Source of the DNA: a virus
Strand: one strand, 5' to 3'
DNA: 64,000 bases
IMG/VR virus record: IMGVR_UViG_3300044970_002308
Location: 1-64,000 of that record
Shown: in pieces, positions 1-64,000 of the stretch
Layout: each line of letters begins with the position of its first letter
Position numbering within the stretch: position 1 is the first letter of the stretch
Notes under the pieces: model-generated
What the model was told of the DNA's origin: nothing
Databases searched by the model: none
The model's input: the letters and a program-made list of their open reading frames with translations, nothing else
Program-made: the position numbers and the translations under genes

Positions 1-434
1 CTTGTATTAGCTGATATATCCGCATAGATATTTCCAGAACCAGATAAAGAAACAGAATTATTAGGGAACGAAACGGTTGGACAGCATGGAGATAATGTGG
101 CACATTTTTCTGGTGGCAAAGGATTAGAAATGGTGCCGCCGATAGCTGGAATAACATATGGAAAAGATGCGGAATTTTTAGAAATAAAATAGTACTCTTG
201 TCCGCTTTTAAGCTCGGTTAAACTACTACTGGAACCAGGAGATCCGTCTATATTTTTAAAAAAAACTGGAATTATACCATTCTCTTCTTGACTACCATAT
301 ATTGTATATATGTTGCTAATAAAATTATTATATTGTAATAATAAACTAGGTTCTAATCCAGCGGGAGCTGATAATAGTGGCAAAGGTTCACTACCTAAAT
401 ATCTTTCTATTATAAACTCATTAGTAATCAACAT
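1..434 (-). CDS. Partial virion structural protein (N-terminal 144 residues)
   Basis: The reading frame starts at the ATG complementary to 432-434 and stays open to base 1, so the C-terminus lies outside the window. An AGAGG ribosome-binding site sits six bases before the start. The visible protein begins MLITNEFIIERYLGSEPLP and reaches a segment with a Cys-Cys pair (SPCCPTVSFP) followed by alternating beta-type sequence. The same Cys-Cys entry into an Ig-like domain occurs in the genes at 3181-6714, 6730-8295 and 10432-10950, so this is probably another member of that family. It is the last visible gene of the run. No enzymatic motif is seen, and the function is inferred from context as tail or fibre decoration. 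Confidence 0.7.
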   Translation of the reverse strand, partial: MLITNEFIIERYLGSEPLPLLSAPAGLEPSLLLQYNNFISNIYTIYGSQEENGIIPVFFKNIDGSPGSSSSLTELKSGQEYYFISKNSASFPYVIPAIGGTISNPLPPEKCATLSPCCPTVSFPNNSVSLSGSGNIYADISANT

Positions 435-480
435 GTTTTGCCTCTTATTATTACTCTTTGTATCTATGCGATATATTTAG

Positions 481-1008
481 TTATACACCGGTATTAGTTA
501 AAATAATTTGACCTATATTTATTGTGCCAATATATTGTGAACCATTTAGTGTTAATTTAATACTTTTACCAAAGTACGGCCCGATAAAAGATAAATCTCC
601 AACTTTATTTCCTCCAACAAAGAGGCTAGCAGAAGATGGTATTGGCGCAGGCTGGCCGGGCTGAGGAAGTAAAGCAGAAGGTAAAACGGGTACCAATACG
701 GATATATTAGATGATGAATTAGCAGGGATAACTCTAATAATTAGTAGATTGTTGTATCTATATGTCCAATTATTTGCAAGATTGAGCACTATCTCTGGAT
801 CCACTTGCATAGAGGGAGTTACTGTTGGAGTGGGGTTAGGCGTCATATTAGGAGTAAGAGTAGGGGTCGGGGTTGGAGATCTCGACACAGAAGGCGTAGG
901 TCCAGGAGTGGCAGGGTTTTCTAGGCACTCTACCATCATTAAATCCTCAGATGTATAGTTACCATCTGTTAAAATAGCTTTAAGTAACATGTAATTTTTT
1001 TGAGACAT
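481..1008 (-). CDS. Small Pro-Thr-stalk structural protein
   Basis: This is a 175-residue protein in three parts. A short N-terminal head (about residues 1-32) is followed by a Pro-Thr/Pro-Ser stalk (about 33-67, units such as TPTPTLTP) and a C-terminal beta-rich domain of about 100 residues rich in Asn, Ile and Gly. The architecture matches its upstream neighbours, in which a rigid Pro-Thr linker separates globular beta domains. No signal peptide, membrane segment or catalytic motif is visible. It follows the 712-aa gene after about 20 bases and precedes the partial gene at the window edge. The likely role is a virion surface or tail-tip decoration protein, inferred from context. I do not recognise the C-terminal domain. 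Confidence 0.7.
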   Translation of the reverse strand: MSQKNYMLLKAILTDGNYTSEDLMMVECLENPATPGPTPSVSRSPTPTPTLTPNMTPNPTPTVTPSMQVDPEIVLNLANNWTYRYNNLLIIRVIPANSSSNISVLVPVLPSALLPQPGQPAPIPSSASLFVGGNKVGDLSFIGPYFGKSIKLTLNGSQYIGTINIGQIILTNTGV

Positions 1009-1028
1009 ATTAAATTTCCTATATTATC

Positions 1029-3167
1029 TTAGTTAGATGACACCCCAAGAGGCAGTGGTGTTTGTGTCATTGTTGGTGTTGGAGTCGGGGTAGATGTACT
1101 AGTACTAGTAGGAGTGGGGGTAGAGGTTCTGGTTATCGTGGGCGTAATACTACTAGTGACTGTTATTGTCGGTGTTGGAGTAGGAGTTACGGTATTATCT
1201 GTGCAATCCATGGTTCCGCATTCGCACTTGGTAGTACCGGAAGTATAATTTGTATAACTTATGGATCCTATGCTATTAGTATTTGCGATTGCATTTTCTC
1301 TTGTTAGATAAAAAGAGAATGTGCTAGAATTAGTTAGATTTCCATATTTTTTAGCAAATCGAACGATATTTATAGATCTTTGTCCTGGATTACTTTTTAT
1401 TATATTAACCCCACTACCATCTCCAGCTAAGAAAGGGGTTTTCTTAATATATAGACCAGTCTCGTCTATCTCTTCTAAATAATTAGTTAAGACTGTGGAC
1501 GGAAATGGTAAAGATAGTGTGGTGCATACATCTGTTGATTTAATGCCTAAATTCCACACAGATAATCTGTTAATAGGCATATCTACTAAACCATTATCAT
1601 AAGTTACTGGATTTTCTTGTGTCCATATACCAATATCTGTGTCCATAGACCATAGCGGAATAGTATTTGATTGTATTTGACTATTGAGCTCTAGTGTTAC
1701 GGTAGCTGACTTAGACATAGTATAAGCGACATTACCGAATTGATCCGTGGCTTCTATAGAGAAAAGGGCATAAGTATAAAATACCGCATTATCTGATACC
1801 AAGTTATAATTATTATCTAAATAATTAGACACATTGAATCCGCCAGGAAATATTTTTAAAGCCTTTTCATCAGATACTCCGAAGTGAATAGCTCTAAAAG
1901 TTATATCTCCGTTCAAAACCGTACCAGTTTTTGATCTCAACACAGTTCCACTTGGTACGATAATATCACATGTTTCCGGTTTTAGTTGTGTGGGCTCGCA
2001 AGTTAGTACGACTGAATTAGTAATTTCTCCAATATTGTTAGTGGTAGTCGTAACTGTTGCGTGTGACACAGATGTGGGCATACCGCTATTGTTTAATAGG
2101 TTTATTTCGATGGTTCTATTGGATTTGTCTGCTAATACAAGATTTTGTCCAGTATGCATGAAGCCCGGTTTAATAACTTTTAGGTAAAAAGTAATATTAT
2201 GATTATGACTTAGGATAGGTGAATTATCTAATAGATTAATACCAACAGAAGATTTGTTGATTTTTTGAATATTCAATAAACGATTTTGTTGCAATACTCC
2301 GTTGTATCTGACATTAGATATTGTTAATGCCGCATCCGAAAGATCTATATCGTTACTATTTTGTATATCTTTGAATGATATAGTAAATACTCTAGAGCTT
2401 GATAAAGCATTATCTACAGTCTCTGTATCTAAATTGATATCTATTGATTCTGGCAAAACTCCACAAGTATTACCACAGCTAAATACATATAGAGGCGTTC
2501 TTTTAGACACGTTGGTGGATAAATCTGTTAAATTAAAACTAATATAAAACACAGGAGACGTATTGGCTGAAATTATGGATACTAATGTGTTAAAATTTTG
2601 CTCAGTTTCACTACTAGCGAATAGTTCACCCGAAGCGTTTGAAAAATGAACACCAGTACTAGGCGCAGAACTAAAAGAATATCTGTATTTGCGGCCAGGT
2701 ACTAAATTTTCTGCAACCGCTACAAGATTGATTGGGAGATCACAGTTTGGTAGCAGCTTATCTCCCGACTTATTGATATCGTCTAATATTAATTTAACAC
2801 TAAAATCTGACCTATATTTGTCATGACATTTTGTGCATCGTACCAAAGTGGTATTATGAGCTAACGCTTGTCCAGAATCGTTTTTTAGATAAGCTTTAAT
2901 AATAGCTGTTTTTACACCTATTAAAAGCACGGAGGGTTCGCGCCTAATACTTTGTGACGAGGCGCTAAAGAATCTATTATCGTCTTCTGGAAAACGTATC
3001 TCTCCTATGACATTATCAAAATATTGTACAGCAACAACCTCATAGCTTAGCGTATAGTATTGATTAGTAGCCAGCTCTGTGCATATAATAGGGAGAGTAT
3101 ATGTTTCCAAACAGCTCTCTAGATCACAAAAGTTCCATATATCTTGTTGAAATTGAAGTGTAGCCAT
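1029..3167 (-). CDS. Multi-domain Ig-like virion protein with C-terminal Pro-Thr stalk
   Basis: This 712-residue protein contains several beta-sandwich-like segments of about 100 residues. Each tends to begin and end near a cysteine and contains the pattern 'pG..Y.Y.f' (for example LVPGRKYRYSFSSAP), as in the other proteins of this cluster. A middle part (about residues 360-640) resembles a larger beta domain without a family I can name. A Cys-rich patch (KCECGTMDC, about residue 650) leads into a Pro-Thr stalk of about 45 residues that ends close to the C-terminus. The paired cysteines may form disulfides or bind metal; the sequence does not decide which. It lies in a run of paralogues read in the same direction with gaps of 10-25 bases. 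The likely role is a tail-tip or fibre protein. Confidence 0.75.
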   Translation of the reverse strand: MATLQFQQDIWNFCDLESCLETYTLPIICTELATNQYYTLSYEVVAVQYFDNVIGEIRFPEDDNRFFSASSQSIRREPSVLLIGVKTAIIKAYLKNDSGQALAHNTTLVRCTKCHDKYRSDFSVKLILDDINKSGDKLLPNCDLPINLVAVAENLVPGRKYRYSFSSAPSTGVHFSNASGELFASSETEQNFNTLVSIISANTSPVFYISFNLTDLSTNVSKRTPLYVFSCGNTCGVLPESIDINLDTETVDNALSSSRVFTISFKDIQNSNDIDLSDAALTISNVRYNGVLQQNRLLNIQKINKSSVGINLLDNSPILSHNHNITFYLKVIKPGFMHTGQNLVLADKSNRTIEINLLNNSGMPTSVSHATVTTTTNNIGEITNSVVLTCEPTQLKPETCDIIVPSGTVLRSKTGTVLNGDITFRAIHFGVSDEKALKIFPGGFNVSNYLDNNYNLVSDNAVFYTYALFSIEATDQFGNVAYTMSKSATVTLELNSQIQSNTIPLWSMDTDIGIWTQENPVTYDNGLVDMPINRLSVWNLGIKSTDVCTTLSLPFPSTVLTNYLEEIDETGLYIKKTPFLAGDGSGVNIIKSNPGQRSINIVRFAKKYGNLTNSSTFSFYLTRENAIANTNSIGSISYTNYTSGTTKCECGTMDCTDNTVTPTPTPTITVTSSITPTITRTSTPTPTSTSTSTPTPTPTMTQTPLPLGVSSN

Positions 3168-3180
3168 TATTAATCATTCC

Positions 3181-6100
3181 TTAATTACACGATGGTATGT
3201 TTAAGACCAAAGCATTGTTATATAAAATATCTAGAGAGTCTGTTTTTAAGATTTGTATTTGACAAATCTGATTATTAAAATTAGCGGCATTTGCTAACGA
3301 TATATTAATAGATCCAGATAATGTCTGAGCCGGAATCGTTAAAGCAGAAGCAGATACTGTGGTGATTGGCGAGGTTCCTTGTACAATAATTCTTGCTATA
3401 TATTCTTGAGCGACAGAAGAGGCCTTATTAGTTAACCAATTCAGTGTAATTCTCGGAGCACCCCCTGAACAGCCATACTCGGTGGATGAGACGGTTACAG
3501 AAGCGGGGATAGACGACTGGGTTGGTGTTGGTGTTGGGAATATTTCACAGGGATTATCCTCAAACATGGGAGGTTCTATGTTTTCTATATCGTAATTACA
3601 TAGATAATCAAAATCTGATTCTATATAACCATTATTACCGAATGTAGTATCAGCAACAGTAAATTCTCCAGACGTGTCTTTGGATCTTCTAGCGACTCTG
3701 AAAGAATAGTTATAGTCGTTACCCCCAAAGCCAACTATATACAGCTTATTATTATAGACTACTAGCGCAGAAATGGTCTCAGACTGTATATTTTGAGCAC
3801 TAAGCCTATTCTTTCTCTGGTTTCCGAATAGATCGGTCTCTGTACCGCCCAAAAGTACAGGAGTCGTATTACCAGATGATAAATTGTATTTGGCTATAAC
3901 GAATCTATAAGATTTACGGGCGTATGATGCTGTGACATCCGATATATCTTGTAGGACTTCTCTCTGCATTGGTTCTGGATCTAAACTATAAGGTATTTGA
4001 TTACGACTAATAGTATCAGCAACGGTTCTAAGTGTAACGGGTCCCTTTCTCGGAATTGGGCTATTGAATTCCGTGTCTGAGATAGTATATTCGTTGTAAG
4101 CTATATTATAACCAACATACCATGATTGACCATCTTCTACAAACATTGACGCATCATATTCTGGTAAAACCGTTACTGCTCCGCTATACGGCTGTGGTAT
4201 CGCAAGTTTCCAAGATCCGTCTTTACCATTTTGATATTTGTATTTGCATACTCCAACCATATTACTATCAGCATATGTTATTGCTAAGTATATGCCTTCA
4301 TTATTTATGAGACATGTTTTGAGCATCGGCTCTGTTTTTATCAAGGGGTCGACAATCAGATCAGAGGGTTGGATCTTAAGAGTACCATTATTATAGAAAC
4401 TAGTATCAACAGAACCATTCAGATTTATGCGGGACACGACAACAACCGAAGATCCTGTTTCGTTTTTATTTTGTGCAACAACTAATAATTTTTGATCTAT
4501 TACAGCAGCCCTTTTAATCTGATACTGAGTAGAAACCGATCCGGCGTCTATGTTCACAATGCCTCCGGTACCAAACGAAGTATTGATTCGACCAGCACCA
4601 GAAATACTAGCTGCGCTATATGTATATTTTTTATTAACTATATCATAAGTTTCTAAGAACAATATAATATTATTATTTACTATTAAAGCGTCCCCTATTC
4701 CTACTATTTTTGTGTCTTCGATAGCAGATATCTCTAAAAAGCCTCTGTTTCCAAAGGTCGTGTCTATAGAACCTGTTGAAGCAAAATGTCTTGATATCAC
4801 AGCGCTACCACTGGTATAGCTAACAACCAGAAACTTACCGCCTTGAGGTAGAATTTTCTTAGCGTTCACACTAACTTGAGCGCCGATATCGTTTTTAAAG
4901 GAATGGGTTGTGGACCCGGATACTCCGAACGAAATATCTAAACCGTTATTTTTAATCTTAGATAAAGATATTTTACTTGCTACATTGGTATACGGAACAC
5001 CAACACAGATCGACGATCCCGCTAATAATAAGGTATTAGCAACTATAGCTGCATCAATTGGCTTATCTATAGAAATTGGACTAGTAAGATCCGTATCTGT
5101 TACATCGCTACAGGCTACAGCAAACTTCTTCTCTTTTCTGGCATCAGAATCAACAAAATTATTAAATCTATATGAACAGCCAGTGTCGCTAGTGGGCGTA
5201 GTGGTAGGTGCTGGGGTTGACGATGGACAAGGTGGACATGGTTTTACTGTAGAGGTGGGAGTAGGTGTTGGTACCGGAGCACAAGAGAACGAAATCTTCC
5301 ATTCTGTGCTTTCGTCACACGCAGACTCCAAGATACAAACAATATATCTCGATCCCCTATTAGGTATTTTAATAGTGTCATATGTACCATAGGTATGATT
5401 TTTGCGATCTATACCCGCACAAAATAAATACTCATTATTATCGTCTTTATCTACAGTACCAATATATCCACTATTGTATAATTCTGTACCATCAAGATCA
5501 TAGAGAGACAGCTTTTCTGGGGATCCATAAAAACTATATGTTAAATTAATCTCATAATTGTTCGTAGATAGTAAATCCACAACGAATTTATTACCGCTTA
5601 ATTTTTTCTTAGTAATTATAGATGGACACAGGAATCTAGGTAAAGAACCCAAGTCTCCTACCCCTGGAATAGATAGGGCTTCTCTGGTGGGCGTGGGTGT
5701 TACAGAGGGTCCGTCTATCACCGGTATGGTGCCAGAGATTGTGAAATTAGGACAATGACAATCTGTGGAATCGCATGTAAGATTAATAGCGTATGTTCTA
5801 AGCAGCGTATTGTCTGTTAGATAAACACTATATATTAAAGGATAATTTGTTAAGCCACATACTTTATTAGATAATTGACTCTGATAGATCAAATAATTCT
5901 TACAGGTGGCGAATCCTGATGAAGAGCTATTGATAGTGCCAAAATTAGGAACCCCTTCTAGCCCAGCCGGTAAATTTAAAGCATATTTATATGTAGTATT
6001 TGGTAATAGTCCACTGATAGTGGTATATATAACTAGATCATCCGAGCCGCAAGATTCAGAGTCATTACCGAGCCTAATGCTGATTTTGGGCAAGCCTCTG

Positions 6101-6714
6101 GTTGGCGATGGAGTAAGTGTTGGGGTTATACTGGGTGTTACAGAAGGAGTAACACTAATAGTGGGCGTAACAGACGCTGTAGGAGTAGGAGTAGGGGTGT
6201 TTGATGATGTTACAGTAATTGTTGGCGTGACTGATGCTGTAACACTTGTGGTAGGGGTTGGTGTGGGTGTATTAGGAACCTGTGTACCAGTTGGAGTATT
6301 TGTTGGGGTCTTAGTGGGTGTTTGCGTTGGAGTCTTGGTTACGGTTGAGGTTGGAGTTGGAGAAGGCTTAGCTGGTGGTAGTCCTCCACAATCTATACCC
6401 AATATATCTTCTGATAGGGTCTTAATAACACCATTATCGTTAATAGTTACGCGGGCTTTGATAACAAAGCTTTCGGAACCTTCTAAATATACTATATTGT
6501 CTATAGATTCTGATGATGCGGAGGCTATTATCTCGGTTGACGCACTAGCGAACGAGGCTGAGCCGGGACCTATGGAGCTATATTCTACTGTGTATGTATC
6601 ATAAGGAATTAGATTCTCAAGCAAAATAGGTATAGAGAGTCCTACAGAGCAACAGCTCGGAGTATCAGCTTTAAGTACTATTTTATTACCGAAACTAATT
6701 TTAACGCTACTCAT
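3181..6714 (-). CDS. Ig-like / Pro-Thr stalk / delta-60-type propeller adhesin
   Basis: This is a 1177-residue mosaic. Residues 1-110 form an Ig-like domain with a Cys-Cys pair ([12 protein letters not shown]) that ends in [10 protein letters not shown] Pro-Thr stalk follows (about 115-205), then a second Ig-like domain ending in a Cys motif (about 206-325) and another short PT linker. Residues about 350-470 resemble a bacterial pre-peptidase C-terminal (PPC) beta domain. After a further short linker, about 510-1080 carries repeats of the kind 'G.iDtsFG..G', for example [14 protein letters not shown] and [13 protein letters not shown], the hallmark of delta-60 repeats, which probably fold as a beta-propeller. 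The last 110 residues are another Ig-like domain. It is probably a large binding protein on the tail tip. Domain names rest on motif recognition only. Confidence 0.75.
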
Positions 6715-6729
6715 TACGAAACCTTCTTC

Positions 6730-8295
6730 TTATATATTAGTTGGCGTAGGTGTTGGGGTCGGGGTGGGCGTAGGAGTCGGAAAACACGTATCGCAATCAA
6801 AAAACAAGATTGTATCTGTTTTTATATTATCTAATAAATCTGTTACCTCTAGCTTCAAGCTAATTTTCTTAAGAGACCCACTATAACTAAATACTGTATT
6901 AATATTTTGAATATTATTACCAGCTATTATCGTTCCGCTTTTAGGCGATATATTAGCAAAATAATCATCAGGAGTAGAAAATAGATAAGAATATGATCTA
7001 CCAATTTTAGCATTTTTAATCGAAGCAACCACACTCTTATACTGACCACAACTCTTCATAAGTTCTTTGGAATCCGTAACAAATTCAACGTCTGGCGCAG
7101 ATGGTCTGCCGCACTCTACCGTAAGAATATCTTCACCATAATTGAAGCCCACATACGGCACATTAGTAGCATCAGCGGGCATTTCATACGACCCCTTCTC
7201 CGTCTCAACACTATTGGGATCAATAGAGGTATTATATAACCAGTTGCAATATCTTGCTCCATCTAACCAGCTCACAAAATTCACTGGCTTATTTTCCATA
7301 TTGGGCTTACAAGTATAGCTAAATGTTTGATTAGTATTCGATGATCTAGTAATGCCGCCTCTAGGGTCTGTGGTCATTTTACTATTGTATAAGCCATATC
7401 TATCAGATTTCGCAGCGACGGAATTTAAAAATACCATATATTCATTATTAGTTACCGGATGCTTTTTCATATAAAAAGAATGCGGAACAGAGCCTATCCC
7501 ATTATCATCCGCATCGTTCATGCCTAGAAAAGATCCTGATACCATGGAAAAAGTAGATGTATCAATACTAAGGGTTTGATTAACCTCGGCAGCAATACGA
7601 AGTCCTAAAGAACTAGACTCAAAAACCGGTTTGTTTTCAACTATTTGTCCAAGTTCAGAGATCGGACTATTCCAAGAACCACCAGTATATGGTTTAAGAG
7701 AGGTCGATATATCATCAAGCCATTCATTAATATTTCCATTTTGATCATAGGTACCATAATAACTCGGCCCGCCATTGGTACCAACGGTAGTCAAATTGCC
7801 GTCTTGACCATTCCAATCGGCTGTATTTCCAAAATTCGCAAAATTGCCCGATGCCCCAGCAGAACCGTCGCCAGAAGTATTACTGGTTACTGCAACAGGA
7901 TTATTATTGCTCATAGTTGCGTATTGAGAATATTCTTCTGTATCTGCATTATAATAAGCGCTCTTATACCATTCATTGCGATTAGGCAGCCAATACTTTG
8001 CGTCTTTTCTATAATCAAGGTCCGTAATTTTGAATTTAATAATATAAGATCTAGACCCCTCTAAAGAAAATCCTATTGGTATATTCATAGGCTGATTTAG
8101 AGACTGTGTCATAACATAGAAATTGTTTTGAGCAAAAACAATAGAGCCTCTAGATATAGAAGATAGTTCGCAATAATATTTATGTCCGGGTATCATACCC
8201 GATACGGTAACTATGCTAGATACTCCGGTAGAACAACATCCTTCGTTATTCACTAAAATATTTTTTTCTGCAAATTTTACAATTAAATTACTCAT
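6730..8295 (-). CDS. Ig-like protein with inserted, apparently circularly permuted FGE/C-type-lectin-like domain
   Basis: The start is taken at MSNLIVKF, whose ATG overlaps the upstream stop as TAATG; a longer start 18 bases upstream is less likely. Residues 1-95 begin an Ig-like domain (Cys-Cys pair in EGCCSTGVSS). Its last strand (GEDILTVECG) appears only after about 290 inserted residues. The insert has the hallmarks of the formylglycine-generating-enzyme/sulfatase-modifying fold in swapped order. First come KYWLPNRNEWYKSAYY, GNINEWLDD, GGSW and GLRIA, which are normally the C-terminal half. Then come SFYMKKHPVTNNEYMVFLN, PVNFVSWLDGARYCNWL and ETEKGSYEMP, normally the N-terminal half. A second Ig-like domain and a PTPTPT tail follow. 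The role is inferred to be ligand binding rather than catalysis. Confidence 0.8.
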   Translation of the reverse strand: MSNLIVKFAEKNILVNNEGCCSTGVSSIVTVSGMIPGHKYYCELSSISRGSIVFAQNNFYVMTQSLNQPMNIPIGFSLEGSRSYIIKFKITDLDYRKDAKYWLPNRNEWYKSAYYNADTEEYSQYATMSNNNPVAVTSNTSGDGSAGASGNFANFGNTADWNGQDGNLTTVGTNGGPSYYGTYDQNGNINEWLDDISTSLKPYTGGSWNSPISELGQIVENKPVFESSSLGLRIAAEVNQTLSIDTSTFSMVSGSFLGMNDADDNGIGSVPHSFYMKKHPVTNNEYMVFLNSVAAKSDRYGLYNSKMTTDPRGGITRSSNTNQTFSYTCKPNMENKPVNFVSWLDGARYCNWLYNTSIDPNSVETEKGSYEMPADATNVPYVGFNYGEDILTVECGRPSAPDVEFVTDSKELMKSCGQYKSVVASIKNAKIGRSYSYLFSTPDDYFANISPKSGTIIAGNNIQNINTVFSYSGSLKKISLKLEVTDLLDNIKTDTILFFDCDTCFPTPTPTPTPTPTPTNI

Positions 8296-9110
8296 TATTC
8301 GCACCCATAGCATTGAATTAGTAATATATCTTCATCTAGTATTATATCAGGATATTTAGCATCAAATACTCTAACCTGTAAACTAACCATATTGCCTTTG
8401 GATGGATTAACGGTCACTACGGTATTTATGTTTTGTTCGGAGAAGCCTGCGGTCACAAAGCCGGTAGCCGGTGACAATAGTGGCGCCGCATCGCTAGTAA
8501 GACAAACAAAGTCGTATTTATATGTAGTTCCGATACGGGCATTTGATATGGTGCAAATAATGTTGAGTTGTTCTCTGCACCTATTGGGAGGATTTACCAT
8601 CATGACCGGACCAGCATCAAAGTTTACACGAGGCATAGATGCAGTGACAGGCCTAGCGGTTGGGGTTGGTGTAGGTACCGCTGGAATAGAAGCACAGCTA
8701 GCGGCTACCATATCAGAGGCAGCTATACCAGTATCTGTCTGATTAATGGTTGCTTTTAAAATATAATTATACTGTGGATCTACGTTAGCTACCGTGGTAA
8801 ATTTTTGCGTTGGTGTCGAAGCAAAGATCGTTATAGCTGCCGGGTCAAACACCTGTCGAGTAGATGACGGGTTCAATAATTCAAATAATATAGTATATTG
8901 TCTACCCGGTATTAAGTTAGAAGCCTCCGCTACAACGATAAAGGAGCCCTTAAGACATTGGGCATTTGGCAAAGTAATAGTTTTAGAATTTCCCTCTATA
9001 CCATAATGAGAAAAATCAAACTTAACAGACAGCGAAGGTGAGGTATTTACTGTTTCTGGCATCGGGGGCTCTTGTTGTGTGCTGGGGAATTTAATAAATA
9101 AATTAGCCAT
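8295..9110 (-). CDS. Two-domain Ig-like virion protein with short Pro-Thr linker
   Basis: This 271-residue protein has two related Ig-like domains (about 25-145 and 160-271) joined by a short linker (VPTPTPTARP). Each domain carries the cluster pattern: a Cys near the first strand, a 'lipGr.Y.y.F' strand (NLIPGRQYTILFE, NARIGTTYKYDFV), an 'f.p..g.i.a' strand and a terminal Cys (MVAASC, LLIQCYGCE). The stop overlaps the start of the next gene (TAATG), which suggests coupled translation. A possible promoter lies just upstream at 9171-9198. No catalytic motif is visible. It is probably a structural decoration or spacer protein of the tail tip. The exact role is unknown. Confidence 0.75.
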   Translation of the reverse strand: MANLFIKFPSTQQEPPMPETVNTSPSLSVKFDFSHYGIEGNSKTITLPNAQCLKGSFIVVAEASNLIPGRQYTILFELLNPSSTRQVFDPAAITIFASTPTQKFTTVANVDPQYNYILKATINQTDTGIAASDMVAASCASIPAVPTPTPTARPVTASMPRVNFDAGPVMMVNPPNRCREQLNIICTISNARIGTTYKYDFVCLTSDAAPLLSPATGFVTAGFSEQNINTVVTVNPSKGNMVSLQVRVFDAKYPDIILDEDILLIQCYGCE

Positions 9111-9170
9111 ATATTCCTAAAATCATTATAAATATACCAAAATCTCCTTCAAAATAAAAGATTCTAAACT

Positions 9171-9198
9171 ATTATACACAATATAGTTTCTTTTTGAA
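9171..9198 (-). promoter_or_regulatory. Possible sigma70-type promoter upstream of the 271-aa gene
   Basis: On the minus strand a TTCAAA box (complement of 9193-9198) is followed after 16 bases by a perfect TATAAT (complement of 9171-9176). It falls in an 88-base gap, about 60 bases before the ATG at 9110. The -35 box matches only four of six consensus bases and AT-rich DNA yields such boxes by chance, so this is tentative. It would drive the Ig-like genes from 9110 downwards. Confidence 0.3.
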
Positions 9199-10422
9199 TT
9201 AACTTTGACAAGCAATTGTTGTCAAACTTTGTGCTGTGCTTGTGCTATCTGAAACACTACAACTAACTACAAAAGAGCCTATTTTTTCTAGTGTATAAAC
9301 GTAAGTAAAAATTTTATTATTGTTATTGGACATTGCAAATTGGCCGGTTCTTGGCTCAATAAAAATATTATTAATATTGTTATTATTACCAATAGATTCT
9401 ACATTAAAGCTATAGTTATAAACGGTATTTGGTACACCAGAGACATTAGCGGATATTAATATACCGGTATCGCACTTACCTGAAAAATTAATTTGATCAA
9501 AAGTAACCGCAAAACTAGGCCTAGTATATAAAGGAGTCATTGTCGGAGTGAGTGTTGGCGTAGGGGTGGTCGTTGGTGTTGGTTCTGGTGTTTGTGAAAT
9601 AGTAGGGGTGACCGATGACGTAGGCGTCTGGGTGGGCGTAACGGTATTAGTAGCAGTAATACTAGGGGTGATAGTTTGGGTGGGAGTTAAGGATATAGTT
9701 GGAGTAACTGTTGGGGTTGGAGTACTTGTAAGACCAGGCGTAGGTGGAGGGGTGTGAGTGGTGGTGTTAGATGGGGTAATCGAAGGAGTAACTGTAACCG
9801 AAGCAGTAGGAGTATTTGTCGGAGTATTGGTTGGAGTTACTGTGCTCGATGGGGTAAATGAAGGAGTTATAGACACAGTAGGAGTATTTGTTCTGGTAGG
9901 AGTAGGCGTCCTAGTTGGTGTTTTGGATGGTGTTATCGATATTGTCGGCGTCACTGTTGGCGTCACAGACGGCGAGTTGGTGACTGTTGGGGTGATCGTG
10001 GTTGTTGGGGTTGGTGTGGTAGTGTTGGTTGGGGTAGGGGTGGGAGTACGGGTTGGAACAGCGGTGTCCAACGGCTTACCCGCATCGCTGCATAAATTAC
10101 CACATGAAATATGTATGTAATCTCTATATACTTCGCCACTAGAAGCAATATCTACAACGCTCAACCCTATAACGGATGAAGAAGAATTATCTACGGTATA
10201 AGCAGTATTAGAGGATACATATACCACAGCGTCTATTGTGTTAGAAGCTGGTCTAATTTGATATCCTGTTGGATTAATAATAATATCTGACTGCTGAGGG
10301 ATGCAACTATCTTTCCAAAAGCTTAATCTATAATCATTACTTATATCTACTGGTATTCCACTAAAGGTGATAGCTACGCCACTAGAACATAGGTTTTGCG
10401 AAATCTGTCTTTTTTGAATCAT
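9199..10422 (-). CDS. Ig-like domain / long Pro-Thr stalk / Ig-like domain protein
   Basis: This 407-residue protein is shaped like a dumbbell. Residues 1-110 form an N-terminal beta domain ending at HISCGNLC. About 125-300 are almost entirely Pro-Thr/Pro-Ser/Thr-Val repeats such as [15 protein letters not shown]. About 305-407 form a C-terminal Ig-like domain with Cys near each end ([10 protein letters not shown] ... TTIACQS). The stalk is the longest of the window. The many Thr and Ser residues could be O-glycosylated, but nothing in the sequence proves it. The gene sits between paralogues with the same terminal domains. The likely role is an extended spacer that presents the C-terminal domain away from the virion. 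Confidence 0.78.
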
Positions 10423-10431
10423 GTTTTATCC

Positions 10432-10950
10432 TTATGTTGCGGCACAGTTCTTGCAACAAATGGCCACTATAGCTTCGCTTTGTAAATTGTTGTTATTGTC
10501 TAAAACACTAAACTTTATTAAAGCATTAGGCTGATTAGTGTTGATGTTAATAGAAATAGGAACTTGTCTAGTGGATCTACCAAGCGGAGTGATGTCCCCA
10601 GAACTCTGAGAAAATATGACAGTAGAATTACTGGTTAAATCTTGTACACTATATTTGTATATTGAGCTAGCCATGAGGTTATTAATAGTAGCCACTAATA
10701 CCGAACCATTGCAGCAAAAATTAGTGACATCAGCAAAAGATATAACCGGTAGCATATTGCTACAAGACCCATCTCCAGAAGAAGATAGTGGTACAGAAAT
10801 AAACTTGACTATACTTTCATTGCCTTCTGAATCTCTTTTCTTTGTATAGAGAGTACCGGTCTGCACATTTAGTACTAGTTCTCCCACGTCAACCTGATCT
10901 AAGGCTGGGGCCAGGGTTGTAGAAATATCTCTTTTAAATTTAAAGCTCAT
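10432..10950 (-). CDS. Small fibre with Mtd-type N-terminus and Cys-rich Ig-like domain
   Basis: This is a 172-residue protein. Residues 1-50 resemble the N-terminal attachment domain of phage tail fibres (Mtd-N-like: LDQVDVGELVLNVQTGTLYTKK, compare 'l..GEig.d..t...kiGdg'). About 65-172 form an Ig-like domain with a Cys-Cys pair at each end (TNFCCNGSVLV and VAICCKNC). The start overlaps the stop of the upstream 784-aa gene by four bases (ATGA), so the two may be translationally coupled. This gene links the two fibre styles of the window, a Mtd-type attachment region and the Cys-containing Ig-like family. It probably docks an Ig-like head onto the baseplate or tail tip. Confidence 0.65.
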   Translation of the reverse strand: MSFKFKRDISTTLAPALDQVDVGELVLNVQTGTLYTKKRDSEGNESIVKFISVPLSSSGDGSCSNMLPVISFADVTNFCCNGSVLVATINNLMASSIYKYSVQDLTSNSTVIFSQSSGDITPLGRSTRQVPISININTNQPNALIKFSVLDNNNNLQSEAIVAICCKNCAAT

Positions 10951-13301
10951 AGACTTACTCCGCTAAATACAATTACGCCGCCGTCTAGATCACTAATAGT
11001 ATTTGTAGACTGCCATTGCGCAATATTACCAGATGTAGAAGTTAAAATATATCCAGAAGGCACTGGTGTTTGACCTATACTAATACTGTCTGTATAAATA
11101 TAGCCACTAACGCTTAAAGATGCATATCTATTTAAATTACCGGACTGTTGAACAATCTTAGGTGACGATCCATTAATAACAGTGGCGGAGACGGCCTCTA
11201 ATCTATTGGACGGCTTAGCATTTACATAAATTGCTGGAGCAACTGATTCGCCATTAATCTGAAAGTCTATAGAATGCTTATTTTGATTAAAAATAGTATT
11301 GGTAAGAGGTCTGCAACTAATTGTTGTCTGAGGCGAAATAGCTGGTGCTCCGGAATTTTCTACACTAAGATTTAAATATCCTCCTTTATTTATGGAGAAA
11401 ATATTACCCGTTCCAGAGATCGGTAGAATCTGATTCAATACGATATTTGTATAGCCATTACTTTCTGTAATGCTATTAATTGTTCTAAAATAATTATTGG
11501 TATTAACACTAATTTTTACCGTATCTCCAACACTAAACTCATTGCTTAAACCGATAGCACTAATAGCTAAAACGTCTCCCCCGTTTTGTATAAAGCAAGA
11601 TCTTATAGGATATTTTTCCCAAGATATATCTAAGCCCGACCATATAAAATTATCTGCGCTTGGTTTTGACCATGCTATTCCAGATCCAGTATGCGTTAAA
11701 ACAGAGCCTTGATCGGATGTGTTATTTGTATCCTTTGCTAATATCGTGTCTGCTCCTATATTCCAATTACCAATAAGAGTAGAGCTAGAAAAATCTATGT
11801 AAGATCCAGACGACTGAGAAAGTGCTGGAGCATTAATCCTGGGAGCAGTAATATTACCGCTAAAAATAGCGCCAGATAAGGACGCTTTAGTTCCAATCGA
11901 AGCTAGATCCGACTTGGTATATCCTGCGCTCTCTAAAATACCAGATTGTCCTACGCTCAGTATACTACCACTAATAGACAATGGCAATAAATGTAAAGAA
12001 TCCGAAACGACTATTTTATCAGCAATCACACCGCTTGTAGATATTTGTAATTGTCTGTTTTTATTTCTAATAGCAACCGAATCTGAATTAACGGTTAAGC
12101 TATCTAATGAGGAACCGCCATTATTTATTGATACAACAAGTTCTCCACTAGGACTAGAGGCTTGAGAAGAAATGGCTCTTGTGCGAATTTGAGAATAGTC
12201 TATCTCTGATCCAACAGAATTTTTGCCTGCTAGATGTATGCTACCAACTAATGACCCACTATCAAGAGTGGTAGAGGGCTTATGATAAAGTACAAGTTTA
12301 GGAGTGGAGCAGGAACTCCTATTCTCCAATCTTATGTTACTATCGCATCCCTGTCCAACGATGTGTAGTAATGTGGCGGGCTTTGCTCCCGACGGCAAAT
12401 TTAAACCTATCTTTCCAGAAGCATCAAAAATACAATTTCTATTACCACTACCATTAATAATAAAGTCTGTATTCTTGGATGTTTTATTAAAAATGGTTGT
12501 ACCAGATCCTGATATGACTGTATCGGCGGATTGTTCCGATCCCGTACCGCCAAATAGCAGGCTATTAGAAGCGTTGCTATAATATATATTTGAGCCACCA
12601 AAAGAGGTAGAATTAACTTTGTATTGAATAGAGCCATTTGGTCCTTGTGGAGTACCCATCAAATCCGGATCTATATTTAGATTAACCTCATTTTTTAGTT
12701 CTATCCAGCCAGAACCATTCGATACCAAAGAGGTGTAGGCATTATCATAATCTATAGTTAAAGAAGCTGAACCATCTATTAAATCTCCACTAGAAGCAAT
12801 AATATGTAAATCCTTATTATTTCTATTATATGCTTTAAAATCTAGTATAAGACCGCGATTACCGGATGCTACGGGCAGAGTACCAGAAGCATGATTGGTA
12901 GATAGATCTACAACGTATGTAGACCTTACGTCTCCAATATTGAACACGCCCGTACTGGTAATTAAATTATTATACCCAAGATCCACAGAATACTGATTAG
13001 GATATACGAAAAACGTTTTTGTCCCACCGAAACTAAAAAATACTAACTCATCATTGTTAGACGAACCAGAAACCTCTTCTCTTTCCACTATAGTGGTAGA
13101 TATTACTTTGCCTATACCGGCTTCCCATTCTGTTGCACCAGTGGATAAAAGATTTTTGGCAAAATATGGTATAAAATGACCTATTAAAGAAGCGTCGAGA
13201 CCAACAAACGTCGGCTCTGGTGCCTGTAAAATAAATCTTCCATTGACTATTTCGAAAGATGCGCCAACATTATCTGGAATTTTAATATATGAATTTATCA
13301 T
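10947..13301 (-). CDS. Large tail-fibre / distal tail protein
   Basis: This 784-residue protein is encoded immediately after the tape measure gene, with a four-base ATGA overlap. That position usually holds distal-tail or fibre genes. Residues 1-230 form a unique N-terminal beta-rich region (MINSYIKIPDNVG...). Residues about 240-440 have fibre-shaft character, including 'GKIGLNLPSGAKPATLLHIVG', which resembles the 'iGig...P...LhV.G' signature of phage fibres. The C-terminal part (about 540-784) contains repeated 'y.n..psnrLe'-like beta segments and ends in GGVIVFSGVSL. No catalytic site is recognised. The N-terminus may attach to the tail tip while the rest forms a trimeric shaft; this is inferred from fibre-like composition. 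Confidence 0.7.
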   Translation of the reverse strand: MINSYIKIPDNVGASFEIVNGRFILQAPEPTFVGLDASLIGHFIPYFAKNLLSTGATEWEAGIGKVISTTIVEREEVSGSSNNDELVFFSFGGTKTFFVYPNQYSVDLGYNNLITSTGVFNIGDVRSTYVVDLSTNHASGTLPVASGNRGLILDFKAYNRNNKDLHIIASSGDLIDGSASLTIDYDNAYTSLVSNGSGWIELKNEVNLNIDPDLMGTPQGPNGSIQYKVNSTSFGGSNIYYSNASNSLLFGGTGSEQSADTVISGSGTTIFNKTSKNTDFIINGSGNRNCIFDASGKIGLNLPSGAKPATLLHIVGQGCDSNIRLENRSSCSTPKLVLYHKPSTTLDSGSLVGSIHLAGKNSVGSEIDYSQIRTRAISSQASSPSGELVVSINNGGSSLDSLTVNSDSVAIRNKNRQLQISTSGVIADKIVVSDSLHLLPLSISGSILSVGQSGILESAGYTKSDLASIGTKASLSGAIFSGNITAPRINAPALSQSSGSYIDFSSSTLIGNWNIGADTILAKDTNNTSDQGSVLTHTGSGIAWSKPSADNFIWSGLDISWEKYPIRSCFIQNGGDVLAISAIGLSNEFSVGDTVKISVNTNNYFRTINSITESNGYTNIVLNQILPISGTGNIFSINKGGYLNLSVENSGAPAISPQTTISCRPLTNTIFNQNKHSIDFQINGESVAPAIYVNAKPSNRLEAVSATVINGSSPKIVQQSGNLNRYASLSVSGYIYTDSISIGQTPVPSGYILTSTSGNIAQWQSTNTISDLDGGVIVFSGVSL

Positions 13302-16300
13302 ACTGATGAACTACCTTTAAGTATTTGATTAGATTGTTCCCCAAGAGCATTCTCTGTAGTAACATTAAGCCTACTGACGGCAGTATTGATCGAAGAAACA
13401 ACATATTCTTTCATTCCTTCGCTCATTCCCTTTAGTGCCTCTCCGCCATTTATTATAACCTCTACTTTATGTTGTGCTGTAATTTGAATATTTTCTGGAA
13501 TAGCCAAACCACTGATAGTATTAGCCACATTCTGTAATCTAATTGTAAAATTATCAATAGCCTTTTGACTCTTATCATCTAAATTAATATTTAGTAATGC
13601 TGCATTTTGAGCAAAAGCGCGATTAAAATTTTCCAAAGCACTTACAGCCGATGGGGCCAAGCCCAGCTGTAAATTAGATACACCTACAGTCTTATTTGTA
13701 GACGATACATTTGGGATATTAGAGTGATATTGAGGTATAATAATACCCCCTTGATTAAGATAATTAACCATTCCACCAGTAGAATATTGGCCACTATTAA
13801 TAGCTTTTAAGACAGGTAGATGTTTTTGAGTGGCCGCTCTATTGACCACAAATTCTCCGGGGGTCAACATGGCTGGAACGGTATCGGTGCCTCTGGGCTG
13901 ATAATCAACTAGAGTGCCTGTTTGAGCATAGATTATGCCCCCTCTGGCTTTCTTCTGCGGCTTTTTGACTTCCTCTGCTAAGGCTTTTCTCTTTGCTTGG
14001 AGCTGTAACGCCATATTATAATCTGGTAATTTTCCAAATGCTCCATTCGTTAATAGCTGTAAAGCAGAATTGGCGTCGGGGTATAGGCTATCAAAACCAC
14101 GTCTCCATTTATCATTGCCGGCTTGACCATCACCATTCACAAAAGGATCCAAAAAAGTATTGTAGAAAGATCGAACCTTCTTGATAGTATCAATAACGCC
14201 CTGGTTAACCTTTTGATTAGCAAGCTCTTTCTCTAAAATACCAAAGAGATTATTTCTTGTTTCCGTAGGAAACATAGAGTATGGATTCAGTATCTTTTTA
14301 CCCAAATCTAATATGGTTTTGGGAGAAGTTCTATCAGATTGTTTATTCCAAGTTGTTTTCTCTAGTCCAGTAGCCTCAAAAATCGATTGGTTTTTATCCC
14401 CAAAAGCCCCCTCGATTGCCTTTTGATTGTCTTTATTTATTTCTTTATCCAAGATATCTGCCCCCAGACCCTGGGACATCATTCCTTGCTTAGCTAAAAA
14501 CTTTGCGTATTGATTAACTTTGTCTGGTATTGTAGCGTCTGGTTTACCGTCAAAGCTAACGCCTAGCATCGAAGACAATCCTTGAGAATCTCCTGCTCCT
14601 AGTTTTAAAAATGTTTGTGCGGCAGCTCCTATTGCTCCCCAAACATTATACAACGCCTCTGGCGGAGTCCTCCCTTTCATTTTTTCCATAACAGCTTGTC
14701 CAAAAAACTTTTGCCCACCAAATAAAAGATTACCGTATGGCAATATGTCTGTCGCTTTTGTTAAGGGCATCAGCTTCATATTGTATGCCGATAAAACGCC
14801 GCTTATAGGAGCTAGTACTTTCTGTATAATGCCCCTAGCTATACCCAACGGATTTTCTATATTTGCTTGTTTTATACCAGCATCAGTGCGTTTATCAGTA
14901 GTTTCAGCTGCCACAGCTCCTGCTATTAGTTCTTTTTTATTAAATAATCCTTTAATTTCATTAATGTAATTAGTAGCATTAAAGTTACCGCCAAGAACAG
15001 CTGTCTTTGGCATATAAGCATTATTTTTTGTGTCTTCGGAATAATCTAGCGCACCAAGATCAGTGCTATTTATTTTTTGCACAGTGGCGTAAGGCACTGG
15101 CGGCAAATTATCTGTATTGAGACCTCCTGTCACTGCATTAATTATTGGTTGAATACGCCCTTTTAAGGTTTCGATACTATCCGCATATATCGATCTACCA
15201 ATTAAATTAACAGGGTCTAAATCTTTGAATGGGTTTAGCGGCTGTTCTTTGCTGTTGGCATCTAAATCAGCAACAACATATTTAATGGCTCCTAATGACT
15301 GATCTAATGTTTTATTGGTGCCAAATCCTCCTTGAATAGTTTTGTAGTTAAATTTCATGAACTCATCTTCGACGGAACCTGATGTAACTTTTATATTAGA
15401 TGTATTATTTTTTTGATATTCTCCCTTTAGGTTATTGATAGCATCTACATGATTAAATCCAGCAGCTATCCACGGTAGTGATTTTTGCGCTGGATTTATA
15501 GGTATAAAATTACTACTGTTTTCAGCATAGCTATTGGTGGGCGGCGCAGGCTGATAATTTTTAAAAGAATTAGCTAAATTATTCCATTTATCGGCCGTTA
15601 AATTAAATAATGTTATTGGTGGTTTAACATTGTCTTTACCCTTAATTTCTGTCTCATCGAATTGAGCCGAAAATATTGCACCAGATAATAGCTGTTGTAA
15701 TTTGTTAATATATGTTTTATTCTTTAAGGAAGAATCGGTTTCTTTCAATGGTTCAGAAATCGAACCGTCTGCCTCGATCTCTGGAATCTTAGTTTGAGAC
15801 AAAGCATCAAATACTCTTGATAATGACTGGATATTGTTTTGCATTATCGGACCAGTAGCCTTAGCCATACCGTCATAATTAGTGACGTATTTAGATAATG
15901 CCATGCCTATAGACGGATCAACAGTATCATGCTTCATATTGGATAACCCGGCAACCACCTTCATGTCCGGAGAAATGATAGTAGTGGCTGTTGATCTATT
16001 TGTAAAACCATAAGGGTTTCCAGCATTAGTATTTTGACCAGAAGACCCTTCTCCTTCTAGATCTGCTACTGAGTATAGGCCATAAAGACCGTTAGTGGTT
16101 TTTGTTAGACCGCTCAGTGTTACTAGTGGCACACTAGACAATCCTCTATTGACATATTTACCCACTTCAATAGTTGGCTCTATTTTAGGTCTATTATCCG
16201 CGTCTACTTTTGTGGCTATTTTTTTTGAACCTGTGTCAATAGACCCCATAAACGTACCGGCATCAGAACTTTGCACAACAAATCTTTTAAGTTTTAACAG

Positions 16301-19300
16301 CGTTTCTAATTTATTTTTATAGTCCTCTATTTGATTTTTTGTGATATGTTTTTTTCTTTGAATATCTCTCTCAGATATTACATTATCAAAAAAATCTGAT
16401 TGCGGCACATAACCCACATCTATGGGACCTGTAAAAGTAGTTCTTTTCTCAATCGTAGGTCGATCATCCTCTGTAGTCATACTAATAGTATCATAAGATG
16501 CTCCTAAACTCGCATTGGCGCCGATACTCACCAAAGGCTTCCGTCCAACTTTAGGACTGAACCAATCTGAAATATCTCCTGGTGCCGGATTCGAGGCGTA
16601 AAAATACCCCGGCAGAGCGACGGCCTTTGTCATGTGGTCATATGGATTAGCGTTAAGAGATAATATGTCTGGATATTGTGTCGCTGTCTCTTGTTGTTGA
16701 ATCCCGGCCTGCTTTTCCGCATCTTGCTTTTGATCCAATCCCCAACCTCCGCCAAATACTAAACCTCCTTGATTATAGTACTGTACTCTTCCACCATTCG
16801 AGTATCCATTGTTAATAGATTTTAAAAGAGGTAGATTTTTTTGAGTAGCAGATCTATTGACAACAAATTCTCCTGGGGTCAACATAGCCGGTACTGTATC
16901 CGTCCCCTTTGGAGCAAAATTAATTAACTGACCCGCGGAAGCATATACAACACCTCCTCTTGCGAGCATCTCTGCCTCAGCTGCTGCTGGCTTCTTATCC
17001 TCCCTATTATTTTTAACAACAGTAATTAAATTTTTAATATTATCATTAATATCTTGCAGTTGCCTGCTTTCAAAGTTTAATGAGACACCTCCGATAGCTG
17101 TAGCTAATTTAACAGCGGCGGTGTCAGAATTATTCTCCGCAATAAGCTGATTCAAGGCAGCTAACTGTTCATTTGCAAATGCTTGTTCAGCTAGCGCTTC
17201 TCTATATATACCTATAGCTTCTGCCATTTGTGGATCGGCTTCTGGATTTCTTAAAGAATCTATCACTTGCTGCATCATTGGCGAAGAGTTTATGCCAGAT
17301 TCTCTAAGCATAGATTCTAGAACATTGGCCTTCATACCACTCTGCTTATCTCCGAGAAACGGCATGATCATGTTAAAAGCTTCTAGGCTGTCGCGTCTCT
17401 GGTCGGCATTGGTCCCAAAATTAGCCCGACCCTTCATATTGTTATCTAATCTAGCCAAGGCCTGATTAAATTTATTAATTTCTGCTGGGGTGCTGGTGAC
17501 CAATTTCTCAATGATGGCTACTCCAGCTTGTTGCTTCTGTTGAATCTCCGACATTTTATTTAACGCTGCACTAGCAACAGTAGTGTTTTCGCTAAGGCCT
17601 TTAAGCGCATCGTATGACTCTCTTAACGCAACACTTGTTTCCCTCAGCCTTCCCTGCATCATCATAAATTCGTCTTTACCAGAAAAACCCTTTTGAGCGG
17701 CGGCGTCGGATCTTGATTGTTGAGATTGTCTGGTCAATTCTAAATCTTGTATCTGTCTTCTAATATCTACAGCAGATGTTGGGCCTCCGGTCTGAGACGC
17801 AGTTGCAGCTCTAGTGTCAGCCACTACGCTTTGTAATGATACTGTTTTACCTAAAACTCTATTAAGCTCATTTTGCCCAGAAACCAGGGTATCAGTAGCT
17901 CGTCTTAGCTTTTGATTACTATCAATTTGTAGATCTATCAATTGATTAGTTGTATTGGCATAATCGTTTAGTGCATTCTGCCAGTTTTCTAGAGCTCGTA
18001 TCGCAGTTTCTTGAGCTCTCTTTGCACTGTCTACAACGTTTCCGAGTTGTGGAATTTTTTCTACCAATTGACTAAAATCAATTTTATCATCCCCAGATTT
18101 CCTCATATCCTGTACGGCGCTCTTTACCTCGCCAGATAATTTAGTTGATAGGTCTGGTGGCAGCTCTAAGTCGTTTAAAGCTTTAAATATAGCTTGGTCT
18201 AATTTGATACCAACGGCCTCGTTACTTGCGGATGGATTATTTTTTAAAGTACTATTGATTGTAGATAATAACGTATCCTCAAGTCTACCAGAAACCTGTA
18301 ATATCCCTTTCATTGACTTAGCTTCGCTGCCGAACATAGAAGCTGCCTGGTCTACAGCTCCCGCATTCGCATTAGCCCCATAAGCTCTACTATTTTGCAA
18401 TACGTTTATACTATCTAGCTTTACAGATCCTACCCTGGCAGATCCTGATAGTGCTGAGGTGGTGAGCTCTGCACTAGCGGTAAGCTTATCTAGCGCAAAA
18501 GCATTCGCCATAATAGACTGTTCCATATTTTGAAACATTCTCTCTAAGCTATTTTGTAAAACAATAGTAGACTTGCTAAGAGCTTCTAGATCCATCTCTT
18601 TTAGAGTTTGAGACTGAATTTCTCTGGCTTTAGCGTCTGCTACTGTCGCAATAGTACTATCTATGAGAGCTTTCTTTTTATTTTCTTCTAACGAAGTATT
18701 ATTTTGTATAGTTAGAATTTGTTCTTGTAGCGCTGCGTCTGCAAGAGCTAAGCTTTTAGTGAAACCAGCAAAATCTTTGTCCGATTTGAGACCTTCAATA
18801 GAAGATCCTGATCTGATTTTACTTGTTATAAATTGTCTGGAGGCATCAGCCGCTCCGGTAAAATTCTTCGCTCTTTCTCTAGATAGTTCTGGTATATTTT
18901 GACTCATTGAAAACGCCCGGTTGGATTTAGCGTCTTCCCCACCAAACATCTCTGTAGAACGCAAATATGCCATTATCCCTTGTTTATCCAATATTTGAGA
19001 TCTTTCTGCTGCCGCTCGTTTCTCTGAGCTCGTACCATTATCGGCAGTGTCAAAAAAATTAAATAGTCCTCTTTTTACTGTTTGTGAGTCTGAGTCTGTG
19101 ATAGCTTGGGCTTGTTTAGTGGCTTCTACTACATTTTTCTTGGCGTCTGTAGCAAATACGTTGTTCTTTATGTCTTTAGAGAATTTATCTAGGGACTTGG
19201 CTGCTGCCTCAAGCGTTTGCTCTAATTTATCTACCTTTAAACCTCTATTAAAATCATTTGCTGCATTTTCTGCGTCTGTAAATGCTTTAGCTAATCCTGC

Positions 19301-22300
19301 TGCTCCGGCTACTATACCAGCAGCTATGCCAACAGGACCCATAGAGGCAAGCATAGCTGCGCTACCAATAGCTGTGCTACTACCAGATATCATAGCATTG
19401 TTCTTAGCCTGCTCTGCTGTTTTTGGGTCTGCTGTCGTAAACTGATCTGCGATCATTGGTATGGCAAAGGAAAGCCCCATAGCCGCATTTCCTATTTTAC
19501 TACCTATACCTCCGCCAGCCGATCCTGCCATGCTATCTCTAAAAGCCTGACCTCGTAAACCTTGAGCCCTAGCATCTCTAGCCTGGGCCATCATATTTGC
19601 TCCTCTGCTGCCAGAAGGTATTAGTCCTCCTCCTGATCCGCCGCCAAAACCAGCAGACTTTTGTGCGGCCGTCGCCATTTTACTAATTCCCTGAGTAATT
19701 TTTTGAAATAGCGTTGGCTGTTGTTGTGCCGCAGTGGCGCTTTGTTTAGCAAAATTAGCAATACGAATTCTAGCAGCAGCGTCATCAGCAGCGGCTTGTT
19801 GAGCAATCTGCATCTTAGCATTGATTTGCTGTACATAATTTTGTTGAGCATTTGCCGTTAATGATTGATTAGCTCTAGCAAATACTTTGTTAGCTCTATC
19901 TTGAACCTTTTGTTTTTCTGCTGGATCGGACGCGGCATCGTATCTGTCTTTGAATCTTGCTGCTACTCTGTCTCTGAGGGAGCTTCTATCATTCGATAAT
20001 TGAGTTCTCATCATTTGTTTTACTGAACCCGCTCCGCCAGCTCGTTCTCTGCCTAATACCGATTGAACGGCTTCGTTTCTAGCATTATCTATAGCGCTAG
20101 GAGTTCTGGTAACAACACCCTTTTGGCCAGGCAGCAAAGGACCATAAGCATTAGTATCAACAGCTAATCTTGTTCTAGAAGCTCTCCTTACAACCCTATT
20201 AGCTCTTTGATTGTCTCTATATTCTTTTTCTTTTGCTTGATCAAGAACGCCTCCGGTAGTAATATCCACTCCTCTACCGGCTAACACATTCATACCTCTG
20301 TAACCAACGCTCTGAGATTGTTTTTTAAGACTCGCAGCCGTTTGTTGAGCCGCCTGAGACATAGACTCAATAGCTTTAGTTGCCTCGGCCAATGCTTTGG
20401 CAGCAGACATGCCCTGATCCATCAATTGTTTGGCTATTTGAACCCTACCCTGCCCTGACATAGCCATCTTAAGAGGAGAATCGGAACCTCTAGCAAATCT
20501 TTGTACTATTCCACCACTATGATATTTATTTAATGTATGAAGATTGCCATATCCTATAGCTTTTGCGGATTTTCTATTAATAACATATTCCCCTTCCTGA
20601 GCCATGATGGGGACTTCTCCGCCAGAAGCCCTAGCTACTCTATTTATTCTAGGCCCTTTAGTTCTTAGTGCTTCAAGAGCGGGTAATTTGCTACCTCCTC
20701 TGGTAAATACCATATTTTGAACAGGTATACCGAATAATTGATTAATATGCTCAGCTAATCCAGGAGTTCTACTAGATTTACTAATTATAGATAAGTTTTT
20801 CGGCTGTATAACGCCCTTTTTGACTAGCTCTTGTAATTGTTTGCCAAATTGTGTTAATCTAGCACTTTGAGCATCTTTGATTCTTGCTTGGGGGTCTCTG
20901 AAATATTTGGTTAAAACCGCTTCTTTTTGTTCTGGAGTTTTTGCGCTTGCATATGCTGCATCTCCAGTGGTTCTTTGCAAAGTCCTATCATAATCAATAG
21001 CCCCTCCTCCATTACGTATTATTTCATATAATGGAGAACCAGGTTTCATACCAGGCATCGGCAACATAGATCCAGGAGCGTTGGGGAGATCGTCTACTAA
21101 AGGCATGCCTCCTTTAGCCATAGCTATAAAACCACCAAGAGCTCTAGATAATCTTTTAGTCCTTAACTTATCTCTACGACCTCTATCAAATTGTCCTTTT
21201 GTAAGTTTTCTTTTAGCCTGTTCTTTTGTTGCATCATTTGTGGCGTCTGTTAATGCTTTAGGATCTACTCCAAAAAGGTTTGCTAATTTTTTACCTAATC
21301 CCATATTAAAATCAATAGCTTTTGATTTAGGATCATATGGAGCCCCAGCAACAGCCAATCCGCTCTCAAACATCAATCCAGATAAATTGGGTAACTGTTT
21401 AGTTAAAATTTCACTAATTCTTTTTTGGTCCGTAATAGGTGTTGTTCCGGCGGCTTTGGCAATAGCTTGACCTATTTGAGCTACTATGCTTTCTGATTGA
21501 GAACGTATAATATCTTCCACTTGTGTCGCTAGATCATTTGGTAGACTGCCGGTTTGCAGGGTCGCTGGGACCCCTCGTAATCTTTGTCTTCCTGTTTTAT
21601 CTTTAAGTCCCGGAGTCGTAACGGTAGAAGAGGACGTATCGCCTCGTAGTCCAACAACGGCTAATTTTCTGTTTTTAGCCCTATTGGCAATATTCTCTTC
21701 GGATGTTTTGGTGATAGTTCTTTTTTCTTGTAGATCTTTAATGATCTTTGCTCTGGTCTGTTCAGACCCCTTTGCTCTTGGATCTAGAAAACGTCTAAGC
21801 TCTATAGGAATATTGACTCCTAGCCTTTCTGCTTCCTTAAGTAAATCAGCCTTACCCATGGCCTCCAAAGGCTTAGAGGTACCTCTGGCAAATTTTTGTA
21901 TAAGACCTCCAGATGCAAAAGTTGAGCCGAAAGATTTTCCTAAAACCTTTTTAACAGCTGGGAGGGTTGTACGACCACCAACCTCTCTAGGATTGGTGAG
22001 CGCCTGGTACTGCATTAATTCATCCCACAAACTACCGACCTGAGTATTAATTTTAGATAAATATGGTTTAATATTCTTTTCCAGAATAAAGTCTAATTCT
22101 GAGTCTGATCTTAGAGTCTGAGGTACAGATCTAGACTTAACACCTCTCAACAAGGCCGTCTTAAGACCCTCAAGCTTTTTTGATGCAAGCAACTCTTTGA
22201 ATATAACAGATGGTACGCCTCCATCGCCAAAAAGTTGTTCGGGGGATCTTTTTGAGATGTCTTCGACTAACTCTTTTTTAGTAACTCCAGTTTTTCCTGT

Positions 22301-24406
22301 CTTTCTTCTAAGTCTCTGATTTATTAACGTAGATATATTGGGTTCAAAATTAATTTGTCTTTCTGTTTTACCACTCACCACCTTTAGTGAACCGGTGCCT
22401 CTTTTTTTCGCTGCCATCGCCTCTCGATAACTAAGAGGAACTTTTGGTCCTATGTGAGTTCTTTGCGTCTCCTTGAGACCGGAAGAAGATCCTCCGCGGA
22501 ATCTTTGCACAGAACCGCCGTATTGATAACCCGAAGACCCTAAAATACCTTCTGGTCCACCGAGTGCTTCCGTAGCCTTTTTTCTTATAACAAAACTACC
22601 TTCTGGAAGAGTAGTATAAAAACTATCGGTATTGCCAGATCCTGGAACCAATCCAACCTTACCTCCTTTGGCCATAGGTTTTCTGTCTGCATAATTCATT
22701 TTTCTTAATTTAGATACGCCTACTTCTTTAACCGCTTCAGGATATACCACGGCCTCTCCCGGCATCAAAGCAACTGGAACATCTACTGGTCCTCCTTTTT
22801 TATATCTACTTATATAACCCCCATAAGCATTTCTTCTAGGAGCAGCTGCTCCCCCAGCGTTGCCTCTACGAAGACCTCCTATAAAACCAGAACCATATTG
22901 AGTCGCTACACTAGCTCCTCTAACGGCCATCATCAATCCAAGAATAGGCAAAACTCCTTTAACGCTATCCGCTACTTGAATCAAACCACTAGCGAGCTGC
23001 AGCGCTCCCTTTGCCAGTGTCTGAAAAGTATCTGAGCCACCAATATCTCTTACAAGAGCAGTAAATTCTTCTCTTACTTTGGCTATCTGATTAGCCAGGG
23101 ACAACTGGGCTGTTGCCGCGTCTGCCGCCAAAGACCCCTGCCCAGTCTGTGCTACCTTCAAAGCTTCCTGGGCTGTTCCGAATTGCTGAATTAATGGAAT
23201 AACCTTACCGATCTGACGGAAGCCGCCAAGCTCCTCAACAATCTGAGAAAACTTTAAATCTCTCGGATCTATTTGATTTAATCCTCTAGACAATAACTCA
23301 ACAGCCTTATATGCTCCAACGAACTTGCCCTCTGCATCGGTTAGATTAACCCCGAATTCTTTCAGAGCCTCTATAGTTCCTCCTCTTTGAACTCTAGTAA
23401 AAATAGTACGTAAACCAGTAGCAATAGTTTCTGCGCTTTCACGAGTAGTGGCTCGTATACTAGTAAATACCGCTATAAACTCATTAAGGGCATCGGTACC
23501 CTGACTAACTCCATTACTAGCAGAAGCGAACACTCCACCAGTACGCTGAATAGCGGCTATAATATCGCTGGCTTCTACTGCGAATCTGGCAGCAACCGAG
23601 TTAACAGAGCCTAGCGCTTTTTCTAGATCAGACGCTCCAATGCCGAACTGTCTCATCAAAGCAATAGAGCCTTCCACCGTTTTATTCATATCATCAAAAG
23701 ACGGAGCTAAAGCACTAAGAGCCAATGCTTTTAATGCTCTCTCGGTATCTTTGGCGCTTAAACCGGCCTGGGCTAATGTTGATGATACTTTGATAAGGTC
23801 TCCTGATGCTACTCCAAAATCAACAGATAATGACGTAATAGTATTCGATAGTCTCTTAAGACCATCTGCAGATTCGCCTGTAACCTGTTGCAGCTTAACG
23901 AATTCTTTATCAAACTCGATAAATGCGGCTATGCCTTTATTGATGGCTCCTGTAAAAGAAAATACGGCGCCGGTGGCTAAGCTAAATGCAGCAAATCTTC
24001 TAATAGCTAAGGCCGACTGTCTTCCGAACTCTTCCATTTCTGTTCTAGCAACATTTAACTGTCTGGCCGCTGTGGTGCTAGTAGCTCCGACTCTTTGTGT
24101 AGCGGTAACGACATTATTGAGCTGTCTTGGTAAATTAGCCACTCCGGCATTACCGACCGCCTGAGAAAAATCTCTAATAGCATTTGCAGCATTTCTGGCC
24201 GCTGTCTGAGTAGTGCCAAAAGTATTGTTAAGATTTCTTAAAGCAGCATTGAGCTGAGTAACATTGCGTGAGGCATTTTGGTCCAATCGTAAGTTCACAT
24301 CTGCGGAAATTGACCCCAATTGTCTTCTAATATCAGATACAATATTTCTAACATTAGATGGTCCTCTTAAATTTAGCTGGGCTGTTAAATTAAACGATTG
24401 TGACAT
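13298..24406 (-). CDS. Giant tail tape measure protein
   Basis: At 3702 residues this is by far the largest gene. After an N-terminal helical region (1-130), residues about 160-400 match the phage-tail minor-protein/tape-measure core (FVKLQQVTGESADGLKRLS, TRESAETIATGLRTIFTRVQ). Long Ala/Gln-rich coiled segments fill much of the rest. A hydrophobic Gly/Ala stretch (GPVGIAAGIVAGAAGLAKA, about residue 1700) may be membrane-active. Five 'GE.vv..' modules recur (VALMPGEAVVYPEAV, LPEGSFVIRKKATEA, AQEGEYVINRKSA and two copies of PAMLTPGEFVVNR). Between them lie globular insertions, one HAD-like at about residues 1130-1255. The protein sets tail length during assembly and is probably ejected or membrane-inserted at infection. 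It follows a terminator hairpin and no clear Shine-Dalgarno precedes its ATG. Confidence 0.93.
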   Translation of the reverse strand: MSQSFNLTAQLNLRGPSNVRNIVSDIRRQLGSISADVNLRLDQNASRNVTQLNAALRNLNNTFGTTQTAARNAANAIRDFSQAVGNAGVANLPRQLNNVVTATQRVGATSTTAARQLNVARTEMEEFGRQSALAIRRFAAFSLATGAVFSFTGAINKGIAAFIEFDKEFVKLQQVTGESADGLKRLSNTITSLSVDFGVASGDLIKVSSTLAQAGLSAKDTERALKALALSALAPSFDDMNKTVEGSIALMRQFGIGASDLEKALGSVNSVAARFAVEASDIIAAIQRTGGVFASASNGVSQGTDALNEFIAVFTSIRATTRESAETIATGLRTIFTRVQRGGTIEALKEFGVNLTDAEGKFVGAYKAVELLSRGLNQIDPRDLKFSQIVEELGGFRQIGKVIPLIQQFGTAQEALKVAQTGQGSLAADAATAQLSLANQIAKVREEFTALVRDIGGSDTFQTLAKGALQLASGLIQVADSVKGVLPILGLMMAVRGASVATQYGSGFIGGLRRGNAGGAAAPRRNAYGGYISRYKKGGPVDVPVALMPGEAVVYPEAVKEVGVSKLRKMNYADRKPMAKGGKVGLVPGSGNTDSFYTTLPEGSFVIRKKATEALGGPEGILGSSGYQYGGSVQRFRGGSSSGLKETQRTHIGPKVPLSYREAMAAKKRGTGSLKVVSGKTERQINFEPNISTLINQRLRRKTGKTGVTKKELVEDISKRSPEQLFGDGGVPSVIFKELLASKKLEGLKTALLRGVKSRSVPQTLRSDSELDFILEKNIKPYLSKINTQVGSLWDELMQYQALTNPREVGGRTTLPAVKKVLGKSFGSTFASGGLIQKFARGTSKPLEAMGKADLLKEAERLGVNIPIELRRFLDPRAKGSEQTRAKIIKDLQEKRTITKTSEENIANRAKNRKLAVVGLRGDTSSSTVTTPGLKDKTGRQRLRGVPATLQTGSLPNDLATQVEDIIRSQSESIVAQIGQAIAKAAGTTPITDQKRISEILTKQLPNLSGLMFESGLAVAGAPYDPKSKAIDFNMGLGKKLANLFGVDPKALTDATNDATKEQAKRKLTKGQFDRGRRDKLRTKRLSRALGGFIAMAKGGMPLVDDLPNAPGSMLPMPGMKPGSPLYEIIRNGGGAIDYDRTLQRTTGDAAYASAKTPEQKEAVLTKYFRDPQARIKDAQSARLTQFGKQLQELVKKGVIQPKNLSIISKSSRTPGLAEHINQLFGIPVQNMVFTRGGSKLPALEALRTKGPRINRVARASGGEVPIMAQEGEYVINRKSAKAIGYGNLHTLNKYHSGGIVQRFARGSDSPLKMAMSGQGRVQIAKQLMDQGMSAAKALAEATKAIESMSQAAQQTAASLKKQSQSVGYRGMNVLAGRGVDITTGGVLDQAKEKEYRDNQRANRVVRRASRTRLAVDTNAYGPLLPGQKGVVTRTPSAIDNARNEAVQSVLGRERAGGAGSVKQMMRTQLSNDRSSLRDRVAARFKDRYDAASDPAEKQKVQDRANKVFARANQSLTANAQQNYVQQINAKMQIAQQAAADDAAARIRIANFAKQSATAAQQQPTLFQKITQGISKMATAAQKSAGFGGGSGGGLIPSGSRGANMMAQARDARAQGLRGQAFRDSMAGSAGGGIGSKIGNAAMGLSFAIPMIADQFTTADPKTAEQAKNNAMISGSSTAIGSAAMLASMGPVGIAAGIVAGAAGLAKAFTDAENAANDFNRGLKVDKLEQTLEAAAKSLDKFSKDIKNNVFATDAKKNVVEATKQAQAITDSDSQTVKRGLFNFFDTADNGTSSEKRAAAERSQILDKQGIMAYLRSTEMFGGEDAKSNRAFSMSQNIPELSRERAKNFTGAADASRQFITSKIRSGSSIEGLKSDKDFAGFTKSLALADAALQEQILTIQNNTSLEENKKKALIDSTIATVADAKAREIQSQTLKEMDLEALSKSTIVLQNSLERMFQNMEQSIMANAFALDKLTASAELTTSALSGSARVGSVKLDSINVLQNSRAYGANANAGAVDQAASMFGSEAKSMKGILQVSGRLEDTLLSTINSTLKNNPSASNEAVGIKLDQAIFKALNDLELPPDLSTKLSGEVKSAVQDMRKSGDDKIDFSQLVEKIPQLGNVVDSAKRAQETAIRALENWQNALNDYANTTNQLIDLQIDSNQKLRRATDTLVSGQNELNRVLGKTVSLQSVVADTRAATASQTGGPTSAVDIRRQIQDLELTRQSQQSRSDAAAQKGFSGKDEFMMMQGRLRETSVALRESYDALKGLSENTTVASAALNKMSEIQQKQQAGVAIIEKLVTSTPAEINKFNQALARLDNNMKGRANFGTNADQRRDSLEAFNMIMPFLGDKQSGMKANVLESMLRESGINSSPMMQQVIDSLRNPEADPQMAEAIGIYREALAEQAFANEQLAALNQLIAENNSDTAAVKLATAIGGVSLNFESRQLQDINDNIKNLITVVKNNREDKKPAAAEAEMLARGGVVYASAGQLINFAPKGTDTVPAMLTPGEFVVNRSATQKNLPLLKSINNGYSNGGRVQYYNQGGLVFGGGWGLDQKQDAEKQAGIQQQETATQYPDILSLNANPYDHMTKAVALPGYFYASNPAPGDISDWFSPKVGRKPLVSIGANASLGASYDTISMTTEDDRPTIEKRTTFTGPIDVGYVPQSDFFDNVISERDIQRKKHITKNQIEDYKNKLETLLKLKRFVVQSSDAGTFMGSIDTGSKKIATKVDADNRPKIEPTIEVGKYVNRGLSSVPLVTLSGLTKTTNGLYGLYSVADLEGEGSSGQNTNAGNPYGFTNRSTATTIISPDMKVVAGLSNMKHDTVDPSIGMALSKYVTNYDGMAKATGPIMQNNIQSLSRVFDALSQTKIPEIEADGSISEPLKETDSSLKNKTYINKLQQLLSGAIFSAQFDETEIKGKDNVKPPITLFNLTADKWNNLANSFKNYQPAPPTNSYAENSSNFIPINPAQKSLPWIAAGFNHVDAINNLKGEYQKNNTSNIKVTSGSVEDEFMKFNYKTIQGGFGTNKTLDQSLGAIKYVVADLDANSKEQPLNPFKDLDPVNLIGRSIYADSIETLKGRIQPIINAVTGGLNTDNLPPVPYATVQKINSTDLGALDYSEDTKNNAYMPKTAVLGGNFNATNYINEIKGLFNKKELIAGAVAAETTDKRTDAGIKQANIENPLGIARGIIQKVLAPISGVLSAYNMKLMPLTKATDILPYGNLLFGGQKFFGQAVMEKMKGRTPPEALYNVWGAIGAAAQTFLKLGAGDSQGLSSMLGVSFDGKPDATIPDKVNQYAKFLAKQGMMSQGLGADILDKEINKDNQKAIEGAFGDKNQSIFEATGLEKTTWNKQSDRTSPKTILDLGKKILNPYSMFPTETRNNLFGILEKELANQKVNQGVIDTIKKVRSFYNTFLDPFVNGDGQAGNDKWRRGFDSLYPDANSALQLLTNGAFGKLPDYNMALQLQAKRKALAEEVKKPQKKARGGIIYAQTGTLVDYQPRGTDTVPAMLTPGEFVVNRAATQKHLPVLKAINSGQYSTGGMVNYLNQGGIIIPQYHSNIPNVSSTNKTVGVSNLQLGLAPSAVSALENFNRAFAQNAALLNINLDDKSQKAIDNFTIRLQNVANTISGLAIPENIQITAQHKVEVIINGGEALKGMSEGMKEYVVSSINTAVSRLNVTTENALGEQSNQILKGSSSV
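13790..13940 (-). repeat. Tape-measure 'GGxVx...PGEFVVNR' module, second near-identical copy
   Basis: This segment encodes ARGGIIYAQTGTLVDY, GTDTVPAMLTPGEFVVNR and QKHLPVLKAINSG. It is almost the same as the module at 16790-16945. The two copies flank about 2.9 kb of tape-measure sequence. The motif is common in tape measures of this general type; its function is not known to me. Confidence 0.8.
16790..16945 (-). repeat. Tape-measure 'GGxVx...PGEFVVNR' module, first near-identical copy
   Basis: This segment encodes ARGGVVYASAGQLINF, GTDTVPAMLTPGEFVVNR and QKNLPLLKSINNG, followed by a GGRVQYYNQGG tail. It matches the copy at 13790-13940 at most positions. More diverged relatives lie at about 20545-20625, 22560-22650 and 22720-22850. 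Confidence 0.8.
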
Positions 24407-24430
24407 AATATTTTATACAATTGGAGGATA

Positions 24431-24474
24431 ATAAAAAACAAAATCCCTAGAATCAATAAAAGACGCTAGGGATT
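24431..24474 (-). terminator. Intrinsic terminator between the 294-aa assembly gene and the tape measure
   Basis: On the minus strand a perfect 9-bp inverted repeat, AATCCCTAG with CTAGGGATT (complement of 24466-24474 and 24442-24450), encloses a 15-base loop. It is followed at once by TTGTTTTTTATT. This is a standard rho-independent layout. It would reduce read-through from the assembly genes into the tape measure gene. Confidence 0.75.
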
Positions 24475-24506
24475 CTGAATGAAAACTATCTGATAGCAAC
24501 AAAGAA

Positions 24507-25391
24507 TTATGTGGTAGACTCTGTGTTTTCTGTTGATGACTGATCTGTAGTCTTGTCAGATTCAGTATTTGGTTCTTGTTTATCATTGTTTGCTTCGTCC
24601 AAAATGACAGGATTTCCATTTTCATCTAAAAACGGTTGAGGGTCAACAACATAATCACCATCTTTATCTACCTTATTGCCGAACTTATCTACAAAATTGC
24701 CTTCTTCATCAATAAATCTACCGTCTTCATTGACTAGCCTGCCTTCCGCGTCTATCAGTCTTCCTTTTTTGTCCACTAGTCTTAATTTATCATCAACAAA
24801 TCTATACTTTTTAAGGAACTTATTTTCTGGCAAGTTAGATTCATAATCGTTATCCAAACCATATAACATATTAGCCAAATTCTGGGCGGCCAATATTGCC
24901 ACCTCTTCTGTGGCTCTATTCATATAGTCTTCCAAGCTAGAAAAAACAGTCTCTTTGGTATCATTATACACCACGCATGATGATACTAAATAATTAAATC
25001 TAGCATTATCTGCCTGTCCTTCTGCACTATGGTTATCTAAAGAGGTTCGTACGCTTATTAAATCTCTGATTTCGTCTCTAATAACCTTCATGCGAATGGC
25101 AAGATCCTTAGCTTCATTTAGGCCAAATCCGCCCTTAGCTAGTTTCTTTTCGCCCTCTAGTAGCTCCTTTTGAAGCTCGTTAAACTTCTTTTGCTTTTCA
25201 GCATTCCATAGTCCCTGATCTTCTAGTAAGTCATCGAGCTTGGCCCGAACCACGCTCTTGCTCTTTATAGCGTCTGTAAAGGCCTGGTTATAAACCTTTT
25301 GAGCTTCTCTCTGGTCATTTAAAGAAGGGGTACGAACCAGTACTTCTCTATCACTATCGTTGATCTTAACCTTAAAAGTTTTAGTTTTCAT
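24507..25391 (-). CDS. Tail-assembly protein with C-terminal heptapeptide repeat
   Basis: The start is taken at MKTKTFKVKIND, with GGAG nine bases upstream; an in-frame ATG 15 bases earlier is an alternative. The protein has 294 residues. About residues 1-180 are helical and charged and include RTPSLNDQREAQKVYNQAF, suggestive of a cytoplasmic assembly factor. From about residue 195 runs an exact seven-residue repeat of the type [V/I]-D-x-x-G-[R/N]-[L/F] (VDKKGRL, IDAEGRL, VNEDGRF, IDEEGNF, VDKFGNK, VDKDGDY). The C-terminus is acidic and Thr/Ser-rich. The gene lies directly before the tape measure and is separated from it by a terminator, the position of tail-assembly chaperones in long-tailed phages. 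It overlaps the preceding gene by 11 bases in another frame. Confidence 0.65.
   Translation of the reverse strand: MKTKTFKVKINDSDREVLVRTPSLNDQREAQKVYNQAFTDAIKSKSVVRAKLDDLLEDQGLWNAEKQKKFNELQKELLEGEKKLAKGGFGLNEAKDLAIRMKVIRDEIRDLISVRTSLDNHSAEGQADNARFNYLVSSCVVYNDTKETVFSSLEDYMNRATEEVAILAAQNLANMLYGLDNDYESNLPENKFLKKYRFVDDKLRLVDKKGRLIDAEGRLVNEDGRFIDEEGNFVDKFGNKVDKDGDYVVDPQPFLDENGNPVILDEANNDKQEPNTESDKTTDQSSTENTESTT
24643..24800 (-). repeat. Tandem heptapeptide repeat inside the tail-assembly protein
   Basis: Six to seven consecutive 21-base units encode seven-residue repeats with consensus V/I-D-x-E/K-G-R/N-L/F. The codons differ between units, so the protein pattern is kept while the DNA has diverged. 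The acidic D..G spacing could form a small beta-solenoid or bind cations; this is inference. Confidence 0.8.
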
Positions 25392-25695
25392 TGCTGCTAT
25401 CTCCATCTTTAAAATAGAATTTATATCGATACGGATGTTTGTGTTTATCTTGCTTGCCAGAGCTATACAAATAATTCCCCAAATCGTCTAAAGCTGATCT
25501 CAACTGATTATTACCATTATTCAAAACTTGATTTCTGGTGTTTTCCCAAATTGTCCAAAATCTTTCGGCCTCATCAGAATCCTCTTCTGTATTCCATAAA
25601 TGACCAAAATTCTCTTCGAATCTGGCCAAAGCCCCTATCATAGTAGTTTGTATTCTTTTCTCTATAGATTTGATTAGCTCTTGTTTATTTTTCAT
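25381..25695 (-). CDS. Small tail-assembly-region protein
   Basis: This is a 104-residue, soluble, charged protein. The N-terminal part looks helical (KQELIKSIEKRIQTTMIGAL) and contains aromatic motifs (EENFGHLWNTEE, RFWTIWENTRNQV). The C-terminus is basic and aromatic (KHPYRYKFYFKDGD). It lies between the 345-aa and 294-aa genes and overlaps the latter by 11 bases, which suggests coupling. The location between tail tube and tape measure is typical for tail-assembly chaperones, often a frameshifting pair. I see no obvious slippery sequence that would fuse the two, and I cannot assign a family. Confidence 0.6.
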   Translation of the reverse strand: MKNKQELIKSIEKRIQTTMIGALARFEENFGHLWNTEEDSDEAERFWTIWENTRNQVLNNGNNQLRSALDDLGNYLYSSGKQDKHKHPYRYKFYFKDGDSSNEN

Positions 25696-25707
25696 AAAAA
25701 CTTTCTC

Positions 25708-26745
25708 TTATTGTTTACGCATGCTTTGTGCTTTTGTAATTAAGTCTCTCTGTACATCCGGCAAATTAAAATCTTCTACTTCCGATCCTTTATTGCTATT
25801 GATATATCCTAGTTTTTCCTGTAATACAAATTTTGATTGATCGGTATTTAGATCTAATACCTTTCCAATATCCTGTTCGTCCGTCATTAAAAAAACTTCA
25901 GAAGCATTCTCTATCTTAGCGTTTTTGTTTCCTAATTTTTGTTTTTTAGCCTGTTCATTATTCTTCTTTTGGATAATCATCCATCCATCCAGCATATCGT
26001 CATCTTCTATAACAATATCTTCTGGACATTCTGGATGCTCATATATACTGTCATACATTCTACTAATATTTAATAAAGACCTTTGTTCATCTGTCAAGTC
26101 TATAGTATACTTACAAAATATCGATGTTTTATTCCCACAATTCCAATAAGATTTCCATAAAGCGCTTCTGGCTATGGACTTATAATCTGATACAGAGAGT
26201 ACATAGGAATTAATTTCGTTTACTATATTATTAAAATGAACATACGAGGCTGAGTCTTTGGGCGAATTAGAAAAAACCCTTTTATTATTTTTATATAAAG
26301 TTGAACATATTATATATTCGTTCTTTATAGAGCTGGCATATCCTTCTAGGGTATTGGCCTGAAAATTTAGTTTGGTGTTGCTTATTTTATTTATTTCTTT
26401 ATGAGTTGTTTTAATTTTTTTTCTATTATTCTCGGTTTCTTTAGTCTTTAATCTATCAGTATATAGGTCAACTTTTAACGCATCTAATTTATTCTCTAGC
26501 TGTTTGATCAAATTATCTGTATTCATATGCCAAACGCCTAACGATATCATAGTCGGAATAAGATTCTCTTCTCTAATCCAATTATGAAATTTTTCTTCAT
26601 TAATTATATTATTATATAACAACTCTGCTTTATATCTTATCTCTTTGGATGGAGACCTTAGTTCGTACTGCTCTCCACCATAATAAAAAAATAGGGCCCC
26701 AGTAAAAATTCTATATAAAGATAAAGCAATATCCGCATCAATCAT
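25708..26745 (-). CDS. Tail-region protein of unknown function, charged and helical
   Basis: This 345-residue protein begins MIDADIALSLYRIFTGALFF and continues with a long charged segment. A likely coiled coil lies at about residues 75-125 (NLIKQLENKLDALKVDLYTD ...), then an aromatic/acidic region containing YEHPECPEDIVIEDDDMLDG, and a polar C-terminus. No catalytic residues or membrane anchor are evident. It starts four bases after the 47-aa gene and is followed by two further small assembly-type genes and the tape measure. By position it is a tail-assembly or adaptor protein. I do not recognise a named family. Confidence 0.6.
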   Translation of the reverse strand: MIDADIALSLYRIFTGALFFYYGGEQYELRSPSKEIRYKAELLYNNIINEEKFHNWIREENLIPTMISLGVWHMNTDNLIKQLENKLDALKVDLYTDRLKTKETENNRKKIKTTHKEINKISNTKLNFQANTLEGYASSIKNEYIICSTLYKNNKRVFSNSPKDSASYVHFNNIVNEINSYVLSVSDYKSIARSALWKSYWNCGNKTSIFCKYTIDLTDEQRSLLNISRMYDSIYEHPECPEDIVIEDDDMLDGWMIIQKKNNEQAKKQKLGNKNAKIENASEVFLMTDEQDIGKVLDLNTDQSKFVLQEKLGYINSNKGSEVEDFNLPDVQRDLITKAQSMRKQ

Positions 26746-26749
26746 TTAT

Positions 26750-26893
26750 CTAGTCGTTTTGCGCGCCCTTATTTTTAAGCGCCAGAAGCTCCTGTTCCTG
26801 TTCTTTAAGTTTATTCTGTAATACTTCCATATACTTTTGCATATTATACATATCGGTATATAGTCGTCCTATAATCTGAAATAGTTCTTCCAT
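26750..26893 (-). CDS. 47-aa coiled-coil protein between tail tube and assembly genes
   Basis: A short reading frame runs from the ATG complementary to 26891-26893 to TAG at 26750-26752. A clear AGGAG ribosome-binding site lies six bases upstream (TTAGGAGAATGT). The protein starts MEELFQIIGRLYTDMYNMQ and ends with a strongly helical, amphipathic segment (LQNKLKEQEQELLALKNKG). Its stop is four bases before the next start (TAGATAAATG), so the two are probably co-translated. It fills what would otherwise be a gap of about 200 bases in a densely coded region. Size, charge and position suggest a tail-assembly helper, but no family is recognised. Confidence 0.65.
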   Translation of the reverse strand: MEELFQIIGRLYTDMYNMQKYMEVLQNKLKEQEQELLALKNKGAQND

Positions 26894-26955
26894 ACATTCT
26901 CCTAATAAATGTCCGTCCTTTTATTCCTATATAACCGACTAGAATCAACCAAAAA

Positions 26956-27954
26956 TTAAACAGACTCGAAAGTGCCGTTTGCTGTGACCTTAAGGTAGTT
27001 ATCTGTAGTAAAGCTATAAGTAATTGTAGCATTACCACCACCAGTATCTCCACCTTGATAGTTTACAGAAGTGATCTTGTTTTTCTTGCCAAGATCGATA
27101 GTTAGATTATCTCCTGTGCCACTACCGCAAATAACAAATTTAATTTCTTTATCTTGTACTCTACCCTCTCCTGTTCCGGTGCAGGAATATGTGGCTTCGC
27201 TGATGTTTAAATAATCACCAGTAGTAGCAAGAACCTCAATTTCCGAAGTGACTTCAACGGGGAAATTGACGTATCTATGATATGGAGTATACGAACCAAG
27301 TTCGTAAATAGACTCTCTACCAAAGTCAGCATTTACTGATACGCTTTGAATAGGAGCGGTACTACCTATACCACCTGCGCCAGTAGGAAATACGCTCTCT
27401 GCTCTATTGAACTTCCATCTGCGAGCTGTGGCTGGGGCTGTGTATGGGCCGGAACTTGGTACGAAAGCACTGAGACCACCAGCGCTCCAAGTCTTACTGT
27501 TGCCAACTAAGGTAACATCTTCTGTAGCATTACCATCGGTTGGGAAGGTAAAACCAACACTGGAAACATACATGCCTGTGCATGTTACTGTGTGCTGTGC
27601 TGTGCCACTAGCTAGGGCGCCGGTATCACTATAGATGCCAAGCTTAACATTTGCTCTGTTGTTGGCAAAATCGCCTATATTGCCCTCTACCTGACCGCCA
27701 CCCATCGCTAAAAGATAAACAGGTACGGTTCCGTCAAATACTTTATTGACTGTGATTTCAACTTCGGGATTGTTCTCGATATTATCATAAAGATCGATTT
27801 GACCAAGCTGGAAGATCTTTTCGAGATTGAAGTTGGTGTTCATTCCAACGCTCTGTACACCCTTGGGCTTAACAGCTGTACTTGTTGTACCATTTGCGGC
27901 TATTGGCTGAATTTCGATTGCCTGGCAAGCGTAAAAAATTCTTTTATTACTCAT
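26956..27954 (-). CDS. Major tail tube protein (putative)
   Basis: This 332-residue protein is rich in beta-type sequence. Its N-terminus (ACQAIEIQPI ... GVQSVGMNTNFNLEKIFQLG, then DNIENNPEVEITVNKVFDG) resembles tail tube proteins of long-tailed phages, where a bait-type beta-barrel is followed by Ig-like additions. The second half repeats the same pattern (IQSVSVNADFGRESIYELG, FPVEVTSEIEVLATTGDY), which suggests an internal duplication of the tube fold. It is separated from its neighbours by 60-base gaps and lies upstream of the assembly genes and the tape measure, as expected for a tube gene. No sheath protein is found, which supports a non-contractile tail. Confidence 0.7.
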   Translation of the reverse strand: MSNKRIFYACQAIEIQPIAANGTTSTAVKPKGVQSVGMNTNFNLEKIFQLGQIDLYDNIENNPEVEITVNKVFDGTVPVYLLAMGGGQVEGNIGDFANNRANVKLGIYSDTGALASGTAQHTVTCTGMYVSSVGFTFPTDGNATEDVTLVGNSKTWSAGGLSAFVPSSGPYTAPATARRWKFNRAESVFPTGAGGIGSTAPIQSVSVNADFGRESIYELGSYTPYHRYVNFPVEVTSEIEVLATTGDYLNISEATYSCTGTGEGRVQDKEIKFVICGSGTGDNLTIDLGKKNKITSVNYQGGDTGGGNATITYSFTTDNYLKVTANGTFESV

Positions 27955-28014
27955 TTGAATATCTCCATGTTAATTTTGGCTTGGTCAATAATCAAATACA
28001 CCTAAAAAATCAAA

Positions 28015-28950
28015 TCAGGGGAAAATCTCTATGGTCCATCTTGCTAATGTGCTATATAAATTACTAGTCAACGAAGAAAACCCATTTATAGTAGAGTTTT
28101 TTATAATGCATTTATTAGTAATATAATTAATATTTTCAGACAATAGTCTATATGCCTGTCTATTTGGATTTTTTTGGCCGATATAATCTACATCAGAAAG
28201 GTTATCAATAGCTATTTTTCTCAGATTTAGTAGATTGAAAGTATTATCTTTTTGCATTAACAATAAATCGGCTATATTTTTAGACTTATTAGTATTTTCT
28301 GTTAGAATATGGAATAATACGTCTTGAGTAATATAGTTTTTAACATTTCCTAGTTCATATGGAGCTAGAATAGTTCTAGGGGCTAGTTCTATAATTATGC
28401 AAGGTAGTTGAACCCTATGATTTGCTGTTATGAAACTATCGCCAAAAAATTGAAACTGAGATTTGTCAAAAGACTGTTTTTGTATTTCTTTAAACCATGG
28501 GGCATTGTCGGGTATATAGGTTTGAATATATCTATACGAATAGCTTGCTTCAACCTTTAGACTAGTGCTCATGGGACTATTAAAAACAACTCTACCCAAA
28601 GGATAGTTAATCTTATATGAGAAAGGACCTGTGTCGGTTATGGGAACAAATGTGTCATTTATATAAATTCCGGACGGACTATTGGGGGAAACGCCATTAT
28701 AAGCCACTTCGGTTTCATATACCCAATCTTTTTTATTAGATTCCCAAACCCTGCCTAGCATAGCTGGGTCATTAACATAGTTTAAGATATGAAGACCTTG
28801 AGTTTGAGCGCCAGATGATGGCTTATTAATATTGATAAATCCGCCAATTTCTAATAAGGCATAATCTAAAAATAGTTTTATATTCTCTTCTAATGTAGAT
28901 ATAGAAGGAGAAGACGATATATCTGAAATATTATGAAATAGATTTGTCAT
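28015..28950 (-). CDS. Putative tail-completion / neck-region protein
   Basis: This is a 311-residue soluble protein. Residues about 80-150 contain a beta segment (GIYINDTFVPITDTGPFSYK, YPLGRVVFNSPMSTSLKVEA). About 160-240 resemble a tail-terminator-like region (RVQLPCIIIELAPRTILAPY, QDVLFHILTENTNKS). The order of neck-type genes, this one, then the tail tube, argues for a tail-terminator or completion role that closes the tail at the head-proximal end. It overlaps the upstream 214-aa gene by four bases (ATGA). The assignment is from position and general character and is not a confident family match. Confidence 0.5.
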   Translation of the reverse strand: MTNLFHNISDISSSPSISTLEENIKLFLDYALLEIGGFININKPSSGAQTQGLHILNYVNDPAMLGRVWESNKKDWVYETEVAYNGVSPNSPSGIYINDTFVPITDTGPFSYKINYPLGRVVFNSPMSTSLKVEASYSYRYIQTYIPDNAPWFKEIQKQSFDKSQFQFFGDSFITANHRVQLPCIIIELAPRTILAPYELGNVKNYITQDVLFHILTENTNKSKNIADLLLMQKDNTFNLLNLRKIAIDNLSDVDYIGQKNPNRQAYRLLSENINYITNKCIIKNSTINGFSSLTSNLYSTLARWTIEIFP

Positions 28951-29591
28951 AAATTCTTTTCAATATGTGTTTGAATAGTGGTGGGTATATTTTTTTCAAT
29001 GCGCTCTATTGCTCTAGTAGACCAATTATTCTCTGCGACTCCCGCAAATTCAGAAGGGACTCTCCACGAATTAGTATCTGTAACCATCAGTGCCATACCG
29101 CTTCTGGAATTAGGATTCGATGTCATATCAACGGTATAATTTTTAACTATCTCAGAAGTACCTCTTAGCATGAGCCATTCTAGCCAAGGTAAAGAATAAC
29201 CATTTAAGCTATCCTGAACAAAAGCGTCGGGATCTCCTATCAAACCCCCGATATCTAGAGAAGATATGGCAGTTAATGTGAATCCGCCTAAAACGCCTCT
29301 ATTTGTAGCCCTAACAGGATTCATAGATATAGTAACTGTGTCTGCTATTTTGTTGACAATAGAATCCACTATCGACGGATTTGGAATACCTAACTCTGCT
29401 CGTAGCTTACCGCTTGTTAAGGATGAGTATTCTGGTTCTTGTTTCAAAGCATCTCTTATCAAACCGCGAATATCTTCCAATATAGATGGTTGAGACTTAA
29501 CCATAGTCTCTCTCATATGATCTGCTATGCCAGATAATATAGACTTATTAATTTCACTATTTGTTTCTAATAGGGCGAGAGAAATTTTCAT
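28947..29591 (-). CDS. Putative neck / head-tail joining protein
   Basis: The start is taken at MKISLALLETN, whose ATG overlaps the upstream stop (ATGA); a GTG 12 bases upstream is an alternative. The 214-residue protein has a helical N-terminal half (SILSGIADHMRETMVKSQPS) and a mixed middle part. Its C-terminal motif, SGMALMVTDTNSWRVPSEF followed by NNWSTRAIERIEKN, is of a type I associate with neck or tail-completion proteins of aquatic phages. It lies between the zinc-binding-like stalk protein and the next completion candidate, both overlapping by four bases. The function is inferred from position. Confidence 0.5.
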   Translation of the reverse strand: MKISLALLETNSEINKSILSGIADHMRETMVKSQPSILEDIRGLIRDALKQEPEYSSLTSGKLRAELGIPNPSIVDSIVNKIADTVTISMNPVRATNRGVLGGFTLTAISSLDIGGLIGDPDAFVQDSLNGYSLPWLEWLMLRGTSEIVKNYTVDMTSNPNSRSGMALMVTDTNSWRVPSEFAGVAENNWSTRAIERIEKNIPTTIQTHIEKNL

Positions 29592-30964
29592 TTTCTTTTC
29601 CACATCGTAAAAACGTATTTATTGTGTCCTAATCCAGCCGGTTGGGGATCAGAATATCTTTCGTAACGATAATGACCTAATGCGCTAATATCTTTATCAA
29701 AAATAACTTCGCTAGCATTTCTTAGTTTAGGCAATAGACTAATACATGATATGGACTGAGCCATGCCTTCGACTATATTAGTATTTTTATTAGACCAATT
29801 CATAAAATATTTGCTATCGAAAATAACCATCATATTAACGATTTCTTCGCTAGTGGAATTAGAAATAATACCGTTCCCAGCACATATAGGACATACTGAC
29901 CCATCAGCAAATGGTACGGGACCGCCTATCAAATATTTGCCAGATGACGAGCGGGTTGTTGTGCTATAAATACAATTATTACATAAATTATTTTGTTGAG
30001 ACGCGTTGGCGTATCTTAGTATACAAGGAACAGATAACGCATTAATATTTAATAAGGAGTCTATAGCGTTATTAAAAAGACTTTGAAACTCATCTCCTAG
30101 TAAACCGGAAAAGATCCCGGTCCCGCATGATAAATCGCTGCTTAATTTTGGTGTTTGTAATTTTCTATGTGGCGGTATAATTACATTATTAGAAGGACTA
30201 ACTGTAACGGTAGGAGATGGTGTTACAGTAGGGGTCGCTGTCGGCGTAGCTGTAACAGTACTAGTTATCGAAGGAGTAGGAGTAGCGGTACCGGTATGGG
30301 TAACGGTTGGTGTTGGCGTACTGGTAACCGTACCGGTTATAGAAGGTGTAGGAGTAGCGGTACTAGTAACAGTACTGGTTATGGACGGGGTGGGGGTGGC
30401 GGTACTGGTTGCCGTACTGGTGATTGAAGGGGTAGGGGTAGCGGTACTGGTACGAGTAACGGTCGGTGTTGGGGTAGGAGTGTTAGAGCTAGTAATGGTT
30501 GGTGTAGGCGTAGGACCAGCACACAGAACTTCCACAGACCATCTGACAGATATAATAGGGCTATCTACAACTAACGTAGCGGTATTGGGTGCGGCAGAAG
30601 ATTTGTTTAGTATGATCGAACCAATACCATTTCCGGATATATTTTCTACCGGCCTGCCTAACTCTAATAACTTGTTTGTAAGAGAGGTGTTGAATGCGCT
30701 ACCTCCCCTATACCCACTAGTAACGCTCTGTCCATTCCATATCACAGTAAATTTGTCGGGTACTGCCAGCTCTGGATCTCCGAACGAGGTTCCGCAATTT
30801 AGTTCTCCGCTCGCACATGGAGGATTAGCATGATAATTAATGGTTATAGGACCAACTCCCGATCCTAGATCCATGTTAAAGGTATAGGTATTAGGAGTAG
30901 AATTTCTAAACAGAGAGATACTGTTACAGCTAATGGTGTCGGGTGTATTTATGAATTGTACCAT
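29588..30964 (-). CDS. Stalked protein with C-terminal zinc-binding-like domain
   Basis: This is a 458-residue fusion. Residues 1-150 form a beta-rich N-terminal domain. Residues about 152-265 are a long Pro-Thr stalk with a repeating TATPTPSITST pattern. The C-terminal domain (about 275-458) contains two CxxC pairs (NNLCNNCIYS and SVCPICAGNG), probably one zinc site, followed by an alpha/beta segment ending VFTMWKRK. The 'G.y..GGP.pf..G..CP.C.GnG' pattern recurs in structural proteins of aquatic phages without known function. The gene lies in the neck block, so the stalk may project from the neck or collar. The stalk is a notable insertion compared with a plain neck protein. Confidence 0.65.
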   Translation of the reverse strand: MVQFINTPDTISCNSISLFRNSTPNTYTFNMDLGSGVGPITINYHANPPCASGELNCGTSFGDPELAVPDKFTVIWNGQSVTSGYRGGSAFNTSLTNKLLELGRPVENISGNGIGSIILNKSSAAPNTATLVVDSPIISVRWSVEVLCAGPTPTPTITSSNTPTPTPTVTRTSTATPTPSITSTATSTATPTPSITSTVTSTATPTPSITGTVTSTPTPTVTHTGTATPTPSITSTVTATPTATPTVTPSPTVTVSPSNNVIIPPHRKLQTPKLSSDLSCGTGIFSGLLGDEFQSLFNNAIDSLLNINALSVPCILRYANASQQNNLCNNCIYSTTTRSSSGKYLIGGPVPFADGSVCPICAGNGIISNSTSEEIVNMMVIFDSKYFMNWSNKNTNIVEGMAQSISCISLLPKLRNASEVIFDKDISALGHYRYERYSDPQPAGLGHNKYVFTMWKRK

Positions 30965-30983
30965 AATAAATCTTTTCTATTTA

Positions 30984-31175
30984 TTATTGCTTCAAAGGAA
31001 TGGTATTGTCCGACTTAATCACAGAGATCCGCTCCTCTGTTGCGTATTTAGGTTCTAATATTATATTGCGTTGTATAGTTATCTTATTTGCTATGGTGTC
31101 AATCAGAACCGGTATCAAGTTTTGACTCACAACAACTAATCCGTATTTTTTAAATAGCGCTATGTTATAATTCAT
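30984..31175 (-). CDS. Small hypothetical protein (63 aa)
   Basis: This is a compact 63-residue protein (MNYNIALFKKYGLVVVSQNL ... TIPLKQ) with mixed hydrophobic and charged residues and no Cys. It fits exactly between two structural genes: three bases after the upstream stop and about 20 bases before the next start. There is no alternative gene in the interval. I recognise no domain. The name 'structural region small protein' reflects location only. Confidence 0.55.
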   Translation of the reverse strand: MNYNIALFKKYGLVVVSQNLIPVLIDTIANKITIQRNIILEPKYATEERISVIKSDNTIPLKQ

Positions 31176-31178
31176 TGA

Positions 31179-32096
31179 TTATTCTGAATGATATGTGACT
31201 ATCAGGGTCCAAGAAACGATACTGCCGGACTCGCTTGGATCGGTATCTTCAATTAACAATTCCCAGGTTCCATTAGCCAGCTGGTTTTGCAGATGGACAA
31301 AGGAGGGGACCAACGGGGAATCAGAATTGATAATCTGTGTCTTATCATAAATTCTACATTTACTATTATTAGTTATATTATGTAAGTAGGCATCCGCAGG
31401 AGCGGAATCAGAAATAATATAATTGAATCCTGGTCTATAATTTTTAATTTTTTGATTTGCCGACAGTAGAATAGACGACCCTGTTGGTGGAACTAAAACA
31501 AAGACTAGATCTTGTGGATTTTTATGCACCAACCCGTTGATTGCTAGTTCTATATTCTCGATGGTTCTGGTGTCTGTTATTTGTATAGTCGAAGAGGCTG
31601 ATCCATTATCTGGAATATTAATGCCTCCACCAGAATATTTAACAGCATAAATATCTGTTGATAAGCATTCTGTTGGACATACAGATTCTGTTGATGGTAA
31701 ATCTATACAGTTGGTGATTAGTTCTTGGGGGTTAGATCTTCTTATAATAAACGCCCTTCCTGTAGACAATCTAAAAGTTCTATAGCCGCTACCCTGATAT
31801 TGCTCATTGGGTTCTTGAAGATCCAGATCGTATAAAGCAAAATCAAAAGAGTATGTATTCGTTGTAGTAGCCGGTAGACTAAATGTTATCCTGCCATCCG
31901 AATAAGTAGATAAGTCATAATTTAAATTTTTATTTCTATTACTAAATACTGTCCTATTATTATTCGAGTCTGTCCACTGGAGTACGGCGCACCAGTCGGA
32001 TATATCTACAGGATTACCATTAGGGTCCTGATAGACAAATGTAATTTCGTAATAAGACCCTTGCTCTATATTGAAGTCGTAAGTAATAGCTGCCAT
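31179..32096 (-). CDS. BppU-like adaptor fused to a P/Homo B-type domain
   Basis: This is a 305-residue protein. Residues 1-125 match the protein at 63290-63694 (YDFNIEQGSYYEITFVYQDP ... VDISDW), an adaptor type resembling the N-terminus of baseplate upper proteins (BppU). About 155-305 look like the P/Homo B domain normally found behind subtilisin/kexin proteases (INIPDNGSASSTIQITDTRT, DLVFVLVPPTGSSILLS, NGTWELLIEDTDPSESG). No protease is attached here, so the domain probably serves as a binding or stabilising beta-sandwich. The gene lies next to neck and connector candidates. The adaptor part would fix the P-like domain to the virion. Confidence 0.72.
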   Translation of the reverse strand: MAAITYDFNIEQGSYYEITFVYQDPNGNPVDISDWCAVLQWTDSNNNRTVFSNRNKNLNYDLSTYSDGRITFSLPATTTNTYSFDFALYDLDLQEPNEQYQGSGYRTFRLSTGRAFIIRRSNPQELITNCIDLPSTESVCPTECLSTDIYAVKYSGGGINIPDNGSASSTIQITDTRTIENIELAINGLVHKNPQDLVFVLVPPTGSSILLSANQKIKNYRPGFNYIISDSAPADAYLHNITNNSKCRIYDKTQIINSDSPLVPSFVHLQNQLANGTWELLIEDTDPSESGSIVSWTLIVTYHSE

Positions 32097-32105
32097 AGTT
32101 TATTC

Positions 32106-32627
32106 TTATGAAAAAAAGTTTCTGTTGCGAACGCTGTTATTATGGAAATTAATATTTCTTGGATCAAAATTATTACCCACAAACGGACTAAGCACAGCTC
32201 GTATAGCTGTGGCCTCTTTAACATCCCAATGAGAAGTAAGCTCTTCGTATAAAGCGCATGGGCCATGCTCTATTATTGTTTTCCACGCGGCGCTTTGTCC
32301 CGCAACACTTAGGCTAGCAGGGCCAAGAGCGGCTCTTATGCCTTCCAAAGCGGCTTTGGTTCTTAGAGCACTTTGATCTATGATACAAGCAGCCTTCAAA
32401 CTGACCAAACTAATAAAGATTTCATCTCGGTCGCTAGTTGGGTCTGGGCTAATATTTGGATTAGCCACGTCAATATTATATTTATGGTCTAATACCACGT
32501 CGAATTGAACGTATTTAGCAGCGACCGCTATAGTCTGCTGTATTCTTTCATCGCTATAAACCGGCGTATCTCCCAAATCATTAATCAGAGTACGAACAAT
32601 TATAGGTATTTCTATTTGCCAGCTCAT
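32106..32627 (-). CDS. Putative head-tail connector / adaptor protein
   Basis: This 173-residue protein is mainly helical. The N-terminus (EIPIIVRTLINDLGDTPVYS, then DERIQQTIAVAAKYVQFDV) resembles head-tail adaptor proteins, which start with a short helical segment and a 'YsD.ri...l..Aa..v' motif. The central region (LVSLKAACIIDQSALRTKAA, LEGIRAALGPASLSV) is Ala-rich and helical. It follows the modification unit, with a weak terminator between the two, and precedes the BppU-like adaptor gene. The connector assignment rests on this general resemblance and on the neighbouring neck-type genes. Confidence 0.55.
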   Translation of the reverse strand: MSWQIEIPIIVRTLINDLGDTPVYSDERIQQTIAVAAKYVQFDVVLDHKYNIDVANPNISPDPTSDRDEIFISLVSLKAACIIDQSALRTKAALEGIRAALGPASLSVAGQSAAWKTIIEHGPCALYEELTSHWDVKEATAIRAVLSPFVGNNFDPRNINFHNNSVRNRNFFS

Positions 32628-32675
32628 AAATTAGCCTTTTAAATATACGGGTTCAAAGTTTTGATAGCATCTAAT

Positions 32676-32703
32676 AAAAAATACACCATATAATCAACGG
32701 CGT
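32676..32703 (-). terminator. Weak intrinsic terminator after the methyltransferase gene
   Basis: Directly after the stop codon, the minus strand reads ACGCCG, a 9-base loop, then TGGTGT, a 6-bp stem with two G-T pairs, followed by ATTTTTTATT. The hairpin is weak but its position and U-tract fit the end of a short transcription unit that starts at 34985. Confidence 0.45.
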
Positions 32704-33948
32704 CTATTTATGCAAAAAGACTCGTTCTACTTGGTTTAGATCTTCTGATATTTGAGATTTTAGCCCTTTTATTATATCAATGTCTACTAAATCTGGGTGA
32801 GCCCACCAATCCTCAAAAGAACTATTTTGATCGGGAGATACGTCATTGACCACTAAAATATAACCCAGAGACTGTAAATACTCTCTAGATTTTTGTTTAT
32901 ATGAACGAGATATATCTATATAGTCATCGTGCTCATATGTTATTACGGCAAATTTATATTTATCAAAAGGAATACTTAATAAGGCCTCATATGTGTTTTT
33001 GGGCGGCTCTATATCTAGTTGTAAATAATCTATATTGTTTTGACCTGGAAAATATTTAGTTAACAATTTCTCATAGTTCACGATCAGAGCATCCGTACAT
33101 AATACAGGGTTTTTTCTTTGATTTTTATGGGTGTTAACAAAGTCCTGATTAAATTCTATACCAATTCCTGTCCAATCAAACTTGGTCTCTAGTAGTGCGG
33201 TATTGCTGTTTTTTAAAGCGTCGGACGAGCCTATTTCTAAGTATGACCCATTACGCTTGCCATTTAGGGCAGTCAGTATAAACATATCCTGATATACTTG
33301 AGAAAAATTATGATCTACTAAATCTATACCTTTAAAAGTAAAGTTTAAGTTATCTTTAAGATTTTTATTGTATGGTCTTATGGCCTGAGACTCTGGGCCA
33401 CTACCTAGTCTAGATAAATTATTTTCTAATAAAGTTTTATACTTATCTGTCATCTTATCAATATAATTATTAAACAGCTCCTTAAATAATTTCCTTGCCT
33501 CTAGGGGTTTTCCTATCCACCACGCCGAGGCCGCTTTCTGGAATAACAAAGCATATAAATCAGGAAATTCTATTGTAGAAAAAAATACCGACTTCTCTTC
33601 GCAGATATCTAAAGATATACTAGCATAGGTATATATGCTAGACCAATCTGATTTAGCTTCGTAATATTGAGTGAGAAAAAAATAAGCTTCTGGTTTGCGT
33701 GGACACAAAGATATAGCTTGTTTTAATAGTGTTTCACATGTATAGTCTCTGCCTCCTAGATTTCTATAGCATAGATACATCCTTAATAAAGACTCATATC
33801 GTAAGTCAATACTAGAAGTTTTTTCTGCACACCTCAAATAAAAACCTGATGCGGGAGCGTGGTGGTTCTGATTCTCATAAAATAGACCTAAATAAAAATT
33901 ATTGAGATCATTGTCGGGGTCTTTTATATAATCTGATAACTCTCTCAT
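32704..33948 (-). CDS. TPR protein with C-terminal FkbM-type methyltransferase-like domain
   Basis: This is a 414-residue protein. Residues about 1-195 are helical repeats of TPR type (YLGLFYENQNHHAPASGFYL, CPRKPEAYFFLTQYYEAKSD). From about 215 the sequence matches the FkbM-type SAM-dependent methyltransferase pattern: SQVYQDMFILTALNGKRNGS, then YLEIGSSDALKNSNTALLE with the Gly-containing SAM loop, WTGIGIEFN, and NIDYLQLDIEPPKNTYEALL. Such enzymes methylate sugar residues in glycan pathways, often with TPR partners. It overlaps the upstream GH130-like gene by four bases (ATGA), so the pair is coupled. The likely role is modification of glycans on the virion or host surface. Confidence 0.8.
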   Translation of the reverse strand: MRELSDYIKDPDNDLNNFYLGLFYENQNHHAPASGFYLRCAEKTSSIDLRYESLLRMYLCYRNLGGRDYTCETLLKQAISLCPRKPEAYFFLTQYYEAKSDWSSIYTYASISLDICEEKSVFFSTIEFPDLYALLFQKAASAWWIGKPLEARKLFKELFNNYIDKMTDKYKTLLENNLSRLGSGPESQAIRPYNKNLKDNLNFTFKGIDLVDHNFSQVYQDMFILTALNGKRNGSYLEIGSSDALKNSNTALLETKFDWTGIGIEFNQDFVNTHKNQRKNPVLCTDALIVNYEKLLTKYFPGQNNIDYLQLDIEPPKNTYEALLSIPFDKYKFAVITYEHDDYIDISRSYKQKSREYLQSLGYILVVNDVSPDQNSSFEDWWAHPDLVDIDIIKGLKSQISEDLNQVERVFLHK

Positions 33949-34934
33949 AATCCCATAATCTCGTCTATAGTAGTAGTATTAACAGCTAGTAAATAAGAGG
34001 CATTGTCTTGAAACCCAAAAGTTATTAATATTTGATTGTTATAACGTGTCATACCGCAAGCGAATTCTATTTCTCCGCCCATAAAGTCAAACAACGGAGA
34101 TACTCTAAGTAGATTAAAGTCCTTGTCCCATAAAATAAACCTATGTCTATATGTGGCATTTTTGCGACCCGCTTCACTCTTAAATAAGTCTACTTCATGA
34201 ACAATAGCTAAGTAATAATCTTTATAGGGGATAACCTGAGAACCGCCCCTTAAATCTCTAGTGTTCAAATTTTGATATTCTGTTAAAATAACCGTTTTAG
34301 TCTCTTTAGTTTCTGGATTATATTCCACGACTTCTGTGGGGTTTGTCCATTTCACATACTGATACGGCCTATCCATAATGGGCATCCAATTTTTTTCACA
34401 ATATGAATTATCTGGATATGGAGCCGGTAGTCTTTGTCTCGAAATTTCTTTCCAGCTATTTTGTTCAGAAACTATTTCCGATAGTTCTATTCTTCCTTGA
34501 CCATTTGGTGTTGTATCCCGTCTCACGCCGCTCAAAAATAATTTCTGATCCCAATGAACCAGCCTGCAGTCTTCTAGTCCAATAAACTCCCATAGTGGCT
34601 TAGCGTCTAGATTCTTAGTGTCCGCTATAGAATTAGAAACTATATTTAGATTACTATCTAATTCGCAAAGTATATTATGGGTTGCTAATACTTGATGTTG
34701 TTCGGTGTGTAAGTAGCATAATGGTCCCCATACGTGTTCATTAATGCCGTGTTCAGCATGGTATAGGACATAATTAACATTACGTAAATTAACTAATAAT
34801 TGTCCATTTAGATTAATAATAGAAGGATTAGTTAATGATGGTCCAATTATGTCATTACTAGATACTAATAATGGATATAAGCCACCTCCTTGGTCTACAC
34901 AATATTTGACAAAATTTGAAAGTTCGCTTTTCAT
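33945..34934 (-). CDS. GH130-like five-bladed propeller protein (glycosidase/phosphorylase-like)
   Basis: This 329-residue protein shows the repeating pattern of the GH130/GH43-type five-bladed beta-propeller: NPSIINLNGQLLVNLRNVNY, WEFIGLEDCRLVHWDQKLFL, then RDLRGGSQVIPYKDYYLAIVH, and FMGGEIEFACGMTRYNNQIL. The 'GLEDcRl' and 'I.FacGm' motifs are characteristic for this group. The Asp and Glu in GLEDCR and GGEIEFA are candidates for active-site residues. Related proteins act on mannosides or other beta-glycosides, but the substrate cannot be read from the sequence. A perfect TTGACA/TATAAT pair precedes the gene and a methyltransferase gene follows, which suggests a glycan-modifying module. Confidence 0.75.
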   Translation of the reverse strand: MKSELSNFVKYCVDQGGGLYPLLVSSNDIIGPSLTNPSIINLNGQLLVNLRNVNYVLYHAEHGINEHVWGPLCYLHTEQHQVLATHNILCELDSNLNIVSNSIADTKNLDAKPLWEFIGLEDCRLVHWDQKLFLSGVRRDTTPNGQGRIELSEIVSEQNSWKEISRQRLPAPYPDNSYCEKNWMPIMDRPYQYVKWTNPTEVVEYNPETKETKTVILTEYQNLNTRDLRGGSQVIPYKDYYLAIVHEVDLFKSEAGRKNATYRHRFILWDKDFNLLRVSPLFDFMGGEIEFACGMTRYNNQILITFGFQDNASYLLAVNTTTIDEIMGL

Positions 34935-34954
34935 AAGAATTCTCTAGAGTATAA

Positions 34955-34985
34955 ATTATACTAATGAGTTCTTAAATAATGTCAA
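34955..34985 (-). promoter_or_regulatory. Sigma70-type promoter of the glycan-modification unit
   Basis: On the minus strand a perfect TTGACA (complement of 34980-34985) is followed after 19 bases by a perfect TATAAT (complement of 34955-34960). The spacing is two bases longer than the optimum. Transcription would start near 34948, giving a leader of about 14 bases before the ATG at 34934. It is the best promoter match I found in the window. Confidence 0.65.
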
Positions 34986-34998
34986 ATCTATTAATTTA

Positions 34999-35793
34999 TT
35001 AGACACCATATCTTCCTCTCAATTGATTGAAATTGGAAGAAATTTCTGATTGCGATAAAGCTCTGTTATAAATTCTCAAAACAGGCAGTCGTCCTAAAAA
35101 CCGACCGCCGCCAGAACCCCAAGCAGCAGAAGTACTAACCAGAGTGACACCGGTGCCATTTGTAAAAGAAGTCAAATTATATGTAAATCCAGTGCCTTGC
35201 GCCAAATTTTGCTGAACCCCACCAAGAAAAACTCTATTAACTCCTGACTGTCTAGTCCAACATAAATGTCTCCAGGTATTGACCGCGCCCGCTTTATTTA
35301 AGCTTGTATTAAAACAACCATTGACCGTGCTCAAATCAACCCCTACTTGAAGCCTGTCTCCAAATCCAGTATTACCAAATCTAATTCCCAGAAGACCAGA
35401 AGTAAACAACTCTCTATAGTTTGCATCCGTTGTCGTCAAAAAAAACCAAGTTTCTATGCTAAAATCTGTAAGCGATGACATTGTGTTATTCATGACTATT
35501 GAATCATTTACCCCATCAAATGTAAAATAGCCACTATTTAGCGAAGAATATCCAACGCCGTTTAATAATGTGCCTGAATTCCTATTTATACTAACATCGT
35601 TTACAACAGTGCCAGATCCAGGATAGCTGTTTGGGTTTGCTGCATCAAAAAATAGTATTAGTCCATCAACGATACTTGGCCATTGATTATTCCTAATAGA
35701 TGAACTTACTTGATCTAAAGACCAAACTCCACTAGCTAGTAAATCTGTGGGAGTGTTTGCGTTTCCTATTGTATTTGCAAATCTTTTTCCCAT
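34999..35793 (-). CDS. LamG/concanavalin-like virion protein
   Basis: This 264-residue protein has an N-terminal part (about 1-40) followed by a LamG-like jelly-roll: GLILFFDAANPNSYPGSG, NSGYFTFDGVNDSIVMNNT, FSIETWFFLTTTDANYRELF, WRHLCWTRQSGVNRVFLGG and the terminal RIYNRALSQSEISSNFNQLR. The 'iYNRaLs.sEi..nf..lr.rYg' ending is the signature of phage and bacterial LamG proteins. It is a paralogue of the preceding gene and starts by overlapping its stop (TAATG). The likely role is carbohydrate binding by a fibre or tail tip. The two copies could recognise different glycans. Confidence 0.82.
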   Translation of the reverse strand: MGKRFANTIGNANTPTDLLASGVWSLDQVSSSIRNNQWPSIVDGLILFFDAANPNSYPGSGTVVNDVSINRNSGTLLNGVGYSSLNSGYFTFDGVNDSIVMNNTMSSLTDFSIETWFFLTTTDANYRELFTSGLLGIRFGNTGFGDRLQVGVDLSTVNGCFNTSLNKAGAVNTWRHLCWTRQSGVNRVFLGGVQQNLAQGTGFTYNLTSFTNGTGVTLVSTSAAWGSGGGRFLGRLPVLRIYNRALSQSEISSNFNQLRGRYGV

Positions 35794-36608
35794 TAAACAC
35801 CATACCTGTTTCGGAGAGCATTGAAGTTTTGAGATATCTCGCTTGCCGAAAGCGATTTGTTATATATTTTAACGCTACTCACAGCACCCGAGAAAAGACC
35901 GTATTGACCGGCGATAAACTCTCCCGAATTATAAAAAACGCTTGCTCTCAGACTCGTAAACCCATTTTTTATAAAAACATTATTGATATACAGACTTGGC
36001 AGTTTGTTGGTATAAACAATGACAATATTAGTAAAAATAGTATTGGATATGGCTACAGCATGAGATAATAAAGGGGCGAGATAAGCGTTTCCATGCTCAT
36101 AAACACTGAGGCCGTTCGTCCCAAGAGATATTCCTGCTCCACCGTTTGTTGCGGACTGAGCTGGGAAAAGAAGATATCTTTGTCCTGTCAATCCTGTTGT
36201 TCCAGAAGTGGCCTGGGCGTTAACGGTTATGGTCGCGGTTGGTCTCGCCCACACGTCTAATGAAAAGTTGTTTGTTCCGATGTTTTCGTATGTTCGGTTT
36301 GCACTCTGGTTGGTTCCGTTGAAACTTAAAAATCCCCCGTTATTTGAACTGTATGAGGGAGAGTTAACCAATGTTACGTGACGATTGTTTCCGCTTAAAT
36401 CATTCCATGTGCTACCCGACCCGGCATATGACTCGGGAATGCCCGCATCCATATTCATTTGCAATCCATCTCCGACTATCTGAACTGGCCACTGATTCCG
36501 TCTATTCCTATTTTCAATCTCATAAATATTCCAAATTCCATTACCAGCAGATAATGAAGATGTTCTTGTTGCTCCTATCATGTTTCCTTCTCGAAAAACA
36601 ACACCCAT
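35793..36608 (-). CDS. LamG/concanavalin-like virion protein (paralogue)
   Basis: The start is taken at MGVVFREGNM, whose ATG overlaps the preceding stop (TGATG); a TTG one codon upstream is less likely. The 271-residue protein has an N-terminal segment ending in RNQWPVQIVGDGLQMNMDAG, where the LamG domain begins. The domain carries the expected motifs (GSGSTWNDLSGNNRHVTLVN, GGFLSFNGTNQSANRTYENI, FSLDVWARPTAT) and the closing KIYNKSLSASEISQNFNALR. It shares its layout with the next gene downstream, which points to duplication. It is predicted to bind a surface carbohydrate. Confidence 0.82.
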   Translation of the reverse strand: MGVVFREGNMIGATRTSSLSAGNGIWNIYEIENRNRRNQWPVQIVGDGLQMNMDAGIPESYAGSGSTWNDLSGNNRHVTLVNSPSYSSNNGGFLSFNGTNQSANRTYENIGTNNFSLDVWARPTATITVNAQATSGTTGLTGQRYLLFPAQSATNGGAGISLGTNGLSVYEHGNAYLAPLLSHAVAISNTIFTNIVIVYTNKLPSLYINNVFIKNGFTSLRASVFYNSGEFIAGQYGLFSGAVSSVKIYNKSLSASEISQNFNALRNRYGV

Positions 36609-36979
36609 CAACGCACCTCTTCATAAGAGCACACAATTGTCAGATCTCCACCCGCACTAGCCTGAACTGTGAGCCTTCTGTCTTCTTCAAGCCAAATTGG
36701 AGCGTCTCTGCCTACTAAAACAACGGTAGCATCCGCTGGAACAGTAACGGTATTGACGATTGGAAAACCCGTTCCAGCCGTGGCGGAATTGTATATCCTC
36801 AAAGTACAATCGACCGAAACCACTCCGTCAATATTCGCTGCATAAATAGATACTATTTTTATAGCAGCATCGGAGTTAGCTGCATTAACTAAAAGATTGG
36901 TTTCTGTTGTGTTTGCGAGCGTTAAATATGTTGTTTTTCCATTAACGGTCGTTGGCGACATGAGATTAGGCGTTACCAT
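36608..36979 (-). CDS. Small beta-sandwich virion protein
   Basis: This 123-residue protein is built of beta-type sequence: LANTTETNLLVNAANSDAAI, KIVSIYAANIDGVVSVDCTL, VTVPADATVVLVGRDAPIWL, EEDRRLTVQASAGGDLTIVC. The pattern (hydrophobic strand, polar turn, late acidic loop 'l.e...l.v.as..gdl...csYe') resembles small fibre- or tail-decoration proteins of aquatic phages, though I cannot name a family. It overlaps the DUF4376-like gene upstream by 14 bases and the LamG gene downstream by one base. The 126-aa protein at 51394-51774 has a broadly similar plan. Confidence 0.65.
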   Translation of the reverse strand: MVTPNLMSPTTVNGKTTYLTLANTTETNLLVNAANSDAAIKIVSIYAANIDGVVSVDCTLRIYNSATAGTGFPIVNTVTVPADATVVLVGRDAPIWLEEDRRLTVQASAGGDLTIVCSYEEVR

Positions 36980-37550
36980 AATTTATTCCCTCCAGTTCCT
37001 CTATAGTGGTTGATGATTTTATTTGAAGTCTTAACAATGAATCTTCTTGGCTTAGTTGAGATCTTGCTTGTCCATAGGCTAGCATCAAAGAAGTCAAGTC
37101 CTGAATATTCAATTCGTGGCTAACTCCTTCAATATCTATGATCGTGGTTGAGTTCTGCAATCCCAGAGCCGAAGCTTCTTTGAGCAATAAGAATGCTCCC
37201 ATAAGCAATGTAACATCAGAAATATCTAAACCGAGGCTCCAACCATAAGGAGTAGCCCATCCCGATTTGATTTTTTCTTTCCAAACCTCGTCAAGAGCTT
37301 CTAATTTTTGTTGTTTGGCTTCTTCAAGGCTGGGCATTTTTAAATTAATATCTTCTTGAGTAATCTCCGTGATCATAAAGCCGGACAGCTCTAATATTTC
37401 GGGATCATTTGACCATTGTGATGGATCCGTTCTTGTTGACCCGTCAGGTAATCTAATTCTATTAGGAAGCGTCTCAATTAGCCCGGTTAATTTATTTCTG
37501 TAATAAGGAGGCTGTCCATAGTATTTTAAAATTAAATTATTATCAATCAT
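36966..37550 (-). CDS. DUF4376-like tail-fibre assembly protein
   Basis: This is a 194-residue protein. Residues 1-75 form a small N-terminal part with a consensus found before many fibre-assembly domains (GQPPYYRNKLTGLIETLPNR). About 80-190 match the DUF4376-like helical region: LEEAKQQKLEALDEVWKEKI, then ATPYGWSLGLDISDVTLLMG with the conserved 'G..l..s..d...l', followed by Ala/Leu-rich helices. Such proteins are usually encoded beside the fibre they help to fold or attach. Here it follows the shorter collagen-like fibre gene, its likely client. Confidence 0.7.
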   Translation of the reverse strand: MIDNNLILKYYGQPPYYRNKLTGLIETLPNRIRLPDGSTRTDPSQWSNDPEILELSGFMITEITQEDINLKMPSLEEAKQQKLEALDEVWKEKIKSGWATPYGWSLGLDISDVTLLMGAFLLLKEASALGLQNSTTIIDIEGVSHELNIQDLTSLMLAYGQARSQLSQEDSLLRLQIKSSTTIEELEGINYGNA

Positions 37551-37561
37551 TTATTAGTTTC

Positions 37562-38194
37562 CTAGTTAAAAATTGTACCTATATAGTAAGAGTTTTTAGT
37601 GGCATTGGTTCCTTGAATGCCTTGAATGCCTTGACTGCCGGTCAAACCTTGACTGCCGGTCAAACCTTGAACGCCGTCTATTCCTTGACTGCCGGTTAAG
37701 CCTTGGACTCCTTGACTGCCCGTGATACCTTGACTGCCGGTTAAACCTTGACTGCCGGTTAGGCCTTGAATTCCTTGACTGCCGGTTAGGCCTTGAATTC
37801 CTTGACTGCCCGTTAAGCCCTGACTGCCGTCTATTCCTTGACTGCCGGTTAAACCTTGACTACCCGTAATACCTTGAATACCTTGGCTGCCCGTGATGCC
37901 TTGAACGCCTTGACTTCCCGTACTACCGGAGGTGCCTTGACTACCAGTTATTCCTTGAACACCCTGACTACCCGTGCTACCGGCGGTACCTTGACTGCCC
38001 GTGATACCTTGAACGCCCTGACTACCGGACGGACCTGCGGTATTTACATAGACTAACGTGTTCCAAGCAGTAACACCGTCTCCTACTTTAAACCTCTGTG
38101 TATCTATTTCAAAAACAATTTCGCCGGCCGCAAGTATAGGATTAACAGAAGCCAAAGTAGCGGCTGTTCCTCGTTTGTTTTGAATTGTTGGCAT
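37562..38194 (-). CDS. Collagen-like fibre with Mtd-type N-terminus
   Basis: This is a 210-residue protein. Residues 1-52 form a Mtd-N-type attachment domain ([20 protein letters not shown], then [20 protein letters not shown]). About 55-195 are uninterrupted Gly-X-Y triplets of the type [12 protein letters not shown], and the C-terminus is a short [14 protein letters not shown]. The triplets form a collagen-like triple helix by analogy with known phage fibres. The X/Y positions are mainly Ser, Thr, Gln, Ile, Leu and Val, and proline is nearly absent. The 2OG-oxygenase-like gene lies immediately upstream. The gene encodes a thin trimeric shaft with a very short tip. Confidence 0.85.
37600..38040 (-). 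repeat. Collagen-like Gly-X-Y triplet repeat (short fibre)
   Basis: Tandem 9-base and 18-base units encode the triplets GSQ, GLT, GIQ and GVQ. On the plus strand they read as repeated 'ccttgactgcc' words. The variation among copies is synonymous or conservative, so the protein repeat is the selected object. Confidence 0.9.
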
Positions 38195-38233
38195 TATAAC
38201 AACCTCTATAAAAACTTTTTTATCAGTATATTC

Positions 38234-38680
38234 TTAGCCTATATCAAATCCGATAGAAAATCTATTACATTTTGACCAAACACAGTGCCACTGGGGGATA
38301 TTAAATATTCTAATATTAAAACCAATCTCATCTCTATCTATTAGAATATTATCTTTTTCAATATCGTACCAATTCATACCACTATCACCACTTTCTGACC
38401 ATGATATATATATTCTTTTGCCAGATTTTGGACCGTTAGTATGCCACCCCATACCGCCGCGTGGTGGATAAAATATGAGATTTTTGCATCTGTACCCTAA
38501 AATTTCCATGTGCTCTTCTAAAAATATTTTTTGAAAATAGCCGGTTTTGTTTTCATAATCCAACAAGTCTGATGGCCTATCAAATAATTTATCAAAATTA
38601 AAACCTGGCGTATTAACATAATTTATATGTTTATTACTTAATAGTTCTGTAATATTGATGTTATTTAATTTAAAATTCAT
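38234..38680 (-). CDS. 2-oxoglutarate/Fe(II) oxygenase-like protein
   Basis: This 148-residue protein has the beta-strand arrangement of a double-stranded beta-helix oxygenase. The presumed metal-binding motif is H80-T-N82 in PRGGMGWHTNGPKSGKR, the second His is H132 in NIPQWHCVWS, and an Arg (R140, in CNRFSIGFDIG) lies where 2-oxoglutarate is bound. The usual acidic residue of HxD is replaced by Asn, which is unusual. The size is close to the minimal catalytic core. The gene lies between two collagen-like fibre genes and overlaps the upstream one by four bases (ATGA), so a fibre protein is a possible substrate. Proline is scarce in those fibres, so prolyl hydroxylation in the classical sense is doubtful. 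Confidence 0.7.
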   Translation of the reverse strand: MNFKLNNINITELLSNKHINYVNTPGFNFDKLFDRPSDLLDYENKTGYFQKIFLEEHMEILGYRCKNLIFYPPRGGMGWHTNGPKSGKRIYISWSESGDSGMNWYDIEKDNILIDRDEIGFNIRIFNIPQWHCVWSKCNRFSIGFDIG

Positions 38681-40380
38681 TGTATATTAGCCGAAAAAGA
38701 TTGTACTCTCGCTCCCCATTCATTTAAGATATATAATCTGATTATATCATTAGTAGCTACAGAAAATGTCGTAGATCTAGACAGCGTGGCTCCGTTTGTT
38801 AAGGGTATCTCCCAAGCCAATAGATTGTTTTTCGTGACCTGTATTACATCGCACCCAAAATCGCCACAACCACTGCGTACTGTCGTTGTTAGGTTTAATG
38901 TTCCTGTAGCAAGACATGTGAACATTAAATATGTGCCATTATTTTCAACCAACCCATTCCATGTTAATGGGCTAGAAGATGTACCAGAACCTGTAGCCGA
39001 ATCAAATACTCCAGTTGAAGCTTTTTGTAAAGAGGCTGATAATACCGAACTGGCTGTTGGAGTGGGAGTCAATGTGGGCGTCTGAGTAGGAGTACTGGTT
39101 ATTGTGGGAGTATTGGGAGGTAGGATCACGCCACAATCGATGGTAATATTAGTATCTAGTTTTGATGTGGTAATAGCCCCGTTAGCAATATCTACTGTTG
39201 TAACAGAGTCGGTATTAATACTCAAAGTAGCTCCGCCATTGCTTATCGTAATATCTCCTTTATTACCATCTGAAAAACCTTGACCTACAGGACCGGTTGC
39301 TCCAATGGTACCCTGCGGGCCTGTTATCCCCTGACTACCCGTAACGCCTTGACTGCCCGTGATACCTTGAACACCTTGACCTCCCGCGCTACCGGAGGCT
39401 CCTTGACTTCCGGTGGTACCTTGACTACCGGTTAAGCCTTGACTGCCCGTGATACCTTGACTTCCAGCAATACCCTGGCTGCCCGTTAAGCCCTGACTAC
39501 CAGTAGTACCTTGACTACCCGTAATACCTTGAATACCTTGGCTGCCCGTGATACCTTGAACTCCTTGACTGCCAGCGCTACCCGTGGTGCCTTGACTACC
39601 CGTAATACCTTGAACTCCTTGACTGCCAGCGCTACCCGTGGTGCCTTGACTACCCGTCAAACCTTGAACGCCTTGCGAACCCGTTAAGCCTTGACTACCA
39701 GTCAAACCTTGACTGCCTGTTAGGCCTTGAATACCTTGATTGCCCGTTAAGCCTTGACTGCCTGTGATTCCTTGGCTACCCATGGTGCCTTGACTGCCCG
39801 TTAAGCCCTGACTACCGGTCAAACCTTGAACGCCATCAATTCCTTGACTTCCTGTTAAGCCCTGACTACCAGTAGTGCCTTGACTACCGGTTACTCCCTG
39901 ACTACCTGTGGTTCCTTGTAAGCCAGTTATTCCCTGACTGCCAGTGTTGCCCGTAGTTCCTTGACTACCAGTTATTCCTTGAACGCCTTGACTACCCGTA
40001 ATGCCTTGAACACCTTGACCTCCCGTGCTACCCGTGGTACCTTGACTACCAATAAACCCCTGAATACCAAATAAACCCTGTATTCCTTGTGTACCAATAA
40101 TTCCCTGAACGCCCTGAGTACCTTGAATAGTGGATATATTATTTAGTGTAGACTGTAAATTATTAATATCGGAAATATTATGTGAATGACCACCAATACT
40201 AACGCCCGTGCCATTAACAAAAATACCCTGACTAAAATTACCAGTACCAGCCACATCTAATTGATATAATGGATTGCTAACATTTATACCAACATTATTA
40301 TTAGCTATATAAATAGTATCACTAATGCCAGAAGCATTAATAGACTGTCCTAAATTAGCGTTTTTTCTAGATATGGTCAT
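38677..40380 (-). CDS. Long collagen-like fibre with C-terminal beta-sandwich tip
   Basis: This is a 567-residue protein. Residues 1-85 form an attachment region containing the fibre signature NNNVGINVSNPLYQLDVAGT and the motif IGGHSHNISDINNLQS. About 87-370 form an uninterrupted collagen-like domain of roughly 95 Gly-X-Y triplets, mostly GSQ, GLT, GTT and GVQ. A short segment and a Pro-Thr linker (TQTPTLTPTPT, about residues 440-460) lead to a C-terminal beta-sandwich tip of about 110 residues. The N-terminus is related to the 103-aa protein at 51787-52098. A triple helix of this length would be about 80 nm. The stop overlaps the oxygenase-like gene. Confidence 0.88.
   Translation of the reverse strand: MTISRKNANLGQSINASGISDTIYIANNNVGINVSNPLYQLDVAGTGNFSQGIFVNGTGVSIGGHSHNISDINNLQSTLNNISTIQGTQGVQGIIGTQGIQGLFGIQGFIGSQGTTGSTGGQGVQGITGSQGVQGITGSQGTTGNTGSQGITGLQGTTGSQGVTGSQGTTGSQGLTGSQGIDGVQGLTGSQGLTGSQGTMGSQGITGSQGLTGNQGIQGLTGSQGLTGSQGLTGSQGVQGLTGSQGTTGSAGSQGVQGITGSQGTTGSAGSQGVQGITGSQGIQGITGSQGTTGSQGLTGSQGIAGSQGITGSQGLTGSQGTTGSQGASGSAGGQGVQGITGSQGVTGSQGITGPQGTIGATGPVGQGFSDGNKGDITISNGGATLSINTDSVTTVDIANGAITTSKLDTNITIDCGVILPPNTPTITSTPTQTPTLTPTPTASSVLSASLQKASTGVFDSATGSGTSSSPLTWNGLVENNGTYLMFTCLATGTLNLTTTVRSGCGDFGCDVIQVTKNNLLAWEIPLTNGATLSRSTTFSVATNDIIRLYILNEWGARVQSFSANIQ
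39280..40125 (-). repeat. Collagen-like Gly-X-Y triplet repeat (long fibre)
   Basis: About 95 consecutive triplets are encoded, with short-period repeats in the DNA. The two fibre genes share the same triplet vocabulary ([21 protein letters not shown]), so exchange between them by recombination is plausible. Confidence 0.9.
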
Positions 40381-40477
40381 ATTGATAATCTCTTGTAATA
40401 TTTATTTATTTACACCTTTATCATAATTCCTGGTCATGAAAGGATAGATACCATAAAAAACAAACCTCATTGACCCA

Positions 40478-43400
40478 TTAAGCCCGTAAAATATTACTAT
40501 TAAAAGCGTTTAATATCTGATTTAAGCTAATAATTTCAGCATCCGTAAAAGATAATCCCACCGAATACATTCCTATAGCAGCATTTGTTAGTACGCCTGG
40601 GCCATGTGTTGATGAATTTTTGTTAAAAATCCCAATTGTGGACGATCCTGGAGTTCCGGGGGTTACAACGGTCGAACCGTCAACGTCAAATATCCCGTTT
40701 TTATAAATCCTTCCTTGAGTAGAAGAGCCTGTACCTAACCAAAAAGTAGGAGGAGTATAAGAAGTACCCCAAACATAATCATTCCCAGCCCCTGAATAAT
40801 ATCCCATAGAAGAGGCCTCTCCGTTTGCGCTGATACTCCATGAGCTAACATTACTAGCTCCATTATCGGATCCTATTAAAGCTCCATAACCTCGCGTATT
40901 TTTTACCGTTTCATAAGCAGATAAGTGGCGATTATTCGTGGTTAAAACCGATTGAGCCAAATTGGTCAACAAATACTTATTACCAGAAAAAGACCCTTGT
41001 AATCCAGAAGTTTCTGAGTAATCGGAAGCTATAAAATTATTATTAATATCAATATGAGATCCATAAAGAACAGTAGCTGAAGGGCCTAAATATAACGGAG
41101 TCAAAGCAGAAACTAGATTGTTTCCACAAAATAGATTTAATCTATAAAATTTATCTCTCAAACCATTTGCATTAATACTATTGCAAAAACTATTTACAGA
41201 GCTAGCAGTATTAGAAGATATAGAACCTCCATTTGTATAAACTCTATTAATCCATAGTTTAGCATCATTGTTTGTTACGGAAGCGAAGGTGTTGCTTGGT
41301 TTGCCTCTAGCAAGACCATCATTAAATGCGTCTATAATAGATGTTAGTGTGGCTATTTCTGAACTTGTTAAATTTATACCAATAGTATATAAAGACAATC
41401 TAGCGTCTGTATGAGTACTACCAACACTTGTTGCTCCTATTTTTTGAGCAAATATTCCTATAGAAGTAGTATCTGGGGCACTGATAGTGTTAACAGAATT
41501 GGTGGTTAAAGTATCCGAATATAGCTTATTCAACCCATCACTATCGGTAAGACCAATCACAAATGTTTTTTCCGTCATTAACATACTAATACCTGTGGAT
41601 AGTTGTCCAGACGCATTACCTGTCCAAAAACTTGCTACATTTGTACCAACATCTGTTTGTAGTCTGGTATCAGAAGTCCAGTCGAGCGTAGCGGCATTGG
41701 TTTTTGCGCCCATAATCATTCTGTATGGCGCAGAAGGTAACTTATTCATAACCACGCCCAAATGTCTATATGTAGCAAAATTTTGTGGCAGCATAGTGTC
41801 TAGCCACTTATTTGAGGCGTTGCCTATTAATCCACTATTTTCACTATAGTCAGCTGATACAAAGTTATTATTTGTGTCTTCTACGCCTCCGTATCTGATT
41901 CCAGAAGTTGTTTGGCTACAATATATCGGCGTTAAACAAGACTCCAAGCCGTTTCCGCAAAATAAATTAACTCGATAGAATTTATTTCTTAATCCGGCAG
42001 CGTCTATACTATTACAAAAAGTATTAACCAAATTAGCGGTGCTAGACGATGCCGAACCGCCCTTAGAGTATACCGTATCTATCCAAATTTTAGCGTCTTC
42101 ATTATCTATTCCCGCAAATCCAGTACTAGATCTACCTCTATTTAAACCCAAATTAAATGTTTCTATAATTTGATATAATACGTTGTGTTCGGAGTCTGTG
42201 AGCGGCAAGCCTATGGTATAACCAGCAACAGTAGCGTCAGAGTGCGAGGATACACCAGCACTACTATTTGTAGCTAAAATAACAAAAGAATTAGGGTTTG
42301 TGTCTGATAACTGACCGCTAATATTAGTGGTTGTAACTACGCCTCCTACTCCTCCAGTATAAAATCTAGCGCTATTATTGGCATTGCGATTAACTACATA
42401 AAGTTCTTGAGCATTGTTTTTATAAGATATTATTGTACCACCACCCCCCGATCCGCTAAAAACCGCAGACATAGTATTAGATAAGACAGCATGATTTATT
42501 TGAAATCTGTCATTATTTAAGTCGTTAGTTGTGCCTATCAATCTTCTGTTATTAGATTGACTGCTTTTGGTCATATATATGCCAATATGTCCTGTTCGGA
42601 GATTGTCGGGAAGTTTATTGGGGGCCAAACCAGTATTCAAAAATTTGGTGGATCCATCACCACGTAACCCTGCCCCTACTCCTGTTTCAACATAATCCGA
42701 ACTAGTAAAGTTATTGTTAGCGTCAATTAAACTACCATACTGAATAGTGCGATCAATTCCTTTGTACAGCGGAACACTCGCTGCATTCACATTATTTCCG
42801 CACATCAAATTTAATCGATAGATTTTACCCCTAAGACCAGCAGAATCTATACTATTGCAAAACGTATTAAGAAGATTTGCTGTAGTACTAGATACCGTGC
42901 CGCCATTATAGTATACATTATCTACCCAAATCTTCGCATCTTCATTCGTAACTGATGCAAAAGAAGCGCTTGGTCTTGTTCGACCCATAGACGTATTGAA
43001 CGCATCGATGGCGTTGTAAAGAGTAACGGTTTCGGCCGAAGTTAATCCTAAGCCTATATGATACATTGAAATTCTACCATCTCCGTAATTCGCTAGTGTT
43101 CCGTTATTATTTAGAGCGTGAATAACAAATCCGTCTGATCCTCTGGCTGCAGACACGGAATTGGATGATGAGCCAGATATTCCGTTCCAAGAATGGAAGA
43201 AATTATTACCGGCTGTCCTAGAATAAACATGATAACCAAAAAGAGTAGAGTTGGTTGGTTCAGCTGGATAGTATGTGGCACCATCCAACCCTCTAGTAAA
43301 TCCATCTCTATAATACAAAACGGTCGTATCTGCATTAGTGTTTTGGGCGACTCCTAGATAGGTACTAAATGCTTTGGATGTAGGCTCAGAAATAAATGCT

Positions 43401-46400
43401 CCAAAAGATATACTAGAATTATTAGTATAATCTGTGCCAAGTCCGGTGTCTAACCTTTTATTTGAACCATTGCCCTTAATACCAGCAAAACTACCGCTCT
43501 GATTATAGTCGGAACTAGTAAAGTTAGTATTTATATCAATTAGAAATCCATGCTGTGTACTGCTAACACCCTGTCCTCTATAAAGAGGTACAGTAGCAGC
43601 ATTTAAGTTGTCTCCACAGAATAAATTGAGTCTAAAGAACCTGCTTCTTAATCCGGCAGAATCTATAGTGTTACAAAAATTTTGTACAGCAGTTGCGGTT
43701 GACAGGCTGACAGTTCCACCGTTTTCATATACTCTAGTAAGCCAATCTCTAGCATCAGCATTAGTGATACTATCAAAAGTTGAACTTAGTGTTGTTTGTT
43801 GTGCTCGTGATAATGCCGCTTGGAAAGTTTGCATTATATCGTAGTAATTCTGTACATCAGCAGATGTTAATGATGTTCCTATAGAATAGCCTTGTAATCT
43901 ATCCAAATAATTAAATAGAGCAATGCCGTTTCCTACTCTATTTTCAGCAAAAATTGAAACAGTACTAACTGTGGTGGGATTCAAAGCATTTGCAAACGTT
44001 AGATCTCGCTGTCCCACCACATTAGCTCTACCCTCATAAAGATTAAGTATGTAATTAGAATAATTACCAACATAAAGTCCTTTTCTTGTTGGATATATAG
44101 CTGTGGTTGAGGTATTAGTTTGATTTAACCGAGCATTAGCAAAAGCTCCAACATTATACCCGGCCAAACCTATTTGTAATGAAAATCCTGTACTAGCACC
44201 ATCATATGCTCCCATAGCATATCCACCACTAGTTAGATCTTTGCTATAAATAGCATAGTGCATGTCGTTATTTAACTGACTAATAGATCCTGTAATAAGA
44301 CCAGTGTCTAAATATCTTCTAGAAATATTGCTATTTCCAGCAATTTCTTGAGTATTTCCTAACAATCCTTGATTTTCTATATAGTTAAAATCGTCAGAAT
44401 TAACATAGTATCCGTATGATATAGGTATATTAATGTCATTTTGATTGCCATATCTAGGACCTAGGCGAGCTGGTGCTCTATATAAAGGCACTAAGCAACT
44501 ATTAATAGTATTTCCACAGAATAAATTAAGTCTATAAAACTTATTTCGTAATCCAGCAGCATCTATACTATTACAAAAATTATTAACAGCCAAAGCCGTA
44601 CTGATACTTACAGTGCCATTATTAGTATAAACAGCATCTATCCAAGATTTAGCTTCGCTATTTGTAACGGAGGCGAATTGTGCCGATGGTCGAATTGGGA
44701 GTCCTCTTCCAAGAGACGTTTGGAAATCTTCCATAATACTACTATATGTTGATACTTCCGCATCAGACATGCTATGGCCAAAACTATACCCTTTAAGATA
44801 TCCGGAAATATATGTGAAACCAGAAGCTCCTACTGATCCATTAGTAAATATGCCGATCTGTGATGTTTGGGGTGTTTGATACAACATATTAAGAGAGTTT
44901 TGGGAAACGGTGCTACCTTGTTCATACGATTTAAAATTGGTAGCACTGCTTCTATTTGATACAAATAAACCCCCGAAATAAGAGCTTCTTGTCGGCACAA
45001 ACGGCCCATAGTTAGAACCTAAATAGTGTCCGTCTGTGGTATCAAAAAAAGCAATACTAATTGATCCACCGCCCATAACTACTCTGTTACCACCAGCATA
45101 TTCATTAGTATCGATATTGTATTGAGTCTGATAAAAAGCCATATGACCAAAATCTGACGCTCCTATAGCATCAAAAGATACTCCTGTCAATAAATGGTTT
45201 CCCTGTGCTGTTGAAATCAGCCCATTTTTTTCATCATAATTAGGTCCTACAAAACCGTTATTTGTATCCGTTCTACTTCCATAAAATGTATTATTATCAG
45301 GACCCAAATATAACGGCGTTAAGCAAGCAGCTAGGTCATTACCACAAAATAAGTTAACTCTATAAAATTTCTTTCTAATTCCAGCAGCGTCTATTCTATT
45401 GCATAAAGAGTTGACCCGATCCGCTGTTCGTTCACTAACGCTTCCTCCGTTTTGAAAAACTCTATCTACCCAATTTTGAGCATCTTTATTGGAGACTTTA
45501 ATGTTGTGTCGAACAATAGACGATCCAATACTATTTGGTGAAGAGTATGATCCTAATCCCCATTTTTCAGAGAGATAGTTCTCAACCATGGCTCTTTCAT
45601 TATCTGTTAATACACGATCATATCTGATACATTCGGCAACATACCCGATCATTCTTCTGGCTGTTTGCCCTCCTCCTGTTCTTGCACCTATTTGAACTCT
45701 GTTTGCTGCGGCGTTTAATGTAACTCCGGTACCCGTAAAGTTTTCTTCTAGATTTCCATTCACATATATTAGAGAATTGGAGGTATTGCTTTGATTATAA
45801 ACTCCCGTAATAACCCTGGGCAAACCCAGCATACTAGAGTTTGTGTTACTAGAAGAGGTTGTACCAGCGCCAGCACCATCCAAAAACACCAAGCAAGCTC
45901 CTGCCGCCGTTGATCCTATATAACAAAATCCTGGACCATTAAGTCCTCCAGTACTATCTCCGTGTGTCACAATACCAGAAACATCTCCGGAGTGAGAATC
46001 TATTCTGCACACCACAAATAGTGTGCAAGGAGCCGCATATGGTCTATTTACCTGAGATAAAAGATCGTCTCCGCCATCAAAATAAAGCATAGGTCTGCCA
46101 TTTTGCATATTCGTGCGATATGTCGGGCGAGCAGAAACCGTAGCCTGAATAACGTCTTGTCCAGAAACTTTATCAGCCCAGTATGCAATAGTTTGTCCGT
46201 CCGCTGAAACATTAGTACTTGCCGCCGTATCAACAAATAGTGTTTTAGGGTCATTCGCATCAAGCCACATAGAGCATCTTGATATGTCTGTTGGTTTAGA
46301 TATAGATGTAGTTAATTTGTTGATATTCCATTTATCGTGCAGATATTTTTCAACTAATTTGCGCTCTTGATCGCTCACAGCCCTATTGTAACAAATAAAC

Positions 46401-49387
46401 TCTCCTATGATCATACCGCCGGTACCAAGAAAATTAGCATCCGAACTATAACCGGCTATAATCAATACATCATTAGATCCAGTAGATAGGTTACCATCTA
46501 CTCCGAGGTTGTTCTTTGGTAATAAAATACCATTACGATAAACGTTAGTAGAATTCCATATTGTTCCATTACTTTTAATAACAGATTCTATAATTGGTAA
46601 GTTCTTCGTTTGTGGAGGATTATTAATGGTTATTCCATTAGTTCCGCCATATTCTATACGATCATCAAATTTTGCTATTTGAGTATATCCACTATAATTA
46701 CCAAATCTAAAAACTACTTGATTATTAACACCAGGCTTTGTAATATTACAAACCCAAAAAAAACTTAGTTCCTCTCCCGGTACAGTATTAGCTAGATAAG
46801 CAAGTAAAAAGCCAGAATTATTTTCAAAAGACACGGCTCTTTTACCATTAATAAAACCAATTTCTCCTTGTTTTTCTATTCTATACTGAGAAAGAGCAAA
46901 ATTTAAATCTGTTTTATTCTTCCAATAACCTATTTTTTCTCCGGGCTGACTGCTTTTGTCATGCAATGTAGTCTGCATACCCCATTTTTTAGACAAGTAT
47001 TGTTCTACCCGTGCTCTATTTTCAGTTCCTATATCAGTATTAAAGGTAATAACTTCTACTATTTTACCTTTCATGACGACTCCCGAAACTCCACCTCCGC
47101 CCGAGTAAGTAAAACCAATAGCGTGATTGTTTCCTCCGTCGTGACCAAGACCTGATTGCGAATATATGTGATTACCATTCAATCTAACAAATAAAGTTCC
47201 AGATGCTGACCGAACAGAAGTAATATTAGTTCCAGTCCTGGGCCTATCCCAAGTGAAGGTTGCTGATTTATTATTAGTAAAATATCCAAAATTACTAGAT
47301 CCGTCATATGTAAAATACGCATAGTTAACTTTAGTCTGATAAAGAGAATACGATACTGTATTATCAGGTTCAAAAACAATAAAGACTTCGCCAAAAGTAG
47401 GAAACACAGCAGATAAATTCCCTATTAAAAAATGATCATCCGCCCCATCAAATGTTATAGCAGGAAGGTCGTTGATAGATCCTGAATATGATGGCCTATA
47501 GCTAGAAACATCTTGTCTAGCATGGCGATTATTTCCTGTTTTATCTGCCCAATATCCTACCTTGCTATTAGCGGTTGTTGCAACGTGGTTGTCTGTTGTA
47601 TTCCACTTATTAGCTAAGTACTTTTCGACAGAAGCTCTTTCTTCTCTGGTTAAATTACGATTATATGCTAAAATTTCATAAATATACCCGGTCATTCCGG
47701 ATGACCCATTGCACGATGCCCCAATATTAGAAAGCAGAGACGATGCAGGGCCAGATCCCATAGAAGAATCGATAAAAGAAGATAGTCCTGCTTGCCATCC
47801 ACTATAATTAGTAGATCCAGATCTAGATAAACATATCATTTGTACGGAGGTGGGTATGCCGACTTCTGTTGGAAAAGCTATTTCTGGTCCAGAGTTATAA
47901 AACTGAATATTTGTTGAATTTGCTCCAGGATTATTGTAGTACAAAGCGCTTGCGTAACAGCCCGGGGTTCGCCTACCTAAAATTACTTCTCCATCATGAA
48001 CTGCTGTTCTTTGACATACTAAAAACACAGTATAGTCTTGCGTACTACTAGTAAGAGAGCCCGATATTTGAGTAGTTAATAATGTTGAATTAGCATTAGA
48101 AAATTGTAATCCCTGTAAATTATTTTGTGGATTAATATTTCTAGAAGGCCTTTGATTATTATTAAGTTGAGTCGCATGGAAGCCGTTGCCACTTTTATCT
48201 CTCCAGGCTCCAATTGTATCTCCGCTATTCGTAACGGTACCATTAACATCAGAAATATTCCACTTATCGGCTAGATATTTTTCAACTCTATATATTTCAT
48301 CATTCGTCAACCTGCGATTAAAAGCACAGACCTCGGCCAGCCTAATATCTCCGAACCTAGAGCCAGCGTATGAGTTGTGAGAATCTGCTCCTACCGAAAG
48401 ACCAAAATTCGGGGACACTCCGCTAGTAGCGACATTAGTATTGACCGTTGTAATTGTGCGATCAGAGCCCTGTCCTCTCATGAATACAGATGGAGTAGAA
48501 GCTTCATAGGCCAGAGTATGCAGCCATATTGTTGCGTCAGGGGAGCTATTTGTATCAAAAGTTACGTTCTGTTTATTGTGGGCGCCACCTTGGCTTATGA
48601 CAAATTGTAAACGACCATTATGAGGATTTTGATCTTCTACAAATATCCCGAAGCTATTGATGTTTGATTGATATAATGGCTCTCCGTTTCCAAACCAGTA
48701 ACGATAATCTGATGATACGGACGGGGTGTCGCCTCGTTGACCAACGAAGATCCATGTCATACTACCTCCTGTAGCCCATCCCCATTCTGAAGCGGTCTGA
48801 TTAGAAAGGATATCATCTATGCCATCAAAATGCACCGCTCCAGAAGAGAAGACAGATGTTGACCGAATTGGTTTTTTAGACCCGGTTGCCTGCTGAACAT
48901 GTCTGGCATTACCGCTCTTATCTCTCCATAGTCCAACCGTATTGCCCACCGAAGAAGGAGTGAGTCCCGCTGTATCTTCAAACATAGAAGCCGGATCTGA
49001 AGCATCAAGCCAGAATTGACAACCGCCAATGTCTGTAGGCGCAGATACAGGAGATAGTGGTCCTACATTAGTTTTATATATTGATGTATTATCAGCAGCA
49101 TCCAGCCACAAAGCACACCCACTAACTTCTGTTGGACTAGAAACCGCAGTAACTGGCCCAGCACTAGTATTATATAATGTAGAGGCATCAGAGCTATCAT
49201 ACCAAGTAGAGCAACCGCCAACACTGGTGGGTGTAAAATTATCAGGAACAGTTACAGATCCTTGATAATCGGTGGTAAATAGTGTAGATTCATCAGTAGC
49301 ATCTATCCAAACCTTGCATCCAGGAAGTTTGGTTGGATTAAAGTCTAAATTATCATCATTATTATTTGATGGAATTAAATTTCCCAT
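40478..49387 (-). CDS. Giant modular adhesin with LamG-like modules and a six-fold repeat
   Basis: This 2969-residue protein starts with a ladder of four short units, each with a G-C-x-x-W-x-D-x-x-D motif (LPGCKVWIDATDESTLFTTD, VGGCSTWYDSSDASTLYNTS and two more). The fourth continues into the first of five LamG-like modules (about residues 130-1290). The modules share WRDKSGNARHVQQATG-type openings, GAVHFDGIDDIL and EVCAFNRRLTNDEIYRVEKY, with 'YL..KWn' endings. From about 1290 to the C-terminus follow six copies of another repeat of about 270 residues. Each opens with the pattern 'dAk.Wi..VY.nGG.vs..Ta..vn.fCnsIDaaGlr.kfyRlNLfCGn', with Cys at conserved places. It is a surface adhesin for glycans or host receptors, encoded upstream of the collagen-like genes. 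Confidence 0.88.
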   Translation of the reverse strand: MGNLIPSNNNDDNLDFNPTKLPGCKVWIDATDESTLFTTDYQGSVTVPDNFTPTSVGGCSTWYDSSDASTLYNTSAGPVTAVSSPTEVSGCALWLDAADNTSIYKTNVGPLSPVSAPTDIGGCQFWLDASDPASMFEDTAGLTPSSVGNTVGLWRDKSGNARHVQQATGSKKPIRSTSVFSSGAVHFDGIDDILSNQTASEWGWATGGSMTWIFVGQRGDTPSVSSDYRYWFGNGEPLYQSNINSFGIFVEDQNPHNGRLQFVISQGGAHNKQNVTFDTNSSPDATIWLHTLAYEASTPSVFMRGQGSDRTITTVNTNVATSGVSPNFGLSVGADSHNSYAGSRFGDIRLAEVCAFNRRLTNDEIYRVEKYLADKWNISDVNGTVTNSGDTIGAWRDKSGNGFHATQLNNNQRPSRNINPQNNLQGLQFSNANSTLLTTQISGSLTSSTQDYTVFLVCQRTAVHDGEVILGRRTPGCYASALYYNNPGANSTNIQFYNSGPEIAFPTEVGIPTSVQMICLSRSGSTNYSGWQAGLSSFIDSSMGSGPASSLLSNIGASCNGSSGMTGYIYEILAYNRNLTREERASVEKYLANKWNTTDNHVATTANSKVGYWADKTGNNRHARQDVSSYRPSYSGSINDLPAITFDGADDHFLIGNLSAVFPTFGEVFIVFEPDNTVSYSLYQTKVNYAYFTYDGSSNFGYFTNNKSATFTWDRPRTGTNITSVRSASGTLFVRLNGNHIYSQSGLGHDGGNNHAIGFTYSGGGGVSGVVMKGKIVEVITFNTDIGTENRARVEQYLSKKWGMQTTLHDKSSQPGEKIGYWKNKTDLNFALSQYRIEKQGEIGFINGKRAVSFENNSGFLLAYLANTVPGEELSFFWVCNITKPGVNNQVVFRFGNYSGYTQIAKFDDRIEYGGTNGITINNPPQTKNLPIIESVIKSNGTIWNSTNVYRNGILLPKNNLGVDGNLSTGSNDVLIIAGYSSDANFLGTGGMIIGEFICYNRAVSDQERKLVEKYLHDKWNINKLTTSISKPTDISRCSMWLDANDPKTLFVDTAASTNVSADGQTIAYWADKVSGQDVIQATVSARPTYRTNMQNGRPMLYFDGGDDLLSQVNRPYAAPCTLFVVCRIDSHSGDVSGIVTHGDSTGGLNGPGFCYIGSTAAGACLVFLDGAGAGTTSSSNTNSSMLGLPRVITGVYNQSNTSNSLIYVNGNLEENFTGTGVTLNAAANRVQIGARTGGGQTARRMIGYVAECIRYDRVLTDNERAMVENYLSEKWGLGSYSSPNSIGSSIVRHNIKVSNKDAQNWVDRVFQNGGSVSERTADRVNSLCNRIDAAGIRKKFYRVNLFCGNDLAACLTPLYLGPDNNTFYGSRTDTNNGFVGPNYDEKNGLISTAQGNHLLTGVSFDAIGASDFGHMAFYQTQYNIDTNEYAGGNRVVMGGGSISIAFFDTTDGHYLGSNYGPFVPTRSSYFGGLFVSNRSSATNFKSYEQGSTVSQNSLNMLYQTPQTSQIGIFTNGSVGASGFTYISGYLKGYSFGHSMSDAEVSTYSSIMEDFQTSLGRGLPIRPSAQFASVTNSEAKSWIDAVYTNNGTVSISTALAVNNFCNSIDAAGLRNKFYRLNLFCGNTINSCLVPLYRAPARLGPRYGNQNDINIPISYGYYVNSDDFNYIENQGLLGNTQEIAGNSNISRRYLDTGLITGSISQLNNDMHYAIYSKDLTSGGYAMGAYDGASTGFSLQIGLAGYNVGAFANARLNQTNTSTTAIYPTRKGLYVGNYSNYILNLYEGRANVVGQRDLTFANALNPTTVSTVSIFAENRVGNGIALFNYLDRLQGYSIGTSLTSADVQNYYDIMQTFQAALSRAQQTTLSSTFDSITNADARDWLTRVYENGGTVSLSTATAVQNFCNTIDSAGLRSRFFRLNLFCGDNLNAATVPLYRGQGVSSTQHGFLIDINTNFTSSDYNQSGSFAGIKGNGSNKRLDTGLGTDYTNNSSISFGAFISEPTSKAFSTYLGVAQNTNADTTVLYYRDGFTRGLDGATYYPAEPTNSTLFGYHVYSRTAGNNFFHSWNGISGSSSNSVSAARGSDGFVIHALNNNGTLANYGDGRISMYHIGLGLTSAETVTLYNAIDAFNTSMGRTRPSASFASVTNEDAKIWVDNVYYNGGTVSSTTANLLNTFCNSIDSAGLRGKIYRLNLMCGNNVNAASVPLYKGIDRTIQYGSLIDANNNFTSSDYVETGVGAGLRGDGSTKFLNTGLAPNKLPDNLRTGHIGIYMTKSSQSNNRRLIGTTNDLNNDRFQINHAVLSNTMSAVFSGSGGGGTIISYKNNAQELYVVNRNANNSARFYTGGVGGVVTTTNISGQLSDTNPNSFVILATNSSAGVSSHSDATVAGYTIGLPLTDSEHNVLYQIIETFNLGLNRGRSSTGFAGIDNEDAKIWIDTVYSKGGSASSSTANLVNTFCNSIDAAGLRNKFYRVNLFCGNGLESCLTPIYCSQTTSGIRYGGVEDTNNNFVSADYSENSGLIGNASNKWLDTMLPQNFATYRHLGVVMNKLPSAPYRMIMGAKTNAATLDWTSDTRLQTDVGTNVASFWTGNASGQLSTGISMLMTEKTFVIGLTDSDGLNKLYSDTLTTNSVNTISAPDTTSIGIFAQKIGATSVGSTHTDARLSLYTIGINLTSSEIATLTSIIDAFNDGLARGKPSNTFASVTNNDAKLWINRVYTNGGSISSNTASSVNSFCNSINANGLRDKFYRLNLFCGNNLVSALTPLYLGPSATVLYGSHIDINNNFIASDYSETSGLQGSFSGNKYLLTNLAQSVLTTNNRHLSAYETVKNTRGYGALIGSDNGASNVSSWSISANGEASSMGYYSGAGNDYVWGTSYTPPTFWLGTGSSTQGRIYKNGIFDVDGSTVVTPGTPGSSTIGIFNKNSSTHGPGVLTNAAIGMYSVGLSFTDAEIISLNQILNAFNSNILRA
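40480..45505 (-). repeat. Six-fold repeat of about 270 residues in the giant adhesin
   Basis: Six modules open at about 45500, 44670, 43770, 42950, 42100 and 41280. Each contains the same segment: 'VTNEDAKIWVDNVYYNGG', a Cys motif (FCNSIDSAGLR) and a strand 'RLNLMCGNNVNAASVPLY'. The remainder of each module is a LamG-like beta-sandwich. I know no family name for the conserved head segment. Confidence 0.85.
45510..49000 (-). repeat. Five tandem LamG-like modules in the giant adhesin
   Basis: The modules lie at about 48270-49000, 47600-48265, 46970-47590, 46310-46960 and 45510-46300. Each has the 'W.DKsGN..ha.Q' start and the closing '..yNR.Lt..Er..VEkYL..KWn'. They diverge between those anchors, which may mean different ligands. 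Confidence 0.85.
49000..49365 (-). repeat. Ladder of four short 'GCxxWxDxxD' units
   Basis: Four units of about 33 residues repeat the beginning of a LamG module: GCKVWIDATDESTLF, GCSTWYDSSDASTLY, GCALWLDAADNTSIY and GCQFWLDASDPASMF. Only the fourth runs into a full module. They look like module starts left behind by repeated recombination. Confidence 0.8.
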
Positions 49388-49404
49388 AAGTTATCCTTAT
49401 AGAT

Positions 49405-50097
49405 TTAGAGCAATACTGAAGCTTCTCTAAATGCTTGGTCTATTTGTTCACTACTCAGTCCTAACGAGGCACCCAAGGTATTTATCATAGGATGATCACG
49501 CTCTACATAAGGAGCATATTCCCACTGAACTTCTATTTGTGCTTTTAATAATGGGTCTGGAATCTGAGAAATAATATCATATATTTGATTCATTGAGAAG
49601 CCATTGTTGACCAACCATAGTCGGATTTGTGTTGCTGTAATGGTTTGTGGAACTGGTATTTCTTGAAGTATTTTGCTCCATCCCGCTGGCAATTGATCAT
49701 CAGGAATTAAACTAAAGCCTTCTGGAGCTTTCCAGCCAAGTGGTAAATCAAGTCTCAGAAATGTTTCAACTAATCCATCCGAATCTCTTACCAAAGCCCA
49801 AGACTGTGTTAATTCAGTTATCTGTGGCACTATAGCTGGTGTTGTAGTCGGAATAGCGGGAGTTTCTACGGGGCTTTCTACTACGGGTTCTGGTGTTGCT
49901 TCCGGTGTAGTCTCTGGGGTTAATTCTGGAGTCACCTCTGGTGATACGTCCGGAACGGGTGGTGTTGTGATTTCTGGATCTAATACTACCTCTGGACTAT
50001 TTGTAGGATCTGGAACAATTTCAACAACTGTCTCAACAGTAGGCTCAGGTGGAGTATTAGTGTTATCGATTTCTGGATTGTTATCAAATTCATTCAT
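49405..50097 (-). CDS. Fibre-assembly-type protein with acidic Pro-rich N-terminus
   Basis: This is a 230-residue protein. Residues 1-95 are acidic and Pro/Thr/Glu-rich with a repeating pattern (PEVTPELTPETTPEATPEPV). About 100-150 form a small beta segment (LTQSWALVRDSDGLVETFLR). The C-terminal 80 residues resemble a widespread helical phage domain (TITATQIRLWLVNNGFSMNQ, PDPLLKAQIEVQWEYAPYVE, LGASLGLSSEQIDQAFREA). This C-terminal domain is common next to tail-fibre genes. It lies directly upstream of the giant adhesin gene, which suggests a role in folding or attaching that adhesin. Confidence 0.65.
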   Translation of the reverse strand: MNEFDNNPEIDNTNTPPEPTVETVVEIVPDPTNSPEVVLDPEITTPPVPDVSPEVTPELTPETTPEATPEPVVESPVETPAIPTTTPAIVPQITELTQSWALVRDSDGLVETFLRLDLPLGWKAPEGFSLIPDDQLPAGWSKILQEIPVPQTITATQIRLWLVNNGFSMNQIYDIISQIPDPLLKAQIEVQWEYAPYVERDHPMINTLGASLGLSSEQIDQAFREASVLL

Positions 50098-50101
50098 TAT
50101 A

Positions 50102-51397
50102 TTAGCTCCATACTGTAATTCTTACAAAACCATCTCCGCCATTCCCTCCAGCTCCACTATTAAATCCATTAACAGAAGCACCTCCTCCGCCACCACCACC
50201 TCCTACACTAGCAGTACCACCAACACCACCTGCGCCAGCATTATTAGCTCCTCCACCGCCGCCTCCACTACCTATTCTGTTCAGATATACTACAGCAGGA
50301 GCACTTTCTCCATTGCCTCCTCCAGCAACTCCTCCAGCGGGATTATAACTTCCAGTTGACGTATATCCGAACAGATCGCCACCAGGAAAAGTCCCAGTAC
50401 CACCAGCATAATGAATATTTGACGAACTTATACCACCGCCACCGCCACCACTTTTGCACCATCCGCTAGAATTATTAGCAGAACCGGCTACAGATTGGCC
50501 ATTACCTCCAGCATTTCCTGTTCCCCCAGTACCTCCAGTAGAACCTTGATATGTCGAAGGTCTTCCGTTTCCGGAATTAGCAGCGATACCACCGACACCT
50601 CCAGAAGTAGACCCTCCACCACCACCATCTCCAGGACCAGTACTAAAATTATAGTTACTAGGAAAAAACACAGTAGTAAATGTAGTAGGATTAGCTCCAC
50701 TATTTCCATTCGTATCATTTGCTGTTACAGCAGCCCCTCCAGCGCCGCCAGCAGCAACTGTTATTGTTGTAGTTAAGGAAGAGAATAATGATGTGGATAC
50801 TCTATGTATACTAATACCACCAGATCCTCCTCCGCCTCCACCACCCCTAGTAGATCCAGCAGCACCTCTTCTTCCACTACCGCCTCCTCCACCCGCTCCA
50901 ATAGTTATAATCTCTATAAACTTAGCGGAAGATGGTAGGGTCCATGTCCACGATCCAGATGATCCTGTTGCGGTACTTGGAGCGCTTGTAACAGTAAAAT
51001 CATAAACATTAGCAAAAGTAAAATCTGTTGGATTATAGGCTTTAATAACCCCTGCTGTTCTCCAAAGCTTATTAGAATCATCATAAAACAAAGTAATAGA
51101 TTCGTTAGGAGATAGAATAACATCATTATTATTAGAAACTAAGATTTTATTCGTAGAAATACTAAAAGAAGATAGATTAGCTATTCTAATATCATAAGAT
51201 CCAACGTTAAACATGGTAAAAATCTTGTCCTTGATACCTACTAATCCTGTTATGGTTATTACAGACGAACTAGTAAGTCTGATTATATCATAATTTTTGG
51301 GCAGAGAAAGGTTGTCGGTATCTACAGTTAAATTAATAACAGGATATACTGAAGAATCATATCTTGTATTATATGCGCTAAATATGCCATTGTTCAT
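50102..51397 (-). CDS. Glycine-rich tail-tip adhesin
   Basis: The start is taken at MNNGIFSAYN, whose ATG overlaps the stop of the preceding gene (ATGA); a TTG start 15 bases upstream is possible. Residues 1-140 are beta-rich (YDIIRLTSSSVITITGLVGI, KDKIFTMFNVGSYDIRIANL). From about 155 a domain opens with TWTLPSSAKFIEIITIGAGG and then contains many Gly runs (GGGGGSGRRGAAG, GGGGGANNAGAGGVGG). It ends in a short conserved-looking tail (GNGGDGFVRITVWS). Glycine-rich loops of this kind form receptor-binding tips in T-even-like adhesins, and the 'iieiitiGaGGGGg' beginning is typical. The function is inferred as a host-binding tip. Confidence 0.78.
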   Translation of the reverse strand: MNNGIFSAYNTRYDSSVYPVINLTVDTDNLSLPKNYDIIRLTSSSVITITGLVGIKDKIFTMFNVGSYDIRIANLSSFSISTNKILVSNNNDVILSPNESITLFYDDSNKLWRTAGVIKAYNPTDFTFANVYDFTVTSAPSTATGSSGSWTWTLPSSAKFIEIITIGAGGGGGSGRRGAAGSTRGGGGGGGSGGISIHRVSTSLFSSLTTTITVAAGGAGGAAVTANDTNGNSGANPTTFTTVFFPSNYNFSTGPGDGGGGGSTSGGVGGIAANSGNGRPSTYQGSTGGTGGTGNAGGNGQSVAGSANNSSGWCKSGGGGGGISSSNIHYAGGTGTFPGGDLFGYTSTGSYNPAGGVAGGGNGESAPAVVYLNRIGSGGGGGGANNAGAGGVGGTASVGGGGGGGGASVNGFNSGAGGNGGDGFVRITVWS

Positions 51398-51774
51398 AGA
51401 TCCCCACCCCAAGCCATAACGTTGAAGGTTTCTGCATTTGCTGTAGATGCTCTAAGAGTATTGCCAGAAGGTAATACAAAATTATCATAACTTTTATATG
51501 TTCTATAAGCTGTGGCACTAGACGAAGGAATAGTGGAGGATATAGGAAACTCATCAAATAGATAATTGGTAGTTCCGTCAAAAATGAATAATCTAACCAT
51601 ACCAGAAGTAACAGTACCGGCCGCCTGTATAGTAATCTCATTAATTTTGGTGCCAGAAGCACCAGCTACAACAACATTAACTAGAGTTCCTGATCCATTA
51701 AGATTGGTGTTTGCAGTAGATATTGTTGCTATTCCTAGTCTTGGTGATGATGCAAACTGTGGTGTTGCTGCCAT
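51394..51774 (-). CDS. Small beta-rich virion protein (126 aa)
   Basis: This 126-residue protein has the pattern of a compact beta-sandwich: IATISTANTNLNGSGTLVNV, then VVAGASGTKINEITIQAAGT, TSGMVRLFIFDGTTNYLFDE and FVLPSGNTLRASTANAETFN. It ends in NVMAWGGDL. It has a broad resemblance to the 123-aa protein at 36608-36979 (a similar 'v.i.s.y......g.v.v.l.iyd' strand order). It lies just before the glycine-rich adhesin gene, with a four-base overlap. Proteins of this sort are frequent in fibre clusters of aquatic phages, and no function is established. Confidence 0.6.
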   Translation of the reverse strand: MAATPQFASSPRLGIATISTANTNLNGSGTLVNVVVAGASGTKINEITIQAAGTVTSGMVRLFIFDGTTNYLFDEFPISSTIPSSSATAYRTYKSYDNFVLPSGNTLRASTANAETFNVMAWGGDL

Positions 51775-51786
51775 TGTTATTGATCC

Positions 51787-52098
51787 TTATCTATAATTTG
51801 ACCATAAAAATAAATTGTTTGTGCTTTGTGAATTGGTTGGTGCTATTCCTGATAGTGATGTTATGGTATTTTGTAAATTTTGTATATCTTGTATAGTATG
51901 TTGATGACCGGATAATGCGACACCACTACTGTTAATAGTTAAATTATTAACAGATATATTATTAAAGGCTGCGTCTGGTCCACTAATAACACCGCTTACT
52001 ACTGACACATCATGATTACTGTCTACTAAAATAGTGTCTCTAGAGCCAGAAACATTTATGGATCTACCCAGTAGCGCATTTTTATAAGCTATACTCAT
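51787..52098 (-). CDS. Short fibre N-terminal-type protein
   Basis: This 103-residue protein resembles the first 85 residues of the long collagen-like fibre: IAYKNALLGRSINVSGSRDT against TISRKNANLGQSINASGISD, and GVALSGHQHTIQDIQNLQNT against GVSIGGHSHNISDINNLQST. It lacks any collagen-like or tip domain. It may be a stand-alone attachment protein, a docking subunit that bears an incomplete fibre, or a remnant of a lost fibre gene. It is followed by the 126-aa and glycine-rich genes, which may supply the distal parts in trans. That is inference. Confidence 0.65.
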   Translation of the reverse strand: MSIAYKNALLGRSINVSGSRDTILVDSNHDVSVVSGVISGPDAAFNNISVNNLTINSSGVALSGHQHTIQDIQNLQNTITSLSGIAPTNSQSTNNLFLWSNYR

Positions 52099-52115
52099 AG
52101 TAGTTCCCTATATGT

Positions 52116-54716
52116 TTAATAAAATAACAAACATCTATAGCATTCAGTATTAGAATGTCTATTGAGCCACAAATATTTCAAGTGGTCGGGTGTTTCAAAA
52201 ATTTCCATTCTATTTCCTATGATAGCCGTTCCAGCGACGAAGGGGTAGATACCAGCCCCATGCACTATATTAGTATTTATATCTAAATAATAACATCTTA
52301 AAGTGGCTTCCTTAGTAAAATAAATTCTATCTTGTCCATCATAGATATACATACTACCAGTAGTTAATGTTTCTGATTGTGGACTAACTACTATAGTATC
52401 CCAAGTATCGGTATTTAAGTTAAGCCTATCAAAACCAGAAGCGGCACCACCTCTAGCCACAAACATAAATCTGCCTCTTTTGGCAAGATCCGAAGACCCC
52501 TGATTCCAGCTAAGCTCTATACCCGCACCTCTTGCTGGTATGCCCAATATCGAATAAGTAGTATTCGCAGTTACTGCTGCTGTTGTTACAGCCGCTGAAA
52601 AGGTCAAGGTATTACTTGTATTAGATGATATAGTGGCTTCTTGATTCATACCCGTACCACTGGTAAATCTAACTCTTCTACCGGCGAAAATATTGACTAC
52701 CCAATTCTTAGAGGTGTCCTGTATAGTAGTAGTACTCTGTGTTCCTGTGGCTAAACCACTATCTATCGCGCCGATAGCAGGAGCTGTCGATATAACATAT
52801 CTAGATACTCCATTAACAGGGGCTGTACCAGCCGCTTGAAAAGTTAAAGTATTGCTTGTATTAGACGCTATTCTAAAGGCTTGTACAGTATTGGTGCTTG
52901 TTCCAGGACTTGTCTGATTGGTGTTCATATATACAATATAACCAGCCCACTGATTAGTTGTCCAATTTTTAGCAGCATCTACGAGAACAGACGTTGAAAT
53001 CGTATTAAACACAGCATTAGCTGATGGAGTACCGCTCATTGTATAAGTATATGTTGTTGTAGAGGTAACGGTTATGCTAGCTGTAATATTATATAGCGCA
53101 GCATCTGCTCCTGTGGCACCAAGATGGGATATGGATTGTCCAGTTCTAAAGTTGTGAGGCACTGCCGTTGTGACCGTTGCGGTAGTTCCCGATCTGGTCG
53201 TTGACGTTATAGGAATGGCATAGTCGCTACCATATCTAGCGGAGCCGCTCCTACAAAGACCATTATCATATTCTCTACCATAAGACATAGAATCTCGTTC
53301 TAGATTATGAACTACCACAGCAGCTTGTCCACCATACATAACGAACAATTTATCAGAATCTCCTTGTATTTTATACGTAGATGTAGAATCTGGATTGGTA
53401 TTCCATGGGGGGCTCACAGTAAGTGTAGTACTGGTATTGGATATAATACTACGTTGTTGTCCCGCGCCTGATCCAGATGTAATATATACAGACATGTTTT
53501 TCCATCTGTCTACCGCCCACGATTTGGTAGAATCAACAAGCGCTGTAGCAGTAGCGCTAGTCGTGGTTCCTGCGTCTAGTCCTTCTATAAGATATCTAGA
53601 GGTCGAGTCCGGGGAAGTACCAGATCCCGACCAGGTAAGAGTATCCACGGTATTGGATACTATCTGACGCAATTGATTCTCACCAGTACCGGTGTAAATC
53701 CTAACATAATAACCGGCGAATTGATTAACCTTCCATTGTTTTGTATTATCTACTAAAGTAGTAGTGGTGCCTGAAGTCGCGACACCCTTTTCCCATATTG
53801 TAGAGTTTTCGGTTTGTCTTTCTATGGTGAGATCGGTAGGTGTACCGCTAGATAAGTTCGTAGTACTTCTATAATACCACGTATCTGCTGCAATATCATA
53901 ATAAGCCGAAATGCCTGTAGCATATGTATATAAAAACACGCCACCAGACTGTACCATAAATCTAGATGTAGCGTCTGGCTGTGTAGCCCAGTTGGTATCA
54001 ACAGTAATAGTGGAACTTTCAATAGAGTATACGGTCTGAGAACCAGCAGTTGAAGAAACAGCCGTTCCTAATGGAGCCATAGCGTCCCATGGATTAGTAG
54101 CAAATAAATTAACGTCACCAAACGTTAATGTATTATTACTGTTATATAATATTTTTCTCACTTGACTGATACCAGAACCAAAAGTGATTCGTAGCTGATA
54201 TCCCACCCATTGATTAGCTGTCCAGTTTTTGGTAGAGTCTGTAATCTGTAACAAAGAAGTTGTGGATGAAACACCTGTAGCAATACCTGAGTCTATAGTT
54301 ACTGGATCGGAAACAGCTGTTATTACTCTTTGTTGTCCTGCTCCTGTGCCCGATACGATGCGAACATCAAAACCTTTTAAAATTTCTCCATAATGTGCCG
54401 ATGACACCATATTATTAGCGCCAGCTGATATAACACGACCATAGTACCCTACAGCCCCAGCAAATCTCATACTTGAGGCAGTAGTGGGCGTATAGGGAGG
54501 ATTTGCTAGCTGTAGATAGGCATCTGTAATAGTGTCATATCTCCAAAAGCTGTTCGTTCCTATAAGATAGTATATGTATCTGCCATGATTAGGGTGATAT
54601 AGGCTATTGTCCGCTGAACACGAGGCACTAACGGCAGAAGAAGCAGCAGGAGCAAATCTCAGCCATTCCCATACTGGAAGGTCTACTTGTGTTCTAAGAG
54701 TATTGACTAAGGTCAT
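52116..54716 (-). CDS. Kelch-like propeller protein with inserted TKNW-type repeats
   Basis: This is an 866-residue protein. The N-terminal 100 residues (YLIGTNSFWRYDTITDAYLQ) and the C-terminal 120 residues (FVARGGAASGFDRLNLNTDT) resemble kelch-type propeller strands that can meet to close one ring. Between them lie about six copies of a module of 65-90 residues. Its opening is 'D.tKnW..nqwaGy.vri.sGtG..Q.R.I.SNt...Lt' (ITDSTKNWTANQWVGYQLRI; LVDNTKQWKVNQFAGYYVRI; QDTSKNWVVNIFAGRRVRFT). I cannot name the module family. The conserved Lys-Asn-Trp and Gly-rich ladders suggest a beta-strand solenoid. It is probably a fibre or spike protein. Confidence 0.7.
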   Translation of the reverse strand: MTLVNTLRTQVDLPVWEWLRFAPAASSAVSASCSADNSLYHPNHGRYIYYLIGTNSFWRYDTITDAYLQLANPPYTPTTASSMRFAGAVGYYGRVISAGANNMVSSAHYGEILKGFDVRIVSGTGAGQQRVITAVSDPVTIDSGIATGVSSTTSLLQITDSTKNWTANQWVGYQLRITFGSGISQVRKILYNSNNTLTFGDVNLFATNPWDAMAPLGTAVSSTAGSQTVYSIESSTITVDTNWATQPDATSRFMVQSGGVFLYTYATGISAYYDIAADTWYYRSTTNLSSGTPTDLTIERQTENSTIWEKGVATSGTTTTLVDNTKQWKVNQFAGYYVRIYTGTGENQLRQIVSNTVDTLTWSGSGTSPDSTSRYLIEGLDAGTTTSATATALVDSTKSWAVDRWKNMSVYITSGSGAGQQRSIISNTSTTLTVSPPWNTNPDSTSTYKIQGDSDKLFVMYGGQAAVVVHNLERDSMSYGREYDNGLCRSGSARYGSDYAIPITSTTRSGTTATVTTAVPHNFRTGQSISHLGATGADAALYNITASITVTSTTTYTYTMSGTPSANAVFNTISTSVLVDAAKNWTTNQWAGYIVYMNTNQTSPGTSTNTVQAFRIASNTSNTLTFQAAGTAPVNGVSRYVISTAPAIGAIDSGLATGTQSTTTIQDTSKNWVVNIFAGRRVRFTSGTGMNQEATISSNTSNTLTFSAAVTTAAVTANTTYSILGIPARGAGIELSWNQGSSDLAKRGRFMFVARGGAASGFDRLNLNTDTWDTIVVSPQSETLTTGSMYIYDGQDRIYFTKEATLRCYYLDINTNIVHGAGIYPFVAGTAIIGNRMEIFETPDHLKYLWLNRHSNTECYRCLLFY

Positions 54717-54753
54717 TTTAAATTCCTATTATTTTAAATTTTGAATTAATTAG

Positions 54754-55095
54754 TTATGAAAAATCTAGCTTGCTTCTGATTCCATTAGCATATGCGTTTC
54801 TTGCTATATCTACAAATTGTTGAAGTCCATGGCCAGCAATAGCAGCCATATTACTTACTGTAGACACGGTATTAACTGTAGCCAAAGTTGGTAAAGTATC
54901 TACTACCATTCTTTGTCTATTAGCGCTATCTACAACAGCATTGCTTTCGAGTAACTTAACCATTCTTCTAAGTAAAATTAATGCCTCTTCGCTAGCTAAT
55001 TGATTATTACTTATCTGGTCGCTAGAAATAGTAACAGGTGCGCTGTTGGCATTATTGTTTTGGCCGTTTTGATTATTTCCTATGATATATGCCAT
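54754..55095 (-). CDS. Small hypothetical virion-region protein
   Basis: The start is taken at MAYIIGNNQNG, since the longer in-frame ATG 90 bases upstream would overlap the preceding gene. This gives 113 residues. The N-terminus is Asn/Gln-rich (QNGQNNNANSAPV). The middle has a helical part (LASEEALILLRRMVKLLESN) and the C-terminus is mixed (IAGHGLQQFVDIARNAYANG). It lies between two fibre genes and may be a small coiled-coil component that joins or caps a fibre. I recognise no family. Confidence 0.6.
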   Translation of the reverse strand: MAYIIGNNQNGQNNNANSAPVTISSDQISNNQLASEEALILLRRMVKLLESNAVVDSANRQRMVVDTLPTLATVNTVSTVSNMAAIAGHGLQQFVDIARNAYANGIRSKLDFS

Positions 55096-55144
55096 AATTA
55101 GCCTATTTAAAGAGTTGAAAGACCACAAAGATAAAATACACCAA

Positions 55145-56521
55145 TTAAATAATGATCCAGTTTTGACTATTACTGACCAGATCAATAGAAACGTATTGAT
55201 TTATTATAGCAATAATAGACTGATTGTCTATAGTTTGTCCACTTTGTGGTATTACGTTGATTGTTCCATTACTTAAATTTTTAATAGTATACCTATTATT
55301 ATTATCAACAGCCGATGGCATCGTGACGGTGACACCCGGTGCTGTCGCTACATAAATATAATCTGTTTGTGGTGTGGTGCCAGCGGTAGTTGACGCCGAT
55401 ATAGTATTTATGCTTCTTCTAGCTTTACCCGAAATAAAAGACACATACTCGATTACCGATCCAGAGGCGGCTGGCGTATTAAGCGTAACAGTAGCCCCAT
55501 CGTTGGCCGTATACTGGGCGTTTTTAATTAATTTTAATCCATCTTTATATATATCTAAACCACCTACATCATATCCGCCGACTATATTAATAGTACTCAA
55601 TGAACCCGTGACACTAATAATATCTCTACTAATTTCGGCGCTATATTGATCGGTAGCAATATGTAATGGATTAGCAAGGGTCAAACTAATATATTCCAAT
55701 ACGCTACCAGAAGGTATCGGGGATATTGTGCTGAACGAGTACCCATTGGTTGCTGTAAAATCTATATCATTAACTAGTTTAACTCCGTTAAGAAATAGAT
55801 CGAAGGCGCCAGCGGTATATCCACCAGGAACATTAAAAGACGAAGTGTTAGAAGTAACATTAATAGTACCTCTATTGGCTCCATAATAATTTTCTGAGCT
55901 TACTATTAAACTATTATTAACATCATCATAATTAATATTTATGCCTGTTCCTGCCACCAGAAGAGAAGCTACTCTGTCATCTACTTCTTCTGTGGTAAGT
56001 CCTAAACTCCCACTAACTCCAATAGAATAATTACCACTACTATTAGTAATAGATACGTTCGGCCCTGCTAAAATATTTTTAACGGGTAATAATCCGCTGA
56101 CATTGGCCGCAAAATCATTATAGCTTAGAAAAGAAAAATCGGTAATAGTAGGCGAAACCGCCATATACTCTATAACAGACCCGCTGGGAGCAATATCTGT
56201 TAAAGAAAATGTGGATCCGTCATTGGCGGTATAGTCTCCATATTGAGATAGTTTAATACCATTTAAAAATATATCTAGAGTACCAACCGTATATCCGCCA
56301 GAAACATTAAAAGTGCCGCTAGGACTATTTAATATGATAGTTTCTTTAATTGTTCTAGGATTAATACTAGACAAAGAATTCCAGTTATTAATACCGTTAC
56401 CAATTTTTAAGATATTATTAGTAACATCATATCCAGGCTCTCCACTAGCCAATACAGGATTGGTAGAACTCCATAACGAAGCTGTTCCTTTTCGTAAAGT
56501 TATGGTTGTATTAGCTGGCAT
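55145..56521 (-). CDS. Tail fibre with Mtd-type N-terminus and three-fold shaft repeat
   Basis: This is a 458-residue protein. Residues 1-52 are Mtd-N-type (ITLRKGTASLWSSTNPVLAS, then GEPGYDVTNNILKIGNGINN). About 60-360 contain three copies of a module with the pattern 'sF.vpGGYt.G..D.FlNG.kL....DYTA.dG' and 'PSGSViEY' (GYTVGTLDIFLNGIKLSQYG; GYTAGAFDLFLNGVKLVNDI; GYDVGGLDIYKDGLKLIKNA). The C-terminal 85 residues form a fibre tip with 'VTMPSAVDNNNRYTIKNLSN' and end in NSQNWIII. Shaft, tip and attachment region together make a standard trimeric tail fibre. Confidence 0.82.
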   Translation of the reverse strand: MPANTTITLRKGTASLWSSTNPVLASGEPGYDVTNNILKIGNGINNWNSLSSINPRTIKETIILNSPSGTFNVSGGYTVGTLDIFLNGIKLSQYGDYTANDGSTFSLTDIAPSGSVIEYMAVSPTITDFSFLSYNDFAANVSGLLPVKNILAGPNVSITNSSGNYSIGVSGSLGLTTEEVDDRVASLLVAGTGININYDDVNNSLIVSSENYYGANRGTINVTSNTSSFNVPGGYTAGAFDLFLNGVKLVNDIDFTATNGYSFSTISPIPSGSVLEYISLTLANPLHIATDQYSAEISRDIISVTGSLSTINIVGGYDVGGLDIYKDGLKLIKNAQYTANDGATVTLNTPAASGSVIEYVSFISGKARRSINTISASTTAGTTPQTDYIYVATAPGVTVTMPSAVDNNNRYTIKNLSNGTINVIPQSGQTIDNQSIIAIINQYVSIDLVSNSQNWIII

Positions 56522-56600
56522 AAAAAACTTTCATTGTATTATTATATATAAAATCAATCAGCTTTAGAACAAGTGGCATGCTTTTATTTTTATCTATTAA

Positions 56601-57326
56601 TTAACAAGTCAGAGGATTACCGCTTATAGAACCATTGACAGTACCACAATTATAAGACGTATTAGCAAATATAGCATTTCCTCCAATATATCCGCCTATT
56701 GTATTATAAGAACTGTCATTAAAGACAACATTACCATAAACTGCGCCCGTATTCTGTGAGTTGCCATTAAAAGTAGCGCTCCCGTAGACATCGCCTGATT
56801 GGTTGACTGAACTATTTTTAAAAACAGCATTTCCTGTTACAACTCCAAAATAGTTGATAGAAGTATCATTGAAAGAAGCACTACCGTTTACATAGTCCAT
56901 GTTATACGAATTACCATTAAAAATAGCATCGCCGTTAACAGTCCCTTGATTTCTTGCAGTGTTACTAAAAGCTGCGCTTCCATTGATAGTACCAGCAGCG
57001 CCAAGTCTTGAGTTATTTATAAAAGAGGCAGTTCCGGTCACAGTGGCAACAATACCCAGAGTATTATTATTCATTGTTAGATCCACAACTGTTGGAGCAT
57101 TACCGCTGTTAGTCAAACATGATGTTTTCAGTATCACGCTATCAATACTACGTGGCAAATGACTAGATGGAATAGTATTCTGTTCATTAAGCCACCAATT
57201 ATTTAAATTATTCCAATCACTACTAGTACCAAAGTAATATAGGACTTTAGATTCTGCTGTTCTAATCTTCGCCACACCGCCAACTATTCTTAGGCCATTA
57301 CGTATTGTGCTTGAAAAATTAGTCAT
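56601..57326 (-). CDS. Beta-solenoid fibre protein with 16-17-residue repeats
   Basis: The start is taken at MTNFSSTIRNG (ATG at 57324-57326), with AGGAA about nine bases upstream; a TTG one codon earlier is a less likely start. The 241-residue protein has an N-terminal part of about 90 residues (YYFGTSSDWNNLNNWWLNEQ) and then a solenoid: repeats of 'GnA.Fn..S.N.g.v.G.a.F' (NGDAIFNGNSYN, TGNAVFKNSSVN, YGSATFNGNSQN, GGNAIFANTSYN). The pattern predicts a right-handed beta-helix with an Asn ladder. It is probably a fibre or spike segment with surface-binding properties. Confidence 0.7.
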   Translation of the reverse strand: MTNFSSTIRNGLRIVGGVAKIRTAESKVLYYFGTSSDWNNLNNWWLNEQNTIPSSHLPRSIDSVILKTSCLTNSGNAPTVVDLTMNNNTLGIVATVTGTASFINNSRLGAAGTINGSAAFSNTARNQGTVNGDAIFNGNSYNMDYVNGSASFNDTSINYFGVVTGNAVFKNSSVNQSGDVYGSATFNGNSQNTGAVYGNVVFNDSSYNTIGGYIGGNAIFANTSYNCGTVNGSISGNPLTC

Positions 57327-57343
57327 CAAAATAAATTCCTATT

Positions 57344-60300
57344 TTAGAAACTTGGAAATCCTGTTAAATTAGCTGTAGATAATTGATATCCTCCACCTAA
57401 AGTATTCATCATTGTATTAATAGCACTAATGTGAGGAACAAGAAAAGTACCAGAAGTAAATAGTCCTCCATACGTTAGGACCGTAACCAAAACCAATTCG
57501 TTATTAATAACAACGAACCCTGGGCTGCCAGAATCACCAGTAATAATAGATTCCCAAAACGCTAATCTTTGAGAGTTTACGGGCTCTGCTATAGTTAGAG
57601 AATTAGATACTGAAACAATATCTCCGACTAATGCTTTCTCTTCTTGATCCACAATGATTATTGGCACTCTAGCAGCATAAGAAATATTAGGTAAATAAGA
57701 GGCCCAATTGGTCGGTAATACCTTAGCAAAAGATACTGTTGCTGGCACGTCTGAATCTAGAACTCCTATAGCTATATCAGGATAATAGGGTTTGTAATCT
57801 GGATGTACTAATTTATTAACCATAGTTCTATTAACGACATTACCAGAACTATCTATAAATCTAACGATTGCTCCTGTATTGATTTGGTAGTGAGCAGCAA
57901 ATAGTATGTGCCTTGGACTAATAAGTGTCCCACCCATCGTATTTAGTCCTGTAGAATTCCAAACAGAACAACAACTAAAATTAAGAGCAGAAGCCCAAAA
58001 CGAAGCATTGGAAGGATAGCTTGGAGGATTTGTGGTATGATTTTGAGCGGAAAATCTTCTAATAGAACTCGAAGCTGTTTTACCTGCTAATAACGTATCT
58101 ACTGTAGACGATATATTGTGCGCAGTTGTACCATTAACGAATGACGAAAAAGTATCAACCACAGAACCCTGTATTCTTTCTGTGACTACTTGTACAGAAG
58201 CCGTAGCGCCGGAGGAGTCTGTTCCGGTTATTTTTGTCACGCCAGGAAAAACAAATGAGGCTAGACCACCAGAAGCAGGAACTGGGTTAGTAATAACATT
58301 AGTATTATTGCTTACTAATATTCCACTAACTGGAGTATCTCCATTTTTAAGTAATCTTACGTCATAGTCTGTTTCAAATTCTCCATTGGTTTGTCGCGTA
58401 TAATTAGAGTCTTTGACTACGACATTGGTCGTGGATGCTGGTACCGTTTGTCTTAATATTTTATTGGCGATGACTACTAATTCGTTTGCTGATACATCTC
58501 CGGTAATAGACCATCCGGCACCTCCATTTGCTATTGGCGCAGTTAAATAATTTCTTGCTGCGCTAGCTGAAATATATTTGCCTGTATTAGAAGAATATGC
58601 GTACAAATTATCAGATCCGAAAACAAAAAATCTATTAGCATTAGCATGATAGCCTGGAGTATACCATTCATTGTTTTTCTTAAACGGAAATCTGATCCAA
58701 TCCTTGCCATCTCTGCTATATGCTAATCCCGTGTATCCGCATTTAATAAAAAGACCGTTAGCATATATAACGCTATACCAAAAAAAATCTGGGGAATCGT
58801 CGGCCCCTTTATAGGTTTGCCAATTAATGCCGTCAGTGGATACTGCTGTGTTGTAGGAGCTATTTCCTCCTCCAACCATTACCAATACGTTATTGCCAAA
58901 AGCAATATCGTACCAGTTAGCATCTGTAGAATTAGATGTGGTTAGCTGTGTCCATGAAATAGCATCTATTGATCTAAAAAGCCTACCATGTATACTATCT
59001 AAAACATAGTAAGCCCCATTTAAATATCGTATTCTATTACAGCGAGCTCCGGCACTAGCTGTAATATCGCTTATTTTTGTCCAACTATTACCATCTAATG
59101 AACTAAAAATCTCTAATATATAACTAATGCCATATAGAGAGGTGGGACCAAATGTGGTACCGACACCAATAAAACGACTACCGTCATAGCATACTCCAAT
59201 CATACGCATATTAGGAGATTGGGTCGCCGCAATCCATGTTTCTCCAAAGTCTACAGATCTTATAATTGTAGGCTCAGAAACCACGCCCCCAAAGAAAGGA
59301 TAGTCAACCCTAGATACTGCCACAAACACACCATTGCCATAAGCTATATCGGCCCAGTTTTGTTGAGAAATAGTTTTATTAGTCCACGATATGCCATCAT
59401 CAGATACTACTACTGTATTGGCTCCTACTCCTACGGAACGACCATTTCCATATGCTACAGCTCCAACTCCACCGGTAATACTGAGATTATTTTCTTTCCA
59501 AAAAGGTCTATATTTAGGCATATCAAAAGTATATTCTATATCATGATATTTTCTATTATTAGATAATAAGCTTACTCCTGTTGGAGCGCCTCCATTATCA
59601 TTAACAAAATTAGCCCAGCCAATCAAAGTTCTACTATAGTTTTCTATATCGATAGGAATATTACTAAAATTGAAATATGTATTAACATCAAACCCATAAA
59701 TAGGCCAAGCGGCTAAGGATTGATTAAACGAAATATTGTCTCTTAGTAAGTCTTGAGTATTATACAAATTTGAAATATTCCAGTCTTCTATTGGCTGATT
59801 AAAACTTCTTGCATTATCTAACATATATATAGCGTCTACGACTGACGACAAATCCCATTTATTTAATGGCTGATTAAAAGCGAGAGCATTATTAAATATA
59901 AAATATGCATTCGTAAGCTTAGATACGTCCCAAGAATTCAAGGATCTGTTAAAAGACGAAGCGTTAACAAACAAATCAGTCATATTTGTAATATTAGATA
60001 CATTCCACATACCAATAGGCTGATTAAAAGACGTACAACCCTTAAACATACTGGACATATTGCTTACAGCAGATGGGATGCTCAATGGGACTTGTATTAG
60101 ATTTATGGAGTTTAGAAAACAGGAAGAAAGACTCGTAATACCTATATTTCCAAAAGACAAACATCTGACAAGCTTTCGTCTATTTCTGTTTGATGAAATA
60201 TTGACTACCGCTGTGGGCGAAGAACCATCAAGAGATGTTCCAAACCTAGTCATAGAACCACTAATCTGTACTACATATATACCTGGAGATGTATATGTCT

Positions 60301-60814
60301 TAGTTTGAGTCCCTGTGGCTGTATAAGTAGAAGACGTTCCGTCTCCCCAATCTACTAAAATATTTGGCGAAGTACCATTAACATGAAGCGTGATAGTATT
60401 ATTAACAGACTCTTTGCTGGTATCGTATACTAAAACTAATTTATTAGGATCATAATTAAATGGAGCTAAACTATTACTGTTTATCGAATAAGAACTGGTA
60501 CCAACCTGATTGACGGCCGCTACACGAAAAAGATAATCTTGTGCATTTACTAGTCCCGAAACTAATAAAGAAGTTGAGGTAGATACTGGTTTTGATACCG
60601 TAGTCCAAGAACCTCCATTATCAGAGCTATACTGAACTATATAGTCGGTTATAGGACTAGTGCCGCTAAACTCCGGCGCTGTCCAAACCAACGATATAGA
60701 ATTGTTGCCAGAAGAACCTGTAACTTCTGTTGGAGGATCCGGAATGGAACGAAAAGCTGTTTTGATACCGTTTCGAAAAAATATTTTATCAGATTTTATT
60801 CGAAAACTGGTCAT
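57344..60814 (-). CDS. Modular fibre protein with FN3, DUF285-type repeats, BNR-like propeller and C-terminal trypsin-like protease
   Basis: This is a 1156-residue protein. Residues 26-118 form a fibronectin type III domain (PDPPTEVTGSSGNNSISLVW). About 125-190 form a PKD-like segment (NILVDWGDGTSSTYTATGT). About 200-400 form DUF285-type BspA-like repeats (FNQPIGMWNVSNITNM, FNQPLNKWDLSSVVDA). About 430-760 look like a BNR/sialidase-type propeller (SVDFGETWIAATQSP). The last about 220 residues match the trypsin fold: GGTLISPRHILFAAHYQ with H975, YYPDIAIGVLDS with D1013, and ITGDSGSPGF with S1095. The catalytic triad is complete. It may cleave host surface proteins or a virion protein. The start overlaps the previous stop by four bases. 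Confidence 0.85.
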   Translation of the reverse strand: MTSFRIKSDKIFFRNGIKTAFRSIPDPPTEVTGSSGNNSISLVWTAPEFSGTSPITDYIVQYSSDNGGSWTTVSKPVSTSTSLLVSGLVNAQDYLFRVAAVNQVGTSSYSINSNSLAPFNYDPNKLVLVYDTSKESVNNTITLHVNGTSPNILVDWGDGTSSTYTATGTQTKTYTSPGIYVVQISGSMTRFGTSLDGSSPTAVVNISSNRNRRKLVRCLSFGNIGITSLSSCFLNSINLIQVPLSIPSAVSNMSSMFKGCTSFNQPIGMWNVSNITNMTDLFVNASSFNRSLNSWDVSKLTNAYFIFNNALAFNQPLNKWDLSSVVDAIYMLDNARSFNQPIEDWNISNLYNTQDLLRDNISFNQSLAAWPIYGFDVNTYFNFSNIPIDIENYSRTLIGWANFVNDNGGAPTGVSLLSNNRKYHDIEYTFDMPKYRPFWKENNLSITGGVGAVAYGNGRSVGVGANTVVVSDDGISWTNKTISQQNWADIAYGNGVFVAVSRVDYPFFGGVVSEPTIIRSVDFGETWIAATQSPNMRMIGVCYDGSRFIGVGTTFGPTSLYGISYILEIFSSLDGNSWTKISDITASAGARCNRIRYLNGAYYVLDSIHGRLFRSIDAISWTQLTTSNSTDANWYDIAFGNNVLVMVGGGNSSYNTAVSTDGINWQTYKGADDSPDFFWYSVIYANGLFIKCGYTGLAYSRDGKDWIRFPFKKNNEWYTPGYHANANRFFVFGSDNLYAYSSNTGKYISASAARNYLTAPIANGGAGWSITGDVSANELVVIANKILRQTVPASTTNVVVKDSNYTRQTNGEFETDYDVRLLKNGDTPVSGILVSNNTNVITNPVPASGGLASFVFPGVTKITGTDSSGATASVQVVTERIQGSVVDTFSSFVNGTTAHNISSTVDTLLAGKTASSSIRRFSAQNHTTNPPSYPSNASFWASALNFSCCSVWNSTGLNTMGGTLISPRHILFAAHYQINTGAIVRFIDSSGNVVNRTMVNKLVHPDYKPYYPDIAIGVLDSDVPATVSFAKVLPTNWASYLPNISYAARVPIIIVDQEEKALVGDIVSVSNSLTIAEPVNSQRLAFWESIITGDSGSPGFVVINNELVLVTVLTYGGLFTSGTFLVPHISAINTMMNTLGGGYQLSTANLTGFPSF

Positions 60815-62988
60815 GGAGTTCCTCCGTCTACAAACGCTATTTCAATATTAGCAGAACCGTTAAAACTAGTTCCGTTAATAGTCCTTGCTGTTTGAAGAGT
60901 TGTAGCCGTACTAGCATTGCCAGTCAAAGCCCCGGTAAAACTCGTGCTAGACACACTAGTTAAACCAGCTATTGTAGTAGCTGATCCACCAAGGCTGATA
61001 CTGGTTGAGCCAACTGTGACAGAACTATTAGCAAGCTGACTATTATCGACACCTCCGGTTTTAATACTAACAGCACCGCCGCTAACGCTAAAGTCTCCGG
61101 TATCAAAACTAGCAATACCTTTAACCGAAGTTGTTGCGTCTTGCACGGCCGCTGTTGTGACTCCTGTGACTCTACCATAACTATCTCTAGTAACAGATTG
61201 AACAAATGTAGAGCCTGCTGATCCGCTACCATCAGACTGAGTAACTGTAGCAAGATCAATATTGTCTGCGTTTACAACAATTCGACTAGTACTGGCAGTA
61301 CCAACATCTAGAGTATTGCCGCTCTTGACCATACCAGCACCAGCAGTAATCTGACCAGCACCAGAGAATTGAGCAAAAGTTAGAGCTGTTGTTCCAAGCG
61401 TAATAGTATCATTTGTTGTAAGTACCCAACCACTATCGGCATTGACAGTACCTTCTGTAACAAATACGAACATACCAGCGGTAACTTCAGCATCACTATT
61501 GGCATCTGGCGCCCTTGATAGTATTTGCTGTCCAGAATATGTGGGGCTTGGAGTAACATTATAAATACCATTTTTTGTAGCATCTGATTGATTTTTAACT
61601 AACACCCTATCACCAACATTCAATGATACTCCATCAATTATAAAAAATCCTGATCCGGAACCACTACCATTGCCCGCTCCTCCAGAATTTGCAAAAACAG
61701 AAGAAAGCTCTCCTTCTTGAGTCAATGCTACGGTAGTAGCCACCCTAACACTTTGTTTTACGTCCAATCCGCTGCGAGCAGCATCAACATAAGCTTTTGT
61801 TGCAGCATCTTGGTCAGCAACAGGATCGGCCAAACTAGTAATTCTTTGACTATTCAGAGACACGCTGGTTGTTGGAACAGCCATTTGGTCCAAACGACTG
61901 GTTCTTACTTGAGAGTCAAAGTTATTTATATTACTAGCAACTAGACCACTACCACTAACAGTAAGATTTCCATTGACTGTCACCCCGCTCATAGTAGGAT
62001 TATTAGCAAATACTAGCGAGCCCGTGCCCGTTTCGTCGCTAACTAAAGATCCTAAATTAGCACTAGATGGTGTTGTTAAAAAGTTTCTAACTGCTGTGGT
62101 CATATCTGTAATATCCACAAGCTGAATAGAAGGATCGCTTAGAGATACGACATAAGCTCCACTAGAATGAGTAAGAGCAATACCACTACCAGCAGTTAAA
62201 GCGCTACTAATACTTAGCGTATTGTTGCCACTATTATAAATAATATCAACACCGCTACCAGCAACAATACTTGTGCTAACAGCTCCGTCGATAAGATCAT
62301 TAACACTAGATGTAAAGTTTGTTATTAAACTACTAGGAATTCCAGTGACACGAACCTGTAGAGAATTAGCATTATCGTCATAGGTCAAACCTATACCAGA
62401 ACCAGCTGTTAATAGATTAGATACTCTATCATCTACAGCCTCGCTAAAATCCGTAACATCAGCAGCTTGAATAGTAGGATCACTCAAGCTAATGGTTGTA
62501 TTGCCGCTAGTGTCATTATAGTTAACGCTAATACCAGAGCCTCCGACAATATGGGCTCCGATAGCGTCTTGTACTTCTTCTAAACCAAGACTACTATTAA
62601 TAGTTAAAGTACCAGCAGTATCATTATAAGTTAAAGAGATATTATTTCCAGCTTGTAGTAGCGACGCAACTCTATCGTCTACGCCCTCGGCGAAATCTGT
62701 TATATCTCCTACTTGTATGGTTGGATCACTAAGACTAATAGTCATAGTGCTGCCGTTTAGGCCTGGGGTTAAAGAGATGCCGCTTCCAGCAACAAAATTA
62801 GAAGGTAGAACACTAGCATATGACAAACTACCCCAAGCAGTAGTTCCATCTCCTATTTTAAACCGACCAGTATCTGTTTCGTATCCAATTTCTCCTTGGT
62901 ATAAAATACCTTGACCAGCCACTGCTGCGGCTGTGTTCCATTGCGATAAAGTTCCTCTGCGAACCTGAATTCTTGTTTGAACTGCCAT
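60811..62988 (-). CDS. Long tail fibre with Mtd-type N-terminus
   Basis: This is a 725-residue fibre. The N-terminal 55 residues are Mtd-N-type (TRIQVRRGTLSQWNTAAAVA, YQGEIGYETDTGRFKIGDGT). The next about 300 residues repeat 'DPTIQ..DiTDF.E.VDDRVasLL.aG.gI.lTYnD..ntL.i' (DPTIQVGDITDFAEGVDDRV, DPTIQAADVTDFSEAVDDRV). About 395-425 contain ITSLADPVADQDAATKAYVD, a standard fibre-shaft motif. The C-terminal end (ARTINGTSFNGSANIEIAFV) is a common connector ending for such proteins, so part of the tip may be supplied by a partner. The stop overlaps the protease-bearing fibre gene, suggesting the two are made together. Confidence 0.85.
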   Translation of the reverse strand: MAVQTRIQVRRGTLSQWNTAAAVAGQGILYQGEIGYETDTGRFKIGDGTTAWGSLSYASVLPSNFVAGSGISLTPGLNGSTMTISLSDPTIQVGDITDFAEGVDDRVASLLQAGNNISLTYNDTAGTLTINSSLGLEEVQDAIGAHIVGGSGISVNYNDTSGNTTISLSDPTIQAADVTDFSEAVDDRVSNLLTAGSGIGLTYDDNANSLQVRVTGIPSSLITNFTSSVNDLIDGAVSTSIVAGSGVDIIYNSGNNTLSISSALTAGSGIALTHSSGAYVVSLSDPSIQLVDITDMTTAVRNFLTTPSSANLGSLVSDETGTGSLVFANNPTMSGVTVNGNLTVSGSGLVASNINNFDSQVRTSRLDQMAVPTTSVSLNSQRITSLADPVADQDAATKAYVDAARSGLDVKQSVRVATTVALTQEGELSSVFANSGGAGNGSGSGSGFFIIDGVSLNVGDRVLVKNQSDATKNGIYNVTPSPTYSGQQILSRAPDANSDAEVTAGMFVFVTEGTVNADSGWVLTTNDTITLGTTALTFAQFSGAGQITAGAGMVKSGNTLDVGTASTSRIVVNADNIDLATVTQSDGSGSAGSTFVQSVTRDSYGRVTGVTTAAVQDATTSVKGIASFDTGDFSVSGGAVSIKTGGVDNSQLANSSVTVGSTSISLGGSATTIAGLTSVSSTSFTGALTGNASTATTLQTARTINGTSFNGSANIEIAFVDGGTP

Positions 62989-63029
62989 GATATTTAACCT
63001 TTATATATGTTTATGTGAATAAAAAATAG

Positions 63030-63293
63030 TTATGGTGTACCGCAATCAAATTCATACTCATCTAAATACTCAGACAACCCACTAATTCTAGCAACATCTA
63101 AATTACCTACTATTTTACTCATGGGTATGTTATCTGGTAAGTCGCTTGCCAAAATTTTTTCTGTATTAATTAATTCAATATTAAAAGATTCTGATCTTTC
63201 TATCTCAATATTGTTCAGATTATCAACAAAACTGGTTTCTACTTCTATAAGATGTATCTGAGGGTCAAGTATTTCCAAAATAAAATTACTCAT
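63030..63293 (-). CDS. Small virion adaptor-type protein (87 aa)
   Basis: The start is taken at MSNFILEILDP, whose ATG overlaps the stop of the preceding gene (ATGA); a GTG three codons earlier is an alternative. The protein has 87 residues, is acidic and beta-type at first (EILDPQIHLIEVETSFVDNL), and ends with an acidic C-terminus containing one Cys (EYEFDCGTP). It lies between the BppU-like adaptor gene and a long fibre gene, a common place for small linker subunits. I recognise no domain. Confidence 0.55.
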   Translation of the reverse strand: MSNFILEILDPQIHLIEVETSFVDNLNNIEIERSESFNIELINTEKILASDLPDNIPMSKIVGNLDVARISGLSEYLDEYEFDCGTP

Positions 63294-63694
63294 GTAGAAC
63301 ACTCCAATGAAGAACCTGCTTGACTAAATCTCTTGACTATACTTATAGTACCAAACAATAGCCTCGTAGTATATTTGCCTCCGCCAGCATAAATATCTTC
63401 TGGAGATTGTAGCTCTAGATCATATTTAGCCGTATTAAAATTAAACCCATTGGTTGTAGATACAGGCAGTAATAATGTTAATTTACCATTAGTATCATCA
63501 ATAGTAAATTTATATACACTATGATCTATGTTGTCAGAAGAAAAGGTTTGAATAATACCAGTATTGGTTTTCCATACTATTCTAGCGCACCAGTCTGTTA
63601 GATTTACGGGCGTTCCATTAGCGTCTTTATATATTAACGATAATTTAAAAGATGTCCCTTGTTCTATAGCGAAATCATATTTACTAGCTGCCAT
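63290..63694 (-). CDS. BppU-like baseplate/fibre adaptor
   Basis: This 134-residue protein consists of one domain: YDFAIEQGTSFKLSLIYKDA, then GTPVNLTDWCARIVWKTNTG, and a closing TRLLFGTISIVKRFSQ segment. It closely resembles residues 1-125 of the P-domain protein at 31179-32096, including the IEQG, 'NltDW' and 'f..a.YDLeLqsP' positions. This type of domain resembles the N-terminal part of baseplate upper proteins and probably docks fibres. It starts about 150 bases downstream of the capsid-like gene, behind a terminator. It is the first gene of the fibre region. Confidence 0.7.
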   Translation of the reverse strand: MAASKYDFAIEQGTSFKLSLIYKDANGTPVNLTDWCARIVWKTNTGIIQTFSSDNIDHSVYKFTIDDTNGKLTLLLPVSTTNGFNFNTAKYDLELQSPEDIYAGGGKYTTRLLFGTISIVKRFSQAGSSLECST

Positions 63695-63773
63695 ATATTA
63701 TATGCCTTTGATATAGTTTTTACTTGGCAGAAAAATGCCCTGCTGATTATAGATACACCTTTAATACATATAT

Positions 63774-63807
63774 AAAAAAAGAAGGGCCAGGATATTCTCC
63801 CGGCCCT
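63774..63807 (-). terminator. Strong intrinsic terminator after the capsid-like gene
   Basis: On the minus strand AGGGCC (complement of 63802-63807) pairs with GGCCCT (complement of 63783-63788), and an inner GGA/TCC adds three pairs. The hairpin is followed directly by TCTTTTTTTATATA. It would separate the capsid transcript from the fibre genes, limiting read-through. Confidence 0.85.
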
Positions 63808-63840
63808 ATCTTTAGATAGTAACTGATTGTAGAGTCTAAA

Positions 63841-64000
63841 TTAGAGAGAGCCGAGAATAACTCTGCGATTATCTAGAACCGCAAAGCCCTGCTCGCTCCA
63901 GCCGTAGAAACCGGCTCTCTTCTGACGATGTAGTGTTTCGTCTTCGAAGATTTGAACCTGTTCACGAACTGGCATAATGAAGCTGTCTCTCTTGCGTAGA
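63841..64000 (-). CDS. C-terminus of a capsid-like protein (partial)
   Basis: The last 52 residues of an open reading frame that enters from beyond base 64000. The visible part contains RKRDSFIMPVREQVQIFEDE, HRQKRAGFYGWSEQGFAVLD and NRRVILGSL, then TAA at 63841-63843. The pattern 'r..f..pvReqv..fedE...rqkRag..gw.e.gfaVlD.R..ilG' resembles the C-terminal end of major capsid proteins. The strong terminator directly after it fits a highly transcribed capsid gene. The identity is a good guess, but the bulk of the protein is outside the window. Confidence 0.5.
   Translation of the reverse strand, partial: LRKRDSFIMPVREQVQIFEDETLHRQKRAGFYGWSEQGFAVLDNRRVILGSL

Follow-up and report, generated by a model that had tools for sequence, protein, structure and literature searches.

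Circularly permuted FGE-type C-type lectin domains recur in viral records and include an insert in a phage tail-module protein

Circular permutation of the formylglycine-generating-enzyme (FGE) type of C-type lectin (CLec) fold is real and recurrent in viral records, where at least two registers occur. One such domain is encoded in the window, the 64,000 nucleotides analyzed here, which are bases 1-64000 of an 80,668-base IMG/VR virus record. The 527-residue protein that carries it comprises an Ig-like domain split by the permuted FGE/CLec domain, a second Ig-like domain and a (TP)n tail, and its ORF lies downstream of the tape-measure gene and hence in the tail module. The insert is probably non-catalytic and serves a phage tail protein as its receptor-binding, or adhesin, head. 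The thirds of the fold are designated N (FVxVGD ... VTNxEY ... CNWLHNG), M (YxIPxxNEWYKAAYY ... YATQSD) and C (ADWNGQDG ... GNVxEW ... GGSW ... GFRxA); the features of the window are as follows.

13298..24406, minus strand: tape-measure gene, 3702 residues (phrog_28, E 5e-29)
6730..8313, minus strand: tail-module ORF, 527 residues
8014..8295, minus strand: Ig-like domain 1, part before the insert, ending YIIKFKITDLD; aligns with the N-terminus of the paralogue at 3181..6714
7138..8013, minus strand: circularly permuted FGE-type CLec domain in the order M-C-N, residues about 101-392 (Pfam, segment HMMs, AlphaFold2)
7849..8013, minus strand: M third, YRKDAKYWLPNRNEWYKSAYY ... TSNTSGDGSAGAS, residues 101-155 (segment HMM)
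7573..7848, minus strand: C third, residues 156-247 (segment HMM; fold match to human FGE 219-374 and Mtd 247-380)
7540..7605, minus strand: putative joint from native C-terminus to native N-terminus, GLRIAAEVNQTLSIDTSTFSMV (from the order of the thirds)
7138..7572, minus strand: N third, residues 248-392 (Pfam profile 34-109; segment HMM)
7108..7137, minus strand: return strand (GEDILTVECG) of the hairpin in Ig-like domain 1; matches a ten-residue stretch of the paralogue
3181..6714, minus strand: paralogue, N-terminal Ig-like domain with unbroken hairpin (alignment)

Within residues ~101-392, YWLPNRNEWYKSAYY, GNINEW, GGSW and GLRIA stand ahead of SFYMKKHPVTNNEYM and NFVSWLDGARYCNWL, confirming the swapped motif order given in a preliminary description of this DNA. 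The Pfam FGE-sulfatase profile (PF03781) matches the protein in two stretches (E 2e-12), and the whole-protein score of 47.7 bits exceeds the curated cut-off of 23.3, placing the protein in the family by sequence; the piece matching profile 112-208, taken alone, scores 21.6 bits, under that cut-off. In a record-wide Pfam search, profile 112-208 falls at 7669-7989 and profile 34-109 at 7234-7488, so that on the minus strand the later half comes first, and the canonical arrangement of N half before C half is not found. Segment HMMs detect the N, M and C thirds once each in the ORF, with the M-third match proper covering residues ~104-150. The C third contains GNFANFG..ADWNGQDG ... GNINEW ... GGSW..GLRIAAEVNQT, in which the loop from GGSW to GLR is the counterpart of the ligand region in CLec-fold proteins, and the N third contains LSIDTSTF ... 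SFYMKKHPVTNNEYM ... NFVSWLDGARYCNWLYN ... GFNY. Judged by these profile matches, the window domain is a permuted relative of PF03781 and not a canonical member.

The insert lies within the last hairpin of the first Ig-like domain, between YIIKFKITDLD and GEDILTVECG, as had been proposed; the joined flanks align with the paralogue at 3181-6714, in which both halves of the hairpin follow one another without an insert. Residues 8-100 joined to 391-406 score 142 against the paralogue and 115 without the return strand, a gain that was equalled in none of 2000 shuffles of the C part. With seven further Ig-like stretches from the window as targets, adding the return strand raised the score by 0-15. 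The paralogue also bears on the start of the ORF, which may truly be the ATG at 8295: from there the protein would start MSNLIVKF..., and the paralogue starts MSSVKISF.... As the Ig part mostly has pLDDT below 50 in the AlphaFold2 model of the protein, the placement of the insert in the hairpin is a result of sequence comparison. A scan for orthologues with an empty Ig site, using the neighboring 784-residue protein, recovered only two records identical to the window, and the empty site is therefore known from paralogues.

Other proteins of the window also have domain matches. In the tail region, the product of 57344-60814 has fn3 and DUF285 matches and, by eye, a C-terminal trypsin-like stretch (GDSGSP) for which Pfam gives no protease call, and that of 31179-32096 contains a proprotein convertase P-domain (PF01483, E 3e-8). 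One of two adjoining proteins (33945-34934 and 32704-33948) has a weak GH130-like match below the cut-off; its neighbor resembles TPR and FkbM-type methyltransferase sequences by eye, with no Pfam match.

The permuted arrangement is widespread among the viral matches. Six further loci from the first viral scan (41-47% identity) are also permuted, and are opened at a different loop. In total, 147 viral loci, drawn from the viral scans (for the L010 C-N-M query, the best 80 of 126 stretches) and from four loci of the window's own record, were grouped by shared 150-mers into 72 clusters, and the order of thirds was read from the printed output of five-segment HMMs. Among the matches listed, 59 clusters contain C-N-M domains and three contain M-C-N domains (the window, L067 and L211); L067 has both, giving 61 of 72 clusters with a permuted domain, a proportion that is not a frequency for phage FGE domains overall, since the queries were themselves permuted. 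A permuted phage version, for which the preliminary description knew no precedent, is thus not unique. The remaining clusters comprise eight that are canonical only, two that are partial and one unparsed mosaic; several of the canonical ones, on short contigs, may be bacterial. The mosaic is a 1788-residue ORF (L227:2698-8061) with repeated FGE segments in no simple order.

The register differs between groups: the bacterial domains examined are N-M-C, most phage relatives found are C-N-M, and the window, L067 and L211 are M-C-N. In Pfam coordinates, M-C-N domains are opened at about position 110 and C-N-M domains at some point between about 125 and 160. In all 12 records with permuted domains that were searched with the Pfam model, the later part of the profile precedes the earlier part within the same ORF.

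AlphaFold2 predicts closed domains for both registers. The C-N-M domain of L010 was modeled from a 65-row alignment with pLDDT 97.3 and pTM 0.94. In the model of residues 1-412 of the window protein, for which Ig paralogue rows were left out of the alignment, the insert forms one closed domain with pLDDT about 92 (mean of ten-residue blocks, residues 101-380). The insert is thus predicted to be a single FGE/CLec-like domain and not two separate incomplete ones, in line with the original proposal. Comparison with known structures used an aligner bound to sequence order. In the best rows for the window model, residues 101-247 fall on the final portion of four structures, CalU17, TvpA, FGE and Mtd, with Z reaching 10.8. 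Residues 106-246 align to CalU17 148-307 (Z 10.8, rmsd 2.4, 118 residues); the match to human FGE 219-374 (Z 8.5) takes in residues from about 103 to 249, and that to Mtd 247-380 (Z 6.5, rmsd 3.1, 102 residues) takes in 104-247. In the best rows for the C-N-M model, residues 97-290 lie on the opening two thirds of CarF, TvpA and FGE (Z up to 6.5), with 97-278 aligned to CarF 2-184 (Z 6.5, rmsd 3.7, 150 residues) and 100-291 to TvpA 64-245 (Z 5.8). Lower rows for this model, of EgtB and OvsA types (Z 3.2-4.5), cover ranges that begin at residues 10-17 of the model; restriction to one arm is thus a property of the best rows and not of all. By itself a Z score of 6.5 would be weak; what carries the argument is that the arms complement each other and that the sequence matches the family. 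The arm-complementary matches agree indirectly with permutation, and the predicted models have the three-dimensional FGE/CLec fold.

An assembly chimera or frame artefact, in which two FGE pieces were wrongly joined, would mimic such an order, and all the viral sequences are metagenomic. The window, however, is identical over 12,870 bases to two other IMG/VR records (L005 and L006), which, with the existence of permuted relatives, makes the misassembly considered at the outset unlikely; the 61 permuted clusters among the matches listed fall into two consistent registers, the frames are open and the closed fold is predicted with high confidence. The chimera reading is largely refuted, and we give it almost no credence. 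A domain swap, in which half-domains complete each other between neighboring fibre chains instead of closing as a permuted monomer, is favored by the shortness of the joint and by the habit of phage fibres, which are usually trimers. The monomers nevertheless close with high confidence in AlphaFold2, though a monomer prediction is compatible with a swap, and some ORFs hold little beyond one domain (L035, 315 residues; L050, 336 residues). We regard a swap as improbable and retain the closed permuted monomer.

The hairpin had been suggested as the reason for the permutation, an idea that the wider family does not bear out. Of 84 non-redundant C-N-M domains, 28 start no more than 45 residues into the ORF, another 31 come after a linker rich in T/P/S/G, and 25 show neither feature; 21 of the 84 stop within 30 residues of where the ORF ends. 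They are also cut at another loop, and on the 203-row tree described below the M-C-N domains of the window and L067 stand, with weak support, among these differently cut C-N-M domains. The hairpin thus does not explain the permutation.

Several ORFs show more elaborate arrangements. The 3754-residue ORF L106:879-12140 (with L034 on the same contig) has five permuted FGE domains between linkers, and its record (G019) has 20 Pfam FGE matches. In L068:1-3537, L071:3587-7930, L074:3587-7408 and L075:4021-7944, 268-348 residues of other sequence are found at the C-N joint, and in L028:11161-15327 about 310 residues are inserted inside N. A complete canonical FGE domain is nested in the N part of a permuted one in L056:3396-12584 (residues about 839-1413), the nested domain matching Pfam 35-254 over residues 1045-1293. 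In L007:2-4399 a permuted domain is directly followed by a canonical one that belongs to a planctomycete clade, a hint of the host and of capture.

The closest sequence relatives are SUMF1/FGE-sulfatase (PF03781) proteins of Planctomycetota/Verrucomicrobiota, single or head-to-tail, with a best-segment identity of at most 58%. These are genes of bacterial genomes and, unlike the phage domains, canonical: against bacterial genome contigs, the L010 C-N-M query gave canonical N-M-C ORFs at 80 of 80 loci (the best 80 of 348 stretches), which serves as a control because a contiguous permuted copy would be expected to outrank canonical loci. A C-N-M profile search of 199 planctomycete genomes (E 1e-40) gave matches in eight, none over the full 293-position profile; the widest covers 59-286 and lies in a multi-domain ORF, up to 12 candidates having been scored in each genome. 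Matches at E 1e-10 in six named bacterial genomes were canonical or tandem, none permuted.

Deposited collections yielded little. Five tblastn queries against 50,697 deposited phage records (E 1e-5, 1e-3 and, for three, 0.01) returned no relative, and as the canonical query L081 was likewise without a match, this shows only that close kin are missing from the collection. Predicted viral structures gave no match (best E 5.4) with a sequential aligner, which handicaps permuted folds, and solved structures searched by sequence gave weak half-domain matches (5aoh, E 0.0013; 5hha, 0.11). In PHROGs, phrog_18508 ("kinase") matches window protein residues 246-363 (E 1.4e-9) in one stretch covering only profile positions 18-117 of 266; FGE-like phage proteins are therefore already present in that collection.

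For phylogenetic analysis, 230 parsed domains were reduced to 206 without duplicates and short segments and to 204 at 97% identity. L136, a truncated tandem misread as M-C-N, was left out, as were later two L056 rows from the nested arrangement that had been misread as canonical. On the 203-row tree of re-ordered domains, 115 rows group together (SH-aLRT 93), comprising 100 of the 101 bacterial rows, 14 canonical phage rows and one permuted row (L125); the bacterial row L167 is placed among phage rows. The permuted rows do not form one group. In AU tests (LG+G4, with 61 of the 201 usable rows), placing every permuted domain in one clade gave p 0.37, or 0.90 without L125, and the M-C-N pair gave 0.88; the constrained tree outscored the free tree in two of the three tests, so the tree searches were shallow. 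These tests do not reject a single clade of permuted domains, nor do they establish it. L125-L127 are C-N-M domains that group with bacterial canonical ones, and may have come to this register by a second, separate origin.

Head-to-tail proteins of the order NMC-NMC occur in bacteria, and in G046 a phage C-N-M query (22-275) aligns across the boundary of two tandem copies. The joints of bacterial tandems are about as short as phage joints in 10 of 15 measured. Such sequences could indicate how a register shift might arise. Origin from the tandem proteins found here was considered and rejected, since it predicts that the C segments of phages should be nearer to copy 1, and they are not. On average, phage N and C segments are nearer to single-domain than to tandem proteins.

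In the CLec fold, the two termini run antiparallel as strands, and what lies between strands 3 and 5 makes up the putative ligand site (PMC6328139). Across the permuted family, the GGx..GFR loop is 24% identical over 347 close pairs, in which the N and M segments are 57-78% and C1 67% identical; residues 50-57 before the loop (32%) and the last 21 residues (45%) are further variable stretches. The loop is equally variable in bacterial canonical relatives. Its variability was therefore discarded as a phage-only sign: it marks the variable site of the family and is by itself no indication of a phage arms race.

The parallel first drawn with targets of diversity-generating retroelements (DGRs) such as Mtd holds for the fold and the variable loop only, given the equal variability in bacteria and the lack of RVT_1 in all 40 viral records searched; these records were chosen from those at hand, include that of the window and may be fragments. 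Diversification by a DGR was rejected on the RVT_1 result in those 40 records. Mtd of Bordetella phage BPP-1 (1yu3 and others) likewise has an FGE-type CLec fold in a phage receptor-binding protein, and differs in being DGR-diversified, no RVT_1 having been found in the window's record. Its variable region is at the very C-terminus, as stated in PMC6328139, whereas the matching region in the window protein is internal (residues 211-239 of 527) and the order is permuted. TvpA of Treponema denticola (2y3c) aligns with the window model at Z 10.8 (rmsd 5.8), one of the best structural matches; like TaqVP of a Thermus aquaticus prophage, it is described as a DGR target whose variable region is C-terminal (PMC6328139, PMC5006420).

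Two cysteines between GG and GFR occur in none of 156 domains, bacterial ones included; the other 45 of the 201 rows have no delimitable GG..GFR region, and in L067 the GG from which it was delimited lies too early. Cys is absent from the window region, GGSWNSPISELGQIVENKPVFESSSLGLR. FGE has two catalytic cysteines shortly before GFR, and the lack of the pair argues against FGE catalysis. It also bears on whether the protein could be an enzyme (FGE-, EgtB- or PvdO-like) carried as a metabolic gene. The Pfam family is shared with FGE, and a SUMF1/EgtB/PvdO-family gene of another phage is called an auxiliary metabolic gene in PMC9769972; against this, besides the missing Cys pair, the domain is embedded in an Ig-like protein encoded in the tail module, and an enzymatic role is very improbable. 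A role as structural spacer or decoration, without receptor binding, has rather more to recommend it, given that Ig-like domains also decorate virions and that up to five copies occur per ORF (L106). Such a role would not account for the most variable loop lying at the position of the ligand region in Mtd and TvpA, and we consider it unlikely. A variable loop at the ligand position, no Cys pair and no RVT_1 in the records searched together make a non-catalytic receptor-binding head the best reading.

For such a head, receptor binding combined with freedom of insertion is the likely mechanism. The antiparallel terminal strands of the CLec fold would allow fusion by a joint of ~12-15 residues. 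New ends would be opened in one of two loops: M|C, as in most phage relatives found, or N|M, as in the window, L067 and L211. So permuted, the unit would enter and leave through a surface loop, and could be plugged into an Ig hairpin, at an ORF start, between linkers or as arrays, its variable loop being left to face the host. The window protein would be located on the virion and bind a ligand of the host surface, and either pluggability or orientation may be the gain from permutation. The permuted form may have originated by head-to-tail duplication with trimming of both ends.

More broadly, the domains may constitute a phage-specific permuted FGE/CLec adhesin family of at least two registers, a plug-in receptor-binding module of uncultivated phages with whole domains in its loops and at the joint and ligand-loop diversity without a DGR; we hold the case for this wider proposal to be evenly balanced. 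A search of the open literature, outside which lay preprints and most subscription journals, found no report of a permuted FGE/CLec domain. Concanavalin A is a natural circular permutation that arises post-translationally; it is also a lectin with moved termini, with another fold, and here the permutation is in the gene. Eight contigs of 201 to 323 kb have permuted FGE domains. In a survey of 224 jumbo phages, FGS (FGE) domains are reported as not found (PMC7824862).

Profiles in canonical order give mere half-matches to a permuted domain. As a natural permutation series of one fold, these proteins offer tests of how terminus placement relates to folding, insertion and ligand display. If the wider proposal is true, permutation re-orients and inserts a binding head, in a manner not known for the described DGR targets, with their C-terminal variable region. 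If the domain is a receptor-binding head, it would be a pointer to host recognition by many uncultivated phages.
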